Part shown: piece after piece, positions 1 through 64,000 of the stretch
Numbering within the stretch: position 1 is the stretch's first letter
Layout of the letters: every line of letters begins with the position of its first letter
Assembly (NCBI GenBank): GCA_947494565.1
Contig: CANLVG010000002.1
Location: 434,001-498,000 of the forward strand
Reading direction: 5' to 3'
Length of the DNA stretch: 64,000 bases
Source of the DNA: an uncultured Flavobacteriaceae bacterium
GTDB lineage: Bacteria; Bacteroidota; Bacteroidia; Flavobacteriales; Flavobacteriaceae
Notes under the pieces: generated by a model
What the model saw: only the letters and a program-made list of their open reading frames with translations
The model's database searches: none
What the model was told of the DNA's origin: nothing
Program-made: the position numbers and the translations under genes

Positions 1-762
1 AACCTCTTGGGCATTAATGATACGCTTGAGGTAGAGGAAACCATTGCGGCAAATACCTTTGGCACTATTGTTCATGATACCTTAGAAGACCTCTACACCC
101 CCTTCGTAGGTGCGATCTTAAGCCAAGACATGTTACAACTGGCAAAGGCGAAAGTACAGGATACCGTAAAAAAGCACTTTGCCAAAAGTTATAGGGATGG
201 TGATGTCACCAGGGGAAAGAACCTCATCGCTTTTCAAGTAGTGCAACGCTATATCTCTAATTTCATTGACCAAGAAATGGAGCTCGTTAAACATCATGAG
301 GTCAAACTAATAGGAATCGAACAAAAATTGGCCATCCCTTTGGCGATATCAGGAATCGATTTCCCAATACGACTTCAAGGAAAATTAGACCGAATCGACC
401 AAATAGATGGGCGTCTAAGAATCATTGATTATAAGACAGGTAAAGTAGAGTCAAAACACGTCGAAATCGTAGATTGGAATAGTCTCATCGAAGATTACGA
501 CCATAGCAAGGCCTTTCAATTGCTGTGTTACGCGCTCATGTATACCGAAACCCAGCCTATCAACGAATTGGAATCGGGTATAATTTCCTTTAAAAATCTC
601 AATGCCGGCGTGTTGCGCTTTGCCACCAAACCCAATAAAGGCAGTAGGGCAAAAGAGCATACCATCACAACCGAAACACTTTCTCGTTTCAAAGAACAAT
701 TGATCCAACTGATACGGGAAATCTGCACACGAGATATCCCGTTGACCGAAAAAGAGATCTAA
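1..762 (+). CDS. PD-(D/E)XK nuclease family protein (AddB/RecB C-terminal type), 5' truncated by window
   Basis: The reading frame is open from base 1, so only the C-terminal ~253 residues are present. The core shows a RecB-type nuclease: GTIVHDTLEDLY near the start (the His motif), then GKLDRID, IIDYKTGK (the D...DxK catalytic core) and FQLLCYALMY (the QxxxY motif). This order is typical of AddB-like nuclease/helicase subunits of Bacteroidota that process double-strand breaks with a RecBCD/AddA partner. The helicase-like N-terminal part would lie upstream of the window. It converges with the SDR gene, leaving one base between the two stop codons. The family is clear; AddB rather than another RecB-like nuclease is inferred. 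Confidence 0.8.
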   Translation, partial: NLLGINDTLEVEETIAANTFGTIVHDTLEDLYTPFVGAILSQDMLQLAKAKVQDTVKKHFAKSYRDGDVTRGKNLIAFQVVQRYISNFIDQEMELVKHHEVKLIGIEQKLAIPLAISGIDFPIRLQGKLDRIDQIDGRLRIIDYKTGKVESKHVEIVDWNSLIEDYDHSKAFQLLCYALMYTETQPINELESGIISFKNLNAGVLRFATKPNKGSRAKEHTITTETLSRFKEQLIQLIREICTRDIPLTEKEI

Positions 763-763
763 C

Positions 764-1477
764 CTATTTTTTATCGGGACGGCTGGGGCGCACCTCTATT
801 TTACTGGGCAACGTTCTGGGGTGCATTTTTAGTAAATCCAAGACCAATTCACCGATATCTTCGGGTTGAATTTTCCACGCATCCTTTTCCGAAGGTTCAT
901 TGTTGTTAAAGTGGGTCGCTACCGAACCTGGCATGATGGTAGAGACCTTGATATCATATTTTCTCAAATCGAGCATGGCTGCTTGTGTAAACCCTACTAC
1001 CCCAAATTTGGTCGCATTGTAGCCAGCACCTTGGGCAAAGAAATTGGTCCCTGCCAAACTTGCCAAGGTCATATAATATCCCTTAGATTTCTTAAGGGCC
1101 GATACCGAAGCTTTCAGGGTATGGAAAACACCATTCAAATTGGTATCTATCATTTGATGCCATTGCGTATTGGACATTTCGTCTATCGGGGCAAAATTTC
1201 CTACTCCTGCATTGGCTAATACCACATCTAATTGTCCCCATTGGTCAAGAATCCGTTCTACGGCCTTTTTCTCATCCTCGGGGTCTGTAACATCCGAAGC
1301 CAAGGCTAGCACATTGGTTTCATCTCCTAAATATTCGGCGGCTTTTTGCACTGTTTTTAAGCTACGCCCGCTAATGGCTACTTTCATTCCTTCCGCAATT
1401 AGCTTTTGTGCTACCCCAAAACCTATTCCTTTGGAGCCCCCAGTGATATAGGCTACCTTGTTTTTTAAAGTTGTCAT
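764..1477 (-). CDS. SDR family NAD(P)-dependent oxidoreductase
   Basis: A classical short-chain dehydrogenase of 237 residues when started at the ATG at 1477 (MTTLKNKVAYITGG). The frame continues 21 codons upstream, but those residues do not resemble the family. Visible motifs are the Rossmann TGGSKGIG (residues 12-19), the NAG motif (LANAGVG), a Ser in LASLAG and the catalytic YNATK. Length fits classical SDRs. No neighbour fixes the substrate, so only an oxidoreductase acting on an alcohol or ketone with a nicotinamide cofactor can be stated. Cytoplasmic, no signal peptide. Confidence 0.85.
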   Translation of the reverse strand: MTTLKNKVAYITGGSKGIGFGVAQKLIAEGMKVAISGRSLKTVQKAAEYLGDETNVLALASDVTDPEDEKKAVERILDQWGQLDVVLANAGVGNFAPIDEMSNTQWHQMIDTNLNGVFHTLKASVSALKKSKGYYMTLASLAGTNFFAQGAGYNATKFGVVGFTQAAMLDLRKYDIKVSTIMPGSVATHFNNNEPSEKDAWKIQPEDIGELVLDLLKMHPRTLPSKIEVRPSRPDKK

Positions 1478-1626
1478 GTTGCTGTATGTCTTTTTTTGGT
1501 AAAGATAAAAATGACAATGGGTTATGTGCGGGTATAGCACTCTTTTTATCAGTCTCTATAGGAGCAAAAGCCCGTGACTTACTTAAACATGCCTCAATAC
1601 CTCGTTACGATTTCTTCTTGAAGATC

Positions 1627-2451
1627 CTAGGCGCCCTTCCCGAACATAATCAATATTGCTTCCACCGCTTCTTCTTCAGACTCGTTCCACCATTTATGGG
1701 TAGTGCCCGGTGGTATGAATAGTGCATTCCCCTCTGAGAGTGAAACCCGCTTGCCATTCATTTCCCCTTCGGTATCTCCTTTTATAGATACTACGAGCAT
1801 CGGAAATGGCATGGCCTGTTCTCTGGGATCATGCCGTACTTTACCTTTGGGTGGAATGCTAAGCCAACCTGACCTGAATCCTTTTTGATAGTAAAACAAG
1901 ACCATATTGACCCCATGGGCCTGTCTGGTTAAATCCGCTCCAAAGGGTATGACCTCAGGAAATCCCTTTGTCCAAAAATGAAATGAAAATGAATTTATTT
2001 CCCCGTTGATTTCTTCTGTAGGGTTAAAGTCTTCCATTTCAAGTACTTCCATGGGGGCGTAATCTCCTGAAAATGCTTTGCCTTGCGCCGTCATTGCATT
2101 TAAGGTGCCTTCTTCCATGGCCTTTAAGGTTCCGTATTCAATACGGTAAATGAACGTCGGAATATCCGGCACTCCTGCCCTCAATTCTACTTGCCAGGTC
2201 TCCTTCTCCTTTTTTCCAAGTACATTGACAACCCAACTACCGTAATCTGGAATTTCAATACCGAATTGTATTGGATTAGATGCGCGAGCGTCATTTCTAA
2301 AATCCGTGACGTACGAATTAATGATTTCTTCCGGCTTCTTGTCGTCATACATTTTTTTGATAGCAATGTTATTAAAACTAGCGGCGAACAGGCTTGTCGA
2401 TAACAGAAGCACCAAAAGCGTAATACCTTTTTTCTTTGTTTGTCTCATCAT
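1627..2451 (-). CDS. Secreted cupin-domain protein
   Basis: 274 residues beginning with a basic stretch and a hydrophobic segment ending LFAA, read as a Sec signal peptide, so the mature protein is periplasmic or secreted. The C-terminal ~80 residues form a single cupin: a PM/VVSIKGDTEGEMNG strand region followed by LFIPPGTTHKWWN, the usual second cupin motif with a metal-binding His. The central part has no family I recognise. Start could be Met1 or Met2. No reaction can be assigned; small-molecule or metal binding is the family expectation. It is followed after 88 bp by the LytTR regulator, but the spacing does not prove co-transcription. Confidence 0.65.
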   Translation of the reverse strand: MMRQTKKKGITLLVLLLSTSLFAASFNNIAIKKMYDDKKPEEIINSYVTDFRNDARASNPIQFGIEIPDYGSWVVNVLGKKEKETWQVELRAGVPDIPTFIYRIEYGTLKAMEEGTLNAMTAQGKAFSGDYAPMEVLEMEDFNPTEEINGEINSFSFHFWTKGFPEVIPFGADLTRQAHGVNMVLFYYQKGFRSGWLSIPPKGKVRHDPREQAMPFPMLVVSIKGDTEGEMNGKRVSLSEGNALFIPPGTTHKWWNESEEEAVEAILIMFGKGA

Positions 2452-2539
2452 ATTTGTATTAAGATTATCGGAGACAAATGAATAAAATAGCAGTGATTGA
2501 AATCAAGCCTTTTATAAGCTTTGTGGGTAATACGTCATT

Positions 2540-3358
2540 TTAGGGGCGAATTTGCAGATGCTTCGCAATCTGGTTGGCATACTTTTTTGAGACGGGTATC
2601 AGATCATCATATTTTTTCAGTTGAATTGTTGTCTGACGACTATTCTTCCGCTTTATTCTAAAGTGGTTTACATTTACAATGTAACTTCTATGACAGCGCT
2701 TTAAAGAATTTAAGGGACTCACGATCTGTCGCTCCACATTTTTTAAACTACACCTTAGAATCATTGTGTTTCTTTTACCATCAGATTCGAGATGAACGTC
2801 AACATAATTGTCATCGCTGGCAATGTAAAGAAGCTCTTTAGAGTTCAGGGAAATTTCCTTTTGACCAGGAACCTGAATGGTATATGTCTCGTTATACGTT
2901 AAAGAAGTCAGATTCTTTTTATTGATGAATTTTGAAATACCGAACACGAAAAAGGAAACAATGAGGGCAATACTCATAATTCTTCCGATAACAAATAAAT
3001 ACTCCTTTAATGTAAAATCAACGAACCCTCCTAAATAACTTTTGTACAAAAACATGGTGCCCCCCACCAATAAGGTCAGCCAGGCATACCAAAGAAGTGC
3101 TTTCAGTAAGGTCCATTTGACAAAAACCCGGGGCACCAGAATCGGTGTCACGAATTCAACGAAATAAATGGACAAGAAAAAGACCAAGCCAAGACTCCCG
3201 AGCAAAACATAATAATTTTGGATATTCTGATTGTTTTCAATGTTGTAAGGGGTGAAAATCAATATGAACAACGTACACCCAACAGCCATCAAGAGTACTC
3301 TTAGTATATTCTTTAAAGTATGTTTCGGCCTTGGAAAGGGAGATGATAAAATTTTCAT
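2540..3358 (-). CDS. Membrane-anchored LytTR family transcriptional regulator
   Basis: 272 residues. The first ~150 hold four hydrophobic segments (around 20-40, 48-75, 85-105 and 118-145), and the last ~95 form a LytTR DNA-binding domain: LLYIASDDNYVDVH, then RCSLKNVERQI, CHRSYIVNV and a C-terminal VSKKYANQI. LytTR domains bind DNA through beta strands. In Bacteroidota such 4TM-LytTR proteins are common and have no phosphorylated receiver domain, so signalling probably goes directly from the membrane domain. No cognate kinase is adjacent, although an unlinked-looking PAS kinase lies 360 bp upstream on the same strand. Targets are unknown. Confidence 0.85.
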   Translation of the reverse strand: MKILSSPFPRPKHTLKNILRVLLMAVGCTLFILIFTPYNIENNQNIQNYYVLLGSLGLVFFLSIYFVEFVTPILVPRVFVKWTLLKALLWYAWLTLLVGGTMFLYKSYLGGFVDFTLKEYLFVIGRIMSIALIVSFFVFGISKFINKKNLTSLTYNETYTIQVPGQKEISLNSKELLYIASDDNYVDVHLESDGKRNTMILRCSLKNVERQIVSPLNSLKRCHRSYIVNVNHFRIKRKNSRQTTIQLKKYDDLIPVSKKYANQIAKHLQIRP

Positions 3359-3719
3359 CCTTTCGGTATTATTTTCTCTTGGTTATACTACTGACGATCA
3401 ATACTTCCTATTTGTTACAATCCAAAGAAGTGCATATCAAATAAAAGCCCTCATCTAATCCATGCGTTTGCTTGATTCAAGTGCTAAAAGCAATCGTATG
3501 CCCAATAGGTTTAGGACATGAAATTTAATTATTCTCTGGTTGAATGCAAAGCGCTTTTTACAGGGGTCAAGTAATATGACAACACGGTACATTGTATTGT
3601 CAGTAATGCAATTCTTGGGGAATCGACCCAAAACAAAGAGATCTTAGAAGTGTTATTGTCCAATAGATAAGGTTAAGTACAACAACTCAGCGGTGTCAGA
3701 CACGAACCGCTCTATGGTA
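3359..3719. other. Non-coding interval
   Basis: About 360 bases between the histidine kinase stop and the LytTR start. I see no credible reading frame, RNA gene or strong terminator. It should contain the LytTR promoter (minus strand) near 3360-3420, but no clean TAnnTTTG box is visible. Confidence 0.4.
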
Positions 3720-5546
3720 TTAATGTTTGAAATACAGATTGAATTCGGTCCACTCCCCCACCACACTATCCACTTCGATTCTGCCACCCATAGCCTCAAT
3801 TTGATTCTTCGTAATGAAGAGTCCTATTCCTTTGGCCTCTTTATGGTTGTGAAAGGTTTTATACATGCCAAAAAGCTTTTCTCCATGTCTTTTCAAATCG
3901 ATACCTAGACCATTATCCCTAAATTTCAAGATGACATTCTCTCTGGTCGTTAATGTGGATACATGTATTTCACATCGACGTTCGGGATGGGCGTACTTGA
4001 GACTGTTCGTAAAGAGATTGAGCAGAATACTGTCAAGATAGGCGGGAACCGCCAATATTTTAAGGTTTTCATCTACCCGGATATGATGGACCGCTTTTTG
4101 ATCTTCAATAAGCTTTCCGATGTTTTTTAGAGCGCCCTGTAAAGCCGGGTAAATCGCGATTTTTTCGATTTTTTCCCTGATATCCGATCTGATTTGAACA
4201 ACATCGTTCAAATGTACCACGGTCTCATTAAGGCTTTCCGCTGCATTTCCGAGCATTTTGAAGATTTCATCTCTCTCCATATCTTCAGGATTCGGGTCAT
4301 CCTCTGATTTGATCAAATAATCTGTCAGCATTGCAATATTGGTGGCATGTGAACGAAGATTGTGGGATACGATATGTGCAAAATTCGTAAGGCCTTCATT
4401 CTGCTCACGGGTAGCGTTCAATAACTTTTTCAGTTGCACCTCAGCATTCCTTATCGGGCTAATATCCCAATTGATTCCTATCATTTTTAAGGGCGAGCCT
4501 TGGGCATCTCTTTGAACGACGGCTTCTGCCTTGATCGTATGCACTTTACCATTTGGCCATAGGACACGAAACTCCGTATTGAAGTCCTTTTCCCCTTTAA
4601 TCGCCAGCGCTACTTCCTTTTGAGATCGCTCTTTATCTGACGGGTGAATGGTGCTCTCCCAAGCTTCATAAACCCCTGCGAAATCTTCTTTCCTTACCCC
4701 GTAGAGTTTGTACATGTTATCGTCCCAAATGAGGGTATTATCAGGAATATTGTATTCCCAAATGCCTATTCCAGCTGCGTTTGTAGCAATAGACAAGCGC
4801 TGCGACACCTCCTTGAACCGGATATCCGCTTTTTTCTGTTCATTGATGTCTTGGAAAGTTCCTACAAGACGCACGCATTTCCCATCTACCATTTCAGCCT
4901 CGCCCTTTGCCCGAACCCAGAGTTCTTTGCCGCTACTGGTAACAATGACCAATTCCGTATCCCATGAGGTTCCATTTTGAATCGCATCGCTAACTAAGAG
5001 TGAGATTTTATCTCGGTGTTCTCCGGCCTTATAAAAGTTGATTCCTTCCTCTAGGCTTGGAACGTAATCTTCCGGCATTTCATGTATTTCCTTCGTTATA
5101 TCGGTCCAGTACACCTTGTTCGATATTAAATCTACCTCCCAACCGCCAATTCTTGCTACGGACTTGGCTTTCATCAGCAGTTCTTCTTTACGTTTCCTTG
5201 CGGTCACATTTTCAAGAAACATGATGAGTCCGATAATCTCGTTATCGGCATTTCGCCAGGGATTTATTTTCCAGCTTAACCAAGTGATGTTCCCATTGGG
5301 AAGAATAAATTTTGCCCCAGAATTTCTATCTTGATTTCCGAGAAGGCACTCTTGAATGATTTCTTGGAGGGCTTTTGGTATCAGTTGCTCTAGATGGGCA
5401 ATTGATTTTCCAATAAGTGTTTCTTCTTTGATGTCATGAACCTTGAGCCATTCTTCAGAATAGTTCAAGATTTTCATCTGCTTATCGAGGATGACCATAG
5501 GGGCCGGTGAGTCCTTTAGCAGTAGGTCAACTAAGTGTGTTTCCAA
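3720..5546 (-). CDS. Multi-PAS sensor histidine kinase
   Basis: 608 residues without membrane segments. Three PAS/PAC modules follow each other (about 8-120, 128-240, 248-370), each ending in a PAC-type stretch such as GTFQDINEQ or GINWDISPI. A short helix leads to the H-box FAHIVSHNLRSH (His about 395), an uncommon but recurrent flavobacterial HisKA form. The ATPase domain shows the N-box NLFTNSLKYA, G1 DNGLGID and G2 KGIGLF. It should autophosphorylate in response to a cytoplasmic or small-molecule signal sensed by the PAS domains. No response regulator is adjacent, so this is an orphan kinase here; its partner is unknown. Confidence 0.88.
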   Translation of the reverse strand: METHLVDLLLKDSPAPMVILDKQMKILNYSEEWLKVHDIKEETLIGKSIAHLEQLIPKALQEIIQECLLGNQDRNSGAKFILPNGNITWLSWKINPWRNADNEIIGLIMFLENVTARKRKEELLMKAKSVARIGGWEVDLISNKVYWTDITKEIHEMPEDYVPSLEEGINFYKAGEHRDKISLLVSDAIQNGTSWDTELVIVTSSGKELWVRAKGEAEMVDGKCVRLVGTFQDINEQKKADIRFKEVSQRLSIATNAAGIGIWEYNIPDNTLIWDDNMYKLYGVRKEDFAGVYEAWESTIHPSDKERSQKEVALAIKGEKDFNTEFRVLWPNGKVHTIKAEAVVQRDAQGSPLKMIGINWDISPIRNAEVQLKKLLNATREQNEGLTNFAHIVSHNLRSHATNIAMLTDYLIKSEDDPNPEDMERDEIFKMLGNAAESLNETVVHLNDVVQIRSDIREKIEKIAIYPALQGALKNIGKLIEDQKAVHHIRVDENLKILAVPAYLDSILLNLFTNSLKYAHPERRCEIHVSTLTTRENVILKFRDNGLGIDLKRHGEKLFGMYKTFHNHKEAKGIGLFITKNQIEAMGGRIEVDSVVGEWTEFNLYFKH

Positions 5547-5765
5547 AGGGCGTAGTTTGATTGGATTTGGGCCTTATCTATTTGGTCGCTTCCATAACGT
5601 AAAATATGGAGGTAATCGTATAATCAACCTTCTTTATTTTAAATAGTTATGTGCCACATTGGAAATAACAAGGCTATTATCAAATTGATTTTAAAACGGG
5701 ATCTGTCGCTGTTCAAAAAACCAAGGAATTACAGTTCTTAGAGCAAAGCACAAATTTCAGAAACG

Positions 5766-5803
5766 AAAAAACCTCAACCAATCGATTATCGATTTAGTTG
5801 AGG
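5766..5803 (-). terminator. Intrinsic terminator after tRNA-Ala
   Basis: Read on the minus strand, an arm beginning CCTCAACTAAATCGAT pairs with ATCGATTGGTTGAGG and is followed at once by six T. It lies directly downstream of the tRNA-Ala gene. Confidence 0.8.
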
Positions 5804-5811
5804 CTTTGAAT

Positions 5812-5886
<75 letters not shown>

Positions 5887-5955
5887 TTGCGAAGCGCAAA
5901 GAAAATACTTTTACCGTAAGTATCAAAATGTAAAGGCTTCTTATTCGTGCCACGA

Positions 5956-6753
5956 TTAATCCTTTTTCACACGCAGCATAAGCACCGGAATTTTCACAAA
6001 GAACTCCGACTTCAAAATCGTGTTCTTTTCCCATAGCTTTTTGAAAAATCCTCTTTTCCTTCTAAAAACGCATAGTAAATCGGGTTGATGCGACTGGAAG
6101 TGCTCTAAAACACCTTGGTAGGTAGTTGCATTTTCAGAAATTGTCAATTGCTCGCTTATATCCATTAGGGAAGGATTTACCTTTAAATCATCTTTGTCGT
6201 ATCCGGGCGTTTTCACTAAAAGTAGACTCACCTTTGTTCCATGTTTTTTCTGGATAGACAGTAATGGTTCTAACATACGTTTTTTCTTCAAAACACCTGA
6301 TTTAAATGCTGTCAAAGCCGATTTGAAAGGTGAAAAAACAGTTCCTTTTGGAACAATAAGTGCCGGAATGTCTGTCTGCTTTATGATTTTCCCCGTCGTG
6401 TTTCCTAAATAGAGCTCCTCTTTGATATCATTGCTCCTTGGGGCGATGATAATCAAATCAATACCTAATTCTTTATCTATTTCCTTCAGACCATCGGTAA
6501 TATCGCCATTATAAGTCGCTATTTTAATCGAAATGTCCTTTGAATCGACCTTTTCAATGACTTCCTTCAAACGCTCTTTGCTACTCTCGGCGACCTTTTG
6601 TGATATATTTGCCAAACTGCCGGTCTTTGCCGACACCGTAAAGACATCCATAACGAAAACCTGCGCTGAAAAAGCAGTAGCAAAATCTACGGCATACTGA
6701 AGCGTTTCTCCTGAATTGGAACCAGTGCCGATAGGTACAAGAATGTTTTTCAT
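5956..6753 (-). CDS. Universal stress protein (tandem UspA-type)
   Basis: 265 residues, about twice a single Usp domain. The first half is a good UspA fold: MKNILVPIGTGSNSGETLQYAVDFA at the start, then LIIIAPRSNDIKEELYLGNTTGKI, resembling the GxxGN(S/T) nucleotide-binding signature, and TDIPALIVPKG. The second half (about 145-265) is degenerate but keeps the strand pattern ending FVKIPVLMLRV. Such proteins bind ATP or AMP and are linked to stress survival; the exact role is not deducible. Divergent from the GNAT gene across a 53-bp intergenic space. Confidence 0.85.
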   Translation of the reverse strand: MKNILVPIGTGSNSGETLQYAVDFATAFSAQVFVMDVFTVSAKTGSLANISQKVAESSKERLKEVIEKVDSKDISIKIATYNGDITDGLKEIDKELGIDLIIIAPRSNDIKEELYLGNTTGKIIKQTDIPALIVPKGTVFSPFKSALTAFKSGVLKKKRMLEPLLSIQKKHGTKVSLLLVKTPGYDKDDLKVNPSLMDISEQLTISENATTYQGVLEHFQSHQPDLLCVFRRKRGFFKKLWEKNTILKSEFFVKIPVLMLRVKKD

Positions 6754-6806
6754 GGGAAAGGGTATTGATTAATAATCTAAATTTACAATTAAATTGATCT
6801 TCACGA

Positions 6807-7307
6807 ATGATTCGACGTGCAAAGATACCGGAAATCCCCGATATTCTAAACATTACCAGGGCTTGTGCGGCATTTATGATCGACAAGGGCATTTATCAAT
6901 GGAACGAAGAATACCCCTCAGCAAGGGCCTTTGAAAAGGATATTGAAAGAAACGAGCTTTTTGTTCTCGAAAAATCATCAAAAATTATTGGTACACTGGT
7001 CATCTCCACATTAATGGATGAGGAATACAGGCCCGTACGATGGCTTACCCCAAACGGAAAGAGCATTTACATCCATCGGCTTTCCATCGATCCCAAATTT
7101 CAAGGAAATGGGTATGCTCGTCAATTAATGGATTTCGCCGAAAACCTCGCGCGCGAAAAAGGATGTCTTTCCGTTCGTCTCGATACGTTTAGCCAGAACA
7201 AGGGCAATCAACGGTTCTATGAGCGTCGTGGATATCAGAAGTTAGAAGACATCGGCTACCCGAAACAAAGTGACCAACCTTTTCATTGTTATGAACTCGT
7301 CCTTTAA
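6807..7307 (+). CDS. GNAT family N-acetyltransferase
   Basis: 166 residues matching the GNAT fold. Motif A, the acetyl-CoA pyrophosphate loop, is seen in IHRLSIDPKFQGNGYARQLM (about residues 92-111), followed by SVRLDTFSQNKGNQRFYERRGY, a standard motif B with the closing Tyr. It should transfer an acetyl group from acetyl-CoA to an amine; the acceptor is unknown. The MATE gene starts three bases after its stop, so the two are very likely co-transcribed. Confidence 0.88.
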   Translation: MIRRAKIPEIPDILNITRACAAFMIDKGIYQWNEEYPSARAFEKDIERNELFVLEKSSKIIGTLVISTLMDEEYRPVRWLTPNGKSIYIHRLSIDPKFQGNGYARQLMDFAENLAREKGCLSVRLDTFSQNKGNQRFYERRGYQKLEDIGYPKQSDQPFHCYELVL

Positions 7308-7310
7308 TCT

Positions 7311-8654
7311 ATGGAAATACAAAAAGTCTCCCTTACTTTTCGTTCCATCCACAAACTTGCCCTTCCGGCGACCATAGCAGGTATCGCAGAACCCCTTTTA
7401 TCGATAACCGATACCGCGATTGTAGGTAATATTTCGGTGGACGGTCTTGAGTCTTTGGCGGCTGCCGGTATCGTCGGTTCGTTTCTCTCGATGCTCATCT
7501 GGATTTTAGGTCAGACACGTAGTGCTATTTCTGCTATCCTCTCACAATATCTAGGGGCGGAAAAACTCGATGCGGTAAAAACCCTTCCGGCACAGGCTAT
7601 TTTTTTGAACATCACGCTAAGTGTATTCATCTTGCTATCGACCATATTCGTCATCGAAGAGATTTTTACCCTGATGAACGCCTCGGGGAAAATTCTACAC
7701 TATTGTATTTCCTATTATTCCATTCGCGTTTGGGGGTTTCCGTTGACGCTTTTCATTTTTGCGGTCATGGGCATCTTCCGGGGGCTTCAAAATACGTATT
7801 GGCCTATGATGATCGCCTTGGTTGGGGCACTCCTGAACATCGTACTAGATTTTATTCTAGTGTACGGAATCGAGGGGCTTATCGCTCCTATGTACCTTTA
7901 CGGTGCCGCATGGGCAAGCCTGATCGCACAGATGGTCATGGCCCTAATGGCAGGGGTACTTTTGGTTACAAAAACCGATATCAATCTCAAGTTGAGCCTC
8001 GACTGGCACCCTGAATTAAGCCGCTTGATCGTGATGAGCCTAAATCTTTTTGTACGCGCCATCGCTCTGAATACGGCCCTGATCCTGGCCGTTAGAGAGG
8101 CCGCCGCCCTCGGTGATAAATATATCGGGGCACATACCATTGCAGTGAATATTTGGCTATTCTCCGCTTTCTTTATCGACGGATATGGCGCTGCTGGTAA
8201 TATTATGGGAGGTCGTCTTTTGGGTGCGAAAAATTACACCGGTCTCTGGTCACTGGCTAAAAAAATCATCAAATACGGGCTTCTGATTAGCCTCGTTCTG
8301 GTGCTTCTCGGATTTGTATTCTACTATCCTATCGGACGTTTGTTCTCAAACGAGCCCTTGGTTCTAGAGACATTCTACGCCATATTTTTCATCGTCATCT
8401 TGGGGCTGCCCATGAATACGCTAGCGTTTGTTTTCGATGGGCTGTTCAAGGGGCTGGGAGAAATGAAGTACTTGAGAAATACCTTGCTGGTCGCCACTTT
8501 TTTAGGCTTCGTACCCACCTTGTTCTTAGGGAAGTATCTCGGTTGGGGGTTTTACGGTATCTGGATCGCTTTTACCATCTGGATGATCATTCGAGGAGGC
8601 GCACTCGTTTTTAAGTTCAGAAGAAAGTTTCGACCCTTACTACAAAACCACTAA
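7311..8654 (+). CDS. MATE family efflux transporter
   Basis: 447 residues with about twelve hydrophobic segments in two halves. The N-terminal region (LALPATIAGIAEPLLSITDT) and the loop AIVGNISVDGLESLAAAGI carry the MATE/DinF signature. Members exchange sodium or protons for organic cations, drugs or metabolites across the inner membrane. Closely follows the GNAT gene and precedes a crotonase-type gene by 21 bp, suggesting one operon without a shared pathway being obvious. Confidence 0.9.
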   Translation: MEIQKVSLTFRSIHKLALPATIAGIAEPLLSITDTAIVGNISVDGLESLAAAGIVGSFLSMLIWILGQTRSAISAILSQYLGAEKLDAVKTLPAQAIFLNITLSVFILLSTIFVIEEIFTLMNASGKILHYCISYYSIRVWGFPLTLFIFAVMGIFRGLQNTYWPMMIALVGALLNIVLDFILVYGIEGLIAPMYLYGAAWASLIAQMVMALMAGVLLVTKTDINLKLSLDWHPELSRLIVMSLNLFVRAIALNTALILAVREAAALGDKYIGAHTIAVNIWLFSAFFIDGYGAAGNIMGGRLLGAKNYTGLWSLAKKIIKYGLLISLVLVLLGFVFYYPIGRLFSNEPLVLETFYAIFFIVILGLPMNTLAFVFDGLFKGLGEMKYLRNTLLVATFLGFVPTLFLGKYLGWGFYGIWIAFTIWMIIRGGALVFKFRRKFRPLLQNH

Positions 8655-8675
8655 TTTTAACCCAAATCTTAGACC

Positions 8676-9443
8676 ATGGGCACAGATAGACAAAACGGAA
8701 GCCTTTATACGGCCATTCAGGGTAAGGTAGCGACAGTCGAATTCGGACATCCTGCGAGCAATTCTTTTGTAGCGGAATTATTGGACAGGCTCACCGTCGA
8801 GCTCAACGAACTATCTGAGAACAAGAATATCACGGTAATCATATTAAAATCGGAGGGCAATCGTGCTTTTTGCGCCGGGGCATCTTTTGATGAACTGATG
8901 GCAGTTTCCAACCTTGAGGAAGGCAAGGTGTTCTTCAGTGGTTTCGCCAATGTCATCAATGCCATGCGCACCTGCAAAAAAGTCATTATAGGTCGTGTTC
9001 AGGGAAAAACTGTTGGCGGAGGTGTAGGTTTGGCTTCTGCTTGTGACTACGTTTTTGCTTCGGTCGAAGCATCCATACGTCTTTCCGAATTAACGATCGG
9101 CATTGCGCCTTTAGTGATTGCCCCAGCAGTGGAGCGAAAAATTGGTACGGGCGCAATTTCAGAATTATCACTAGCGCCCTCGGAATGGAAAAATGCGTAT
9201 TGGGCAAAGGAAAAAGGACTGTATTCGAAGGTGTTCGATAAGATTGAGGAATTGGACAAAGACTTGGAATTTTTTGTTGAGAAATTGGCTTCTTATAACC
9301 CCGAAGCGTTGGAGGAATGGAAAAAAGTCCTGTGGGAAGGAACATCGCATTGGGATACCTTACTCACGGACCGAGCCGCTATAACTGGGAAATTAGTGCT
9401 GTCGGAATTCACTAAAAATGCGCTTTCTAAATTCAAAAAATAA
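8676..9443 (+). CDS. Enoyl-CoA hydratase/isomerase family protein
   Basis: 255 residues of crotonase fold. The oxyanion-hole elements are visible in GNRAFCAGASFDEL (about 64-77) and KTVGGGVGLASACDYVFAS. SELTIGIAPLVIAPAVERKIG corresponds to the helix that normally carries a catalytic Glu; that residue is not obvious here, so hydratase activity is uncertain and a related CoA-thioester reaction is possible. Flavobacteria carry such proteins in leucine/branched-chain or phenylacetate breakdown, but no partner gene is present. Probably read from the GNAT-MATE transcript. Confidence 0.82.
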   Translation: MGTDRQNGSLYTAIQGKVATVEFGHPASNSFVAELLDRLTVELNELSENKNITVIILKSEGNRAFCAGASFDELMAVSNLEEGKVFFSGFANVINAMRTCKKVIIGRVQGKTVGGGVGLASACDYVFASVEASIRLSELTIGIAPLVIAPAVERKIGTGAISELSLAPSEWKNAYWAKEKGLYSKVFDKIEELDKDLEFFVEKLASYNPEALEEWKKVLWEGTSHWDTLLTDRAAITGKLVLSEFTKNALSKFKK

Positions 9444-9487
9444 TAAGCAATCCTATTTCTCGTTCTATTCTTCTAACTCACCTTTTT

Positions 9488-9601
9488 ATGGACTTCTTAA
9501 ACTTCATCAACGGAGACCTTGTTTTTCCTATCCTAGCGCTTTTTGTCGTAGTTATTTATTTTGTAAATCGAATTCGCGCACGACGTCGATTCAAACGTTA
9601 A
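9488..9601 (+). CDS. 37-residue single-pass membrane microprotein
   Basis: An ATG at 9488 opens a frame coding MDFLNFINGDLVFPILAL, continuing with a hydrophobic FVVVIYFV helix and ending in a very basic tail (NRIRARRRFKR). This is a typical inner membrane microprotein with a cytoplasmic positive end. It lies 44 bp after the crotonase gene and 49 bp before a lipoprotein gene in the same direction. No Shine-Dalgarno is seen, as for most genes here. Function unknown; coding status is inferred from the neat hydrophobic/basic architecture. Confidence 0.5.
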   Translation: MDFLNFINGDLVFPILALFVVVIYFVNRIRARRRFKR

Positions 9602-9650
9602 ATTTAAATCTTTGACGCAACTCTTGGGGCAATCCACATCTTTTTTACGG

Positions 9651-10082
9651 ATGAAAAAAGTACTCTTTCTCGGTCTTCTTATTTTGGTGCTCACGGATTG
9701 TAATCACAATGATGCTAATGATCCCATTGCAGCTGATTGCACTGTCGTCGCTTGCACGAACGAGTTTGTAACCTTAACCGTATTAGTAAAGGATAAAGAT
9801 GGTGTCTTGATTCCGCTCGATCGTTTTGAGGTAGTCGATTCGAAAACCGCGGAAGACATTACACCGGAACTCTCTTCGGAGGAATTTCAAACAGCCAGGC
9901 AAATTGGACGGTACCCAATCTACAGCGATGCATTTCTTATGGGAAATCAAAATACCCAAAAGAACCTTGTTTTTAGAGGTTTTATTAATGAGGAAAGGCT
10001 TGTGAATGCCGAAATCGTAGTAGCCATCGATTGTTGCCATGTAAGTATAGCTTCAGGGGATACTACTATCGTTATCAACTAG
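9651..10082 (+). CDS. Small putative lipoprotein, function unknown
   Basis: Started at the ATG at 9651 (MKKVLFLGLLILVLTDC), giving 143 residues; 13 upstream in-frame codons look non-coding. A short basic start and hydrophobic core lead to a Cys at residue 17, a probable but imperfect lipobox because the residue before Cys is Asp. Asp-rich residues after the Cys could favour surface or outer membrane sorting. The mature part has several Cys (DCTVVACTNEF, DCCHVS) that could form disulfides and an Ig-like strand pattern, but I recognise no family. Confidence 0.6.
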   Translation: MKKVLFLGLLILVLTDCNHNDANDPIAADCTVVACTNEFVTLTVLVKDKDGVLIPLDRFEVVDSKTAEDITPELSSEEFQTARQIGRYPIYSDAFLMGNQNTQKNLVFRGFINEERLVNAEIVVAIDCCHVSIASGDTTIVIN

Positions 10083-10100
10083 ATCAGCTCTAAAATTTCC

Positions 10101-10108
10101 TACCTTTA
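10101..10108 (+). promoter_or_regulatory. Candidate -7 box upstream of the PHP-like lipoprotein gene
   Basis: TACCTTTA is one mismatch from the Bacteroidota TAnnTTTG element and lies 26 bases before the ATG at 10135. No clear TTG -33 element is seen. Confidence 0.35.
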
Positions 10109-10134
10109 GCTTTCAATACAATGCTTGGCTATTT

Positions 10135-11358
10135 ATGGAAATCTTCAAAACAAAAAAAATCATCCTCTTTCTGGTTTTACTATCGATACTAGGGTGCAAG
10201 GAAAATAAACCGGCATCGGAAGACGATGAATTATCCCAACAATGGTACAAGGGAAACCTGCACACCCATTCCTACTGGAGTGACGGGGATGAATTTCCTG
10301 AAGTGATAGTAGACTGGTACAAATCTGAAGGGTATCAATTTATCGCCTTATCAGATCACAACACTGTGGCTAAAGAAGAAAAATGGATAACGATTTCAGA
10401 AGATTCCATCTATCAAAAGGCTTTTCAAAGGTATCTTGAAAAGTACGGCACTGATTGGGTCATCCATAAAATAGATTCCGGACGGACCATGGTCAGGCTC
10501 AAAACGTATGACGAATACAAAAACCGTTCGGAAGAGGTAGACAAGTTCTTGGTCATACCCTCGGAAGAAATTACCGATGAATTCGAGGGCAAGCCTTTGC
10601 ATATGAACGCCACCAATATTCAAACCAAAATTGAGCCTCAAGGCGGTTCTAGCGTATCACAGGCATTACAAAATAATATTGACCAAGTACTGAAACAGAG
10701 GCAAGAAACAGGAATACCCATAATGCCGCATGTAAACCATCCGAATTTTGGGTACGCAATTCACCTTAATGATATGATTTCCTTGAATGGAGAACGTTTC
10801 TTCGAAGTATACAATGGGCACCCCATGGTGCATAATATGGGCGATTCGACTCGTGTTTCGACCGAAGAGATGTGGGACCTGATCAATATTTCCTATTTGG
10901 AAAACAAAAAACCGATCATGTACGGCTTGGCGACCGATGATTCGCATCACTATCACAAGTCAGGTAATGAATGGAGCAATGCCGGACGAGGTTGGGTGAT
11001 GGTACAGGCTGATTCGCTTTCCGCCTCCTCCTTGATAACAGCTTTAGAAGCAGGAAACTTTTATTCAAGTACTGGAATTACATTGAAGAGCATAACACGC
11101 GAAAATAATCGCCTATTTATTGAAATAGACCAAGAAAAAGGAGTCGAATATACCCTTACTTTTATAGGGCTAAGAAATGGAAAATCAGAAACGGAAGAAT
11201 TGATTTCGGTCAAGGGAAACCAAGCCGATTTTGAAATGACCGAAGATATCGTTTTTGCACGTTGTAGAATCACCTCCTCCAAATTACAATCCAATCCAAT
11301 CGAAAGAATCCTTTATGAAATGGCTTGGACTCAACCTGTAATAAGAGATGCGCAGTAA
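10135..11358 (+). CDS. Exported PHP-domain-like metal-dependent phosphoesterase (lipoprotein)
   Basis: 407 residues with a lipoprotein signal (IILFLVLLSILGC, Cys about residue 21). The mature start shows PHP-type motifs: GNLHTHSYWSDG (HxH metal ligands), GYQFIALSDHN (the SDH motif), then later HVNHPNF and ATDDSHHY. These are the metal-binding blocks of the polymerase/histidinol phosphatase fold. Export as a lipoprotein suggests it acts on an extracytoplasmic phosphoester or related substrate. Genes of this kind recur in marine Bacteroidota, but I cannot name the substrate. The C-terminal ~90 residues form a strand-rich domain. Confidence 0.75.
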   Translation: MEIFKTKKIILFLVLLSILGCKENKPASEDDELSQQWYKGNLHTHSYWSDGDEFPEVIVDWYKSEGYQFIALSDHNTVAKEEKWITISEDSIYQKAFQRYLEKYGTDWVIHKIDSGRTMVRLKTYDEYKNRSEEVDKFLVIPSEEITDEFEGKPLHMNATNIQTKIEPQGGSSVSQALQNNIDQVLKQRQETGIPIMPHVNHPNFGYAIHLNDMISLNGERFFEVYNGHPMVHNMGDSTRVSTEEMWDLINISYLENKKPIMYGLATDDSHHYHKSGNEWSNAGRGWVMVQADSLSASSLITALEAGNFYSSTGITLKSITRENNRLFIEIDQEKGVEYTLTFIGLRNGKSETEELISVKGNQADFEMTEDIVFARCRITSSKLQSNPIERILYEMAWTQPVIRDAQ

Positions 11359-11363
11359 ATAGT

Positions 11364-11371
11364 TACCTTTG
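11364..11371 (+). promoter_or_regulatory. Candidate -7 box (TACCTTTG) upstream of queD
   Basis: A perfect match to the Bacteroidota TAnnTTTG element, 17 bases before the queD ATG and just after the preceding stop. The -33 partner is not obvious. Confidence 0.5.
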
Positions 11372-11388
11372 TACGGCAAATAACACGA

Positions 11389-11838
11389 ATGGGTAACATC
11401 AGAATTACAAAGCAATTCAATTTCGAAACCGGCCACGCATTATACGGCTATGATGGCAAGTGCCGAAACGTACATGGCCATAGCTATAAATTGTCCGTTA
11501 CTGTGATAGGCCAACCCATTACGGACACCTCCCATGTTAAATTGGGTATGGTCATCGATTTTGGCGATCTCAAAAAAATCGTAAAGGAAGAAATCGTAGA
11601 TCAATTCGATCATGCAACCGTTTTCAATAAGAACACTCCTCATGTTGAATTGGCCAAAGAATTGATGGACAGAGGTCATAACGTCATCCTGGCCGACTAT
11701 CAACCGACCAGCGAAAATATGGTCATTGATTTCGCTGCGAAGATAAAAGCACGTTTACCACAGAACATCAAATTACATTCCCTAAAATTACAGGAAACCG
11801 ACACCTCTTTTGCAGAATGGTTTGCATCCGAGAATTAA
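11389..11838 (+). CDS. queD: 6-carboxytetrahydropterin synthase / 6-pyruvoyltetrahydropterin synthase family
   Basis: 149 residues. Zinc-binding His residues are visible in FNFETGHALYGYDGKC and in CRNVHGHSYKL, where the Cys (about 27) is the catalytic nucleophile/base of the family. ETDTSFAEWF near the end carries the conserved pterin-binding Glu. In QueD the enzyme converts 7,8-dihydroneopterin triphosphate to 6-carboxytetrahydropterin, a step toward queuosine and other deazapurines; the related PTPS makes pyruvoyltetrahydropterin. No other queuosine gene is in the window, so QueD over PTPS is the more likely but not proven choice. lpxH follows 33 bp later. Confidence 0.85.
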   Translation: MGNIRITKQFNFETGHALYGYDGKCRNVHGHSYKLSVTVIGQPITDTSHVKLGMVIDFGDLKKIVKEEIVDQFDHATVFNKNTPHVELAKELMDRGHNVILADYQPTSENMVIDFAAKIKARLPQNIKLHSLKLQETDTSFAEWFASEN

Positions 11839-11871
11839 TTGCGATTTCCCTTTTTACTATCTTTACACGAA

Positions 11872-12642
11872 ATGACAACCATCAATATTCCACCCGGCAA
11901 AAAAGTCTATTTTGCCAGTGATAATCATCTAGGAGCGCCGACCATGGAAGAGAGCCGACCCCGTGAAAGAAGATTTGTGGCATGGCTGGACCAAGTCAAA
12001 AAAGATGCTGGCGCCATTTTCCTGTTGGGAGACCTTTTTGATTTTTGGATGGAGTACAAAACCGTTGTTCCCAAAGGTTTCACCAGAACACTGGGCAAGT
12101 TGGCCGAACTATCGGACGATGGCATTCCTATTTATTATTTTGTAGGCAACCACGATCTCTGGATGAACGGCTACTTTGAAGAGGAGCTTAATATCCCGGT
12201 CTTTCACAACCCACAGCAATATGACATCAATGGTGTTTCATTCTTTATCGGCCATGGTGACGGGCTAGGCCCTAAGGACAAGGGCTATAAGCGAATGAAA
12301 AAGGTATTCACCCATCCCCTTTCAAAATGGTTGTACCGTTGGTTACACCCGGATTGGGGTGTGCGATTGGCTCAATACCTCTCCGTCAAGAATAAAATTA
12401 TTTCAGGTGATGAGGACATTAAATTTCTTGGGGAAGACAACGAATGGTTAGTACAATACGCCAAAAGAAAACTGGAAAACCAACATTATGATCATTTTGT
12501 TTTCGGGCATCGACATCTTCCTCTAGAGATCGACCTAGATGGAACATCAAAATACACCAATCTCGGCGACTGGATCTCGTACTACACTTATGCCGTTTTC
12601 GATGGCGAAAACCTATCCTTGGAAAAATACACTACGACCTAG
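11872..12642 (+). CDS. lpxH: UDP-2,3-diacylglucosamine diphosphatase
   Basis: 256 residues when started at the ATG at 11872 (MTTINIPPGKKVYFASDNHLG); the eleven upstream in-frame codons are not family-like. Calcineurin-type metallophosphoesterase motifs are clear: SDNHLG (usually SDxH), GDLFDFW, FVGNHDLW, IGHGDG and FGHRH. LpxH cleaves UDP-2,3-diacylglucosamine to lipid X at the membrane face in lipid A synthesis. The DNHLG and GDLFDFW forms match the flavobacterial LpxH group. Its end overlaps the convergent MFS gene by 11 bases. Confidence 0.88.
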   Translation: MTTINIPPGKKVYFASDNHLGAPTMEESRPRERRFVAWLDQVKKDAGAIFLLGDLFDFWMEYKTVVPKGFTRTLGKLAELSDDGIPIYYFVGNHDLWMNGYFEEELNIPVFHNPQQYDINGVSFFIGHGDGLGPKDKGYKRMKKVFTHPLSKWLYRWLHPDWGVRLAQYLSVKNKIISGDEDIKFLGEDNEWLVQYAKRKLENQHYDHFVFGHRHLPLEIDLDGTSKYTNLGDWISYYTYAVFDGENLSLEKYTTT

Positions 12643-13894
12643 CGGACTCATGCGCCTCTACCTCATCGCGTAAATCAAGCTTTCTAAAACTCGGCGAAAT
12701 AAATGCTGTAAAGCCCACTGTAAGCAGCGTCATTGTTCCTCCGAAAACCACGGCGGCCACGGTTCCCATCAGCTTAGCGGTCACCCCACTTTCAAAGGCC
12801 CCCAGTTCATTGGAAGAACCGACGAACATTGAATTGACGGAAGCAACACGTCCGCGCATCTCGTCAGGTGTCTTTAGCTGTAATATCGTTTGGCGAATGA
12901 CCATGGAAATACCATCCAAAGCTCCACTCATGAATAGGGAGAATACGGATAGCCAAAAGGAAGTAGACAACCCAAAAACAATAATACTCAACCCAAATCC
13001 AAATACAGCCCACAACAGTTTTCGACCTGCAGCCCGATGTACCGGAAAGCGTGTAGAGCCAATCATCGTAATGGCCGCTCCGACCGCTGGAGCAGCCCTT
13101 AAAACCCCAAACCCTTCAGCGCCCACCTGTAAAATATCTTGTGCGAATATGGGTAGAAGTGCTATTGCACCTCCAAAAAGCACCGCAATCATATCTAAGG
13201 TCAATGCACCAAAAACAGCCTTGCTATTAAAAACGAATCGTAATCCTTCCTTTAGACTATCGCCGATAGGTTCGCCGATTTTCGGATTCATTATGGGCTT
13301 GCGGGATATCTTCAGAATACAGATCAGTGCGGCCAGTGAAAATGCAAAAATGACGCACATCGACCAATGTACGCCCACCCAACTAATGGAAAAACCGGCT
13401 AGTGTAGGTCCTAAGACGGATGCCATTTGCCAAGTAGTACTGCTCCAAGTGGCCGCATTCGGATAGGCTCTTTTCGGAACGATCAAAGCAATCAAAGAAA
13501 AAATGGTCGGCCCTAGAAAGGCCCGTACAATTCCTCCTAAGAAGACTAAAAAATAGATGCCATATAGAATGGTAGTGTTGTCCATTTTCAAGGCCAGGGA
13601 AGGTTCACTTAAAGCAAAAAGTCCAAAACTAATCGTCGAAAAACCAAGAAGACATTTCAACAGCAAATTCCGTTTTTCCCTCTGATCGACGATGTGACCT
13701 GCAAATAAGGCCATGGAAACTGCAGGAATAACTTCCATTAGACCGATAACACCAAGAGATAAGGGGTCTTTGGTCATGGAGTATACCTGCCACTCGATAA
13801 CGATAAATTGCATTGACCAAGCGAATACCATTGCAAATCGTGCTACAAGAAAAATATTGAATTCCCGAAATCGTAGGGCTAGGTAAGGATCCAT
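12632..13894 (-). CDS. MFS transporter
   Basis: 420 residues with about twelve hydrophobic segments. The N-terminal region (FNIFLVARFAMVFAWSM) and the loop GHIVDQREKRNLLL are typical of the major facilitator A-motif, and the arrangement resembles the MFS_3/enterobactin exporter-like (EntS) group. The substrate is unknown; efflux is more likely than uptake. Its ATG overlaps the recJ stop as TGATG, so it is translationally coupled to recJ. The TGATG coupling is conserved-looking but the functional link with recJ is not evident. Confidence 0.85.
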   Translation of the reverse strand: MDPYLALRFREFNIFLVARFAMVFAWSMQFIVIEWQVYSMTKDPLSLGVIGLMEVIPAVSMALFAGHIVDQREKRNLLLKCLLGFSTISFGLFALSEPSLALKMDNTTILYGIYFLVFLGGIVRAFLGPTIFSLIALIVPKRAYPNAATWSSTTWQMASVLGPTLAGFSISWVGVHWSMCVIFAFSLAALICILKISRKPIMNPKIGEPIGDSLKEGLRFVFNSKAVFGALTLDMIAVLFGGAIALLPIFAQDILQVGAEGFGVLRAAPAVGAAITMIGSTRFPVHRAAGRKLLWAVFGFGLSIIVFGLSTSFWLSVFSLFMSGALDGISMVIRQTILQLKTPDEMRGRVASVNSMFVGSSNELGAFESGVTAKLMGTVAAVVFGGTMTLLTVGFTAFISPSFRKLDLRDEVEAHESARS

Positions 13895-15582
13895 CAGCGC
13901 AGGTCCCTTAGTTTAAACTGAAGGCTAATATTTCCTTGCCATTCGTTTTCATCCAAAGAAAAAACGGCATCGAAGGGTTTTCTGCTGGTAACCAAGGGAA
14001 GTTTATCGCCCAGGTTAAAGCCAATACCCCCAATAGGACCATAACCGTGTTGAGTAACCGCAAATTTCAAATGGGCCCCTTCTTGACCCACTCCTTTTGC
14101 GTACCCTGTATCTGTCAAACCTTCTGCCATAAAAACCGGCCTCATATTACCGGGGCCAAAAGGAGCGAACTGCTTTAGAATACGCATGAGTTTGGGGTTG
14201 ATGTCCTTTATTTCAATGGTCGTATCAACTGTGATCTCAGGGGTCAGTAAGGCAGGGTCTATAGTTTGTGAAACTACTTTTTCGAACTGTGCCTTAAACG
14301 TTTCATATTGGTTTTCAAGTAAGGTGAGTCCCGCCGCATATTTATGCCCGCCGAATTGCTCAATACAGTCCGCACAACCTTCAAGAGCGTTGTAGACATC
14401 AAAGCCTTTTACCGATCGGGCGGAGGCAGCCAACTTTTCACCGCTTTTGGTAAAGACCAGGGTGGGCCTATAGTAGGTATCCGTTAATCGGGAAGCTACG
14501 ATTCCGATAACCCCTTTGTGCCAAGATGCCTTGTAGACCACTGAGGTGAACCGTTCTTCCTCTTTATTATCCTGAATCTGGGCCAAGGCCTCCTTCGTAA
14601 TTTCTTGGTCCAGAGTGCGACGGTCGTTATTGTACTTCTCAATAGCATGGGCAAACTTTCGGGCCTGTTGCATATCCGTTTCCGTGAGTAGGTTTACGGC
14701 GTGTTGCCCGTGCTCCATACGGCCCGCAGCATTGATTCTGGGGGCAATGATAAAGACCACATCGGTAATGGTCAGTTCGGTCTTTTTGACTTCGTTGATG
14801 ATAGCCTTGAACCCGATTCTGGGGTCTGTATTGATTACCTGCAGTCCGAAATAGGCCAACACCCTATTTTCGCCTGTCATCGGAACAATATCGGCCCCGA
14901 TTGCGGTCGCCACTAAATCTAAATAGGGTATCAGGTCATCGATAGTTCGCCCTTTTCGAGAAGCTAAGGCTTGTATGAGCTTGAAACCGACTCCACATCC
15001 ACATAGCTCATCATACGGATAGGTACAGTCTTCCCTTTTGGGATCTAAAACGGCAATGGCATCCGGCAGTTGGGCCCCAGGACGGTGGTGATCGCAAATG
15101 ATGAAATCAATCTTTTTCGCTTTGGCATACGACACCTTATCGATAGCCTTAACACCACAATCCAAAGCGATAATCAATGAAAAATTATTGTCGTCGGCAA
15201 AATCGATGCCTTGATAGGACACTCCATATCCCTCTGTATAACGATCAGGAATGTAGGTTGCCACATTGGGGTAATCCTTCAATAGATACGAGGAAACCAG
15301 GGCAACCGAAGTAGTTCCGTCCACATCATAATCACCATACACCAAGATGTTTTCATTGGAAGCGATTGCACTTTCAATTCGCGCCACAGCGACCTCCATA
15401 TCTTTCATCGAGAACGGGTCGTGCAAATCGGTCAATTGGGGCCGAAAGAATTTCTTTGCCTTTTCATAGGTATCGATACCTCGTTGCAACAGCAATTGCG
15501 CAACAAGACCATTGACATTCAACGCATCTGATAGCGCATCAATATCCTGTGGTGTAGGTTTTGCTTTTATGGTCCAGCGCAT
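13894..15582 (-). CDS. recJ: Single-stranded-DNA-specific exonuclease RecJ
   Basis: 562 residues, the normal size. The DHH phosphoesterase core has VYGDYDVDGTTS (about 82-93), LIIALDCGVKA and FIICDHHRPG, then the DHHA1 domain with GGHKYAAGL (about 418-426) and an OB-fold-like C terminus. RecJ degrades single-stranded DNA 5' to 3' with divalent metal in RecF-pathway recombination, base-excision and mismatch repair. Its start codon is only 10 bp from the left inverted repeat of the four-helix-bundle unit, so its native promoter or operon contact to the OsmC gene may have been interrupted. Confidence 0.95.
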   Translation of the reverse strand: MRWTIKAKPTPQDIDALSDALNVNGLVAQLLLQRGIDTYEKAKKFFRPQLTDLHDPFSMKDMEVAVARIESAIASNENILVYGDYDVDGTTSVALVSSYLLKDYPNVATYIPDRYTEGYGVSYQGIDFADDNNFSLIIALDCGVKAIDKVSYAKAKKIDFIICDHHRPGAQLPDAIAVLDPKREDCTYPYDELCGCGVGFKLIQALASRKGRTIDDLIPYLDLVATAIGADIVPMTGENRVLAYFGLQVINTDPRIGFKAIINEVKKTELTITDVVFIIAPRINAAGRMEHGQHAVNLLTETDMQQARKFAHAIEKYNNDRRTLDQEITKEALAQIQDNKEEERFTSVVYKASWHKGVIGIVASRLTDTYYRPTLVFTKSGEKLAASARSVKGFDVYNALEGCADCIEQFGGHKYAAGLTLLENQYETFKAQFEKVVSQTIDPALLTPEITVDTTIEIKDINPKLMRILKQFAPFGPGNMRPVFMAEGLTDTGYAKGVGQEGAHLKFAVTQHGYGPIGGIGFNLGDKLPLVTSRKPFDAVFSLDENEWQGNISLQFKLRDLR

Positions 15583-15592
15583 TCTGTAAGTT

Positions 15593-15620
15593 CAAGTTCA
15601 AATGTCAAGTTCAAGTTCAA
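15593..15620 (-). repeat. 28-bp imperfect inverted repeat, left arm
   Basis: Read on the minus strand this begins TTGAACTTGAACTTGAC and matches the right arm at 16008-16035 at 23 of 28 positions in inverted orientation. It is itself built from tandem AACTTG-like units and sits between recJ and the four-helix-bundle gene. Confidence 0.7.
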
Positions 15621-15649
15621 GGGTCAAACTCAAACACAAAGTTGGACAC

Positions 15650-16003
15650 CTATTCAGTTTTATTCTTTATAATCGTTGCTGTAATCCTTATCAATTGTTC
15701 GACTTCATCCAAAAGTTGGGTCCTTTTAGGGTTTTTACCGTATTGAATCTTTGAAAGGATTTTAAGATTAATTCGTGATTCTTTCAATTCTTTCAGCGAA
15801 ATAGTGGCTTTATTCCTGAAGTCCTTATTGGTCTGGGCACCTTGCATTTCCCCAAAGTTAAGCGCAGAACTTCCTGCGGAGCGCAATGGTTGATGTCCAT
15901 AATATTGACCAATAAAATCATTGGGCATCGCCTTGCAGAACAATGCAATGTCCGCTGCAAAATTCACCAATCTCTCTTCTAAGTCATACGGTTTATGCTG
16001 CAT
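15650..16003 (-). CDS. Four-helix bundle protein (S23/IVS-encoded family)
   Basis: 117 residues of the four-helix-bundle family first seen in intervening sequences of 23S rRNA genes and related to the Avd accessory protein of diversity-generating retroelements. Typical features: an N-terminal LEERLVNFAADIALF helix, the central QPLRSAGSSALNFGEMQGA with the conserved Arg and Ser-Ala-Asn, and a C-terminal LKELKESRINLKIL helix. The protein is basic overall. Function is not known; nucleic-acid binding is suspected. It lies inside a pair of inverted repeats and breaks the space between OsmC and recJ, all on the same strand. Confidence 0.85.
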   Translation of the reverse strand: MQHKPYDLEERLVNFAADIALFCKAMPNDFIGQYYGHQPLRSAGSSALNFGEMQGAQTNKDFRNKATISLKELKESRINLKILSKIQYGKNPKRTQLLDEVEQLIRITATIIKNKTE

Positions 16004-16007
16004 GCCA

Positions 16008-16035
16008 TTGAATTTGTAATTGACCTTTGAATTTG
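16008..16035 (+). repeat. 28-bp imperfect inverted repeat, right arm
   Basis: The plus strand reads TTGAATTTGTAATTGACC and onward; 23 of 28 positions match the reverse complement of 15593-15620. It lies four bases upstream of the four-helix-bundle start codon, so it may also hold that gene's promoter. Confidence 0.7.
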
Positions 16036-16044
16036 TGTTTAATT

Positions 16045-16473
16045 TTATTGGTGATGAAAAACAGTCTTTATTTCCAATTCAGCGAACCGTCGGAACATCT
16101 CCATGACCCCGCAGTATTTCTCAATGGAAAGATCCACCGCCCTTTGCAGTTTTCCTTCAGAAAGATTTGATCCGTGAAAATGATATTCTATTGTCACCTT
16201 GTCATAATACCTTGGATGTTCATCAGTAAGATTGGCAATGGTTTCGATGGTAAATTCATCTACTTCTAATTTCATTTTCTTCATAAGGGATGCCACATCG
16301 AGACCGGAGCAGCCCGCAAGTGAAGAAAGCATCAATGCTTTAGGACGCATTCCGCTACCATCACCACCATCTTCCTTGGCAATGTCGATAGTAAGGTTGT
16401 ATCCTGAAGGGTTATTACTTTCAAAGGCCATATTGCCGAGCCATTTCGTTGTGATATGATTTGTAGTCGCCAT
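16045..16473 (-). CDS. OsmC family protein (peroxide-reductase type)
   Basis: 142 residues started at the ATG at 16473 (MATTNHITTKWLGNMAFES); the long upstream extension overlaps the divergent AhpD-like gene and is rejected. Both redox Cys of the family are present, in LSSLAGCSGLDV (about 55) and EKYCGVMEMF (about 121), so thiol-dependent reduction of organic hydroperoxides is plausible. The sequence GMRPKALMLSSLAGCS is the OsmC/YhfA-like form. Divergently arranged with a CxxC AhpD-like gene, another peroxide-type protein, which supports a redox role. Confidence 0.88.
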   Translation of the reverse strand: MATTNHITTKWLGNMAFESNNPSGYNLTIDIAKEDGGDGSGMRPKALMLSSLAGCSGLDVASLMKKMKLEVDEFTIETIANLTDEHPRYYDKVTIEYHFHGSNLSEGKLQRAVDLSIEKYCGVMEMFRRFAELEIKTVFHHQ

Positions 16474-16570
16474 AATTTTTTGTTTCTTGTGTTGGTACAA
16501 AAATACGATAATCAATACTGTCATTTGAGATGGAATAAATAATTTCGAAGTCTTTTTCCTACATTTAAAA

Positions 16571-17200
16571 ATGTCAGTTAATTTCAAACCATACGATATG
16601 CCCTTAGTAAATCCGCTTGACCCCAGCCACAGCCCTGAAACTGCAGAGTTGGCTAAATTCTTTAATGAGACCCTTGGGTTTTGCCCCAATTCCGTATTGA
16701 CGATGCAGCATCGCCCGGCCATCTCAAAAGCCTTTATCAACTTGAATAAAGCTGTTATGGCCAATGAAGGTCGTGTAACTTCGGCCTTAAAACGCATGAT
16801 CGCCTGGGTCAGTAGTAATGCTACGGGATGTCGCTACTGCCAAGCGCATGCGATTCGCGCGGCGGAACGCTATGGCGCCGAGCAAGAACAATTGGACAAC
16901 ATCTGGGAGTACCGCACCCACCCCGCCTTCTCAGAAGCGGAACGGGCCGCATTGGATTTCTCTCTGCAAGCCTCCCAAGTACCCAATGCGGTGGATACAA
17001 ACATCAAAGCACGACTTTATGAGCATTGGAACGAAGGCGAAATCGTTGAAATGTTGGGCGTGATTTCATTGTTCGGCTATTTAAATCGATGGAACGACTC
17101 TATGGGCACCTCCATAGAAGAGGGGGCTGTAGAAAGTGGTGACCAATATCTAGGAAAACATGGATGGGAAAAAGGAAAGCACGACGGTAGTAGATACTAG
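16571..17200 (+). CDS. Carboxymuconolactone decarboxylase / AhpD-like family protein
   Basis: 209 residues, all-helical. The AhpD signature is clear: CRYCQAHAIRAAERYG (about residues 87-102), giving a CxxC pair and a following His used in disulfide exchange and proton relay. Such proteins act as alkylhydroperoxidase-like reductases or decarboxylases of gamma-carboxymuconolactone; with both Cys present the peroxidase type is favoured. Divergent from OsmC across ~97 bp, and followed by a terminator at 17221-17244. Confidence 0.85.
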   Translation: MSVNFKPYDMPLVNPLDPSHSPETAELAKFFNETLGFCPNSVLTMQHRPAISKAFINLNKAVMANEGRVTSALKRMIAWVSSNATGCRYCQAHAIRAAERYGAEQEQLDNIWEYRTHPAFSEAERAALDFSLQASQVPNAVDTNIKARLYEHWNEGEIVEMLGVISLFGYLNRWNDSMGTSIEEGAVESGDQYLGKHGWEKGKHDGSRY

Positions 17201-17220
17201 AAAACACTTTTTCATACTTG

Positions 17221-17244
17221 ACCCTGCCCGACAGCAGGGTTTTT
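17221..17244 (+). terminator. Intrinsic terminator after the AhpD-like gene
   Basis: ACCCTGC pairs with GCAGGGT across a six-base loop and is followed by a run of T. Confidence 0.75.
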
Positions 17245-17331
17245 ACTTAATACGCCTGATTTCTTGATTCAAATCAAACTTTGTTTCCCTAAGATCATAG
17301 AACTTTGTTGTAATCAAAAAAACGAACGGTT

Positions 17332-17913
17332 ATGGCAAAACTGGTCATTACTCCAGAAAATCAAATTCAACGGTTGAATTCCATTCTCAACACCGTAGAA
17401 AACCTTGCGTCGCTGCCAACAAATCAATTGGTATATCGGCCCAGACCGAAGTCATGGTCGGTAATTGAAATCATCGAGCACTTGAGTGTTGCCTATGATA
17501 TTTATGTAGACAAAATCGATTCTGCTTTGGAAAAGCTTCCGGAAAAAGCGGGTGACAACACCTCATTTACACCGAATTGGTGGCAGCGTTTTATCATTAA
17601 CGGCGTAAAACCCAAAGGAGGTCAACGCAAATTAAAAATCAAAACGCTAAAGAAGTTCGAGCCCTTACTACAGTTGGAAACTCTTGATGAAGCGACTATT
17701 GTCCCTGTTTTCGAGCGCTTTAAGAAGTTGCAACTACACCTAAAAAATGCCATTTTGGTCACTCGTTTCAAGGAAGTCAAAGCGATCAAGATCAATTCAG
17801 GAATTGGCCCTATTGTGAAGTTCTACTTGCCTGAAAGCTTCGAATTCTTGATAGCTCATATGGAACGGCACATGCTTCAAATCGAAGAGGTCTTACAGCA
17901 AATGGATTCCTAA
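17332..17913 (+). CDS. DinB family protein
   Basis: 193 residues of the DinB/YfiT four-helix fold. The first His lies in SVIEIIEHLSVAYD (about 46-59) and the last pair in LIAHMERHMLQIEEV (about 173-187), giving the usual three-His metal site. Members include thiol-transferases using bacillithiol-like cofactors, but most have no known reaction. The Crp-like regulator gene follows after 26 bp, so they may be co-transcribed. Confidence 0.82.
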   Translation: MAKLVITPENQIQRLNSILNTVENLASLPTNQLVYRPRPKSWSVIEIIEHLSVAYDIYVDKIDSALEKLPEKAGDNTSFTPNWWQRFIINGVKPKGGQRKLKIKTLKKFEPLLQLETLDEATIVPVFERFKKLQLHLKNAILVTRFKEVKAIKINSGIGPIVKFYLPESFEFLIAHMERHMLQIEEVLQQMDS

Positions 17914-17939
17914 GACATTAGAAGGAAATCGGTATTTTT

Positions 17940-18530
17940 ATGGCCATGACCGATTCGGAATTTGAACAACTCAAAACATTCTTTTCCCTACTGGAAATAG
18001 AAGGGGAATCTAAACGTCTTTTCCGGGATTTGTGGGAGGTAAAGTCCTTTCGACAATACGATCTCTTAACCGAGGCCGGCACCACTGAAAATTACTTCTA
18101 CTTTGTTTTGGAAGGGGTACAGGCCGTTTATGTACTGAATGAAAAAGGAGAAAAAGTTGTCCTCGGCTTTTCCTATACGGGAAGTCCTTCAGGCGTCTTC
18201 GATTCCTTTAGTACAAGAAAGCCATCGACCCTTTTTTTGGAGGCGCTAAAACCCACGCGGGTATTGGGCATTACATATACTGACTATCAAAACGTGTTTC
18301 AGCAGTTTTCCGGAGCCCACGAATGGGGGCATGTTTTTTTCAAGAACGTCCTCCTGGGGCGGCTTTCAAGGGAAATCGAACTATTGACATTGGACACTCG
18401 CGAACGGTATCTCGCTTTTATGCTGCGTTGCCCAGAAGAGTTGAAGGTCATTCCCCAAAAATACCTGGCTTCGTACCTCAATATGAAGCCGGAAACCTTT
18501 AGTCGTTTAAGAGCCGCTATCAACCTCTAA
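17940..18530 (+). CDS. Crp/Fnr family transcriptional regulator
   Basis: 196 residues: a cyclic-nucleotide-binding-like beta barrel (about 20-120; YDLLTEAGTTENYFYFVLEGVQ resembles the cNMP fold start) followed by a short C-terminal winged helix with KYLASYLNMKPETFSRLRAAI. It lacks the Cys of Fnr iron-sulfur members. The effector is unknown. Its last 24 bases overlap convergently with the uracil-DNA glycosylase gene. Confidence 0.82.
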   Translation: MAMTDSEFEQLKTFFSLLEIEGESKRLFRDLWEVKSFRQYDLLTEAGTTENYFYFVLEGVQAVYVLNEKGEKVVLGFSYTGSPSGVFDSFSTRKPSTLFLEALKPTRVLGITYTDYQNVFQQFSGAHEWGHVFFKNVLLGRLSREIELLTLDTRERYLAFMLRCPEELKVIPQKYLASYLNMKPETFSRLRAAINL

Positions 18531-19094
18531 ACTTTCAGCGACCCTTTTTTCTAAAGCAGGTAGTACCTCTTCTCCAAACCAGGGGTTTTTTGATAGCCAA
18601 AACCGGTTACGGGGCGAGGGGTGGGGCAAAGGAAAATACCGGGGCATATAGTTTTGATAGGCCTTTACCGTTTCGGTCAGGTTCTTTTCCATTTCTTCTT
18701 TTAAGTAGTACTTCTGAGCATACGTGCCAATAAGGATAATGAGTTCCAAACTAGGCATCTGATTCCATAGTTGTTCATGCCACAGGGGGGCGCATTCGGT
18801 GCGCGGAGGCAAATCTCCTCCTTTGCCTTTGCCGGGGTAGCAAAAACCCATAGGTACCAGGGCAAACTTTCTTTCATCATAGAATTCTTTATCAGTCACT
18901 CCCAACCATTTTCGCAATTGTTTCCCACTAGGGTCATCCCAAGCCACCCCTGTTTCATGTACCTTGGTTCCCGGGGCTTGACCGATAATAATGATCTTGG
19001 CTTCGGAATGGGCCGTTACGATAGGTCGCGGCCCTAATGGTAAATAGGCTTTACAGACTTCACAGCTTCTGATTTCAGATAGTAATTCTTCCAT
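18507..19094 (-). CDS. Uracil-DNA glycosylase family protein
   Basis: 195 residues when started at the ATG at 19094 (MEELLSEIRSCEVCKAYLP); the frame extends 20 codons further but without family likeness. Motif A is IIIIGQAPGTKVHETGVAW and motif B is LPHPSPRNRFWL. This is the UdgA/family-4-like layout, though only two N-terminal Cys are visible, so an iron-sulfur cluster as in family 4 is doubtful. Expected role: removal of uracil from DNA. Convergent with the Crp-like gene. Confidence 0.82.
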   Translation of the reverse strand: MEELLSEIRSCEVCKAYLPLGPRPIVTAHSEAKIIIIGQAPGTKVHETGVAWDDPSGKQLRKWLGVTDKEFYDERKFALVPMGFCYPGKGKGGDLPPRTECAPLWHEQLWNQMPSLELIILIGTYAQKYYLKEEMEKNLTETVKAYQNYMPRYFPLPHPSPRNRFWLSKNPWFGEEVLPALEKRVAESLEVDSGS

Positions 19095-19145
19095 ATTCAC
19101 GGGGTTCTTAATTGTATGATAAGATAGCTTAAGAATTATAAAGTC

Positions 19146-19178
19146 AAAGCACATCGATTATAAAATCAATGTGCTTTA
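19146..19178 (-). terminator. Hairpin downstream of the SPW-type gene
   Basis: Fourteen-base arms (one mismatch) around a five-base loop, AAAGCACAT... pairing with ATGTGCTTT, lie between the SPW-type stop and the glycosylase start. There is only a weak T-run, so its terminator role is moderate. Confidence 0.5.
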
Positions 19179-19200
19179 AAACAGTTTACGATAGCAAAAC

Positions 19201-19557
19201 CTATACGCTAACCACTTCCGGTTTGTGCAAGCTCACCACAATTAAAACCGCGATACCGTTACTCCAATAGTAGTAGGCATCCATCCCCTCGAATGAGAAA
19301 ATAAATGGCGCCAAAATAAATACTACGGCAACCAAAAAATCAACCATCAAATGAACCCGATATGGAACAACTTTAAGTATCCCAAGATGATGGTCAGTTA
19401 ATATAGTTAAAACAAGTGCAGCGATCCCGGTGGCCATAGAAAGCTGTAATGCTAAGGGATTGGATTCTCCCAAACCTAGCAAGAAAGGAAGCACTATGAG
19501 GGCTAGAGCAACCGGGTAATCTAATAATGCGTGTATTCTTTTAGTTATGAATTTCAT
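19201..19557 (-). CDS. SPW repeat-type small membrane protein
   Basis: 118 residues with four hydrophobic helices in two similar halves: RIHALLDYPVALALIVLPFLLG and YRVHLMVDFLVAVVFILAPFIF. The HALLDY and HLMVDF pairs mark the internal repeat seen in SPW-type inner membrane proteins. Function unknown. The NTF2-like gene ends 29 bp upstream on the same strand and both sit just downstream of the double-AraC regulator, which may control them. Confidence 0.72.
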   Translation of the reverse strand: MKFITKRIHALLDYPVALALIVLPFLLGLGESNPLALQLSMATGIAALVLTILTDHHLGILKVVPYRVHLMVDFLVAVVFILAPFIFSFEGMDAYYYWSNGIAVLIVVSLHKPEVVSV

Positions 19558-19586
19558 GATTTTAATATTGAATAATTTTTTTTGTA

Positions 19587-19940
19587 TTAAGCGGCATTGA
19601 AATATTCCTCTTGAATGACTTTCCCTTCATCATTCCAGACGCGGCGAATGATTTCATGCCAGTAAATTTTACTGCCGTCTTTCATATCAAAGTCAAATGT
19701 GAATTCAGAGGCCGAAACATTTCCGTCAACAAGAGAGTGATGATGGGTAATACCATTAACGGCGGCAATCGAACCGGCAAAACCCTCCATTTTTACAATC
19801 ATTTCATGTTTCCCATTTGTTGCTCCATTTCCATAATCAGAAGTAGTCGCGTTATCCGCAAAAAATTCTTTTACAGCGTCAACAATAGCTCCTTGAGCTA
19901 CTATTGCATCCATTTGTGTTACTTGTGCTTTAATATCCAT
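19587..19940 (-). CDS. Nuclear transport factor 2-like (SnoaL-type) protein
   Basis: 117 residues with the SnoaL/NTF2 cone fold pattern: a helix AIVDAVKEFFADNATTSDYG, then SLVDGNVSASEFTFDFDMKDG and a closing strand EIIRRVWNDEGKVIQEEYF. Such folds bind small hydrophobic ligands or act as isomerases; no catalytic residue set can be assigned by eye. Likely co-transcribed with the following SPW-type gene. Confidence 0.72.
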   Translation of the reverse strand: MDIKAQVTQMDAIVAQGAIVDAVKEFFADNATTSDYGNGATNGKHEMIVKMEGFAGSIAAVNGITHHHSLVDGNVSASEFTFDFDMKDGSKIYWHEIIRRVWNDEGKVIQEEYFNAA

Positions 19941-20012
19941 CTTATGATTTTTAGTGAATTTTATACTGCAAAGATGAAATGGAAGTGCCTTTTTAAGGCT
20001 ACAAAAAAGACG

Positions 20013-21065
20013 CTAAAAGTTGTACTTTTCCGATTTGAATTCTGATGGGGTTTTTCCCGTATGATGTTTGAAGAAGTTCGAAAAGTGATTGGATTCCTCA
20101 AAACCCATTTGATATGCAATCTCTTGAATAGGCCTATCTTCAGCTAGACTAATTTTAGAAGAACTTATCAGCTCACTACGAATTAACTGGCCCAAAGAGG
20201 TATTTAGCTTATTCCGGGTTTTTTTAGATAGTGTTTTTACGGCGAGGTTCATCTTGTTAGCGTAGAACTCCAATGAACGTTGCTCAGTATGATGCGACTT
20301 TATTAAATCCAGAATATCTTGAACAAAAGTATCACGCTCTTTAAATTCAAAATTCTTACGGAACTCAGAGGGCGTACTACCTGTGGCATTCTTAAAGACT
20401 TTATTGAAGTATGCGGCATCTTTAAACCCTATTTCATAGGATATCTCTTGTATATTCTTATCAGTAAATGCAACTTTCCGTTTACTTTCGACCAATCTTT
20501 TTTTAGCAAGTAGTTTATTGATCGATACCCCTATTTTTTTATGGACCAACGTTTGAGCGTCCATTCCATTTTCGTTTATCAACTTGACCACATCCGAATT
20601 GGTCAGGTTATTGGGAAACTGCTCATCTATTACCTCTTTTACATCGAAAATTATTCGATACTCGGTTTTGCTGGCTTGAAAGGGGTTTTGCCAATACCAT
20701 TGTTGGGAGGATATATCGATAATCTTTCCAGTATCTTGAGAAAAAATAGATTTATCTAGAAAACTTTTACAATCAGAACATTCAGCAAAATCAATATAAC
20801 CCAGAGATATCAAATGTTTAAAAAGAACTCGAACATCCTTATTCCGAAACATGGTTTCGTCTGGAAACTCTATTTTACGCACTACAAAATCTTCGGATAG
20901 GAACTTGATATATTGCCCTTTTTCAAGGTAAATAGCCTTGTCTTGCCAGTCAAAATAATTTTCAAAATCGACTTGTATACTTCCTGACCCTTTAAGGATA
21001 TGTATCAAAGTATATTTTTCGATAAAATAAACTCTATCTATTTCAGGAAAAAGTTTTGTGACCAC
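20013..21065 (-). CDS. Regulator with two tandem AraC-type DNA-binding domains
   Basis: 350 residues. An N-terminal cupin-like sensor (about 15-75, HILKGSGSIQVDFE then YLEKGQYIKF) and a CSDC pair (96-99) precede two complete-looking AraC modules. The first (about 157-240) ends with the signature IQEISYEIGFKDAAYF then TGSTPSEFRK; the second (about 262-346) ends IQEIAYQMGFEESNHF then TGKTPSEFKS. Most AraC proteins carry one such module, so this protein could bind two half-sites as a monomer. It probably regulates the NTF2-like and SPW-type genes downstream; the ligand is unknown. Confidence 0.85.
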   Translation of the reverse strand: MVTKLFPEIDRVYFIEKYTLIHILKGSGSIQVDFENYFDWQDKAIYLEKGQYIKFLSEDFVVRKIEFPDETMFRNKDVRVLFKHLISLGYIDFAECSDCKSFLDKSIFSQDTGKIIDISSQQWYWQNPFQASKTEYRIIFDVKEVIDEQFPNNLTNSDVVKLINENGMDAQTLVHKKIGVSINKLLAKKRLVESKRKVAFTDKNIQEISYEIGFKDAAYFNKVFKNATGSTPSEFRKNFEFKERDTFVQDILDLIKSHHTEQRSLEFYANKMNLAVKTLSKKTRNKLNTSLGQLIRSELISSSKISLAEDRPIQEIAYQMGFEESNHFSNFFKHHTGKTPSEFKSEKYNF

Positions 21066-21133
21066 GACAGGGTAGTTTTTAAGGGTTTAGTCGTGAAACC
21101 TAAAGTGTATTAACAGTACGCTACTAGGAAAAA

Positions 21134-22264
21134 TTAGCCGGCAAAATAGTTTCGTAAGAGGTATATCGTCAACATTCCCCAAAAGGTTCCCGTCGCCATG
21201 CTCAAAATTGCCAGTACAATAGCATGTGGCATCCATTTCTTTTCATAGGCAGCTGTAACTGCAGGGGCAGTCGCGATACCCCCCACATTTGCCATACTGG
21301 CTATTGGCACCCACGCCATATTCACGTTGAGCAGTTTAGCAATAAGTACCATGAAAATGAAATGCCCTATAAGCCAAATTACAAGAAAGCCCAGAAAAGG
21401 AATATCAAACCCCAATGCATTTAACTGGAGTTTTAACCCTAAAATCGCCATGACGACAATGATTAAAATACTTCCCGCTTTCAGGGCGAATTTGAAATTC
21501 CATTTGGCTATAAAGTTACTTAGGGCCAACCCTACAAATGAAAGTAGCACCACCTTAATCACGAAACTTTCGATTAAAAAATTACTGAGAACTACGATTG
21601 AAAGTAAGATCAGTCCGCTCACCCACGGATTGATTTTACTTCCCTTTTCTACTCGAATATCCTCTGGAATAGCTACGTCACTTATTTTGATCCAAGTATT
21701 TAATCTACTACTTTTTTTGATGGTCTGGAACATTAATATCGTCCACACGTTTACCAAAATATTATCCATGACCAGCACCGTTAGGAATATGTTTTCAGGG
21801 CATTCCACTAATTCCTTAAGCACTAATTGGCTTGTGCTGCCCCCTATCCAACTGCCCACTATCGGTGGTATTCCCTTCCAATAGCCCTCGCTCATCATGG
21901 TTGTTGAAATGAATTCGGAATCGAAAAAAAGCAATAGTACTATCACTGGAAAAATGGCAATAAACAAAGAACCCGAGGCAAATACCACAATCGGCTTAAA
22001 CCCAATAGCCTTTAATTGTCCTATAGATAAGCTACTCATGACAGCGACAATCGCCAATGGAATGAAGTAGTCTTTACTGAAATCGTGGATGATGGCCTGG
22101 GAATAATCAACATCCAATACATAGGAAATAATCGCAGGAATAAGATACGCTAACAGTATAGCAGGTACCCAATCAAAAAGTGACTTTACATGTTTGTTTT
22201 CCCAACGGTCCAAAAAATACACCGCGATGACGGTAAAGGTAGAAATAAGCCATGGTGTTAGCAT
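21134..22264 (-). CDS. DUF819 family membrane protein
   Basis: 376 residues with about ten to eleven hydrophobic segments. The patterns WKGIPPIVGSWIGGSTSQLVLKEL and MANVGGIATAPAVTAAYEKKWMPHAI are those of the DUF819 (YjcL-like) permeases, distantly related to transporter folds with inverted repeats. Substrate unknown. Divergence is absent: neighbours on both sides share the strand, with 34 bp to rsmI. Confidence 0.85.
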   Translation of the reverse strand: MLTPWLISTFTVIAVYFLDRWENKHVKSLFDWVPAILLAYLIPAIISYVLDVDYSQAIIHDFSKDYFIPLAIVAVMSSLSIGQLKAIGFKPIVVFASGSLFIAIFPVIVLLLFFDSEFISTTMMSEGYWKGIPPIVGSWIGGSTSQLVLKELVECPENIFLTVLVMDNILVNVWTILMFQTIKKSSRLNTWIKISDVAIPEDIRVEKGSKINPWVSGLILLSIVVLSNFLIESFVIKVVLLSFVGLALSNFIAKWNFKFALKAGSILIIVVMAILGLKLQLNALGFDIPFLGFLVIWLIGHFIFMVLIAKLLNVNMAWVPIASMANVGGIATAPAVTAAYEKKWMPHAIVLAILSMATGTFWGMLTIYLLRNYFAG

Positions 22265-22298
22265 AAGCCTAATTTAGAGGTTTTTGAAATAGCTTCGA

Positions 22299-22973
22299 CT
22301 ATTTTTTCCCTCCCACAACAATTACGATTTCCCCTTTGGGTGGCTTATCGGTGTAATATTGCAAGACCTCTTCCGCCGTCCCCCGAACGGTTTCCTCATA
22401 TAGTTTTGTCAACTCCCTGGAAACGGATACGGCTCGATCAGCGCCAAAATATGTTACAAAGTTCCCTAGGGTTTTGAGCAATTTATGTGGGGATTCATAG
22501 AAAACCATGGTGCGGGTTTCTTCTGCTAAGAATTGTAATCGGGTCTGACGTCCTTTCTTTACGGGCAAGAATCCTTCAAAAACAAATTTATCATTCGGTA
22601 ATCCGCTATTGACCAATGCCGGAACAAAGGCAGTGGCTCCAGGTAGACATTCAACTTCAACTCCATTCTCCAAACAGGTACGGGTCAAAAGAAATCCCGG
22701 ATCGGAAATCGCAGGCGTACCGGCATCGGAAATCAGGGCCATTGTTTCACCCGCCTTCATTCGTTTTACCAAAGCATCAACGGTCTTGTGTTCGTTATGC
22801 ATATGGTGGCTCTGCATGGGGGTTGTAATTTCAAAATGGTGCAAGAGCTTACCACTAGTTCTTGTGTCTTCGGCCAAAATTATAGCTACTTCCTTTAATA
22901 CACGGATGGCACGCAAGGTCATATCTTCAAGATTGCCTATCGGTGTCGGAATCAAATACAATTTTCCTGTCAT
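22299..22973 (-). CDS. rsmI: 16S rRNA (cytidine(1402)-2'-O)-methyltransferase
   Basis: 224 residues, the usual size for the core tetrapyrrole-methylase-like domain. MTGKLYLIPTPIGNLEDMTLRA at the start, LAEDTRTS and LISDAGTPAISDPGF are diagnostic for RsmI, as is EGFLPVKKGRQTRLQFL. It methylates the ribose of C1402 of 16S rRNA with S-adenosylmethionine. DoxX starts upstream with a six-base gap, so they are co-transcribed. Confidence 0.95.
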   Translation of the reverse strand: MTGKLYLIPTPIGNLEDMTLRAIRVLKEVAIILAEDTRTSGKLLHHFEITTPMQSHHMHNEHKTVDALVKRMKAGETMALISDAGTPAISDPGFLLTRTCLENGVEVECLPGATAFVPALVNSGLPNDKFVFEGFLPVKKGRQTRLQFLAEETRTMVFYESPHKLLKTLGNFVTYFGADRAVSVSRELTKLYEETVRGTAEEVLQYYTDKPPKGEIVIVVGGKK

Positions 22974-22979
22974 CTGAAA

Positions 22980-23336
22980 TTAGGGTCTGACTGTTTTTCC
23001 AAGAAAATACGAAACGATCAAAGCGATGAACGCAATTATGGAGAATAGCTCTCCCCCATCCTGGGCTACCTTATGAGCCGTAAAGGCGAGCATTACATCA
23101 AAAAAGAAACCGGCATAGGCCCATTCTTTCAACCACTTCGAAAAATTTCCCCAAATGGCTACCAAACCCAATATCTTGGCGATGGCCAACGGATATACTA
23201 GGTATCTTGGGTAGTCAACACTTTCAAAATAATCGGCAATGGCATCCGGATTTCGAAGATACATCTGAACCGAATAGACCATAATCGCGGTCAAAACCCC
23301 GGTCGCAAGGTAGTAGGCTATTTTTTGAACTTTCAT
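22980..23336 (-). CDS. DoxX family membrane protein
   Basis: 118 residues with four membrane helices. VDYPRYLVYPLAIAKILGLVAIW and WAYAGFFFDVMLAFTAH fit the DoxX-like fold (DoxX_2). Family members are linked to thiosulfate or quinone redox in a few cases, but most are uncharacterised. Transcribed with rsmI. Confidence 0.78.
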   Translation of the reverse strand: MKVQKIAYYLATGVLTAIMVYSVQMYLRNPDAIADYFESVDYPRYLVYPLAIAKILGLVAIWGNFSKWLKEWAYAGFFFDVMLAFTAHKVAQDGGELFSIIAFIALIVSYFLGKTVRP

Positions 23337-23392
23337 CTACTTCTATTTTCATTTTAGCGTGGACAAGGTACGTAAAGCTGATAAATTCAAAC

Positions 23393-23426
23393 AAAAAACC
23401 CCTCATAAAGCAATGAGGGGTTTTTT
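23393..23426 (-). terminator. Strong intrinsic terminator (symmetrical)
   Basis: AAAAAACCCCTCAT pairs perfectly with ATGAGGGGTTTTTT around a six-base loop. It follows the stop of the conserved hypothetical gene at 23446 and, being symmetrical, would work in both directions. Confidence 0.9.
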
Positions 23427-23445
23427 GTTTCGTTTATGCGGGTTT

Positions 23446-24138
23446 CTAGGCGAACCTACGTTCGATAAGGCCCATAAAACGTTCTTCGTATTCCTCTTTA
23501 CCGACCCAATTGTTGTAATCAGGTTTCACCATATTGGTGATGAAAGCGATGGAACGTTCTTCGGTATCAATAGTACCCAGCTGTGACAGTACGCGATTAT
23601 AATCTTCGGTACTCCCATTAAACAAGTGTTTTACGAATGCCAAGCGATTATTGAGATCTACCTTGATCTCTTTGCCGTTTAGGGTATCGTTCAATGATTT
23701 GGAGACCAGTTGTGGTTTCTCGACCCCATTTTCTTTGGGAGGCATGAAAACTTCCTTATCGTTCTTCATCAACTCGGGTTTTCCTAAAAAATCGGCCAAT
23801 ACCTCATCTACAGGGGTCTCGTTCGGCATTTCGGAAACCATATCCTTAATCGTATCCATACCCGGTATCATGATATCCTCTTGATGCGGGTTTGTTTCCG
23901 GAACGGCTGCATTGTCGTTCAAAACAGCGTTTGCCATGGCTTCGAATTTGGCAGCAATAACATTCTTGGAAACGTCGATTTCAATATCTTTCAACTTCTC
24001 ATCTATGAACTTCAGAACGGCCAATTTCTCATACATGGTTTTTGCCGCCTCGTACAGATCGGTGATTTCGGTCATGTTTTTAGAAGTAATGATGTCAGTA
24101 GACAACTTGACCAACTCCTCTTTCAATTTTTTTTTCAT
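23446..24138 (-). CDS. Conserved hypothetical flavobacterial protein
   Basis: 230 residues, acidic and soluble, no signal or membrane segment. The N-terminal ~75 residues look like two long helices (EELVKLSTDIITSKNMTEITDLYEAAKTMYEKL in sense), the middle is Pro/Asp-rich and disordered-looking, and the C-terminal ~65 residues (VDLNNRLAFVKHLFNGSTEDYNRVL and later NNWVGKEEYEERF) form a compact helical domain. I recognise it as a recurrent Flavobacteriaceae protein without assigned function. It is divergent from tdk and closed by a strong terminator. Confidence 0.7.
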   Translation of the reverse strand: MKKKLKEELVKLSTDIITSKNMTEITDLYEAAKTMYEKLAVLKFIDEKLKDIEIDVSKNVIAAKFEAMANAVLNDNAAVPETNPHQEDIMIPGMDTIKDMVSEMPNETPVDEVLADFLGKPELMKNDKEVFMPPKENGVEKPQLVSKSLNDTLNGKEIKVDLNNRLAFVKHLFNGSTEDYNRVLSQLGTIDTEERSIAFITNMVKPDYNNWVGKEEYEERFMGLIERRFA

Positions 24139-24255
24139 CTGTGAAACTAATCGGTCTTATGTGATTTGATGCAAAAGGCGTGCCTTTTTTGGGAATTCTT
24201 GAAGTTCCCCATAACAAGAACGAAAAAACACCTTATTTTAGTCTAAAATTACAAA

Positions 24256-24900
24256 ATGTTTCTCGAAAATACCGTTAATCACAAAGAACAGTTCGGCTGG
24301 ATAGAAGTTATCTGTGGTTCGATGTTTTCTGGGAAAACCGAGGAACTGATCCGTAGACTGAAACGTGCCCAATTCGCCAAACAGAAGGTAGAGATCTTCA
24401 AGCCAATGGTCGATACCCGATATCATGAAGATAGGGTCGTTTCCCATGATGCCAATGAAATTCGTTCTACTCCTGTTCCTGCTGCAGCCAACATTCGGAT
24501 TTTAGGCGATACTTGTGATGTGGTGGGCATTGACGAGGCCCAGTTTTTCGATGATGAGATCGTCACCGTATGCAATGACTTGGCCAACAAGGGGGTGCGC
24601 GTTGTCGTGGCCGGCTTGGATATGGATTTCAAAGGAAACCCATTTGGCCCCATGCCTGCATTAATGGCGACCGCGGAATACGTCACAAAGGTTCACGCCA
24701 TCTGCACGCGTACCGGAAATTTAGCCAACTACAGTTTTCGAAAATCGAACAATGACAGTATTGTGATGTTGGGGGAAACCGAGGAATATGAACCTTTAAG
24801 CCGGGCTGCATACTACAAGGCCATGCTACGGGAAAAAGTGAAAGAAATGAACGTAGAAGTGCAAGAAGTGCATCCTGACCAAACAAATACGGATGTCTAA
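24256..24900 (+). CDS. tdk: Thymidine kinase (type II) with degenerate zinc site
   Basis: 214 residues. The P-loop GSMFSGKT (21-28), DEAQFF (93-98) and the lasso region identify a TK1-like thymidine kinase that phosphorylates thymidine with ATP for dTMP salvage. The canonical structural zinc site uses four Cys; here only Cys150 remains, the others being replaced by Thr153, Ser182 and Ala185 (CTRTG and LSRAAYY). The last 8 bases overlap alr, indicating coupled translation. Confidence 0.93.
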   Translation: MFLENTVNHKEQFGWIEVICGSMFSGKTEELIRRLKRAQFAKQKVEIFKPMVDTRYHEDRVVSHDANEIRSTPVPAAANIRILGDTCDVVGIDEAQFFDDEIVTVCNDLANKGVRVVVAGLDMDFKGNPFGPMPALMATAEYVTKVHAICTRTGNLANYSFRKSNNDSIVMLGETEEYEPLSRAAYYKAMLREKVKEMNVEVQEVHPDQTNTDV

Positions 24901-26002
24901 GGCCTTGGAAACCGTTCTCGAAATCGATTTGAGGGCTTTAGCGCATAACTATCGCTTTTTACGTTCTAAGCTGAATCCGGGCACCAAGTTCCTAGCTGTC
25001 GTTAAAGCTTTTGCCTATGGCAGTGATATGGTGACTGTTGCTCAACAACTGGAGCGCTTAAAGGTCGATTATTTTGCCGTGGCCTATGTTCAGGAAGGTG
25101 TTCTTTTGCGCAAGGCCGGTATCAAAACCCCTATTTTGGTATTGCATCCCCAACCGCTGAATTTTGAGAAACTCATTGCGCATTGTTTGGAACCAAGTCT
25201 CTATTCTCCCAGAATTTTAAGCAAGTTCATGGAGGTAGCGGCAAAAACCGGACAAAAAAACTACCCGGTTCATATTAAATTCAACACAGGTTTGAACCGG
25301 CTCGGGTTTTGGGAGAACGATATCGATTATATTCAAAAGGTACTCGAAACAAAAAACGAACTTCGTATTGTTTCGATATTTTCACATCTAGCGGCATCCG
25401 AAGATCATAATGAAAAGGAGTTTACATGCAAACAGATCGAAACCTTTCAAAAAATAGCCAAGGAATTTGACAAAAAAATAAGTCATTCCCCGTTCAAACA
25501 CCTTTTAAATACTTCTGGACTACTCAACTATCCACAAGCGCAGTTTGATATGGTGAGATGTGGCATAGGCCTGTACGGTTTTGGAAACGATGTAAAAATA
25601 GATCGTAAATTAAGACCTATCGCGACCTTGAAAACCGTTATTTCGCAAATTCATAAAATCGAACCAGGCGAAACCGTAGGCTATAATAGGGCATTTACTT
25701 CTGAGGGGTATCGCGTTACCGCCACTTTGCCCTTGGGCCATGCCGATGGCATCGGAAGACACTTCGGAAATGGTAAGGCCTATGTTATGGTAAATAGACA
25801 AAAAGCCCCGATAATAGGAAATGTCTGTATGGATATGGTCATGATAGATATCACGAAAGTGGATTGCAAAGAGGGGGATGAGGTCATCATTTTCGGGGCA
25901 AGCCCAAATGCAGAACAGTTTGCCCAAACCGCGAATACGATATCCTATGAATTACTTACTGCCATTTCGCAACGGGTAAGGCGTTTGATTTTAGAAGACT
26001 AG
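24893..26002 (+). CDS. alr: Alanine racemase
   Basis: 369 residues. The pyridoxal-phosphate Lys38 lies in AVVKAFAYGSD (usually VKANAYGHG) and the second catalytic Tyr in ETVGYNRAF (about 265). CMDMVMIDIT and GLYGFG are further family marks. It interconverts L- and D-alanine to supply peptidoglycan synthesis. It begins inside the end of tdk (8-base overlap). Confidence 0.93.
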   Translation: MSKALETVLEIDLRALAHNYRFLRSKLNPGTKFLAVVKAFAYGSDMVTVAQQLERLKVDYFAVAYVQEGVLLRKAGIKTPILVLHPQPLNFEKLIAHCLEPSLYSPRILSKFMEVAAKTGQKNYPVHIKFNTGLNRLGFWENDIDYIQKVLETKNELRIVSIFSHLAASEDHNEKEFTCKQIETFQKIAKEFDKKISHSPFKHLLNTSGLLNYPQAQFDMVRCGIGLYGFGNDVKIDRKLRPIATLKTVISQIHKIEPGETVGYNRAFTSEGYRVTATLPLGHADGIGRHFGNGKAYVMVNRQKAPIIGNVCMDMVMIDITKVDCKEGDEVIIFGASPNAEQFAQTANTISYELLTAISQRVRRLILED

Positions 26003-26100
26003 ATTCGTTTTTAACATTTCCTTGGGAATCTTTTTTTTTAGTACATTGCAGCCACTACGGAATTTCGTTCCTATTTATTAACCAATTAAACACTATTATC

Positions 26101-26505
26101 ATGTTAAAAGAATTCAAAGAGTTTATTATGACGGGCAACGTCATTGATTTTGCTGTTGCTGTAATTATGGCCGGGGCGCTTGGCGCCGTCATCAAGGGGT
26201 TTGTCGACAACATCGCCATGCCTTTTGTTGGGTATTTTGCCGGAGGTATGAATTTTGAAGATTTACATATCGCCATGGACGGTAAAGATTATGCTACCCT
26301 TGCGGCCGCAAAGGAAGCAGGAGGGGCCGTAATCGCTTGGGGTGCCTGGGTGAACACTATTATCAATCTCATTATCGTAGGTTTTATCATGTTCCTTATT
26401 GTCAAAGCCTACAATAAAACCAAAAAGCCAGCCGAGCCAGAAGCTCCAGCAGGTCCAACCGCCGAGGAGTTACTTGCCGAAATTCGTGATGCCCTGAAAA
26501 AGTAA
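26101..26505 (+). CDS. mscL: Large-conductance mechanosensitive channel
   Basis: 134 residues. N-terminal LKEFKEFIMTGNVIDFAVAVIM and AVIKGFVDNIAMPFVG (TM1), then TIINLIIVGFIMFLIVKAY (TM2), followed by a charged/Pro-Ala linker and a C-terminal helix EELLAEIRDALKK. It opens as a homopentamer under membrane tension to release solutes in osmotic downshock. A terminator follows at 26549-26587. Confidence 0.95.
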   Translation: MLKEFKEFIMTGNVIDFAVAVIMAGALGAVIKGFVDNIAMPFVGYFAGGMNFEDLHIAMDGKDYATLAAAKEAGGAVIAWGAWVNTIINLIIVGFIMFLIVKAYNKTKKPAEPEAPAGPTAEELLAEIRDALKK

Positions 26506-26548
26506 TACGATTCTCTTGCGGGGTTAACGATACCCCAGTACATCTTTC

Positions 26549-26587
26549 AAACCGTCAAGAGGCCCCCCGGCTCACTTGACGGTTTTT
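26549..26587 (+). terminator. Intrinsic terminator after mscL
   Basis: AAACCGTCAAG pairs with CTTGACGGTTT across a 15-base loop and is followed by T's. Confidence 0.85.
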
Positions 26588-26657
26588 ATATGCCCTAATC
26601 CAAATTGTTTTAAATCAAACAATTTGTTATATTTTTATATAATTCTATTTGAGCACA

Positions 26658-26688
26658 TTGCCCAGTCGAGAACATTGATCTACCTTTG
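26658..26688 (+). promoter_or_regulatory. Bacteroidota-type promoter of asd
   Basis: TTG at 26658-26660, a 20-base spacer and a perfect TACCTTTG at 26681-26688, 21 bases before the asd ATG. One of the clearest TTG/TAnnTTTG promoters in the window. Confidence 0.75.
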
Positions 26689-26709
26689 CACTTCTAAATT
26701 TGTTTAAAC

Positions 26710-27699
26710 ATGAAAGTAGCAGTCGTAGGCGCCACCGGAATGGTTGGTGAAGTGATGTTAAAAGTACTGGCCGAACGCAATTTTCCAGTGACGGAATTAC
26801 TTCTTGTGGCCTCTGAGCGTTCCGTGGGCAAAACCTTAGCTTATAAAGGAAAGGACTATACCATCATCGGATTGTCAGATGCCGTTGCCGCCCAACCGGA
26901 TATTGCCATTTTCTCAGCAGGTGGGGATACTTCATTGGAATGGGCTCCAAAATTTGCGGAAGTCGGTACCACTGTTATCGACAATTCATCCGCATGGCGT
27001 ATGGATCCTACAAAAAAGCTTGTGGTCCCAGAAATCAACGCGAATGAACTGACCACCACTGATAAAATCATTGCAAACCCCAATTGCTCTACCATTCAAC
27101 TGGTCATGGCCTTGGCACCCTTACATAAAAAGTATCAAATGAAGCGTGTTCTCGTGTCTACATACCAATCGGTATCAGGAACTGGAGTCAAAGCAGTCAG
27201 ACAATTGGAAAACGAGATTGCCGGAATTCAAGGGGAAATGGCCTACCCTTACCCCATCAATAGAAATGCCTTGCCTCATTGTGATGTGTTTCTTGAAAAT
27301 GGATATACCAAAGAAGAAATGAAGTTGGCCCGCGAACCCCAAAAAATATTGGATGACCGCACCTTTTCAGTTAGTGCAACAGCAGTACGTATACCAACTG
27401 CGGGCGGACATTCAGAATCGGTAAATGTGGAATTCCTGAACGATTTCGAACTCAACGAGGTGAGACGCCTATTGAACGACACCCCGGGAGTAACCGTACA
27501 AGATAATCCGGATACGAATACCTATCCGATGCCTATCTACGCCCACGACAAAGATGAGGTGTTTGTGGGTCGCATAAGAAGGGACGAAACACAACGTAAC
27601 ACCTTGAATATGTGGATTGTATCCGACAACCTTAGAAAGGGCGCAGCGACCAACGCAGTGCAGATAGCTGAATATTTGATTAAAAACCAATTGGTATAG
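26710..27699 (+). CDS. asd: Aspartate-semialdehyde dehydrogenase
   Basis: 329 residues, normal length. NADP-binding GATGMVGEVM at 8-17, the active-site Cys126 in IIANPNCSTIQ, and the catalytic His in PTAGGHSESVNV (about 237). It reduces aspartyl phosphate to aspartate semialdehyde in the lysine/threonine/methionine branch and diaminopimelate supply. Monocistronic: own promoter and a terminator at 27723-27758. Confidence 0.95.
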   Translation: MKVAVVGATGMVGEVMLKVLAERNFPVTELLLVASERSVGKTLAYKGKDYTIIGLSDAVAAQPDIAIFSAGGDTSLEWAPKFAEVGTTVIDNSSAWRMDPTKKLVVPEINANELTTTDKIIANPNCSTIQLVMALAPLHKKYQMKRVLVSTYQSVSGTGVKAVRQLENEIAGIQGEMAYPYPINRNALPHCDVFLENGYTKEEMKLAREPQKILDDRTFSVSATAVRIPTAGGHSESVNVEFLNDFELNEVRRLLNDTPGVTVQDNPDTNTYPMPIYAHDKDEVFVGRIRRDETQRNTLNMWIVSDNLRKGAATNAVQIAEYLIKNQLV

Positions 27700-27722
27700 G
27701 GTATGTAACCAGTCTGAATGTT

Positions 27723-27758
27723 AAAACCTTCAAAACGCTTCTGTTTTGGAGGTTTTTT
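27723..27758 (+). terminator. Intrinsic terminator after asd
   Basis: AAAACCTTCAAAAC pairs with GTTTTGGAGGTTTT (one G-U) and continues into a T-run. Confidence 0.88.
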
Positions 27759-27790
27759 AGTCTTATTTTTAAGCTGCTAAGATTCTGAAC

Positions 27791-29947
27791 ATGAAACATA
27801 TTATAGCATCTCTTTTACTAGTAATCACGCTTTTTGCGTGTAAAACCGAAACTAAAAAAGCATCTCTTACTGTGAACTATCCCGAAACCTCAAAAGCCGA
27901 CTCGATCGACACTTATTTTGGAACCGAAGTAAAAGACCCCTACCGTTGGCTCGAAGATGATCGCAGTTCGGAGACAGAAGTTTGGGTAAAAGAGCAAAAT
28001 CAGACCACTTTTGGCTATCTGGAGGCTATTCCTTTTCGAAACGACCTGAAAGATCGTCTAGAAAAATTATGGAATTATGAAAAGCTTGGAGCGCCGTTCA
28101 AAGAAGGTGCCTATACTTATTTCTCAAAAAATGATGGACTACAGAACCAATATGTAGTATATCGACAAAAGGAAGGTCTTGAAGCCGAGGTCTTTCTTGA
28201 TCCCAATACATTTTCAGAAGATGGTACTACCTCATTGGCAGGCCTAAGCTTTACGAAAGATGGTTCGCTTGCGGCATACCTCATTTCCGAAGCGGGAAGT
28301 GATTGGCGAAAAGCCATTGTAGTCGATACCGAAACTAAAGAAGTTGTTGAAGACACGCTTGTCGATATCAAATTCAGCGGTTTATCATGGCGTGGAAACA
28401 AGGGGTTCTATTACTCGAGCTACGACAAACCCGAGGGCAGTGAATTATCGAGCAAAACAGATCAGCACAAAGTATACTTTCACCAACTGGGGACTCCACA
28501 GGAACAAGACCAATTGATCTATGGCGGAAGACCGGACGAAAAACATCGCTACGTTGGGGCTAGTGTCTCAGAAGACGAGAAATATCTAATCCTTTCTGCA
28601 GCTACCTCAACCTCGGGAAACAAACTCTTTATTCAAGATTTAGAAGACCCGAACGGACTGCTTATTACCATTGTAGGGGACACGGAATCGGATAACTCCA
28701 TTATCGACAATGTAGGCTCCAAGCTCTACATCATGACGGACCGAAACGCCCCCAACACCAAAATCATCACCGTTGACGCCAAAAATCCGACCCCTGAAAA
28801 TTGGGTTGATTTCATTCCCGAAACCGAGAATGTGCTCACTCCCAACACCGGTGGGGGATACTTCTTTGCAGAATACATGGTGGATGCAATTTCTAAAATC
28901 TTGCAATACGACTATGACGGAAAATTAATCAGGGAAGTAGAACTTCCCGGCTTAGGAAGTGCTTCCGGATTCGGTGGCAAAAAGGAGGATGCCGAGTTTT
29001 ATTTTTCCTTTACCAACTATATCATTCCTGGTTCCTCCTATAAATACAACGTAGAAAAAGGCACCTATTCACTCCATTGGAAACCGGAAATCGATTTCAA
29101 TTCATCCGATTATGAAAGCAAGCAGGTGTTTTACACCTCTAAAGACGGTGCTGAAATTCCCATGATGATCACCCATAAAAAGGGCATTGAACTCAATGGG
29201 AAGAATCCGACCATTCTCTATGGGTACGGAGGGTTCAATGTGAGTCTTACCCCTTCATTTAGTATCGTCAACACGATTTGGATGGAACAGGGTGGAGTTT
29301 ACGCAGTTCCCAACATTCGAGGCGGTGGGGAGTACGGTAAAAAATGGCACAATGCCGGCACGAAATTACAAAAGCAGAATGTTTTTGATGACTTCATCGC
29401 GGCAGCTGAATACTTAATCGAAAAAAACTATACCTCATCAGATTACCTCGCTGTTAGAGGAGGTAGTAACGGCGGCCTCTTGGTAGGCGCCACGATGACG
29501 CAACGCCCTGACCTGATGAAAGTAGCACTACCAGCGGTAGGTGTTTTGGATATGTTACGCTATCATACGTTTACGGCAGGAGCAGGTTGGGCCTATGACT
29601 ATGGTACCGCCGAAGACAACAAGGAGATGTTCGAATACCTTAGGGGCTATTCCCCGGTTCACAATGTAAAAGCCGGAACCGCCTATCCCGCTACATTGAT
29701 TACGACCGGAGATCATGACGACAGGGTAGTACCTGCCCATAGTTTTAAATTTGCGGCGGAACTACAAGAAAAACAAACCGGAAAGAATCCGACCCTGATT
29801 CGAATAGAGACCAATGCAGGTCACGGCGCAGGCAAACCTACCGCCAAAATCATTGAGGAGTATGCTGATATTTTTGGTTTTACGCTCTACAATATGGGCT
29901 TTGAAGAACTCCCGAACAAATCGGTGTTAAAAGAATTTAAGGAGTGA
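27791..29947 (+). CDS. Prolyl oligopeptidase family serine peptidase (lipoprotein)
   Basis: 718 residues with a lipoprotein signal ([10 protein letters not shown], Cys17). DPYRWLEDD near residue 50 and the beta-propeller region mark the S9A family. The catalytic Ser559 is in RGGSNGG, the Asp near 643 in GDHDDRVVP and the His near 678 in NAGHGAG, so the triad is intact. Prolyl oligopeptidases cut short peptides after proline. As a lipoprotein it probably works in the periplasm or on the outer membrane, in peptide scavenging. Confidence 0.93.
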
Positions 29948-30096
29948 CCTCAATAATTTATTCCAATGTCCGTTTCTTATCTAAGGTGTGGACCTTAATC
30001 TTTATTCCCTAGAAATCAGTACTGGGATGCCCCACTAAAGATTACCAAAATCCAATGATAAAAAGGAAGTACGCTTAACCTTATCCCCATTCAAGA

Positions 30097-31074
30097 ATGC
30101 TACAAGTAGATCATGTTTCCTTTGCTTATGATGAGCTTCCGGTATTGGAAGACATCAATCTAAAAGTACGCCGTGGAGAACACGTCTCCCTCATCGGGGA
30201 GAGCGGTTGTGGTAAAAGCACCTTGCTCAAGATAATTTATGGACTTCTTCACATAAAGGTCGGGGAGGTCTATTGGGAAGAAACTCAAGTTCTTGGCCCA
30301 TTACACAATTTAGTGCCGGGAGAACCGTATATGAAATACCTCTCGCAGGACTTCGATTTGATGCCCTACACTACCGTTTTCGAAAACGTTAGTCAGTACC
30401 TATCGGTCTTTGAACCTGAAGAACTACAAGATCGCACACAAGAGCTCTTGGAAATGATCGAGATGACCGAGTTTGCCGATACCAAAGTTAGAACCTTGAG
30501 TGGGGGCCAACAACAACGTGTGGCCTTAGCAAGGGTATTGGCTCAACAGCCTCAAGTGTTGTTATTGGACGAGCCCTTTAGTCACATTGACAACTTTCAA
30601 AAAAACGGACTCCGAAGAAATTTGTTCTCTTATTTGAAAAAAGAGAATATTACCGTGCTTACAGCTACCCATGATCACAATGACATGTTACCGTTCGCCG
30701 ATCGCGTGATTGTTTTACGTGACAAAAAAATCATCGCCAAAGACACCCCTAAAAACCTATACCAGCACCCTAAAGACTTATATATTGCCTCACTTTTCGG
30801 AGAGGCGAACAAAATACCCATTAACATCATAAAGACATATGCCGATACCAAAAGACGTATCATCGTATATGCCCATGAATTCAAGGTTTCTGGAAAATCA
30901 GGACTCGAGGCAGTGGTGAATCAGTCCTATTTTATGGGTGGTCATTATTTGATCGAAGGCACTTATGAAGGCCAGAACATCTACTTTCATCATCACGGAC
31001 CCCTTGAAAAAGGCAAAGAGGTCTTTTTGAATGTTTCCATCGAAACCATTAACCAGCGCTTGGCGGTTACCTAA
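30097..31074 (+). CDS. ABC transporter ATP-binding protein
   Basis: 325 residues. Walker A GESGCGKST (34-42), Q-loop LSQDFDL, signature LSGGQQQR, Walker B VLLLDEP and the switch His in TATHDHND. The C-terminal ~90 residues look like a TOBE-type regulatory domain, placing it near the PotA/FbpC/CysA-like import ATPases. No permease or binding-protein gene is adjacent, so the substrate is open. arfB follows after six bases. Confidence 0.88.
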   Translation: MLQVDHVSFAYDELPVLEDINLKVRRGEHVSLIGESGCGKSTLLKIIYGLLHIKVGEVYWEETQVLGPLHNLVPGEPYMKYLSQDFDLMPYTTVFENVSQYLSVFEPEELQDRTQELLEMIEMTEFADTKVRTLSGGQQQRVALARVLAQQPQVLLLDEPFSHIDNFQKNGLRRNLFSYLKKENITVLTATHDHNDMLPFADRVIVLRDKKIIAKDTPKNLYQHPKDLYIASLFGEANKIPINIIKTYADTKRRIIVYAHEFKVSGKSGLEAVVNQSYFMGGHYLIEGTYEGQNIYFHHHGPLEKGKEVFLNVSIETINQRLAVT

Positions 31075-31080
31075 TGTGAC

Positions 31081-31485
31081 ATGAATCAATCCCTGCTTCT
31101 TCAAGAATTACAGTTCAAGGCCGTTCGCAGCAGCGGGGCCGGCGGACAACATGTGAACAAGGTATCCACAAAAATAGAATTATCATTTAGTGTCGCGAAT
31201 TCCAATGCCTTGTCCGATCTAGAGAAAGAACGCCTGTTTTTAAAGCTGGGGAATCGATTGACGAAAGCCGGCACCTTACTTATACAGTGTGATGAAAGTC
31301 GAAGTCAGCATAAAAACAAAGAACTGGCCATCAAACGCTTTTTGACCGTTTTGAAAGCTGCTTTGAAAGTTTCAAAAAAGAGAAAAAAGACCAAGCCTTC
31401 CAGAGCAGCTATCGAAAAACGACTGAAAGCCAAGAAAAAAGCTTCTCAAACAAAAGCCAATAGGGCCAAGCCATCCTTGGATTGA
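31081..31485 (+). CDS. arfB: Alternative ribosome-rescue factor / peptidyl-tRNA hydrolase ArfB
   Basis: 134 residues. The catalytic GGQ at 21-23 lies in SSGAGGQHVNKVSTKIEL, and the last ~40 residues are a very basic tail (KKRKKTKPSRAAIEKRLK) that in ArfB enters the empty mRNA channel. The factor releases stalled ribosomes lacking a stop codon. Read with the preceding ABC gene (six-base gap), probably only by proximity. Confidence 0.9.
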   Translation: MNQSLLLQELQFKAVRSSGAGGQHVNKVSTKIELSFSVANSNALSDLEKERLFLKLGNRLTKAGTLLIQCDESRSQHKNKELAIKRFLTVLKAALKVSKKRKKTKPSRAAIEKRLKAKKKASQTKANRAKPSLD

Positions 31486-31506
31486 TCAGGCTATATTCTT
31501 CAATTG

Positions 31507-32547
31507 TTACATGAGAATATCATTGACCGGTTGAATGGCCTCCGGTAATTCGGTTTCTCCCAACATCTCTCGTAAATCGATTTCAATGGTTCTACAAAGG
31601 GATAGCATCGGAATATCGTTTCCTAGCCCCTCAAAGGGATTTTCAGAATAATCACCCACCAACTCCATCATAAGATATACCCAACCCACCAGAATGGTAA
31701 AGGGAATGGATAACCACACCCCGAACTCACCTAATTTGGCGAACTCTGACACCATCCCGAAGGGCAAAAGAAAAATAAAGATGCCGATAAACACAAAGCT
31801 CATACTGCCATACTGTCGCGGTAATGGAAATTTCTTTATACGCTCACATTGCCCTTGAAAAGTATAAAAGTCACTGAGAATTTTTTGAAGTTCCATATGC
31901 CGGAAATCGTCAATTACATCTTGTGCTCTGAGTTCTTTCAAATCTTGGGACTGTTGATCTATGATTTGGGTCGCCGTATTTTTGTAGTTGATCAAACGTT
32001 GTAGTTCGTCTTCGGGTAAAAAAGCCTTCAATTCATCTTCCGTTATCCCGTCATTGAACAACCCAACACCCCAATGCTTCATGCGTCTTTTCGCTTCCCT
32101 TGCCACAAGCCTACCCTGATTCACATGCTCCCATTGGGTTGGGATGAGCAACTGACTCCTCAAAGCGTACAACCAGCCGATATGTCGGTAGATCATTTTT
32201 TTTTGAAGCGATCTTAACGTGGCATCCTCGACCTTTTCCGTCCGAAACTGATTGCTGATATACCCGCGAATGGCGGCTCCCCATGAACGACTTGAATTGA
32301 CAATGGCTCCCCAAATCTTTCGGGCCTCCCATAATCTGTCGTAGGCACTGTTGTTCTTGAAACCGACATAGAAGGCTACAGCCGTTCCGATAACCGATAA
32401 GGGCAACCACGGAATGACCATCCAATCTTTCAAACCGGTAAACTGATAGAGCACGGCGGTACCAATGGCCCAAGTGGCGAGCCAAACCAAATGACCACCG
32501 CTGAAACGCAGTATCGATTTTAGACCAAAATTCTTTTTTACATACAT
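31507..32547 (-). CDS. Bestrophin family ion channel
   Basis: 346 residues with four main hydrophobic segments. The family signature is visible in GFKNNSAYDRLWEARKIWGAIVNSSR (in sense) and in the C-terminal YLMMELVGDYSENPFEG, the region of the bestrophin Ca/gate motif. Bacterial members form pentameric cation or anion channels. Physiological role unknown. Convergent with arfB. Confidence 0.88.
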   Translation of the reverse strand: MYVKKNFGLKSILRFSGGHLVWLATWAIGTAVLYQFTGLKDWMVIPWLPLSVIGTAVAFYVGFKNNSAYDRLWEARKIWGAIVNSSRSWGAAIRGYISNQFRTEKVEDATLRSLQKKMIYRHIGWLYALRSQLLIPTQWEHVNQGRLVAREAKRRMKHWGVGLFNDGITEDELKAFLPEDELQRLINYKNTATQIIDQQSQDLKELRAQDVIDDFRHMELQKILSDFYTFQGQCERIKKFPLPRQYGSMSFVFIGIFIFLLPFGMVSEFAKLGEFGVWLSIPFTILVGWVYLMMELVGDYSENPFEGLGNDIPMLSLCRTIEIDLREMLGETELPEAIQPVNDILM

Positions 32548-32605
32548 ATGAATCGGTTTTTAGCTCGTATAGCACCCTGAATCAGGTGTTTTTGAGATAA
32601 CGTTA

Positions 32606-33640
32606 TCATGACTCCCACCATTTTTTGTTGATGTGGGAATCATAGTTCACTACAGCTCCCATTAAGGGGTATATCTGCCGCACCTTTTGCTCTTCCGATG
32701 CCTTGACAAAACGTTCTATAGGGTCTGTCCAACGATGTTGCGCTAAAGCGAATCCGGCCCAATGAACAGGCATGATACGCTTTGCTCCGGCATCTTGGGC
32801 GGCTTGCACCGACTCTTCAGGAAACATGTGTATCTGATGCCAATTCTCATTGTATTGCCCACACTCCATAAACGCAAAATCAAAAGGCCCTAATTTTAGC
32901 CCTACTTCCTTAAAATGGTCACCATAACCACTATCACCACTAAAGTAGATCCTTTCAGCCGCTGTTTTCAATACCCAACCGCCCCATAGCGACTTTGCAC
33001 GATCGGTCAAACCCCTACCCGAAAAATGTCGCGTTGGTGTAAAAGTGATTGAAATACCCGCATAACTGGTCGTATTCCACCAATCGAATTCCCTTATTTT
33101 TTCTTTGACTATCCCCCACTTTTGCAAATGCCTAGAACAACCTAAAGCAACATAATATTCCTTCACCTTAGGAAGCAATAGCGCTATACTCTCCAAGTCT
33201 AAATGATCATAGTGGTCATGGGTCAACAGTACCAAATCTATTTCAGGAAAGTCGTTGATAAGTGTCAAGGTGTTCTCCGAAAACCTCTTAATCGGCACTG
33301 GTGAAATAGGTCCGGCATTGGGTCCGAACATTGGATCGATCAAGATCGTCTTATTGGCCATTCGGAGCAACACTACGGAATGGCCATACCAAACAAACTT
33401 CATCCGATCGGAAGGCTTCAAGAATGCCTCTTTGTCAAAAGGGAGTATCGGTAGCGGCTCTTGGGGTTCGCGTCCTTTTTTTTCGAAAAACTGCTTGTAC
33501 AGCAATTTGGGCAACTGTAATGGGCTTATGCTCATCCCTGTTTCCTCCAAATTCACGAATTTTTTCCCGTCCCACTGTTCGGATCGACTATACTCCTGTT
33601 CCAGCGTTTTTGAGACTTTCCCACCAAACTGCTTTGTCAT
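32606..33640 (-). CDS. MBL-fold metallo-hydrolase (UlaG/NAPE-PLD-like)
   Basis: 344 residues. LVLLTHDHYDHLDLES carries the HxHxDH motif, ILIDPMFG and FSGDSGYG give further ligands, and IMPVHWAGF a later His. The layout resembles NAPE-hydrolysing phospholipase D-like beta-lactamase-fold enzymes. Substrate unknown. It follows the molybdenum-hydroxylase genes by 23 bp in the same direction and is probably part of that operon. Confidence 0.85.
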   Translation of the reverse strand: MTKQFGGKVSKTLEQEYSRSEQWDGKKFVNLEETGMSISPLQLPKLLYKQFFEKKGREPQEPLPILPFDKEAFLKPSDRMKFVWYGHSVVLLRMANKTILIDPMFGPNAGPISPVPIKRFSENTLTLINDFPEIDLVLLTHDHYDHLDLESIALLLPKVKEYYVALGCSRHLQKWGIVKEKIREFDWWNTTSYAGISITFTPTRHFSGRGLTDRAKSLWGGWVLKTAAERIYFSGDSGYGDHFKEVGLKLGPFDFAFMECGQYNENWHQIHMFPEESVQAAQDAGAKRIMPVHWAGFALAQHRWTDPIERFVKASEEQKVRQIYPLMGAVVNYDSHINKKWWES

Positions 33641-33663
33641 ACGCTTCTTGCTTCTTTTATCAT

Positions 33664-35823
33664 TTAGGCTAATTTTAAAGGCATTTCACGAAGCCGCTGC
33701 CCGGTAAGTCTAAAAACGGCATTGGCCACCGCAGCGCCAATTGGTCCTAACGGCGGTTCTCCAACGGCACCTGGTTTATCATCATTTTGCAACAAGACCA
33801 CATCGATTTCCTTTGGTGCATGCTTCATCAAGGCCATTTGATAAGGCCCATAAATGGTTGGGGTCAACTGGCCATCTTCCACATTCATCTTTTCGAATAG
33901 GGCCGCACTCATTCCCATAATAATCGCTCCCTCACATTGGGCACGTACTTGATCCGGATTGACTGCGATTCCGGGGTCCATTGCACAGGTCACCCTATGT
34001 ACCTTGATTTCCTTGTTCGATATGGATACTTCAACGACTTGGGCGCAAGGGGTATTGGCGTCGGTAGAGGCGGCGAAGCCCATAGCCCTTCCATCAATGA
34101 CCTCATCGGTATAGCCTGATTTTTCAACCACCGCCTTAATCACCTCCTTTAGCCGAAAACCTCTGGTATCGTCTTGAATCTGAGCCAACCGAAACTCGGC
34201 AGGGTTCTTCTCCGCGGCTATGGCCAGTTCATCGACAAAACTCTCAATGGCGAAAGTGTTCGCCAACAGCCCTAGACTACGCCACCAGCTTGTGGCAAAG
34301 GGAAGGGTCACACGCCATGAAATGGTTCTGAAATTGGGTATGGCCCCATACTGGATCATCCCGCCCCTCCAAGCACCTAAATCGGCCCCAAGAATTGGAG
34401 CGGCAATAGCAGGCAACATAGGAGATCCAAAAGCAACATCACCACTAGAAACGTTATGTTCGATTGCCGCTATCATTCCACTTTCGGTCAACTTTGCTTT
34501 TAACACATGATGGGTCGGGGGCCGAAACGTATCGTTTTGAAACTCTTCTTTTCTTGTAAAGAAACATTTTACGGGTTTGCCGACTATTTTAGACATCACT
34601 GCCGCTTGTATCGCATTGGGCGTATGTAATCTACGGCCAAAACCGCCCCCTAGAAAAGTAGGGACGATGTTGACCTTGTCTTTCTCGAAATCTAATCGCT
34701 CCGCGATTTCATCTCGGGTGATTTTGACGACCTGAGTCGACATATATATCGTAGCCTTATTCGATTCTACATGGGCCAAGGCCCCATTTGGTTCTATTTG
34801 GGCATGTGCCCCTATGGGGCTTTTATATTCTTGAACAATGATTCTTTCTTCTTCATTTAATAGGCTTTCAGCATCACCTTCCTCTTGAATCACGAAAGGT
34901 TCTCCTTGACCTACGGCGATCATGGCCTCTATATCGGCTGTCTGCCAATCACGCTCCACCTTCCAGTTTACTTCAATGGCATCTTTGGCATTCTCGGCTT
35001 CGATCAAGCTATTGGCCACCACCCCTACAAAATCAGGTTCTTTGATTATTTTGATGACTCCGGGCATTGCTTCTGCCTTTGAAATGTCGGCATCGATGTA
35101 CTTCGCCCCAATCGCCGAAGAACGTACAACGGCACCATATAGCATATCTGGCAAGGTAGCGTCCATTCCAAAAATGGGCGCCCCGAATACCTTGTCCTTC
35201 AAATCTAAACGCGGAATGGGTTTACCTATGTACCGATACGATTTCATATCCTTTAAATCAGGAATGTCCGGCACCTCCCATTCAGATACGTTCTGCGCTA
35301 CCTCTGCATATGTCATGGTTTTTCCATCACCGGAAACGACCCCATTTTCTATCGTCAGTTGTTCAGATGGAAGTTCCATTTTATCTGCAGCCTTGTTCTT
35401 TAGCATCTCACGCATGGTAGCGGCCAATTCACGTAACGGAACCCATAAAGAAGATACGGAAGTACTGCCGCCCGTAGCAAAGCTGTCCATATTACCGGAA
35501 GCCGTGGTCGCATGCACCACTTTTATTTGTTCTATGGATACTTCAAGTTCATCGGCGGCCATTTGGGCTAGACTTGTAAAGGTTCCTTGACCCATTTCGA
35601 CTTTCGGACTGTACAAAACGATTCTATTGTCCTCAGTCACCTCGAACCAGATAATCGGCGAACTCGTATCCCCCAAATAAGGGGTTTCCCCTGAATCAAC
35701 GGCCCCGGCGATAACCCTCCGAATCGGATTTCTGAATAGATAGGTTCCCACAGCAAGAACACCTACCGTACCTAAGGTACCGCGAACCAAGAACTTTCTC
35801 CGGGATGTTCTTTTCTTGCTCAT
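33664..35823 (-). CDS. Molybdenum hydroxylase large subunit (isoquinoline 1-oxidoreductase beta-like)
   Basis: 719 residues with a twin-arginine signal (TSRRKFLVRGTLG), so the folded Mo enzyme is exported to the periplasm. The xanthine-oxidase-type Mo domains show GQGTFTSLAQMAADEL, GGGFGRRLHTPNAIQAAV and, near the end, GEPPLGPIGAAVANAV with the catalytic Glu. Length matches IorB-type subunits. It should hydroxylate an N-heteroaromatic or oxidise an aldehyde with water as oxygen donor. Gene order with the 2Fe-2S subunit and a cytochrome c indicates electron flow to the respiratory chain. Confidence 0.9.
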   Translation of the reverse strand: MSKKRTSRRKFLVRGTLGTVGVLAVGTYLFRNPIRRVIAGAVDSGETPYLGDTSSPIIWFEVTEDNRIVLYSPKVEMGQGTFTSLAQMAADELEVSIEQIKVVHATTASGNMDSFATGGSTSVSSLWVPLRELAATMREMLKNKAADKMELPSEQLTIENGVVSGDGKTMTYAEVAQNVSEWEVPDIPDLKDMKSYRYIGKPIPRLDLKDKVFGAPIFGMDATLPDMLYGAVVRSSAIGAKYIDADISKAEAMPGVIKIIKEPDFVGVVANSLIEAENAKDAIEVNWKVERDWQTADIEAMIAVGQGEPFVIQEEGDAESLLNEEERIIVQEYKSPIGAHAQIEPNGALAHVESNKATIYMSTQVVKITRDEIAERLDFEKDKVNIVPTFLGGGFGRRLHTPNAIQAAVMSKIVGKPVKCFFTRKEEFQNDTFRPPTHHVLKAKLTESGMIAAIEHNVSSGDVAFGSPMLPAIAAPILGADLGAWRGGMIQYGAIPNFRTISWRVTLPFATSWWRSLGLLANTFAIESFVDELAIAAEKNPAEFRLAQIQDDTRGFRLKEVIKAVVEKSGYTDEVIDGRAMGFAASTDANTPCAQVVEVSISNKEIKVHRVTCAMDPGIAVNPDQVRAQCEGAIIMGMSAALFEKMNVEDGQLTPTIYGPYQMALMKHAPKEIDVVLLQNDDKPGAVGEPPLGPIGAAVANAVFRLTGQRLREMPLKLA

Positions 35824-35826
35824 GGG

Positions 35827-36321
35827 CTATGATGTTTGGGTTTCAGTGGATGCATTCATTACGGCCTGTAATTCCGCCGCCTTGTGTATCGCCTTTCGCA
35901 TACGATAATAGGTGGCGCAGCGGCATACGTTAATGATATTCTGGTCTATCTCTTCATCGGTCGGATTGGGAACCTTGTTCAGTAGGGCCGCAGTGGCCAT
36001 CATGAAGCCGGGCTGACAGTACCCGCATTGGGGTACGACCTCTTCGATCCATGCCTGCTGCACAGGATGCGGATTTTGTTCATTTCCCAATCCTTCAATA
36101 GTGGTTACCTCTTTTCCCTCAACAAATTTTATCGCATACGAACAAGAACGAACCGCTTCTCCACCTACATGCAAAGTACAAGCTCCACAGGCCGCTTTGC
36201 CGCAACCGAATTTGGTGCCTTTAAGGTCAAGTATATCTCGAACCACCCATAGCAAAGGCGTGTTTTCATCGGCTATTTCTATTGATTGCGCAGTTCCGTT
36301 TATGGTAAATGATATCTTCAT
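35827..36321 (-). CDS. (2Fe-2S)-binding subunit of the molybdenum hydroxylase
   Basis: 164 residues with two iron-sulfur domains: an N-terminal plant-ferredoxin-like one (GTKFGCGKAACGACTLHVGG plus a later Cys) and a C-terminal helical one (CGYCQPGFM and CRCATYYRMRKAI). It passes electrons from the Mo site to a periplasmic cytochrome. No Tat signal of its own, consistent with co-export on the large subunit. Three bases separate it from the Mo-subunit start. Confidence 0.93.
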   Translation of the reverse strand: MKISFTINGTAQSIEIADENTPLLWVVRDILDLKGTKFGCGKAACGACTLHVGGEAVRSCSYAIKFVEGKEVTTIEGLGNEQNPHPVQQAWIEEVVPQCGYCQPGFMMATAALLNKVPNPTDEEIDQNIINVCRCATYYRMRKAIHKAAELQAVMNASTETQTS

Positions 36322-36338
36322 GGTGTGCTATTTAGCTA

Positions 36339-36944
36339 TTAATCCTCAGGTACTATGGCACCGTTTTCAATCCATTCCTTTACAGCCGCCCGGTATTCTT
36401 CCAAAGGAACCGGTGGGGGTTCTCTGGGAATCCCTTGGGCATCTACCCCCGGTTTCCATGCCCAGAGCACCAGCTCATGCTCAGTCAGGTGATGTTCCAG
36501 TTCGGTTAGGCTTCGGTCGCCATTGTGCTGTCTATTGAGCATTGATCGGGCAATTTCGTTCCTGGTGAGTCCTTCCCATTTCATTTTATCAGGGGCAAGT
36601 GACCATTCAGGGGCTCCTGGAACACCTGAATACCTATTGTTTTCGGTTTGATGACAGGTGGTGCAATTTGTGGCTTGGTAACCAAGGTTGTTTTCGCCAC
36701 GAGCCATCCCGAAGTAATGCGGATGACGGTCATCCCCTTGTTTTGGAATATTGTCACTAGGATGACAATTGACGCAGCGGGGACTCATCAATACGTCCAT
36801 CATTTTGTGGTACGCCTCATCTTCAACGGGATTATCCAATAGTACAGAAAGGTTTTCTCCCTTTGTTGACGGATAGCTCATTGCGACTACAACTCCCATC
36901 AAAAGAAAGCCAAAGAACATATATCCAAATGCTGATTTTCCCAT
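36339..36944 (-). CDS. Membrane-anchored di-heme cytochrome c
   Basis: 201 residues: one N-terminal membrane helix (about 5-22), then two CxxCH heme motifs, CVNCH (57-61) and CTTCH (94-98), with no further domain of note. It sits between the TetR gene and the iron-sulfur subunit and is likely the electron acceptor of the hydroxylase, as cytochromes are in isoquinoline oxidoreductase-like operons. TetR precedes it by two bases. Confidence 0.85.
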   Translation of the reverse strand: MGKSAFGYMFFGFLLMGVVVAMSYPSTKGENLSVLLDNPVEDEAYHKMMDVLMSPRCVNCHPSDNIPKQGDDRHPHYFGMARGENNLGYQATNCTTCHQTENNRYSGVPGAPEWSLAPDKMKWEGLTRNEIARSMLNRQHNGDRSLTELEHHLTEHELVLWAWKPGVDAQGIPREPPPVPLEEYRAAVKEWIENGAIVPED

Positions 36945-36945
36945 A

Positions 36946-37491
36946 CTACCTGTTTTTAGATGCGTTATTCCGTATCTCGTACTTTGTCAATAAGAAATCT
37001 CGTAGGGCCAACTGACTGTCTAGTCCTTCCCTTAAGATACCCGCTGAAATACTTTCTATGATATGACTCAATACCTCTGCCTCCTTTTTGGGCTCATTAT
37101 AATTCAATTGGTCAAAAACCCAGGTCAATTTTTCGATTATAGGCTTCATTCTTTCCGTGGAACTGTATTCTATTTCCCATTTCAGCTTAAACAGTAATTT
37201 CCAGAATTGATATTCGGAAGTCTCTATTTCAAAAGGCAACACGATATACTTTTCCAACACTTTTTTGGGTTGGGTCTCTACCATAATAGGAAGGAACAGC
37301 TCGTTCATTTTTTCGAATGCCTGTTCCAAAATTGCCTCCAAAAGACCTTGTTTACTGAGAAAGTGTCGAAATATAAGTCCCTCAGAAACTTGAGCCGCTT
37401 TCGCAATCTTATTGGTCGAGATGGCTTTATACCCTTCGTTAGCAAAGAGTTTTAAGGCGGCAAATAGAATCTGTTCTTTCTTATCGGTCAT
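36946..37491 (-). CDS. TetR/AcrR family regulator
   Basis: 181 residues. The N-terminal helix-turn-helix is clear: ILFAALKLFANEGYKAISTNKIAKAAQVSEGLIFRHF (in sense). The C-terminal ligand domain is divergent. It is the first gene of the hydroxylase operon and is probably its autoregulated repressor; the inducer would be the enzyme's substrate or product, which is not known. Confidence 0.88.
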   Translation of the reverse strand: MTDKKEQILFAALKLFANEGYKAISTNKIAKAAQVSEGLIFRHFLSKQGLLEAILEQAFEKMNELFLPIMVETQPKKVLEKYIVLPFEIETSEYQFWKLLFKLKWEIEYSSTERMKPIIEKLTWVFDQLNYNEPKKEAEVLSHIIESISAGILREGLDSQLALRDFLLTKYEIRNNASKNR

Positions 37492-37555
37492 AAAAATTGT
37501 GAGTACTCACTCACTAAAAGTATAAAACATTTAATCAATCACCAAATCTTGGCTT

Positions 37556-38011
37556 TTACATTACCTGTTCAATCACTAAAGTAGTATCATTAAAAATAGC
37601 AGTATCCCCAACGGATTTTCCGAACAACGCCTTAGCGATAGGGGTTGCCATTGAAATACAAAAAATGGTCTCCTCATTTTCGGTATAGGCTCCGGCAGAG
37701 ATGCCGAGGTAGTAATTCGCCTTTGACGTCTTGACCCAACTTCCCAAACCAATACGGGTGGCTCCCGCATGTACTGGGACTTTGACCAGAATTTGGTTCA
37801 TTTTTTCGGCCTCCTTCAACTGTTGGCCTAATTTTTCCCGTTCAAGTTGTAGCATAGCCCTACCGGTTTCGTGTTTGTCTCCAGCGCTGCTTTTGGTCTC
37901 AGAGGCCAATGCTTCTTGAACTTGGTCGATATCCCTATGGATACGTGTCAAACGCGTTTTTACGAATACTTCGCAGAAAGCATACAGCCTTTCTTTCGTG
38001 TTCATTGGCAA
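37556..38011 (-). CDS. GreA/GreB-like protein
   Basis: 151 residues (149 if started at the second Met). The N-terminal ~75 residues form a charged coiled coil with SSAGDKHETGRAMLQLEREKL, and the C-terminal ~65 are the GreA/GreB FKBP-like domain (LGSWVKTSKANYYLGISAGAY, then TPIAKALFGKSVGD). The stray name 3-oxoacyl-ACP synthase sometimes given to this flavobacterial family is not supported by the sequence. It may bind RNA polymerase's secondary channel. Confidence 0.78.
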   Translation of the reverse strand: MPMNTKERLYAFCEVFVKTRLTRIHRDIDQVQEALASETKSSAGDKHETGRAMLQLEREKLGQQLKEAEKMNQILVKVPVHAGATRIGLGSWVKTSKANYYLGISAGAYTENEETIFCISMATPIAKALFGKSVGDTAIFNDTTLVIEQVM

Positions 38012-38026
38012 ATATACGGATTGCTT

Positions 38027-38554
38027 CTAACTGGGGAGATGGTATAAATCCGCGAGACGATACATTAAAAAAGCTACCATTTCGTCGTCGCTGCTTTTCT
38101 TTTTGTACATATTATAGACGGTCTCTCGGTACTCTTTCTTGAAGTAGTCCAAATCACCGGTGCGGTCGTCGCTGAATACTTTCCATGATTTGAGTCCTGA
38201 AAGCATGCGTCTATGGGCTAAGAATCTCTGGTACACTAGGGTGAATTCTTCCTGTATCACCAAATCATCCATTTTATCCTCATTTTTTGCATAGAGCCTT
38301 TTGTACTCTTCCCCAAGTCGAATATCGGCCCTTTCAGCTTCAACAATCAGCTTAAAATAGGCCCTTGATACCAGGGAGTTGAATTTTTTGTTGAATTTAG
38401 GATGCTCGGGGCCTTTGTTTTCAACTACGGTAGTTTTGATGGTTATCGAAGTTTTTGAAAACGGTTTATCCATGGCATAGCCCGTAAAGCTGCTTAAAAG
38501 CCCTACTGCCAAAACTACCGTTACCCTCACCGATTTCTTTATTCCGCTTTTCAT
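38027..38554 (-). CDS. Secreted hypothetical protein
   Basis: 175 residues with an N-terminal signal peptide (SVRVTVVLAVGLLSSFTGYA) and a charged helical mature part (AYFKLIVEAERADIRLGEEYKRLY, later LDYFKKEYRETVYNMYKKK). I recognise no family. Its ATG overlaps by four bases (ATGA) with the stop of a start-less frame at 38551-38778. Confidence 0.6.
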   Translation of the reverse strand: MKSGIKKSVRVTVVLAVGLLSSFTGYAMDKPFSKTSITIKTTVVENKGPEHPKFNKKFNSLVSRAYFKLIVEAERADIRLGEEYKRLYAKNEDKMDDLVIQEEFTLVYQRFLAHRRMLSGLKSWKVFSDDRTGDLDYFKKEYRETVYNMYKKKSSDDEMVAFLMYRLADLYHLPS

Positions 38555-38778
38555 TTGCGTTCTTCATGGTTTTGCGACTTTCGATGAGGCGCGTTTGGCA
38601 TCACATCGACGTCGCCCATGGCAATAGGTAGAAACAGCAGGCACAAAATGCCAACTAAAGCATGTTCATATTTAGGGGAATAAGGTTCGGGGCCGAGCCT
38701 TTTTACGGGGTCACTAATATAAAAATTACCGCTGGTAGAATCAAAGAAGTTCGACGAAATTCTTGTTTTTAGGCCAAG
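38551..38778 (-). other. Start-less small open frame with a membrane helix
   Basis: Between the FAD-oxidoreductase stop and the secreted hypothetical gene, one minus-strand frame is open for 75 codons and has protein-like content: FYISDPVKRLGPEPYSPKYE, then a hydrophobic LVGILCLLFLPIAM and a charged tail ending NHEERK. Its stop overlaps the next start as ATGA. No ATG or GTG lies before the helix; only ATT or a late TTG/ATG could initiate. It may be a real gene with an unusual start, a decayed one, or chance. Confidence 0.3.
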
Positions 38779-39881
38779 TCAGCCAGCTCTTTCCCTACTG
38801 AACTTCCTATGGCAATACCCATTCCACCCAATCGTATACCACAGTATACCCGATCAGATAGTCGTTTCAAAATAGGTTTCTTTTGTTTTCCAACCCCCAT
38901 GATTCCGCTCCACCGTTGATCCACTTCAACAACGGCATGGGGTACTATCACTTCCCTAAGTAGGGTTTCCAGTTGATCTTGTATACGCTTGGTTTGACCG
39001 AAATCCATCGTTTCTTCTCCTTTGAAGTCCAAATTTCTACCCCCACCAAAAAGAATGCGGTCATCGATGTTCCTAAAATAGTAATACCCTTCATCGAAAT
39101 GAAATGTACCGCTAATGTGTAGCTTTTTGATCGGTTGTGTAATCAGCACTTGTGCCCGTGCTGGGACCACCGTCTTTCCCAATAGCTTTTCTGAAAAGCC
39201 GTTGGTTGCAATGAACAAGCGGCCGGTCTTAAACTCCATTGTTTCGAGATGCACACTTACCTCTTGTCCAAGGTCTTCGAAAGACTTGACTTCAGTAGCA
39301 TTTAGGATGCCGATACTCTTTTGTTGCACCAGTCGCAGCAATTGGGTCATCATTTTACCGGTATCTATTTGACCTTCGTGCATATGGGTGATGTAATTTT
39401 CCTTTATTCCTTTGAAACGAAATTCATTTTCGCGGATTTCAAAAGAATCATTACCGAAAACGGGCGCTAACAGGCCATTTACTCGGCTCAATTCACTCAA
39501 ACAACGTGAATACAAGCGCTCATCTTTTTCAAGAAACAATTCATGTCCTCCATGGTTTTGAAAGTCGATGGCCGTATCACCCAAATTCTTTCGCAACAGG
39601 GCAATACCGTCAAAGCGCTTTTGAACCAATTGCACGGTTTCTTCCTCACTATGGGATTCCAAATCCGCCAGTATTTCAGATAAGCTTCCAAAGCATGCAA
39701 ATCCGGCATTTTTGGTACTTGCTCCTTGGGGTAAAATCCCTTTTTCCAAAACGAGAATTTTGGCCTTAGGATACTTTTCGCGCAAAACCAAGGCACAATT
39801 CAGGCCTACGATACCGCTACCTACTATCGTAAAATCAACATTCGAAAACCATGATTTATATTCCCAATAACTCAAGTTCAT
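38769..39881 (-). CDS. FAD-dependent oxidoreductase (DAO family)
   Basis: 370 residues when started at the ATG at 39881 (MNLSYWEYKSWFSNVDF); eight extra codons lie upstream in frame. DFTIVGSGIVGLNCALVL is the FAD-binding dinucleotide fold, and GVGKQKKPILKRLSDRVYCGIRLGGMGIAIG the C-terminal DAO closure. Glycine/D-amino-acid-oxidase-like enzymes oxidise amine or amino acid substrates. No pathway context here. Confidence 0.82.
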   Translation of the reverse strand: MNLSYWEYKSWFSNVDFTIVGSGIVGLNCALVLREKYPKAKILVLEKGILPQGASTKNAGFACFGSLSEILADLESHSEEETVQLVQKRFDGIALLRKNLGDTAIDFQNHGGHELFLEKDERLYSRCLSELSRVNGLLAPVFGNDSFEIRENEFRFKGIKENYITHMHEGQIDTGKMMTQLLRLVQQKSIGILNATEVKSFEDLGQEVSVHLETMEFKTGRLFIATNGFSEKLLGKTVVPARAQVLITQPIKKLHISGTFHFDEGYYYFRNIDDRILFGGGRNLDFKGEETMDFGQTKRIQDQLETLLREVIVPHAVVEVDQRWSGIMGVGKQKKPILKRLSDRVYCGIRLGGMGIAIGSSVGKELADLA

Positions 39882-40086
39882 AGTACTAAAATACGAACTT
39901 ATCACACTTAAATAGGTGAAGCCCGGGTAAGGGTCGACACAAGGTGTAGAAGAATAGCCAAACCTACTTAAAAAGACCGCCTAGTAGGTTTTACTCCCAT
40001 TGCTCAAAGGGCATACTTTGTACGCTTTAGGTTTGCGGTGGCATTTTATCGATAAAGCACCTAAAACGCTAGCATCAAAAGGGTAT

Positions 40087-40119
40087 AAAAACGAATAACC
40101 GACCCTAGGGTCGGTTATT
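40087..40119 (-). terminator. Intrinsic terminator after accC
   Basis: AATAACCGACCC pairs perfectly with GGGTCGGTTATT around a two-base centre, with a T-run on the minus strand. It closes the fabH-accB-accC operon. Confidence 0.88.
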
Positions 40120-40151
40120 ATTCGGTGTTTTCAAAGTACTTTATTCGCTAA

Positions 40152-41501
40152 TTACTCCGATTCGGGTGCCATTTCGAAGTCTTCCATGAACTTTGTGGTA
40201 TAGTTTCCAGCAAGGTAATCAGGATGCTCCATCAATTGCCTATGAAAAGGAATAGTGGTCTTTACGCCTTCAATAACGAACTCGTCAAGAGCGCGTTTCA
40301 TTTTGTTAATGGCCTCTTCACGTGTCTGTGCCGTAGTAATCAACTTGGCGATCATGGAATCGTAATTCGGCGGAATACTATATCCGCTGTACACATGTGT
40401 ATCCATTCGAATCCCATGACCCCCGGGCGTGTGCAAGGTTGTTATTCTACCGGGCGACGGTCTGAAATTGTTATAGGGATCTTCCGCATTGATCCTACAC
40501 TCTATGGAATGCAATTTGGGCAGGTAGTTCTTTCCTGAAATAGGCACGCCACCAGCTACTAGGATCTGTTCCCGGATCAAATCGTAATCCACTACCTGCT
40601 CGGTTATGGGGTGTTCGACTTGAATTCGGGTATTCATTTCCATGAAATAGAAGTTTCGGTGCTTATCGACCAAAAACTCTACTGTGCCTGCACCTTCATA
40701 TTTTATGAATTCCGCAGCTTTAATAGCTGCATCGCCCATTTCCTTGCGCAATTTGTCGGTCATGAACGGAGACGGGGTTTCTTCCGTCAACTTTTGGTGT
40801 CTTCGCTGTATGGAGCAATCCCTTTCGGAAAGATGACAGGCTTTTCCGTATTGGTCACCTACTACTTGAATCTCGATATGCCGAGGCTCTTCGATTAATT
40901 TCTCCATATACATTCCACCATTACCAAAGGCAGCGGATGCTTCTTGTACGGCACTATCATAGAGGTCTTCCATTTCGGCCTCCGACCAAACAGCACGCAT
41001 CCCTTTTCCACCACCGCCGGCTGTAGCCTTGATCATAACCGGATAGCCCATCTTTTTGGCCTGCTTCTTCGCATCGGCGACATCTTTCAGAATACCGTCA
41101 GAGCCAGGGACACAAGGTACCCCTGCTTTTTTCATTGTGGCTTTTGCCGTCGCCTTGTCGCCCATCTTATCGATTTGCTCTCCCGAGGCGCCAATAAACT
41201 TAATCTGATGTTCCGAACAGATTTTCGAGAACTTGGAGTTCTCGGACAAAAATCCGTATCCCGGGTGAATGGCATCAGCATTGGTAATCTCTGCTGCTGC
41301 AATGATATTCGGAATTTTGAGGTACGACTCACTACTAGGGGCCGGACCTATACAAACCGCTTCATCGGCAAAACGCACGTGAAGACTCTCTTCATCGGCT
41401 TTGGAATAGACCGCTACGGTCTTAATGCCCATCTCTTTACAGGTTCGTATGACGCGTAACGCTATCTCTCCCCTATTTGCAATCAATATTTTTTTAAACA
41501 T
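40152..41501 (-). CDS. accC: Acetyl-CoA carboxylase, biotin carboxylase subunit
   Basis: 449 residues started at the ATG at 41501 ([21 protein letters not shown]); six in-frame codons upstream are ignored. The ATP-grasp motifs [17 protein letters not shown] and [12 protein letters not shown] are present. It carboxylates the biotin on AccB with ATP and bicarbonate, the first step of fatty acid synthesis. Last gene of the operon, followed by a terminator. Confidence 0.96.
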
Positions 41502-41581
41502 AATGGTACCAAATTTCAAATTTCAAGCACCGAATTGCCCGTATTATTTAGGAATTCGTTTTTTGGAATTTGGGATTCAAC

Positions 41582-42070
41582 TTATGATGGATCTACCAAA
41601 AACAAGGGTTGGTCAAACTCGACCGGCGAGGAATCATCGACCAATATCTTGACGATTTTACCCGCAACTTCCGATTCAATATCATTGAAGAGTTTCATCG
41701 CTTCAATAACGCAAAGCACGTCGCCCTTGCTGATTTCAGTACCTACCTCTACGAAGGATGGTTTGTCTGGTCCTGGTTTTCTGTAAAACGTACCGATAAT
41801 CGGTGACTTAATGGTAATGTATTTCAAATCATCCGCACTTTCATTGGAAGCGGCTTCCTTGGGAGGTGCCGGAGCCTCTACCTGCTGTGGCGGCGCCATT
41901 TGTGCAGGTGCCTGCGCTACAGGTATTTGTTGTACGTAAGCCGTTTCGTTTCCTCCGGAAATGGAGCCGGTACGGATCGTTATCTTGATATCCTCCATTT
42001 CAAGCTTTACTTCGCTAGCGCCCGATTTGGCCACAAATTTGATCAGGCTTTGAATTTCTTTAATATCCAT
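41582..42070 (-). CDS. accB: Acetyl-CoA carboxylase biotin carboxyl carrier protein
   Basis: 162 residues started at the ATG at 42070 (MDIKEIQSLIKFVAKSG), the usual AccB start. The N-terminal domain is followed by a Pro/Ala/Gln-rich linker (APAQMAPPQQVEAPAPP) and the biotinyl domain with biotin Lys126 in CVIEAMKLFNDIE. It shuttles the carboxyl group from AccC to the carboxyltransferase. 80 bp upstream of accC. Confidence 0.96.
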   Translation of the reverse strand: MDIKEIQSLIKFVAKSGASEVKLEMEDIKITIRTGSISGGNETAYVQQIPVAQAPAQMAPPQQVEAPAPPKEAASNESADDLKYITIKSPIIGTFYRKPGPDKPSFVEVGTEISKGDVLCVIEAMKLFNDIESEVAGKIVKILVDDSSPVEFDQPLFLVDPS

Positions 42071-42095
42071 AAGATGTTGTTTTTTGCTCAATTAG

Positions 42096-43091
42096 TTAGT
42101 TATATGCCCATTTCAAATAAATAGACCCCCAGGTAAAACCTCCTCCGAAAGCGGCAAATACGAGATTATCCCCTTTTTTCAATTTGTCTTCGTAATCGTA
42201 TAGTAGCAATGGCAGGGTTGCTGATGTGGTATTGCCGTATCTTTCGATATTCATTAGCACCTTTGACGCATCGAGACCCATTCGCTTTGCGGTAGCATCG
42301 ATAATACGCTTATTCGCCTGATGTGGTATGAGCCAAGAGACCTCTGTGTTTTTCAGATTGTTTCGAACCATTATTTTTTCGGCAACGTCGGCCATATTCG
42401 ATACTGCAAACTTAAAAACGGACTTGCCGTCTTGAAAAATATAGTGTTGGTTCGCATCTACGGTCTCATGAGTGGCTGGCAAGAGCGACCCCCCAGCTTC
42501 CATGCCCAAGAATTTTCTTCCAGAGCCATCAGCCCTGAGGTATTCATCTTGAAGCCCTAGACCTTCGTCATTCGGCTCAAATAGAACAGCACCAGCACCA
42601 TCGCCGAAAATAATACAGGTGGTACGGTCTTTATAATTGATGATGGAAGACATTTTATCCGCTCCAATCAACAGTACCTTCTTGTAACGCCCCGATTCAA
42701 TATAACTTGAAGCCGTTGACATGCCAAAAAGAAAACTTGAACAGGCTGCAAGCAAATCATACGCAAAGGCATTGGTCGCACCTATTTCAGAGGCTACAAA
42801 AGCCGCTGTGGACGCCACCATACTATCTGGGGTGGCGGTCGCCACCATAATCAAATCGATTTCCTCCGCTTTTATACCCCTTTTGTCCAACAGGTCATTT
42901 GCCGCTTGTATCGCGAGAAAAGAAGAACCTTCACCTTCCTCCGGCTTGAGAATCCTTCTTTCTTTAATACCCGTGCGAGTGGTTATCCACTCGTCATTGG
43001 TATCGACCATTTCCTCTAACATTTGGTTGGTCATTACAAATTGAGGGACATAGCCCCCCACAGCTGTGATAGCTGCACTTAGTTTGCTCAT
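42096..43091 (-). CDS. fabH: Beta-ketoacyl-ACP synthase III
   Basis: 331 residues. The catalytic Cys117 lies in AYDLLAACSSFLFGM, the His near 257 in WLIPHQANKRI and the Asn near 287. FabH condenses acetyl-CoA (or a branched acyl-CoA) with malonyl-ACP to start fatty acid chains. First gene of the fabH-accB-accC unit; rpmF and the DUF177 gene lie upstream but are separated by a terminator. Confidence 0.94.
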   Translation of the reverse strand: MSKLSAAITAVGGYVPQFVMTNQMLEEMVDTNDEWITTRTGIKERRILKPEEGEGSSFLAIQAANDLLDKRGIKAEEIDLIMVATATPDSMVASTAAFVASEIGATNAFAYDLLAACSSFLFGMSTASSYIESGRYKKVLLIGADKMSSIINYKDRTTCIIFGDGAGAVLFEPNDEGLGLQDEYLRADGSGRKFLGMEAGGSLLPATHETVDANQHYIFQDGKSVFKFAVSNMADVAEKIMVRNNLKNTEVSWLIPHQANKRIIDATAKRMGLDASKVLMNIERYGNTTSATLPLLLYDYEDKLKKGDNLVFAAFGGGFTWGSIYLKWAYN

Positions 43092-43237
43092 TCTAAAGTG
43101 ATTTTGTCAAAAAATCTTCGAAAAATGGTTCAAAATTGCGGAAAATTACTGATTTTCTATGACTTTTGATTGAAAAATGGGAATTTTTAAAGTGCAACAG
43201 TAACCATATAAATCATGTATATGAAAGCTGTTTGAAC

Positions 43238-43267
43238 AAAAAAACTCCTGCTTGAAGTAACAGGAGT
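43238..43267 (-). terminator. Intrinsic terminator between rpmF and fabH
   Basis: Minus strand ACTCCTG pairs with CAGGAGT across a ten-base loop, followed by seven T. It splits the DUF177-rpmF transcript from fabH. Confidence 0.85.
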
Positions 43268-43292
43268 ATTCATATGTTTTTGATTTGCAGTA

Positions 43293-43490
43293 TTATGCTT
43301 CGGCTTCCTCTGTCTTATCGACAAGTACCTGACCCTTATAATACAATTTTCCTTCATGCCAATGTGCTCTGTGATACAAGTGCATTTCACCAGTTGTAGC
43401 ATCTGTAGCCAAGGTAGGAGCGACCGCTTTGTAGTGCGTTCTTCGCTTATCTCTTCTGGTTTTGGAAATTTTTCTTTTAGGATGTGCCAT
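43293..43490 (-). CDS. rpmF: 50S ribosomal protein L32
   Basis: 65 residues starting [20 protein letters not shown], the L32 signature, and ending with an acidic Glu/Ala tail. This is the Cys-free form. It lies eight bases after the DUF177 gene, the usual yceD-rpmF pairing. Confidence 0.96.
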
Positions 43491-43498
43491 TTTACAAC

Positions 43499-44020
43499 TT
43501 ATTTATCCGTTATTAAATCTTTCAAAGCGTCCCATCTGGGATCTGTATTATCTTTATTTTCTTTTGGTTGCAGTTCTTTTAACTTTTGCAGGGCCTCCGA
43601 CTTCAAGGTTCCATCCAAAACACCGGGATGTACTCTCTTTCTAGGAACGGCCAGCACCAACATTTCATAGACATACTGGCTGATATCAACCTGATGCTCT
43701 CCATGTGGAATAATCAAGATTTCATCGTCTTCATCATTGAAGGTGTCACCAAATTTCACTATCAACTCCAACTTGCCTGAGACAGCTTGGTCAAAAGGCT
43801 CTCCACTGCGGTCACAATCGACATTTACTATCCCTTCTGCGGCGAACTCCAACTCTAACATGGTGCTTAGTTTTGACATCAAAACCGTAAGCTTAATGTT
43901 CGCAGCGTTGAACTCCGTATAGTCAAAAGATTCAAAGAACTCATTTTCAATGACGTAATGAAACTCGTGCCTCCCTTGCTTTAACCCTGAGAAAGGAATC
44001 TCAAACTCCCTTTTTTTCAT
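43499..44020 (-). CDS. DUF177 (YceD-like) protein
   Basis: 173 residues with the DUF177 pattern: [19 protein letters not shown], a central [21 protein letters not shown] and a C terminus rich in Asp. The family pairs with rpmF and has been tied to 23S rRNA handling in plants and some bacteria. It has its own strong promoter at 44088-44117. Confidence 0.9.
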
Positions 44021-44087
44021 CGTAACACACCGATTTTTTACGCCAGCCCTACTTGTCCTTCTACAAAAGATGGCTCCAAGGCGGGTG

Positions 44088-44117
44088 CAAAGATACTATT
44101 ATTTTAATACTTCGCAA
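44088..44117 (-). promoter_or_regulatory. Bacteroidota-type promoter of DUF177-rpmF
   Basis: On the minus strand TTG (44117-44115), exactly 19 bases, then a perfect TATCTTTG (44095-44088). The leader to the DUF177 start is about 60 bases. Confidence 0.8.
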
Positions 44118-44183
44118 TAGAAGATTTAGGAAATAAAATTCGTCGTTTAGGCATTCAAACCCCCTATATTCTTAAGGGAGAAC

Positions 44184-45230
44184 CTATCGTCTTGCCCGTT
44201 GTTTTTGCAATACGTTTTCAGTTAGGCCCTGATACTCCTTTCTGTTCTTGAAGATATGCAACGCGGTGAACACTGCTTCCTTAAACGAACTGTGATCTGC
44301 TTGGCCCTTACCCGCTATTTCATAGGCTGTACCGTGATCTGGGGAAGTTCGCACACGACTTAGCCCCGCGGTAAAGTTGACCCCGGTGCCAAAGGACAAT
44401 GTCTTAAAAGGAATCAGACCTTGGTCATGATATGCGGCCAAAATTGCATCAAATTTTTTGAAACCATCCGATCCGAAGAAACTATCCGCGGAATACGGAC
44501 CGAATACCAAATGACCAGCATCGGACATTTCTTTGATTACCGGCTTCAAGATATCCTCGTCTTCTTCACCAATGGTACCGTTATCACCGCTATGCGGATT
44601 TATCCCCAACAGGGCTACTTTCGGACTACGGACACCGAAATCCATTCGTAGTGATTTCTCTATGGTTCTGACTTTTGTTCGTATCAAAATGGGATTAATG
44701 GCCGCCGGAGCGTCCTTTACAGCAACATGGTCGGTCAGCAGGCCTATTTTAAGGTCATCGGTGACCATGAACATGAGGCTTTCCCCTTCGAGTTCTTGTG
44801 CCAAAAAATCAGTGTGGCCCGGAAAGTTAAAGTCTTCCGATTGAATCGTATTCTTATTGATGGGCGCAGTAACCAAGACATCGATACTCTCGTTCTTCAG
44901 GGCATCAGTGGCCGCTCTTAACGATTTTATGGCAAATTCTCCGGCTGTTTTGGTAGCCTCCCCGAACCTAAGTTCCGGTATCTCTTTCCACACATTGACC
45001 ACGTTGATTTTTCCATCGATCGCTTCCGCGGCGTCTTGAACTCCGTTGTACTTGATTTCAATGTTCAGGGCTGATTTTTGGGCCGCTATAGTCTTACTGG
45101 AAGCAAAGAAAATAGGCGTGCAAAAATCGAGCATACGTGAATCTACAAAGGTTTTCAGGGCGACTTCACAGCCTATTCCGTTTAAATCCCCGACGGATAT
45201 CCCTAACTTTATTTTTTCAGTTTCCTCCAT
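44184..45230 (-). CDS. pdxA: 4-hydroxythreonine-4-phosphate dehydrogenase
   Basis: 348 residues. GDLNGIGCEVALK at the start, VTAPINKNTIQSEDFNFPGHTDFLA with metal-ligand His, and the later AAYHDQGLIPFK with further ligands identify PdxA. It oxidises 4-phosphohydroxy-L-threonine with NAD(P) in vitamin B6 synthesis. Divergent from ribE. Confidence 0.95.
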   Translation of the reverse strand: MEETEKIKLGISVGDLNGIGCEVALKTFVDSRMLDFCTPIFFASSKTIAAQKSALNIEIKYNGVQDAAEAIDGKINVVNVWKEIPELRFGEATKTAGEFAIKSLRAATDALKNESIDVLVTAPINKNTIQSEDFNFPGHTDFLAQELEGESLMFMVTDDLKIGLLTDHVAVKDAPAAINPILIRTKVRTIEKSLRMDFGVRSPKVALLGINPHSGDNGTIGEEDEDILKPVIKEMSDAGHLVFGPYSADSFFGSDGFKKFDAILAAYHDQGLIPFKTLSFGTGVNFTAGLSRVRTSPDHGTAYEIAGKGQADHSSFKEAVFTALHIFKNRKEYQGLTENVLQKQRARR

Positions 45231-45239
45231 GATATTCTA

Positions 45240-45247
45240 TACCTTTG
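45240..45247 (+). promoter_or_regulatory. Candidate -7 box (TACCTTTG) of ribE
   Basis: A perfect TAnnTTTG in the 58-base space between pdxA and ribE, 41 bases before the ribE ATG. No FMN riboswitch fits in this space. Confidence 0.5.
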
Positions 45248-45288
45248 TGACTAGAATAAGACACAAAACTAGGCAATAAAAACGGAAC

Positions 45289-45873
45289 ATGTTTACAGGT
45301 ATTATCGAAACTTTGGGTGAGGTCGCCGATTTGAAAAAAGAAGGCGGCAATCTTCATATGACTATTGCTACCCCATTGGCCCAAGAGCTTAAAATAGACC
45401 AAAGTGTCGCCCATAACGGAGTTTGTTTGACCGTTGTTTCTTTAGATGAAACCACCTATACGGTGACCGCCATTGAAGAGACACTTGAAAAAACGGCACT
45501 AAATACCTTACAAGTAGGCGATCAAGTCAATCTCGAAAGGGCAATGATTTTAGGAAGTCGCCTTGACGGACATATTGTTCAAGGGCATGTGGATCAAACC
45601 GGGGTTTGCACTGCTGTGGATGAAAAGGATGGAAGTTGGTTTTATAGTTTCGAATACGATCCGGCCACCAAGAACCCGACTATTGAAAAAGGTTCAATTA
45701 CCATCGACGGTACGAGTTTGACGGTTGTCGATTCCGCAAAGAACAGCTTTAGCGTAGCTATTATTCCCTATACTTATGAGCATACCCGATTTAACACCTA
45801 TACCGTGGGCACTGTGGTTAACTTGGAGTTTGATGTCATTGGTAAATATGTAGCTAAATTGATGGGGAGCTAG
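45289..45873 (+). CDS. ribE: Riboflavin synthase (alpha subunit type)
   Basis: 194 residues in two similar lumazine-binding halves: MFTGIIETLG with NGVCLTVVS in the first and GHVDQTGVCTAVDE with IDGTSLTVVDS in the second. It converts two 6,7-dimethyl-8-ribityllumazine molecules to riboflavin. Sometimes named ribC. Convergent with the hypothetical gene at 45882. Confidence 0.95.
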   Translation: MFTGIIETLGEVADLKKEGGNLHMTIATPLAQELKIDQSVAHNGVCLTVVSLDETTYTVTAIEETLEKTALNTLQVGDQVNLERAMILGSRLDGHIVQGHVDQTGVCTAVDEKDGSWFYSFEYDPATKNPTIEKGSITIDGTSLTVVDSAKNSFSVAIIPYTYEHTRFNTYTVGTVVNLEFDVIGKYVAKLMGS

Positions 45874-45881
45874 GTTCGGTT

Positions 45882-46502
45882 TTACAAACTATCGGCTTTC
45901 CATTTGTTATAGAAGTGTACGATATCAATAGGATGCTTGACCTTTTTGTTTTGAATACGTTCGGCCAATTCAGGGCAATCCGAAAAATAGCTACTCAACT
46001 TTTTTCGTTTCAAACCAAATAATCCTTGATTCACCCGAATGAATCTATCCTCATTGTTCTTTTTGAAATAGGCAATGGTATCGACATACGACGAATCGTC
46101 TTCTTCATATTCCAAAAGATAGTAGCTGAGATACCCCTTCTCGACGACCCTTAGGTACTGGTATTCGCCATTTGCGGAAATACGATAGTCATCGTTGAAA
46201 AAACTTCCGGTACCAATGAGCTGAAACGTCTCAAAAGTATTGCCCCCTCTGGTATAGGACTGTATTTCCTTCGGACTATATTTTCTTTTGCCCCGTTTTC
46301 CTTTGAACCGTATCTTACGGAACAGCCCCCTAAACGATCCGGTCTTCCGATCCTTTACCAAACCGTATAGCGTATCGTTTGAGGTGGTGACGATATATCC
46401 CTCTTGAAAGTCATTTTGGGCGCTACTTTCAGAAGGCCATACCCCTATCATAAGGATTGCTGGCAAAAGCAAAAGCCTTGCCGATTTCAAGATGTGATTC
46501 AT
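45882..46502 (-). CDS. Secreted hypothetical protein
   Basis: 206 residues started at the ATG at 46502 (MNHILKSARLLLLPAIL). A signal peptide ends at about SSAQ. The mature part has a GYIVTTSNDTLYGLVKDRK start common in secreted Bacteroidota proteins, strand-rich middle, and a basic C terminus. No reaction known. Its start lies two bases beyond the stop of the NagX-like gene, so it is co-transcribed. Confidence 0.6.
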   Translation of the reverse strand: MNHILKSARLLLLPAILMIGVWPSESSAQNDFQEGYIVTTSNDTLYGLVKDRKTGSFRGLFRKIRFKGKRGKRKYSPKEIQSYTRGGNTFETFQLIGTGSFFNDDYRISANGEYQYLRVVEKGYLSYYLLEYEEDDSSYVDTIAYFKKNNEDRFIRVNQGLFGLKRKKLSSYFSDCPELAERIQNKKVKHPIDIVHFYNKWKADSL

Positions 46503-46504
46503 AC

Positions 46505-47590
46505 CTATACTTTGAAGAATAGTCTTCTTTGGTACAAAATATATGCCAAAAGACAATAAAAAGTCACTACGGTAAGACCGTAGAGCAGCGAAGAGAGCTG
46601 CATAGACATGAAATCATGCACATAAACGGTATTGAAAAGCCAGCCATGTAGCGACGTATCGCCCACTTTGATCATGCCCATAATCTTACTGATAAAACTG
46701 GATAAGAAATAAACCACAATGGCATTGGCCCCGGCATATCTAAAGATACTTCCGAATTGAATGCCCTTCACATCGGTCAAATAATAGATCAACGCTAAAA
46801 CGAGATTGGCCCAACCCGCGGTAACCAGCACGAAACTACTTGTCCAGAGGGCTTTATTGATCGGAAAGAAAATATCCCACACATGCCCTATGATGAGCAT
46901 GGCGCCTCCGACTCCTATTAAAATCCTTGTTTTTTTCTCTTGTTTGGAGGTCAAAATGAGCCCTGTAAAAATACCTAGTAGCGAACTTACAATCGACGGA
47001 ATAGTGCTTAACAATCCTTCGGGATCATAATCAGCTTTGTAGTTATGTGTTCCGAAGACCTTGACATCCAACCAGTTTGCCAAATTATTCGGCGCTCGAT
47101 CCAGAGTTGATTCCACCCCTTCCACGGGAATGGTCGTCATTAGCACCCAATACCCGATAAGGAAGAAAATCGCGATTCCGACCAAGGTTTTCCAATTGAA
47201 ATTGAGAAAAAGAATCGATGCGAAAAAGAAGACCACTCCAATTCGTTGCAAAACTCCGGGAAAACGAATATCGGCAAAGTCCTTAAAAAAAGGAAAGCTC
47301 AGCGTAAACGCGCCAAGAAAAAGGCCTAACCCAATCAGTTTTAGTGTTCTGATCGTAATCTTTTTATAAGTGTTCGAATCGGCGACTTTGTTCTTATAAG
47401 CGAACACGATAGAGGTGCCTACAATAAACAGGAAGAAGGGAAACACCAAATCCGTTGGGGTATATCCATGCCATTTTGCATGAAGAAATGGGGCATAGAC
47501 CGCAGACCAGGTACCTGGCGTATTCACCAAAATCATCAGAACGATAGTCGCTCCCCTAAAAATATCAACGGATAGTATTCTGTCTTTCAT
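46505..47590 (-). CDS. NagX-like acyltransferase (heparan-alpha-glucosaminide N-acetyltransferase family)
   Basis: 361 residues with about ten membrane segments. RILSVDIFRGATIVLMILVNTPG is the family start, with the His-containing LHAKWHGYTPTDLVFPFFLF. The family includes HGSNAT and NagX of N-acetylglucosamine use in marine bacteria. It would transfer an acetyl group across the membrane to a hexosamine. The sodium symporter gene precedes it by one base. Confidence 0.85.
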   Translation of the reverse strand: MKDRILSVDIFRGATIVLMILVNTPGTWSAVYAPFLHAKWHGYTPTDLVFPFFLFIVGTSIVFAYKNKVADSNTYKKITIRTLKLIGLGLFLGAFTLSFPFFKDFADIRFPGVLQRIGVVFFFASILFLNFNWKTLVGIAIFFLIGYWVLMTTIPVEGVESTLDRAPNNLANWLDVKVFGTHNYKADYDPEGLLSTIPSIVSSLLGIFTGLILTSKQEKKTRILIGVGGAMLIIGHVWDIFFPINKALWTSSFVLVTAGWANLVLALIYYLTDVKGIQFGSIFRYAGANAIVVYFLSSFISKIMGMIKVGDTSLHGWLFNTVYVHDFMSMQLSSLLYGLTVVTFYCLLAYILYQRRLFFKV

Positions 47591-47591
47591 C

Positions 47592-49403
47592 TTACAAAAT
47601 GTTTTCCTTCATTCGACCCCAGGCCTTGATCAATAAGAATCCTGAAAGTACCGCCACAGCTGACAAAACCAATGCCGCCGTAGTCCTACCGTAAATCCAA
47701 TACCCGGTCGCAAACATTAAAGAATATATGAGTGCAACCCCTAAGAGCATCGCAACTATTCCTGAGGGAACGCTCCATTTTTCGTTTGTATTTATGATGT
47801 CAACACTATCGGCTTTAGCTTCGTCGACCACTTTTGACCAACCGGGCCCACCAGGCTGTATTTTGAGGTAAAAGCTTCTTAATACTTCTTTTGATTCCGG
47901 TTGGGTCACAAATGTTACGGTAACCCAGATAATGGTGGTAACGATCATGATAAAGGGCAGTTCTGCCCAGTCAGGGAAAAGACCGGTATCTACACCGAAA
48001 AGGATTTCTTTTAAGGAAGTTGTGGCAATCAAAATGGACAAGATTCCCGAAGCGAACATGGCCGAAATCTCAGTCCATGCATTAATACGCCACCAAAACC
48101 AGCGTAAAATAAAAATCAACCCCGTTCCGGCTCCAAACGACAATAAGAGGTCAAAAACATCCATGGCATTTTGCATCGCCAGCGCCAAAAGTGCGCTTAG
48201 TACCATTAAAACTACCGTTGATAACCTTCCTACGGTTACCATTTGTTTTTCTGAGGCATTTGGGTTAATCTGCTCTTTATAAAAATCAAATACCAAATAC
48301 GATGACCCCCAATTCAATTGAGTGGATATCGTACTCATATAGGCGGCGATCAATGACGCCAGCACTACGCCCAAAAGACCACTAGGCAGTTTGGTCAACA
48401 TCGCGGAATAGGCCAAATCATGACCCAACTTATCGGCGGGCACATTTGGAAAGGCTTCCGCTATACTAGCAATATCAGGATACACCACCAAAGAAGCCAA
48501 AGCGACCAAAATCCATGGCCACGGACGCAACGCATAATGCATGATGTTGAAGAAGAAGGTCGCTCCTATGGCATGGTTTTCATCTTTGGCCGCGAGCATC
48601 CGCTGGGCTATGTATCCACCACCTCCGGGTTCTCCTCCAGGATACCAAGAGCTCCACCATTGCACGGCCAAGGGAATCACCAACACGGTAATGACAAGTT
48701 TTGTATCGCTCAAATCGGGGAGGATATCCATTTTAGACTGAACCAAATTATTGGAAATTATATTCTGAAGCCCTCCCACTTCGGGGATGTTCACTAGGTA
48801 ATAAGCCGCTCCAATGGCACCTGCCATAGCCACAAAAAATAGTAGAAAGTCCGTATATACAACACCCTTAAATCCGCCTAAGGCACTAAAAACAACCGTA
48901 ATCAATCCAGCACCTACCACGGTTTCCCAAGGTTCAAGACCCAGCATAATCCCTCCTATTTTAATGGCCGCCAAAGTAACGGCCGACATCGTAACCACAT
49001 TGAAAAAAACACCGAGATAAACTGCTCTAAATTTTCTCAAAAAACTCGCTGGTTTTCCCCCATAGCGCAGTTCATAGAACTCCAAATCCGTTTTTACGTT
49101 AGATTTCCTCCATAGTTTTGCATATACAAAAACAGTGAGCATTCCGGTCAAAAGAAAACACCACCAACCCCAGTTTCCGGAAACCCCAGAGGTTCGTACG
49201 AAGTCCGTTACCAAATTCGGGGTGTCAGTTGAAAATGTCGTCGCGACCATTGAAATACCTAACAACCACCACGGCATGGTTCTTCCCGACAGAAAAAACT
49301 CGGAAGAACTAGATCCCGATTTTTTGGAAACATAAATGCCTATTCCTAAAACAAGTGAGAAGAAAACCACGATAAAACCGTAGTCGAGCGTACTTAATTC
49401 CAT
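47592..49403 (-). CDS. Sodium:solute symporter family protein
   Basis: 603 residues with about 13-15 hydrophobic segments. MELSTLDYGFIVVFFSLVLGIG then FFLSGRTMPWWLLGISMVATTFS is the SSS start and its sodium-site helix. Next to a NagX-like gene it might import a hexosamine or other sugar, but the substrate is inferred only from that neighbour. Confidence 0.9.
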   Translation of the reverse strand: MELSTLDYGFIVVFFSLVLGIGIYVSKKSGSSSSEFFLSGRTMPWWLLGISMVATTFSTDTPNLVTDFVRTSGVSGNWGWWCFLLTGMLTVFVYAKLWRKSNVKTDLEFYELRYGGKPASFLRKFRAVYLGVFFNVVTMSAVTLAAIKIGGIMLGLEPWETVVGAGLITVVFSALGGFKGVVYTDFLLFFVAMAGAIGAAYYLVNIPEVGGLQNIISNNLVQSKMDILPDLSDTKLVITVLVIPLAVQWWSSWYPGGEPGGGGYIAQRMLAAKDENHAIGATFFFNIMHYALRPWPWILVALASLVVYPDIASIAEAFPNVPADKLGHDLAYSAMLTKLPSGLLGVVLASLIAAYMSTISTQLNWGSSYLVFDFYKEQINPNASEKQMVTVGRLSTVVLMVLSALLALAMQNAMDVFDLLLSFGAGTGLIFILRWFWWRINAWTEISAMFASGILSILIATTSLKEILFGVDTGLFPDWAELPFIMIVTTIIWVTVTFVTQPESKEVLRSFYLKIQPGGPGWSKVVDEAKADSVDIINTNEKWSVPSGIVAMLLGVALIYSLMFATGYWIYGRTTAALVLSAVAVLSGFLLIKAWGRMKENIL

Positions 49404-49447
49404 AGTTTGGTGGTTTCGTTAGCGTCTAAAGATAAAATAAATTAGAA

Positions 49448-49455
49448 TACTTTTG
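49448..49455 (+). promoter_or_regulatory. Candidate -7 box (TACTTTTG) of the TauE-type gene
   Basis: A perfect TAnnTTTG 24 bases before the ATG at 49480; the -33 element is unclear. Confidence 0.45.
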
Positions 49456-49479
49456 CAGCTTGACCGCTAAACCTTACAT

Positions 49480-50235
49480 GTGATTTTTTTCGATGCCGCT
49501 ACTATTTCAATTACCGCCTGGGCCCTAGCCTTTACGGCTGCTGTGGTCATTGGCTTCTCAAAGGCGGGGATAAAGGGGATTGCTATTGTCAACGTCACCC
49601 TTATGGCCTTGGCTTTTGAAGCGAAAGAGTCGACCGGAATCGTAGTACCGCTTTTGGTTTTTGGAGATATTTTCGCGGTAATCTACTACAACCGACACAC
49701 CAAATGGTCGTACATTTTTCGTTTCCTACCTTGGATATTGGTTGGTATCCTCATTGGCGTTCTTATTGGGAACGATTTAGACGAAGCCACGTTCAAAATC
49801 GGAATGGCCATAATTATTCTGGTCAGTGTTGTCATGATGTATTGGTGGGATAGACGGAAGTCGAAAGCTGTCCCGACCCATTGGCTTTTCGCAGGAATCG
49901 TCGGCACCATCGCAGGTATTACGACCATGATCGGTAATCTTGGCGGGGCATTTAGCAATATCTATTTTCTGGCGATGCGGGTGCCCAAGAATGAATTTAT
50001 CGGCACGGCTGCGTGGTTGTTTCTCATCGTCAATATCTTAAAACTTCCGCTGCATATTTTTGTTTGGGAAACGATAACACTCGACACGTTCCTGTTCGAT
50101 CTCAAGCTTATTCCAGGAATCATATTGGGTATTTTTGTAGGTATCAGAGTAGTGAAACTAATCAAAGAGGATTTCTACCGAAAGATGATCTTGGTGCTGA
50201 CCGCCTTAGGTGCGCTACTGATTTTATTTCGGTAA
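49480..50235 (+). CDS. TauE/SafE family sulfite/organosulfur exporter-like protein
   Basis: 251 residues with seven to eight membrane segments. VIGFSKAGIKGIAIVNVTLMAL and GTIAGITTMIGNLGGAFSNIYFLA are the repeated family motif of TauE/SafE permeases. They move sulfite, sulfonates or other anions. No sulfur gene is nearby. Confidence 0.85.
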   Translation: MIFFDAATISITAWALAFTAAVVIGFSKAGIKGIAIVNVTLMALAFEAKESTGIVVPLLVFGDIFAVIYYNRHTKWSYIFRFLPWILVGILIGVLIGNDLDEATFKIGMAIIILVSVVMMYWWDRRKSKAVPTHWLFAGIVGTIAGITTMIGNLGGAFSNIYFLAMRVPKNEFIGTAAWLFLIVNILKLPLHIFVWETITLDTFLFDLKLIPGIILGIFVGIRVVKLIKEDFYRKMILVLTALGALLILFR

Positions 50236-50357
50236 AATTGATTGATTTGGGCAATAATTGTATCTTGCCTTCTATCGATAAGACCCCAATTGTGTTAAAT
50301 CGATATCCGACCCGACCCCAATTCATACGAAACACTTTATAGAAACGTTCGCTACTT

Positions 50358-52925
50358 ATGAGACTGTTCGTATTGCTTTTCTGTATTTTTTTCGCTGTAA
50401 GTTCATGTAGTACTCTTGGTCTTACAGGGAAGAAAAAAACATCCATCACCAAAAACACGAAATCACCTGGAAAGGGAACGTCTTTTTCCGATTTCGTCCC
50501 GAAGGATGCAATCTCACAACAGGGCTTGCTCAATGTACATCAAGTCGGAAGGAAATTCTACTTTGAAATTGCGGATAGTCTCCTGAATCGCGAAATTCTA
50601 GTGGTTACCCGTTTCATAAAGACCCCCTCCGGTGCCCGAAATTACGGCGGCGAAAAAATAGCGGAGAATACCATCGTTTTTGAAAAGAGTCCGACGAACC
50701 AAATCTTCCTAAGAATTGCGACTTTAGTCAGCGCCGCCGACGAAAACGACGCGATTTCGAGGGCGGTCAATAATTCTAATATCACCCCCATTCTCGAGGC
50801 CTTTGAAATTCAGGTAAGTGATCAAAAGCGCGCTTCGCACCTCATCGAAGTCACCGATTTTCTCAATAGTGAAAACCCATTACTAGCACTAAGCAGCCAA
50901 AAAAAGGAGGCCTATCGTTTATTGGGTCTGGAGAAAGATAAGTCATATATCAACGAGATCAATTCGTTCCCATTAAACACCGAAATAAAAACGGTGAAGA
51001 CCTATAAAGCGAAATCAAGTAAGGAGAAACGAAAAAAGCAATTGCCTGCGGCCGTTTTGGCGGGGGTGGTCACCTTGGAAATCAACAACTCTTTTATTCT
51101 TCTTCCTCAAGAACCGATGCAAAAACGCCATTTCGATGCCCGCGTGGGGTACTTTGCAAGTTCGTATCTGGAATATGGTGATGACCAACAAAAAGTGGAC
51201 AGAAACACCTATATCCACCGCTGGCGCTTAGAACCAAAGCCTGAGGATATCACAAAATGGGAACGCGGTGAACTGGTAGCGCCTAAAAAGCCAATTGTAT
51301 ACTATATTGACCCCGCCACTCCCAAAAAATGGAGGCCCTACTTGATACAGGGCATCAATGATTGGCAGGTTGCTTTTGAGCAGGCCGGTTTCAAAAATGC
51401 CATCATCGGCATGGAATGGCCCGAAGACGATCCGGCCATGAGTCTCGAAGACTCCCGTTTTTCCGTGCTGCGCTACTTCGCCTCTCCTTTTAAAAATGCC
51501 TATGGACCAAATATCGTCGATCCACGAAGTGGTGAAATATTGGAGAGTCATATCGGTTGGTACCACAATCTATTGAATTTATTGCACAGCTGGTATATGG
51601 TGCAGGCGGGCGCGGTCGATTTTCGAGCACAACAGATGGAATTCGATACCGAACTCATGGGGCAACTCGTGCGTTTTGTAAGTTCACATGAAGTAGGTCA
51701 TACCCTTGGCCTTCGTCATAACATGGGATCAAGCTCTGCTACGCCTGTCGAAAAACTAAGGGATGCCGAATGGCTTTCCAAAAATGGACATACCTCCTCT
51801 ATCATGGATTATGCCCGCTTCAATTATGTGGCGCAACCTGAAGATAACATTCCCTTGGAGCACTTGATGCCTCGTATCGGCGACTATGACAAATGGGCTA
51901 TTCAATGGGGTTATTCCCGATTTCCGGACTCATTGGAGCCTAAGGAAGAAAAAGAGCTGTTAAGCCAGATGGTCGTGGATAGTGTGAGAAATAATCCTAG
52001 GCTATGGTTCGGTGGTGAAGGACGTGATTTTGATCCGCGCTCCCAAACCGAGGATTTAGGGGACAATGCGATGGAAGCCAGTATGTACGGCATTCTCAAT
52101 CTGCAACGTATCGCTCCTTGCATCAAAGAATGGGTCAAAGAAAATGATAGTGATGATTTCGCCAATCTGGATCAAATCTATAAGGATCTTGTGAATCAAT
52201 ACAGTGACTATATATTTCATGTATCCAAAAACATCGGAGGCATCTATGTAAGCCCAAAAACTATGGGGGAAACAGGGGAAGTCTACCGCCCAGTGCCCAA
52301 ACAACTCCAAAAACAGGCATTGGCCTTTCTCAATACCTATATTTTTCATGAGCCCAAATGGTTGATGCGTAATGATATTCTCAATGCCATTCGTTCACCG
52401 CAATCGAAGGAAAGTGTCACCAAGACTATGGAAAGTGTGATGATCAACTTGCTCGGGGGAAGCCGGATCAGCCGAATGACCTTTATTTCAGAGCGCTATG
52501 AAGATGAGAATCCATACCGCCCAGAAGAATATATCGATGATCTCAACCAATTGGTCTGGGGCGATATGAATGTCTTTTATCAAACCAATGCGTATCGTCG
52601 TAAACTTCAAAAATCATATGTTTCTAATATGATCGCGCTGTACAAGCCAGATGTTACCGAAGGTATTGTTGAAGGACTTTTGGCCGAATTATCGAAGGGG
52701 TATACCTCGAATACGGATGTACGATCGCTAGCTTTGGATAATCTGCTGACCTTGCAGGGGAAAATAAAAAGAACGTTGCCTGTAATGACAGACAGACTTA
52801 CTATCGCCCATTTGAACTATCTCAAACGAGAGATTGAAGCTGTGGTCGGGGAAACGGATGACGTTGACCCCTTGTTCATTCCATTTCGAAAGGATATCTC
52901 CATTAAGGAAGAAGGCAAAGAATAG
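50358..52925 (+). CDS. Zinc-dependent metzincin metalloprotease (DUF5117/DUF5118 type, lipoprotein)
   Basis: 855 residues with a lipoprotein signal (FFAVSSC, Cys17). The central HEVGHTLGLRHN at 444-455 is the extended metzincin zinc site, with the Met-turn in SIMDYARFNYV. The flanking N-terminal (DUF5118) and C-terminal parts are those of large Bacteroidota secreted proteases with this domain layout. Likely an outer-membrane or periplasmic protease of unknown substrate. Convergent with the kelch gene. Confidence 0.88.
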   Translation: MRLFVLLFCIFFAVSSCSTLGLTGKKKTSITKNTKSPGKGTSFSDFVPKDAISQQGLLNVHQVGRKFYFEIADSLLNREILVVTRFIKTPSGARNYGGEKIAENTIVFEKSPTNQIFLRIATLVSAADENDAISRAVNNSNITPILEAFEIQVSDQKRASHLIEVTDFLNSENPLLALSSQKKEAYRLLGLEKDKSYINEINSFPLNTEIKTVKTYKAKSSKEKRKKQLPAAVLAGVVTLEINNSFILLPQEPMQKRHFDARVGYFASSYLEYGDDQQKVDRNTYIHRWRLEPKPEDITKWERGELVAPKKPIVYYIDPATPKKWRPYLIQGINDWQVAFEQAGFKNAIIGMEWPEDDPAMSLEDSRFSVLRYFASPFKNAYGPNIVDPRSGEILESHIGWYHNLLNLLHSWYMVQAGAVDFRAQQMEFDTELMGQLVRFVSSHEVGHTLGLRHNMGSSSATPVEKLRDAEWLSKNGHTSSIMDYARFNYVAQPEDNIPLEHLMPRIGDYDKWAIQWGYSRFPDSLEPKEEKELLSQMVVDSVRNNPRLWFGGEGRDFDPRSQTEDLGDNAMEASMYGILNLQRIAPCIKEWVKENDSDDFANLDQIYKDLVNQYSDYIFHVSKNIGGIYVSPKTMGETGEVYRPVPKQLQKQALAFLNTYIFHEPKWLMRNDILNAIRSPQSKESVTKTMESVMINLLGGSRISRMTFISERYEDENPYRPEEYIDDLNQLVWGDMNVFYQTNAYRRKLQKSYVSNMIALYKPDVTEGIVEGLLAELSKGYTSNTDVRSLALDNLLTLQGKIKRTLPVMTDRLTIAHLNYLKREIEAVVGETDDVDPLFIPFRKDISIKEEGKE

Positions 52926-53993
52926 CTATTGCGCGTATTTTTCCATGGTGAACAATTCTGGTGAGCCGCCGCGATTTCCACAACCCGAGGCAATATATAA
53001 CGCTCCCTCATATTCAACAAGACCGGTGCCATGTCGCCCTTCCAATAAAGGATCAAGGCTTTCCCATTCATTGGTCGTCAGATTCAAGGCTTCGACCTCG
53101 GCATGAGCTTTCTGTTGTGCTGTAGACTCCCCGCCGATTACCAATACCTTATCCTGAAACAAGGTAGCCGCATTACCAGCTCTTACGGTGGGAAGGTTAT
53201 TGGGGAGGGTTTCCCATGTATTGCTCGAAATATCATAGCTATCGACTTCTGCGATGGTACCTCCAAAAGGCTGGTCAGGAAATATACCGGTATTTCGTCC
53301 TGCAGGAGCAACGATTTTTCCATTGACCAAAACGGCCTGAAAATGGTCACGGGCCCGGGGGGCGTCTGCCAGCACCTCCCACGTACCGGTAGCCGGGTCG
53401 TACAAGTCCATCCACTTTTTATGGTCTCCTATATGTCCATTTTTGATGCCGCAAGCGATGTACACCTTTCCGTTGTACAAGACATTCCCCGTAGAACCTC
53501 TTCTCCGCGCTTCGGGAATCTCATCGCCTTGACTCCATGAATCAGTAGCCGTATCATAGATATACACATGTGTTACGGGCGTTTCATTGGGCCATCCGCC
53601 GGTTAAGGCTCCGATGATATAGATTTTGCCTTCTATGACCACGGGCTGAAAATGATGTAGTTCCAATGGCGGTTCCGGTCCTGTGGTCCAACTTTCATCT
53701 TGGGTATCGAAAATACTCACGGCACGAATATCCCTTCCGCCCAATAAGTAGAATTTCTGACCTACCCGAACAAAAGCGGCCTCATGGCGCTGAATGGGTT
53801 GACTATCATCTGCGGCTACTACAGCTTGCCAGGTGAAAGGTGTGGTATCATTATCCGTTTCCGAATCCGTGTCAGTATCGGTATCGGTTTCCGTATCAGT
53901 TTCAGTTTCCGGTAATGGGGTATCCCCTTTGGTATCTTCTTTACAATTGATGAAGACTAGTAGGCAAAACAAATAAAATACGTTCTTTATCAT
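52926..53993 (-). CDS. Kelch-repeat lipoprotein
   Basis: 355 residues started at the ATG at 53993 (MIKNVFYLFCLLVFINC); lipobox Cys about 17. After a Thr/Glu/Asp-rich spacer (about residues 27-48) come about six kelch blades, e.g. FYLLGG, IYIIGALTGGW, VYIACG, VLVIGG and LYIASGCG, making a beta-propeller. Kelch lipoproteins often sit beside SusCD loci and bind or process the substrate (N-acetylneuraminate epimerase is one kelch type). Here it ends the putative phosphonate locus. Confidence 0.8.
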   Translation of the reverse strand: MIKNVFYLFCLLVFINCKEDTKGDTPLPETETDTETDTDTDTDSETDNDTTPFTWQAVVAADDSQPIQRHEAAFVRVGQKFYLLGGRDIRAVSIFDTQDESWTTGPEPPLELHHFQPVVIEGKIYIIGALTGGWPNETPVTHVYIYDTATDSWSQGDEIPEARRRGSTGNVLYNGKVYIACGIKNGHIGDHKKWMDLYDPATGTWEVLADAPRARDHFQAVLVNGKIVAPAGRNTGIFPDQPFGGTIAEVDSYDISSNTWETLPNNLPTVRAGNAATLFQDKVLVIGGESTAQQKAHAEVEALNLTTNEWESLDPLLEGRHGTGLVEYEGALYIASGCGNRGGSPELFTMEKYAQ

Positions 53994-54118
53994 GGCTTTC
54001 GGGTATTCATAGTTCAACCGAAATATATAAATAAGAAACCCTACGACCAAACTTCCCGAGAGACGATCTGCTAAAAGATTGAAGCATTTAAACTATTGTG
54101 CTATCCCTTAGTATGACA

Positions 54119-54145
54119 AGAGCCGGTGTTCAATACACCGGCTCT
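54119..54145 (-). terminator. GC-rich hairpin after the alkaline-phosphatase-type gene
   Basis: AGAGCCGGTGT pairs perfectly with ACACCGGCTCT around a five-base loop. It lacks a T-run on either strand; a regulatory or 3'-end-protecting role is possible. Confidence 0.5.
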
Positions 54146-54250
54146 ACAACTAACTTAAACCAAACTAACTCAAATAATCTTATCTCAAAATTCGTGGATT
54201 TTCGCCTAAGGTAGATTAACTAAACTTGAAGTTTTGTTTAACTATATGCA

Positions 54251-55345
54251 CTAGTTTCCGGAAACCTCAAGGGCATTATTTTTTATCGAACCCTTCTCAC
54301 TTTTTAAGCCTAATGCTTTGGCAATTGTCGGGGCTATTTGCGAACTATAAATCTGACTTTGCGTTGAAACTTCCCCAAGGGTAGCGACATCTTTACCGAA
54401 GAGAATGAGCCAAACACCCCCTGCTCCGGACACCTTATTACCATGGCTTTTCCAACTTTCCAAGGGATCGGTACCGCGTCCGTGGTCTGTAGTGATCAAG
54501 AACAGCGTATTGTCTTTGTAAAACGGATCGGCTTGGGTAAAGTTCCACAGTGCTTGGATCATGTTATCCGTAGTATTCGCTGATTTCAAATAAGCTTCAT
54601 AGTCCCCATCGTGAGCGAAATCATCCGTTTCGCCATAGGCGATATATATAAATTCAGGATGCTCCTTTTTCATATGTTCCAGGGCATAAGAATGTGTAAA
54701 AACGTCTAAACGAACCGTACTCCATGGACTGGGTGCCATGGGCTGCAACTCGTTCAAAAACCTTTCCCGTTCGCTGAGGTGCTGCCCGGTTGCCAGTTCG
54801 AACCCCGCATTTACAGGAACGCCCGATCGTTCTTCATTTACGATAAACGGAAAGACATCCCAACTGCCGAAGGCAGCTACCTTGCCTTTATACCTCGAAT
54901 CACTGTTCGCAACTTCCAAAATTGTGACATTCGGATTTGGAATTTTGTCATTACTGTTGATTCTGGTATCATCGGCCTTGCCTGATAGGATTTCATTGTA
55001 CCCAGGGTATGAGAACCACATCGTATTTGTCAGATCCACCTTGCTCCCTACATTTCGATTGCCATGAAGTTGTCCTATTTTAGAAGCTTTTTGCCAAATA
55101 AAGGGCAGTAAGGCTTCCCGTCGCTCTTTTAGGCTTTCCCTCCAGAATCGTTGTTTTAAGTCCGTGGTGTCATGAACATATTCCGAATTGGATACCAAAA
55201 GCGGATCGGCACCTGAAAAGAGCTCTTGCCAACGCAAGCCATCAAGGGTGATTAGAACAACCTTAGTGTTTTGTTCTTGCGCATTTCCTACCAAGAACCC
55301 GATACCCATACATAACAGTAATACTTGAATTTTTATGTTTTTCAT
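54251..55345 (-). CDS. Secreted alkaline phosphatase superfamily enzyme
   Basis: 364 residues with a signal peptide (VLLLCMGIGFLVGNAQ). VVLITLDGLRWQELFSGAD gives the first metal Asp (35), TNTMWFSYPGYNEILSG the nucleophile region, GETDDFAHDGDYE and ITTDHGRG the other metal ligands. This is the nucleotide pyrophosphatase/phosphonoacetate-hydrolase-like branch. In a SusCD locus with phosphonate genes it likely releases a phospho- or phosphono-group outside the cytoplasm. 78 bp after SusD. Confidence 0.82.
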   Translation of the reverse strand: MKNIKIQVLLLCMGIGFLVGNAQEQNTKVVLITLDGLRWQELFSGADPLLVSNSEYVHDTTDLKQRFWRESLKERREALLPFIWQKASKIGQLHGNRNVGSKVDLTNTMWFSYPGYNEILSGKADDTRINSNDKIPNPNVTILEVANSDSRYKGKVAAFGSWDVFPFIVNEERSGVPVNAGFELATGQHLSERERFLNELQPMAPSPWSTVRLDVFTHSYALEHMKKEHPEFIYIAYGETDDFAHDGDYEAYLKSANTTDNMIQALWNFTQADPFYKDNTLFLITTDHGRGTDPLESWKSHGNKVSGAGGVWLILFGKDVATLGEVSTQSQIYSSQIAPTIAKALGLKSEKGSIKNNALEVSGN

Positions 55346-55423
55346 ATCATGCGGCGTTATACATTCTTTTTTTCCGTTCTGTTTTATAACCTGCTCTAAA
55401 TGTAATCAAAGTAGGATAAACTT

Positions 55424-56869
55424 CTAATTTTCCCACCACCCTTTGGTATTGATATCATCTGCTCCAAAGGCGGAAACCGCCGCCTTGTAGTTGTCTCCGT
55501 TCAATGTTTGTTCAGAATCGGGATACAGGAAACGCACAGGTACGGCATCATTGTTCACATTATCGGGTCCTGGAACGATAACGGAGGGTAAGCCCGTTCT
55601 ACGGAAATCATACCATGATTCCAATCCGACGAGGAAGGAAGCCAACCACTTTTGGGTCATGATGGTTTCCAATTGATCGTCATAGGCAACACCAGGTTGT
55701 GCGGTATAGGCGGCAATATCCTGATCAACGTCCCAATACTCAAATGAGAGCCGAATACCTTCGGTATAGAGGGTTTCGGCATCTGCGGAAATAAGTCCAC
55801 GCTGGGCGGCCTCGGCAAATAGGAAATGTACCTCAGCGGTCTGAATGATCGCTGCCTGTACCGAGTTAGATGAATCATAGAAAAACGCCTGGTTGATTCT
55901 GGATACATTATTTGCCCCACCGTTAAAGGTCGATGCATTATCCTCACTGAGTCCATTAGTGAGGCCCACAAAAAGCGACGGATCATCTTCAGGGTTATCA
56001 GTAGGCTGAAACCAGCGTTGCAGTCGATTGTCATCAAAAGACTTTAATACCGCCTCACTGGTTTCGCTCATGCGATGCTCGTCAAAACCACCGATACGGC
56101 CTGTACTTATGGGCCAAGAGTCTATTTGGGTAGTCGCAGGGTATAGCATCACCGCATTATCGTCATTGGTCGCAATAAAGATACCCGAATCCAATATGGC
56201 TTGTACCTCTGCTCCGACATCATTTCTATTTGAGGTACGCATTAAATAGCGCAGGCGTAACGAATTGGCAAACTTCAGCCATTTAGTTGTATCGCCTCCA
56301 TAAAGTATATCTCCCCCCAGAATCGATTGGTTTAGTGCCAATTGGGTTTCGGCCCTACGTAGGTCATCCAATATTCCTGCATAAATCGCCTGTTGGGAAT
56401 CGTAAGCCGGAGTAAAGTTACCTTCGGTAGCCGTAATGGCCTCCGAGTACGGTACATCTCCCCAGTTATCGGTCAAATTGGCAAAGACATAGGCACGCAA
56501 GACCAGGGCCATGCCCTCGTAGGAGGTGTTTTTGGTCTCTTCGGCCAAGGCGCTCTCCAAAATCAGCTCTATTTCTGGAAGAATCCCATAATAAGTGTTC
56601 CATAAACCTGATTCAGAACCCCAATTATACCGATCAAAACCCGTAAAATTGATTTTAGCGGTCAACTGGGCCACAATATTCCCTCGGTCCCATCCACCTG
56701 CATCGGCGGTCGTGGTCGCCAGTGTAGAAATTACCGTTGAAAGCAACAGGTCTGCACTGACCTCTTCGGGTTGATTGGGATTCCTGTTTGTTTCTTCAAA
56801 ATCTTTTGTGCACCCCGTTAGGGTGATCAAAGCAAGGAGAAGGATTTTAGTTTTCATATATTTTTTCAT
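55424..56869 (-). CDS. SusD/RagB family nutrient-binding outer membrane lipoprotein
   Basis: 481 residues. The lipobox ALITLTGC is followed by TKDFEETNRNPNQPEEV, the start typical of SusD-like group 2 lipoproteins. The rest is the helical TPR-like SusD fold with FRRTGLPSV near the end. It forms the lid on SusC and captures substrate at the cell surface. 14 bp after susC. Confidence 0.92.
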   Translation of the reverse strand: MKKYMKTKILLLALITLTGCTKDFEETNRNPNQPEEVSADLLLSTVISTLATTTADAGGWDRGNIVAQLTAKINFTGFDRYNWGSESGLWNTYYGILPEIELILESALAEETKNTSYEGMALVLRAYVFANLTDNWGDVPYSEAITATEGNFTPAYDSQQAIYAGILDDLRRAETQLALNQSILGGDILYGGDTTKWLKFANSLRLRYLMRTSNRNDVGAEVQAILDSGIFIATNDDNAVMLYPATTQIDSWPISTGRIGGFDEHRMSETSEAVLKSFDDNRLQRWFQPTDNPEDDPSLFVGLTNGLSEDNASTFNGGANNVSRINQAFFYDSSNSVQAAIIQTAEVHFLFAEAAQRGLISADAETLYTEGIRLSFEYWDVDQDIAAYTAQPGVAYDDQLETIMTQKWLASFLVGLESWYDFRRTGLPSVIVPGPDNVNNDAVPVRFLYPDSEQTLNGDNYKAAVSAFGADDINTKGWWEN

Positions 56870-56883
56870 CTTTTCTATCGATT

Positions 56884-59800
56884 TTAGAAGGTTACATTGA
56901 GGTTGAACCCATAACTTCTTGAGCTAGGGAGTGCCATATCTTCGACCCCTGGTACGATGGTACCGCCATTGAACGATATGGTTTCAGGGTCGAAATGTGG
57001 GTTCTCAGTCCATAAGGCCAAATTTCTTCCGACTAGGGAAAGGTTTATGGACTGGATAAAGGTGTTCTTTAAGAGCTTTTTAGGCAGATTGTATCCAATT
57101 TTCACTTCACGAAGTTTCAAGAAGGAGGCATCGAACATACCGATTTCCTCGTTGCCCCGATTATAACGCCACCAGTAGTAATCCCGACCGCTTAAGCGAA
57201 CGTCATTGGGGCGATAGCTTCCGTCCGTATTTTGAATGACCCCTTCAGAAATAATACCTTCCTCACGGCCAACGGCGGTAAAATCCATCAGACCTGAAGT
57301 ACCTCCGATCAATACGGTTCTAGACATAATAACTCCCCCTTGGCGCCAATCGAATAAAACACCCAAGTTGAAACCCTTATAGGTAAAGGTGTTCTGTAAG
57401 CCCAATGTAAAATCAGGATTATAGTTTCCTAGCAATTTCAAGTTGGGGTCGCGCAGCGAGAACCCATCTTCATTGTGAACTACCTGCCCAAAGAATGCAC
57501 TGTTCGGGTCGTCAACAGTGACCAGTCCGGTACCATAAACATCACCCATACGGCCGCCTACCTTTGCCTGGACACTTAAATAGTTGTTCGACATCTCATA
57601 GGTATCCAAACCTTCCGTCAACGATTTTACCTTGCCCCTTGCTCTTGTGAAGTTGGCCGTGGCATCCCATCTGAAATCCGTCGTTTGAACCGGTGTAGCG
57701 TTCAATACAACCTCTACACCTGTATTTTGGATTTCCCCGGCATTGATAATCCTTGAACTAAAACCCGATGTGTTCGTTACGGGTAAGGTTAGGATCTGGT
57801 TTTTGGTCGTCGAATCATACCAAGAAACGTCAAGTCCCAAACGATTATTGAACAACCGAAGGTCGGCCCCGATTTCAATGGAATTGGCCTGTTCTGGAAG
57901 TAGTTCTTCATTTCTAAGGACTTCGGAGGCACTGACCCTTTGAAAGTTTCCGAAGGGTTCATTGAATGAAAAAGTGTTCCGTAAGGCATAGGGATCGGTA
58001 TCATTACCTACTTTGGCCCAGCCACCACGAAGCTTGAAAAACGAAACTTGTTTGGGTAAGGTAAACATATCGGAAAGTATGGCACTAACGCCCACCGAAG
58101 GATAGAAGTACGAATTGTTGTCCGCAGGTAAGGTGCTTGACCAATCATTCCTTCCGGTAACATCCAAGAACAAATAATTTTTATAGGAAACATTGGCAAA
58201 TGCGTACAGCGAATTGATTTTTCGCATATCATTGAACTGTGTCTTGGATAAGGGTTCGGCGGAATTCGCAAAGTTGTAGATTCCCGGAATGGAGAGGGAG
58301 TTGGCACTGATACGCTTGAACCGATTTTCCTCTTCGCGAATGTTTCCTCCAATGGAGGCTCCAATGGTGAAGTCTTCGGTCGCTTCTTTAGTATAGGACA
58401 ACAGAAAATCCGTGTTTTGTTCCTTAAAGAAAATATCGTCTTCCCTATATTGCCCCCTTGCGAAACGCTGTGTACTGTATGCCCGACGGCCTGTACGCAA
58501 TTCCCCGAAATAATCGATCCCGGTACGCAACATCAAAGACAGGTCTTTGGCAATGTCGATATCAACACGGGCATTTCCGAAAATACGGTCCTTATTGAAG
58601 CCATTCGTATTCTCGTTCATTGTAAAATAAGGGTTGTCGTGCCAGTTATAGTTGTAATTGAACTGCTGTCTACCCTCGAGACCTGGCTGCCAGTAATCCC
58701 TTAAGGAGTTCATATTGATCTGACGCCCGAACCACACCCAGAGATACATAATGTTTTCGGTGCCATAAGAATTGTTGGGGCGATTGGTACTCCCGCTATT
58801 GACATAATTTATAGAGGACGAAACCTTTAACCACGGTCTCAGCTTATAGGAGCCACTGAGGGCATAGGTCTTTCGTTCATAATCCGTATTCGGCAAAATA
58901 CCCTCACTATCAAGATTGGTCAAAGACATCCTGAAATTACCGAACTCGTTACCGCCTGTCAACGAAAGGTTGGTAGTGCTGGTCATTCCGGTTTCAAAGA
59001 AATTTTCGATATTGTTAGGGTTAGCGACCCATGGCGTAGCCGTTATCTCATCTGCAAACGTACCATCGGCATTTCTGGGCCGCAGTGCGAAGTCTCCCGC
59101 TCTAAAACCGCTGCTGGTCGGACTGTCATGTTGAAATACCAAACGGCCATCCAATGGTGGACCCCAGCTTTCGTCAATGTTATCGTTGGTTCCTGCCCCA
59201 AAGCCATCGCCAAAAGAAAACTCGCCCCCAGCCCCTTGACCGTATTGGTTTTGATATTTTGGGATACGCAATGCATTTTCAAAGGTGAGGTTTTGGGTAA
59301 AGCTTATGCCCAATCCTTTGGAACCTTTACCGGACTTCGTGGTAATCAACACCACGCCATTTAGTCCGCGCGACCCATACAAGGCCGTGGCATTCGGCCC
59401 CTTTAGTATAGAAATCGACTCGACATCATCGGGGTTTATATCTTGAGCGCCATTCCCATAATCCGTTTCCAAGTTGCCCTCTGCTCTATTGCTTATGGTT
59501 CTATTACTTATTGGGATCCCATCTACGACAAATAAGGGAGAGTTGTTTCCGGGGATAAGGGAGCCCTCACCCCGAATGGTAATCAAGGAAGTCGACCCTA
59601 CCCCAGAGCCGCCACCGGTAATCTGTACGCCAGCAGCCCTACCCGCAAGTGAATTTGTCACGTTGGTTTCACGAGCGGTCACCAGGTTTTCATTTTTCAC
59701 TTCCTGAACTGCATAACCCAGTCGCTTTTTTTCTTTTTTAATCCCCAGGGCCGTTACCACCACTTCATCAAGATTCTGCGCATCGGGTTGTAAAGCAATA

Positions 59801-60069
59801 TCGGCCGTGGTTTTTCCGGAAGTATCAAATTCTTGGGTGATATACCCTATATATGACACTTCTAAAATCTCGTTTCCCGTGGCAAGTTCAATTATAAAAT
59901 TGCCATCAAAATCGGACGCTACTCCATTGGAGCTACCTTTCACAACAACGGAAGCACCCGCTAACGGGTCGTTGTTTTCATCGAGCACCCTACCGGAAAA
60001 ATCGGTTTGGGCATGGGTCGTGGCCAGCATAAAAAATGCAAATACCAAACAGTATAGTGTTTCTTTCAT
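56884..60069 (-). CDS. SusC/RagA family TonB-linked outer membrane protein
   Basis: 1061 residues started at the ATG at 60069 (MKETLYCLVFAFFMLATTHA). Signal peptide, then a carboxypeptidase-regulatory-like domain (DFSGRVLDENNDPLAGASVV), the plug (DEVVVTALGIKKEKKRLGYAVQ, with GYG... and NPDDVESISILKGPNATALYGSRG) and the 22-strand barrel ending LNVTF. It imports the SusD-captured ligand with TonB energy. The regulator is divergent across 275 bp. Confidence 0.93.
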   Translation of the reverse strand: MKETLYCLVFAFFMLATTHAQTDFSGRVLDENNDPLAGASVVVKGSSNGVASDFDGNFIIELATGNEILEVSYIGYITQEFDTSGKTTADIALQPDAQNLDEVVVTALGIKKEKKRLGYAVQEVKNENLVTARETNVTNSLAGRAAGVQITGGGSGVGSTSLITIRGEGSLIPGNNSPLFVVDGIPISNRTISNRAEGNLETDYGNGAQDINPDDVESISILKGPNATALYGSRGLNGVVLITTKSGKGSKGLGISFTQNLTFENALRIPKYQNQYGQGAGGEFSFGDGFGAGTNDNIDESWGPPLDGRLVFQHDSPTSSGFRAGDFALRPRNADGTFADEITATPWVANPNNIENFFETGMTSTTNLSLTGGNEFGNFRMSLTNLDSEGILPNTDYERKTYALSGSYKLRPWLKVSSSINYVNSGSTNRPNNSYGTENIMYLWVWFGRQINMNSLRDYWQPGLEGRQQFNYNYNWHDNPYFTMNENTNGFNKDRIFGNARVDIDIAKDLSLMLRTGIDYFGELRTGRRAYSTQRFARGQYREDDIFFKEQNTDFLLSYTKEATEDFTIGASIGGNIREEENRFKRISANSLSIPGIYNFANSAEPLSKTQFNDMRKINSLYAFANVSYKNYLFLDVTGRNDWSSTLPADNNSYFYPSVGVSAILSDMFTLPKQVSFFKLRGGWAKVGNDTDPYALRNTFSFNEPFGNFQRVSASEVLRNEELLPEQANSIEIGADLRLFNNRLGLDVSWYDSTTKNQILTLPVTNTSGFSSRIINAGEIQNTGVEVVLNATPVQTTDFRWDATANFTRARGKVKSLTEGLDTYEMSNNYLSVQAKVGGRMGDVYGTGLVTVDDPNSAFFGQVVHNEDGFSLRDPNLKLLGNYNPDFTLGLQNTFTYKGFNLGVLFDWRQGGVIMSRTVLIGGTSGLMDFTAVGREEGIISEGVIQNTDGSYRPNDVRLSGRDYYWWRYNRGNEEIGMFDASFLKLREVKIGYNLPKKLLKNTFIQSINLSLVGRNLALWTENPHFDPETISFNGGTIVPGVEDMALPSSRSYGFNLNVTF

Positions 60070-60318
60070 TTTCTTTCGTATTTGTAAACTTTGGTTTATT
60101 ATTACGAAACAAATATCATAGACCACTGTTAGTAAAACATACTATTCATATTAACAAAAAGATATCCCTAGATTAAAAATATTATGAAATCGTTATCTGA
60201 AAATAATTTACAAATACTCAATTCAAGCAAAAGTTAATTTTGGGTAAAATTATTGGATTCTCGAGGGAAAAGACGGGTTTCGAGGGAATCGGATAAGGTT
60301 CTGATTTCAATTAAATGC

Positions 60319-60326
60319 TATGTTTG
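60319..60326 (+). promoter_or_regulatory. Candidate -7 box (TATGTTTG) of the XRE-cupin gene
   Basis: A perfect TAnnTTTG 18 bases before the ATG at 60345. The 60070-60344 space is AT-rich and also holds the susC promoter, for which no clean box is visible. Confidence 0.45.
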
Positions 60327-60344
60327 TAATCTACAACGTATTCT

Positions 60345-60911
60345 ATGGAAGATTATCTTATCGGTATTGGTAAGCGCATCAAGGAAATCAGAAAAGGCGG
60401 CGGAGCTACTATTAGTGAAATTGCTCAAAAGGCCGAAGTTACAGGTGGGCTGATATCGCGTATTGAAAATGGCAGAACCATTCCTTCTTTGCCCGTTCTC
60501 TTAAAAATCATTACTTCCCTAGATGTGGAGGTAACGGAGTTCTTCGGCGGAATGCCCCAGGTAAACGGAGCTAATTTCATTGTTTCTAGAAAGGAAGAGA
60601 ATGCTGTTATTGAGAAGGAGGACGAGGCCATTGGTTTTGAATACACTTATATTTTTGGTAAACAGTTATCGTCACTGGGTTTCGAAACCGTACTATTAGA
60701 AGTCAAACCCAATTCAAAGCGCGACAAAGTACGCACGGATGCTTTTGAGTTCAAATATATACTGTCTGGAGAGTGCTCCTATATCATCAATGAAGAGGAG
60801 GTCTGCCTAAGGGAAGGCGATTCGATATTTTTTGACGGGCGTCTTCCACATGTACCCGTGAATAGGGGCACCGTCTCTTCGAAAATGCTAGTGATCTACT
60901 TTTTTATTTGA
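60345..60911 (+). CDS. XRE family regulator with C-terminal cupin
   Basis: 188 residues: an N-terminal helix-turn-helix (ISEIAQKAEVTGGLISRIENG, residues 24-44) and a C-terminal cupin (about 105-185; FKYILSGECSYIINEE, then LREGDSIFFDGRLPHVPVN). This HTH-cupin form often regulates amino acid or small-molecule catabolism by sensing the ligand in the cupin. Divergent from susC and convergent with the HAD gene, it is the natural candidate regulator of the locus. Confidence 0.88.
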   Translation: MEDYLIGIGKRIKEIRKGGGATISEIAQKAEVTGGLISRIENGRTIPSLPVLLKIITSLDVEVTEFFGGMPQVNGANFIVSRKEENAVIEKEDEAIGFEYTYIFGKQLSSLGFETVLLEVKPNSKRDKVRTDAFEFKYILSGECSYIINEEEVCLREGDSIFFDGRLPHVPVNRGTVSSKMLVIYFFI

Positions 60912-60939
60912 ACCGTTCGAAAAGGTTTTTAATCGCAAC

Positions 60940-61617
60940 CTATGGTTTAAGGTACGGAGTGAGTTCAAAAAGTGAATCGACGACGTAGGTCGGTTTTGCA
61001 GATTCCAATTGTTGCCGTGTATGGGCCCCGGTAGTTACCCCAACGGTTATGCCACAATGGGCATTTTTACCCTCTTCGATATCGATGATTGAATCTCCGG
61101 CCTTCAGAACGTTTTCGGTGTCAAAAACGTTCAAAGCTTCCATGGCCTCGAAAATCATATCGGGATGGGGTCTTCCTAATATGACATCATCGGCGGTAAC
61201 CAAAGTGTCATATTGTTGCCCTTTGACCCAGTTCATTTTTTGTAATAGCCGTGTTGCAATGGGTTTCGAATACCCGGTATTTAGGGCAATTTTGATCTTT
61301 TTTGACCGCAAATGTTCCAAAAGCGGCACTACACCTTCGAAAGAGGTGACTTTCAAGGTGTCATACGCTATATCAAGCATTCTTTTGAAGTCTTCGAAAA
61401 TCGGTTCTGAATCTAATTTGCTGTCGGCATCCAGCTGGGCCAATATGTCCTTTATGGCTTGGTGCTTCTCCTTACCAGCGCCGTACTCAAGTACAAAATC
61501 CAGAGAAAGGCCGAAGCCAGTTTTGTTGATGGCTTTTTGAAGGGTTTTATAGACTACATTGTCTTCATTGACGACGGTACCCGCCATATCAAAAACCACT
61601 AGTTCGATTTTATGCAT
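60940..61617 (-). CDS. Phosphonatase-like HAD hydrolase
   Basis: 225 residues started at the ATG at 61617 (MHKIELVVFDMAGTVVNED). The nucleophile Asp10 is in FDMAGT as in phosphonatase (FDWAGT). The cap shows EYGAGKEKHQAIKDI, whose Lys49 and His52 align by eye with the Schiff-base Lys53 and His56 of PhnX. LNTGYSKP gives motif II and AGDSIIDIEEG motif IV. The TIGR03351-type family splits the C-P bond of phosphonoacetaldehyde or relatives. Its start overlaps the FAD gene's end by eight bases. Confidence 0.85.
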   Translation of the reverse strand: MHKIELVVFDMAGTVVNEDNVVYKTLQKAINKTGFGLSLDFVLEYGAGKEKHQAIKDILAQLDADSKLDSEPIFEDFKRMLDIAYDTLKVTSFEGVVPLLEHLRSKKIKIALNTGYSKPIATRLLQKMNWVKGQQYDTLVTADDVILGRPHPDMIFEAMEALNVFDTENVLKAGDSIIDIEEGKNAHCGITVGVTTGAHTRQQLESAKPTYVVDSLFELTPYLKP

Positions 61618-62773
61618 GTTGTAAATTAAAGATTTTAGCAATGTTTTCTTCCGCAAAGCCAGCACTTCCGGTCATGCCTTTGCCTCCGATACCGGTTACG
61701 ACATGAATATCGTCATCAATAGTATTCCGATAGATATCGGAAGTTTTGCACTGCGAGTAAAACCCCGGCCATCGACGTTGAATGTCGTAGGTCGGTAGGT
61801 CAATAATCTTTTTAGCCTCTTGAATAATGAAATCATCGATATCCATATTCAAGTCCGTCCCCAAATCATCCATTCGATGGGCGTCTGCGTACTGGTGCGA
61901 GTCGCCAATGATAACGGAACCGTCGGTCGCTTGTTTGAATAAAATATGTACTCCCCATTTTTTGATGAGGGAGTCTTGGTCTTCTCGAGCCTTGATTTCG
62001 TGATAAGATGGACATTCGGCGAAGGATTCATAGCGACGAATGGAGAGTCCAGTTAAAATGGAGCTAGGAAGGGTGAAATTCCCCTGTGGTTTTGTCTGCA
62101 TCATTTGCAATTTGGACACTTCTAAATCGCTCTCCTCGAACAATCGCGGATAGAGCGTTTTGAATTCGCTTCCATTACAAATGATAACCTTTGAGGCAAG
62201 AAGGGTCTTGCCGCCTGAAAGATAGACTTCAACACCCTCCGATAGCTTATTGCATTCGAGTACCGTGTTTTGGAGGAATAAATCCAAACCTACGGCTTTT
62301 AGATACGTGTGTACTTTATTGACCATCAAACGAGGTTCGACCATAATTTCCTCTGGGAAAAAGAGCCCTGCCTTCACATAGTCTGATCGCAGACCGACAT
62401 AGCGCTCCAAACACTCCTCTTTCGTCAATAAAACCGATGTATATTGGTTATTTTGATTGATTCGATGAAGCTCTTCCAGTAGTTGTACTTCTTCCTCGTT
62501 CGCAGCAAAGTATACTGATCCTTCCTGACGTACGGAAATATCAAAGGCTTCCTGTATTTCCTTATAGATCCTTAAGCTTCGGCGTCCATAGGCTTGCCAT
62601 TTGGAATTCATGCCTGAAGGGACTACTTGCCCAAAATTGCGGACGGTTGCACTCTGAGGAGTACGATCTTTTTCTATTAAGGCGACTTTAAGTCCGTGTT
62701 TCAGTGCGTGATAGGCATGAAAGGTTCCCAGAACCCCTCCGCCTACAATAATCAAGTCATATCCGTTTTTCAT
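61610..62773 (-). CDS. TIGR03364-type FAD-dependent oxidoreductase (phosphonate-associated)
   Basis: 387 residues of DAO fold. DLIIVGGGVLGTFHAYHALKH is the FAD site, and ATVRNFGQVVPSG and HVVTGIGGKGMTGSAG match the clade that clusters with phosphonatase genes. Known phosphonate-linked members oxidise aminoethylphosphonate or N-methyl forms to phosphonoacetaldehyde. The product would feed the adjacent HAD enzyme, with which it overlaps by eight bases. Confidence 0.83.
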   Translation of the reverse strand: MKNGYDLIIVGGGVLGTFHAYHALKHGLKVALIEKDRTPQSATVRNFGQVVPSGMNSKWQAYGRRSLRIYKEIQEAFDISVRQEGSVYFAANEEEVQLLEELHRINQNNQYTSVLLTKEECLERYVGLRSDYVKAGLFFPEEIMVEPRLMVNKVHTYLKAVGLDLFLQNTVLECNKLSEGVEVYLSGGKTLLASKVIICNGSEFKTLYPRLFEESDLEVSKLQMMQTKPQGNFTLPSSILTGLSIRRYESFAECPSYHEIKAREDQDSLIKKWGVHILFKQATDGSVIIGDSHQYADAHRMDDLGTDLNMDIDDFIIQEAKKIIDLPTYDIQRRWPGFYSQCKTSDIYRNTIDDDIHVVTGIGGKGMTGSAGFAEENIAKIFNLQHA

Positions 62774-62847
62774 CTACTCCATTTTAGTTATACCATTAAC
62801 TGGGTTCGATCATCTCTACCGACCATTCTATTCATGCTCCCCCGATC

Positions 62848-64000
62848 TTAAACAATGCGCATTTGCTGTTCCGAGGGAAGTTGCACTTTCTTATACTTTG
62901 ACCTAAAATATACTAACGAAAGTATGCCAACAACCAAACCTATCAAGGCAACGAGGTAGGTACTATTGATAAAGAACCGTACCCACGAAAGTTCGCCTTG
63001 ACCAAAATTTTTATAGAGCAGAACACCTATGCTTCCAAGGTATCCGAAAGCATCGGCGATATAAATGAGGAAACCCACATTACCTTGTATTCTAAATACC
63101 GCGATCATTCGATCAAAAAATAGCCCGTTAAAAGGCACATAACAGCTATAAAGTCCAAAACCTGTGACCATCATCCATACCAGCGGGGAAACGAGCTCCA
63201 TTTGATACAAGAAGGTATTGGTACCGATAATCAACACTCCAAAAAGCAAGAGGTAGTGATAATATAGAAAGGCCTTTTTGTTGTTTTTTATGAAACTCAT
63301 TGCTCCCAATGCCAATAATACCACGATGGCTATCGGAATTTCCGCAAGCGTGTAAACGGATACATCTCCTTCATACCCTATAGCATCCCAAATTTCACGA
63401 GAAAAATTGTCTCTGAAATCTCGCAAGGCGGTCAAGCAAGTATAGAAGAAAACAAGTATGGCCAAGGGAAACATAAAGGTACGTATCAACTGTTTTCGGT
63501 CTGACCGGGTCATCGGGTCTCTTTTTGAGCGTAAGGTCATGTCTTCGGCAGTAGGTTGGGGCATGCGCTCTAACAAGAAAGCAAAACAGGCAAAAGGAAT
63601 CAAAAAAAGTGCTCCGGTTACCGCAGGCATCCATATTTCAGCAATCTGAAGTTGATTGAGCACAACAAGCCCTATCGACTTAACGGCACCGCTTGAAACA
63701 ATAAAGCTAGAACAAAGGGCGACACCAAGAATCTCGGTAAACTTTCGCCCTTCTAAATATGAAAACACGATGCCCCATATCATTCCCAGTGAAAGGCCGT
63801 TTAGAAACATAAAAATGATATTATACGGGGCTGATAGCACACCAAAGGCTATCAAACAACCTTCAGCCAAAAGAATCATGCCAAGCAGGTACGGCAATCT
63901 GCGATTGGGGCTTAGTTCCGAAATCAATTGAATACCGATGAACTTAGATAGCATATACCCCAACACCTGCGAAATGATCAACAATATCTTATAATCTATA
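62848..64000 (-). CDS. DUF5690 family membrane protein, 5' truncated by window
   Basis: The frame is open to the window end (DYKILLIISQVLGYMLSKFIG), so the N terminus is missing. At least 378 residues with about ten membrane segments and an MFS-like layout (LGMIWGIVFSYLEGRKFTEI, then RDFRDNFSREIWDAIGY). DUF5690 in Bacteroidota is recurrently next to TIGR03364/phosphonatase-like genes. I infer an inner-membrane importer of the phosphonate. 74 bp upstream of the FAD gene. Confidence 0.82.
   Translation of the reverse strand, partial: IDYKILLIISQVLGYMLSKFIGIQLISELSPNRRLPYLLGMILLAEGCLIAFGVLSAPYNIIFMFLNGLSLGMIWGIVFSYLEGRKFTEILGVALCSSFIVSSGAVKSIGLVVLNQLQIAEIWMPAVTGALFLIPFACFAFLLERMPQPTAEDMTLRSKRDPMTRSDRKQLIRTFMFPLAILVFFYTCLTALRDFRDNFSREIWDAIGYEGDVSVYTLAEIPIAIVVLLALGAMSFIKNNKKAFLYYHYLLLFGVLIIGTNTFLYQMELVSPLVWMMVTGFGLYSCYVPFNGLFFDRMIAVFRIQGNVGFLIYIADAFGYLGSIGVLLYKNFGQGELSWVRFFINSTYLVALIGLVVGILSLVYFRSKYKKVQLPSEQQMRIV

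Follow-up and report, generated by a model that had tools for sequence, protein, structure and literature searches.

Gene content of the locus

The window, by which we mean the whole 64,000-nucleotide stretch of DNA from an uncultured Flavobacteriaceae bacterium that was analysed, closes with a group of eight genes and two copies of a putative regulatory motif. All eight genes listed in the initial annotation were found at or very near where it had placed them. The likely starts of three of them were corrected to an in-frame ATG (61617 for the HAD protein, 60069 for SusC and 53993 for the kelch protein), the choice among in-frame ATGs being made by the position of the signal or lipobox.

62848..64000, continuing to about 64131 past the window, minus strand: DUF5690 protein (PF18943), about 427 aa, proposed aminophosphonate importer
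61610..62773, minus strand: TIGR03364 FAD oxidoreductase (PbfD family), assigned by profile score
60940..61617, minus strand: TIGR03351 phosphonatase-like HAD, assigned by profile score; overlaps the end of the FAD gene
60345..60911, plus strand: XRE-cupin (PuuR-like) regulator, HTH_3 and Cupin_2 domains; divergent
60207..60221, plus strand: putative operator between susC and xre, pattern TTTACAAATANTNAA, 0 mismatches
60074..60088, minus strand: second copy of the motif, 1 mismatch, adjoining the susC start
56884..60069, minus strand: SusC, TonB-linked outer-membrane transporter (TIGR04056)
55424..56869, minus strand: SusD lipoprotein of the SusD-like_2 type (PF12771)
54251..55345, minus strand: exported alkaline-phosphatase (AP)-superfamily enzyme (PF01676/PF01663), signal peptide read by eye
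52926..53993, minus strand: kelch lipoprotein (Kelch_6 and others), lineage-specific and a doubtful member

Extension upstream past position 64000, which had been advised, revealed that the next gene is divergent from the DUF5690 gene, and therefore the latter heads its transcript. The full DUF5690 frame was read in locus L009; it has no ATG in a fitting place, and a start at the TTG about 131 bases beyond the window would make it exactly as long as the Croceitalea protein. The earlier remark that glycoside hydrolases are missing was borne out, as none was detected at E 0.001 in the ten proteins scanned (the eight of the locus and two flanking ones). A polysaccharide utilization locus joins SusCD to carbohydrate-active enzymes; no carbohydrate-active family was found in these ten proteins, and thus we call the locus PUL-like only.

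The FAD enzyme scores 415.5 bits against TIGR03364, well above the curated cut-off of 285.1, in agreement with its initial assignment, and shares 34% identity over 96% with an annotated Acinetobacter protein of this family. On Acinetobacter plasmids TIGR03364 genes adjoin phnW, phosphonoacetaldehyde hydrolase and AEP transporter genes (AEP, aminoethylphosphonate), and on a Rhizobium plasmid such a gene adjoins phnX. The accessible text of PMC10590968 describes the conversion of N-methyl-AEP and AEP to phosphonoacetaldehyde by PbfD1, which is annotated as TIGR03364, and by PbfD2. We propose from family membership that the enzyme of the locus oxidises AEP or N-methyl-AEP to the same product.

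The TIGR03351 assignment of the HAD protein was likewise upheld, if narrowly, with 222.9 bits and a margin of 4 bits over the cut-off of 218.9. Its score against the PhnX equivalog TIGR01422 is below the cut-off (111.7 bits vs 220), and it was therefore not filed as PhnX; its best sequence matches in the PDB are phosphonoacetaldehyde hydrolase. The aspartate that we take to be the nucleophile is kept in 86 of 86 rows of an alignment in which one row is the window's and another a true PhnX (of 87 loci, 2 were left out as truncated), and so is a GxxK motif, presumably the site of the catalytic, Schiff-base-forming lysine of phosphonatase. Such a lysine suits the chemistry of a phosphonatase and not that of a phosphatase. 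By family membership, the proposed role of this predicted hydrolase is the cleavage of the C-P bond, which would give acetaldehyde and phosphate.

SusC exceeds the TIGR04056 cut-off by far (691.8 bits vs 368.25), and SusD, with 314.7 bits against PF12771, is one of 7 genes above that family's cut-off in the host genome. The AP-superfamily enzyme contains a full two-metal ligand set and a Ser/Thr nucleophile: D35, S112, D241, H245, D287, H288 and H301 are invariant in 11 of 11 sequences, with roles that we presume by the NPP/iPGM pattern. Its structure model is mediocre (pLDDT 68) and finds matches at the superfamily level only, to YejM as well as to sulfatases, phosphoglycerate mutase and NPP; we rejected so weak a model as a guide to the substrate. 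The enzyme is proposed as a candidate phosphonate-ester or phosphodiester hydrolase.

The XRE-cupin protein reaches 45.7 bits against the PuuR model, far below its cut-off of 211. A common motif precedes both susC/xre and DUF5690. Its two copies between susC and xre are the sole matches in the 64 kb window at no more than 1 mismatch to the pattern, the window's own sites being among the contexts from which it was derived, and a further copy with 1 mismatch lies just past the window at about 64147-64161, ahead of DUF5690.

Recurrence of the gene cluster in Bacteroidota

The initial annotation predicted conserved synteny of SusCD with the TIGR03364, HAD and DUF5690 genes in relatives. We collected 75 related loci by short peptide patterns taken from the window's own FAD enzyme, a procedure which biases the set to near kin, and counted partners in the 63 loci left after the exclusion of 12 with less than 8 kb on one side (tblastn matches at E 1e-6 no farther than 11 kb away; most flanks measured 10 kb, those at contig ends less). 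The prediction was not refuted: DUF5690 recurs in 61 loci, the HAD gene in 61, the XRE-cupin gene in 59 and the AP-superfamily enzyme in 53, and an outer-membrane transporter is found in 56 (SusCD in 47, a lone TonB receptor in 9). Every kind of part is kept in 50 of the 63, or in 51 when L012, with a SusC match and no SusD match, is counted; at least one part is missing in 12 (13 by the strict count). In L022 and L023 none of the partners sought accompanies the FAD gene, and L054 and L067 carry the catabolic three-gene block without SusCD or a phosphoesterase. The kelch lipoprotein, which had been thought to join the locus, was detected at E 1e-8 in none of the 75 loci, some of which stop within a few kb of the phosphoesterase, and we rejected it as a working part.

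As a counterweight to the bias towards near kin we used a sample of 296 Bacteroidota genomes. DUF5690 is present in 30 of these, TIGR03364 in 23 and both in 21 (hypergeometric P 4.5e-23, ignoring relatedness), and the two genes lie within 5 kb of each other in 16 of the 21. SusCD accompanies only 11 of the 23 TIGR03364 genes in this wider sample, in which gene content persists through changes in order and strand. The clustering of the locus genes is not due to chance. The search of the host genome yielded no PhnJ match, no PhnW at E 1e-30 and, as regards phosphonate synthesis, no PEP mutase over the cut-off, a single PEP-mutase relative being found below it.

DUF5690 as a predicted carrier

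The DUF5690 protein matches PF18943 with 536.1 bits and no other Pfam family at E 0.001. The AlphaFold2 model of its Croceitalea orthologue (pLDDT 89) has the shape of a major-facilitator protein, and in a Foldseek search of the PDB ranks 1-13 of 797 are all SLC37A4/G6PT. Homology at the sequence level is weak: identity is 18-21% to SLC37A4 and 14% to GlpT, and hhalign gave E 1.6e-4 with a probability of 51% against a three-sequence OPA profile (GlpT/UhpT/UhpC). Against single sequences, GlpT (E 0.043) barely surpassed the control DgoT (0.061), and hmmsearch of the DUF5690 profile against PDB sequences returned no MFS chain and one chance thioredoxin match.

Arg45 and Arg269 of GlpT, which we take to be its phosphate-binding arginines, align with R29 and R237 of DUF5690 (Croceitalea protein numbering). 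R29 is present in 40 of 41 rows, the one gap being the window fragment, and R237 in 41 of 41. For the DUF5690 tree of 25 rows, 7 of the 29 genome rows had been removed by a motif filter in which the arginines were a requirement; an arginine count from this tree would be circular and was not used. In a wider set of 24 loci, read without the filter and including the seven lost genomes, both arginines are found in all 24. DUF5690 adjoins PhnW in two other Bacteroidota genomes (G119, G126) and PhnW-PhnX in a third (G014). Of the 29 DUF5690 genes over the cut-off, eight stand without a TIGR03364, phosphonatase or PhnW match in their vicinity, and the eight solitary genes fall in three places of the tree.

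Altogether, the fold, the profile, the arginines and the PhnW neighbours suggest that DUF5690 is a major-facilitator carrier of the OPA type which transports aminophosphonates. Inner-membrane transport by this protein, a guess in the initial annotation, thereby becomes a supported inference. No paper naming DUF5690 was found in our literature search, and the modelled likeness to SLC37A4/G6PT with the GlpT arginines kept is new here.

A proposed route for aminophosphonates and its alternatives

We consider it likely, judging from sequence, that the locus is a unit for outer-membrane uptake and hydrolytic catabolism of AEP-type aminophosphonates. The idea of uptake and catabolism from one locus is well supported by the gene families, the catalytic residues, the repeated co-localisation and the motif at both promoters; thus this part of the initial phosphonate model stands, and the part of the kelch protein in it does not. 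In the proposed route the exported phosphoesterase would free AEP or N-methyl-AEP from an ester, e.g. a phosphonoglycan or phosphonolipid, and SusCD would capture the ester or its fragment, both steps being suggested by gene context. DUF5690, on structural grounds, would import the aminophosphonate to the cytoplasm, perhaps by exchange with phosphate. By family membership, the FAD enzyme would then release ammonia or methylamine in forming phosphonoacetaldehyde, the C-P bond of which the HAD protein would split via a lysine Schiff base. The common motif suggests that the susCD side and the DUF5690-FAD-HAD operon share the XRE-cupin protein as their regulator, in which case the locus would be substrate-inducible.

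Alternatively, SusCD could belong with the AP-superfamily enzyme to an ordinary phosphate-ester scavenging (Pus) unit, next to a separate DUF5690-FAD-HAD unit for free AEP. Low-phosphate-inducible PusCD units with phosphodiesterases are indeed described for Flavobacterium in the accessible text of Lidbury 2020 (PMC8115612), and in L054 and L067 the catabolic block lacks SusCD and phosphoesterase neighbours. However, every kind of part is kept in 50 of the 63 loci, gene content in the wider sample persists through changes in order and strand, the same motif lies ahead of both units with the regulator gene between them, and chance proximity is low with 18 unsplit SusC genes over the cut-off and one split in the 5.39 Mb of the host genome; such a split arrangement is therefore unlikely.

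Still less probable is that the substrate is an amino-alcohol phosphate ester such as phosphoethanolamine, with the FAD protein as a general amine oxidase and the HAD protein as a phosphatase. The HAD and DAO superfamilies are broad, many phosphatase models match the HAD protein under their cut-offs, and the OPA fold carries phosphate esters too; yet both TIGR03364 and TIGR03351 are over their cut-offs, the GxxK lysine fits phosphonatase chemistry as generally known, and DUF5690 is likewise found with PhnW and, in one genome, with a true PhnX. Moreover, in the available part of PMC10590968 the enzymes are inert on non-phosphonate analogues, of which sarcosine, taurine and beta-alanine are named; for phosphoethanolamine this part gives a mention in the assay-panel legend only. 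An ordinary glycan PUL placed beside the catabolic genes by happenstance would accord with the usual cargo of SusCD, with the distant likeness of the kelch protein to N-acetylneuraminate epimerase (PF24996, 46.2 bits vs a cut-off of 45) and with the PA14, LamG or CHB_HEX_C domains on the phosphoesterases of relatives, but it is hardly credible given that no glycoside hydrolase family occurs in the ten proteins, the kelch gene is not conserved and phosphoesterases recur in 53 of the 63 loci.

The proposed aminophosphonate unit has several known counterparts, which we compare as far as their accessible texts go. It resembles the PbfD-PhnX pathway (Zangelmi 2023, PMC10590968) in joining a TIGR03364-family FAD oxidase to a phosphonatase without PhnW, and differs in that its C-P hydrolase belongs to TIGR03351, below the PhnX cut-off, and in the addition of SusCD, the exported AP-superfamily enzyme, DUF5690 and the XRE-cupin gene; the main text of that paper speaks of the FCB group, and the strings 'Bacteroid' and 'SusC' are absent from it. 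The PusCD systems (PMC8115612) share a SusCD-like pair with phosphoesterases in place of glycosidases. In contrast, they are low-phosphate-inducible and their PusD1/PusD2 are PF07980/PF14322, whereas our locus has an XRE-cupin protein as the likely regulator and a PF12771 SusD. SusCD-like complexes next to enzymes of phosphonate degradation were already noted for Flavobacterium in the same 2020 paper, and these clusters may partly be the same as ours; 'phnX', 'aminoethyl' and 'FAD' are absent from its main text. The 2AEP permease AepP (Murphy 2021, PMC8316502) is also a GlpT-related carrier beside AEP catabolic genes, is reported in one Bacteroidetes species, Kriegella aquimaris, and is among three AEP transporters described there as taking up 2AEP itself. 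DUF5690, however, is a separate Pfam family, the Kriegella aquimaris protein being known to us by description only. SLC37A4/G6PT and GlpT share with DUF5690 the modelled fold and both arginines, and the low identity sets this predicted carrier apart from them.

A wider reading, which we hold tentatively and at slightly worse than even odds, is that DUF5690 represents a new OPA-type branch, some members of which are devoted to aminophosphonate import, and that the locus is a unit which recurs and can be rearranged, with AEP-decorated surface polymers as its target. It would be composed of an exported hydrolase of phosphonate esters, either SusCD or a single TonB receptor, DUF5690, an oxidase or PhnW and a C-P hydrolase, all under one XRE-cupin regulator. 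Such an outer-membrane polymer-utilisation locus would yield phosphorus and nitrogen, not sugar. If the aminophosphonate pathway is true, Bacteroidota would be able to turn phosphonate bound in polymers at the cell surface into cytoplasmic phosphate, by a route possibly switched on by the substrate and not by phosphate starvation. It would also provide a function for DUF5690 and gene markers for environmental surveys.

Gene content and conservation of the locus

Every gene named in the initial annotation was found in the window (G000:C2:434001-498000, in a genome of 5.39 Mb), and extension upstream showed that the DUF5690 gene continues about 131 bases beyond the window to a TTG start, next to a divergent metallophosphatase-like gene. 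The locus and its flank are arranged as follows:

Minus strand, on one side of the divergent XRE-cupin gene: DUF5690, TIGR03364 FAD oxidoreductase (FAD), TIGR03351 phosphonatase-like enzyme (HAD)
Beyond the divergent XRE-cupin gene, in this order: SusC, SusD, exported alkaline phosphatase (AP)-superfamily enzyme, kelch lipoprotein
Flanking, 49480-50235: TauE/SafE-type exporter
Flanking, 50358-52925: large met-zincin (DUF4953/DUF5117/DUF5118)

SusC is among 18 unsplit genes of this genome (plus one split frame) that exceed the TIGR04056 cut-off, and SusD among 7 that exceed that of PF12771. The related locus L040 also contains a met-zincin, with 85% identity across 612 residues. A GH1 beta-glucosidase-like frame, recognized by eye past the window and two genes beyond the metallophosphatase-like gene (L009:10302-11729), is outside the conserved set.

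A scan of genome contigs with the window's FAD protein gave 75 related loci, 63 of which extend 8 kb or more on each side and were counted. The synteny expected in the initial annotation was borne out, as the partner genes recur beside FAD in most of these: DUF5690 and HAD in 61 each, the XRE-cupin gene in 59, the AP-superfamily enzyme in 53, and an outer-membrane transporter as SusCD in 47 or as a lone TonB-dependent receptor in 9, while PhnW is absent from all 63. Every kind of part occurs together in 50 loci, or 51 if L012, with a SusC match at 27% and no SusD match, is counted. The kelch lipoprotein is a doubtful member of the proposed set: at E 1e-8 it was found in none of the 75 loci, some of which stop within a few kb after the phosphoesterase gene. 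None of the partners sought was found in two Maribacter loci (L022 and L023), where the FAD gene (about 10001-11149) stands near an LpxH-like gene, without HAD, DUF5690, regulator or transporter, and may be a remnant or serve another use.

We also examined 296 evenly drawn Bacteroidota genomes. TIGR03364 (E 1e-60) occurs in 23 of them (22 above cut-off) and DUF5690 in 30 (29 above cut-off); both occur in 21, within 5 kb of each other in 16 according to the listed positions. Near the 23 TIGR03364 genes, around which some stretches stop early at contig ends, we found DUF5690, HAD and the AP-superfamily enzyme 17 times each, XRE 13, SusCD 11, a lone TonB receptor 4 and PhnW 3 times. For 12 of the 23 FAD proteins, identity to that of the window does not exceed 30%; their loci keep DUF5690 in 9, HAD in 8, SusCD in 6 and the AP-superfamily enzyme in 9 cases, with all four in 4. 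That these distant loci retain partners despite changed order and strand argues for selection on the content of the locus. A soil Hymenobacter plasmid (L172, NZ_CP043649.1) carries such a unit, annotated as SusC, SusD, a sulfatase-like and an alkaline-phosphatase-family gene (two AP-superfamily genes by annotation), HAD, XRE and TIGR03364; DUF5690 was not found by tblastn in its 19 kb.

The FAD and HAD enzymes

The window's FAD enzyme scores 415.5 bits against the TIGR03364 cut-off of 285.1. PbfD1 of Acinetobacter baumannii carries the TIGR03364 annotation, and PbfD1 and PbfD2, only about 30% identical, oxidise aminoethylphosphonate (AEP) and N-methyl-AEP, using oxygen as the acceptor and yielding phosphonoacetaldehyde (PMC10590968). 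The window's protein is 34% identical to an unannotated A. baumannii frame (over 97%) and to annotated TIGR03364 proteins of Acinetobacter plasmids (over 96%), which would place it within the PbfD1/PbfD2 spread, these proteins standing in for PbfD1 itself in the comparison. On Acinetobacter plasmids TIGR03364 genes adjoin phnW, phosphonoacetaldehyde hydrolase and putative AEP ABC transporter genes, and in Rhizobium the plasmid neighbour is phnX.

The HAD enzyme scores 222.9 bits against the TIGR03351 cut-off of 218.9 and 111.7 with the PhnX equivalog, below its cut-off of 220; its closest solved sequences are phosphonoacetaldehyde hydrolases. We aligned 86 rows (87 loci with a HAD match, minus 2 truncated, plus the window; one row is a true PhnX). 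All 86 keep the nucleophile Asp and, 39-41 residues past it, a GxxK motif; the corresponding lysine of B. cereus phosphonatase is the Schiff-base former. The raw alignment column holds the lysine in only 71 of the 86 rows, since distant members are misaligned there.

DUF5690 as a putative phosphonate carrier

Among the 29 DUF5690 genes above cut-off, 21 have a phosphonate gene close by: the 16 within 5 kb of TIGR03364, two near HAD (genomes G017, G162), two near PhnW (G119, G126) and one in the order DUF5690-PhnW-PhnX (G014). No match to TIGR03364, phosphonatase or PhnW was found close to the remaining eight (G065, G080, G115, G122, G190, G249, G275, G283), whose other neighbours were judged by eye. 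So the family accompanies AEP catabolism regardless of which enzyme catalyses its first step, though not always. The solitary loci (L137, L138, L139, L142, L143, L144, L147, L148) occupy three places in the family tree. In G126 (L140) SusD and a window-type AP enzyme lie further on; a phosphonatase was not found in this genome at E 1e-15, and C-P cleavage may proceed there through another enzyme.

For the Croceitalea orthologue, which shares 73% identity with the part in the window, an AlphaFold model (pLDDT 89) finds SLC37A4, the glucose-6-phosphate transporter, at each of the first 13 ranks of its PDB matches; GlpT follows at rank 48, with other MFS carriers in between. Thus the modelled fold alone indicates an MFS protein, and the ranking points to the organophosphate:phosphate antiporters (OPA). 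A DUF5690 profile matched a GlpT/UhpT/UhpC profile at E 1.6e-4 (hhalign probability 51%) and the controls at 0.53 (ExuT/DgoT) and 0.7 (LacY alone), the profiles being of unequal size; single sequences gave 5e-4 (UhpT), 0.029 (UhpC), 0.043 (GlpT), 0.061 (DgoT) and 0.43 (ExuT). Besides that probability, a weak point of the OPA assignment is that no MFS match was found among PDB sequences. In the OPA alignment R29 stands opposite R45 and R237 opposite R269 of GlpT, the pair of arginines with which GlpT binds phosphate. R29 is present in 40 of 41 DUF5690 rows, missing only from the window fragment, which lacks this part, and R237 in all 41 (the window protein was entered twice, as fragment and in full); both are present in 24 of 24 wider-set loci, a set overlapping the first. 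The solitary loci also keep both, so another organophosphate cargo is possible for these. The known 2AEP permease AepP is likewise related to GlpT, and its occurrence in a single species of Bacteroidetes, Kriegella aquimaris, has been reported (PMC8316502).

Regulation, substrate and proposed pathway

The 10-mer TTTACAAATA occurs on either strand in 48 of 67 XRE-upstream and 37 of 72 DUF5690-upstream regions. Across 1.47 Mb of related loci it was counted 162 times, and 123 of these copies, or 124 including the window's one, fall within the two kinds of upstream region, which total about 41 kb. Eleven of the 67 XRE-upstream regions contain the dyad TGTAAA-N5-TTTACA, compared with no more than 3 in any of five shuffles. 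A wider pattern, written partly from the window's own contexts, matches the window with one mismatch or none at just two sites, both of them between susC and xre; a further match stands directly before DUF5690, past the window end. Because the pattern was derived from these mutually related sequences, this is suggestive of a shared regulatory site, not proof, and part of the signal might come from a promoter element. We infer control by the XRE-cupin protein and hence induction by the substrate.

By best match, the phosphoesterases of the 63 loci are of Flagellimonas (33), Zobellia (11), window (6) and Tenacibaculum (3) type, with 10 loci lacking one and a few holding two. The first two types belong to PF01663 and carry PA14 and CHB_HEX_C domains; a hemopexin repeat is present in the Tenacibaculum type, and the L068 enzyme bears a LamG domain plus a secretion tail. 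Given such lectin-like domains, a glycan-bound phosphonate is a somewhat more probable substrate than a lipid. An exported metallo-beta-lactamase-like protein (Pfam score slightly below cut-off) comes after the phosphoesterase, as at L016:19174-20445, and is present in 29 of the 63 loci.

SusCD-like complexes near phosphonate-degrading enzymes were already mentioned for Flavobacterium in 2020 (PMC8115612). Our searches, which covered few subscription journals, found no paper on DUF5690, none linking phosphonoacetaldehyde hydrolase, Bacteroidota and TonB-dependent (2021 on), and none linking 2-aminoethylphosphonate, Flavobacteriaceae and SusD. We therefore regard DUF5690 as the freshest piece of the locus. 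In the proposed pathway, genomic context suggests that the AP-superfamily enzyme may cleave an ester and SusCD import the product; fold, residues and context point to DUF5690 as the probable route of uptake; and FAD and HAD, as members of tested families, would then convert AEP to phosphate.
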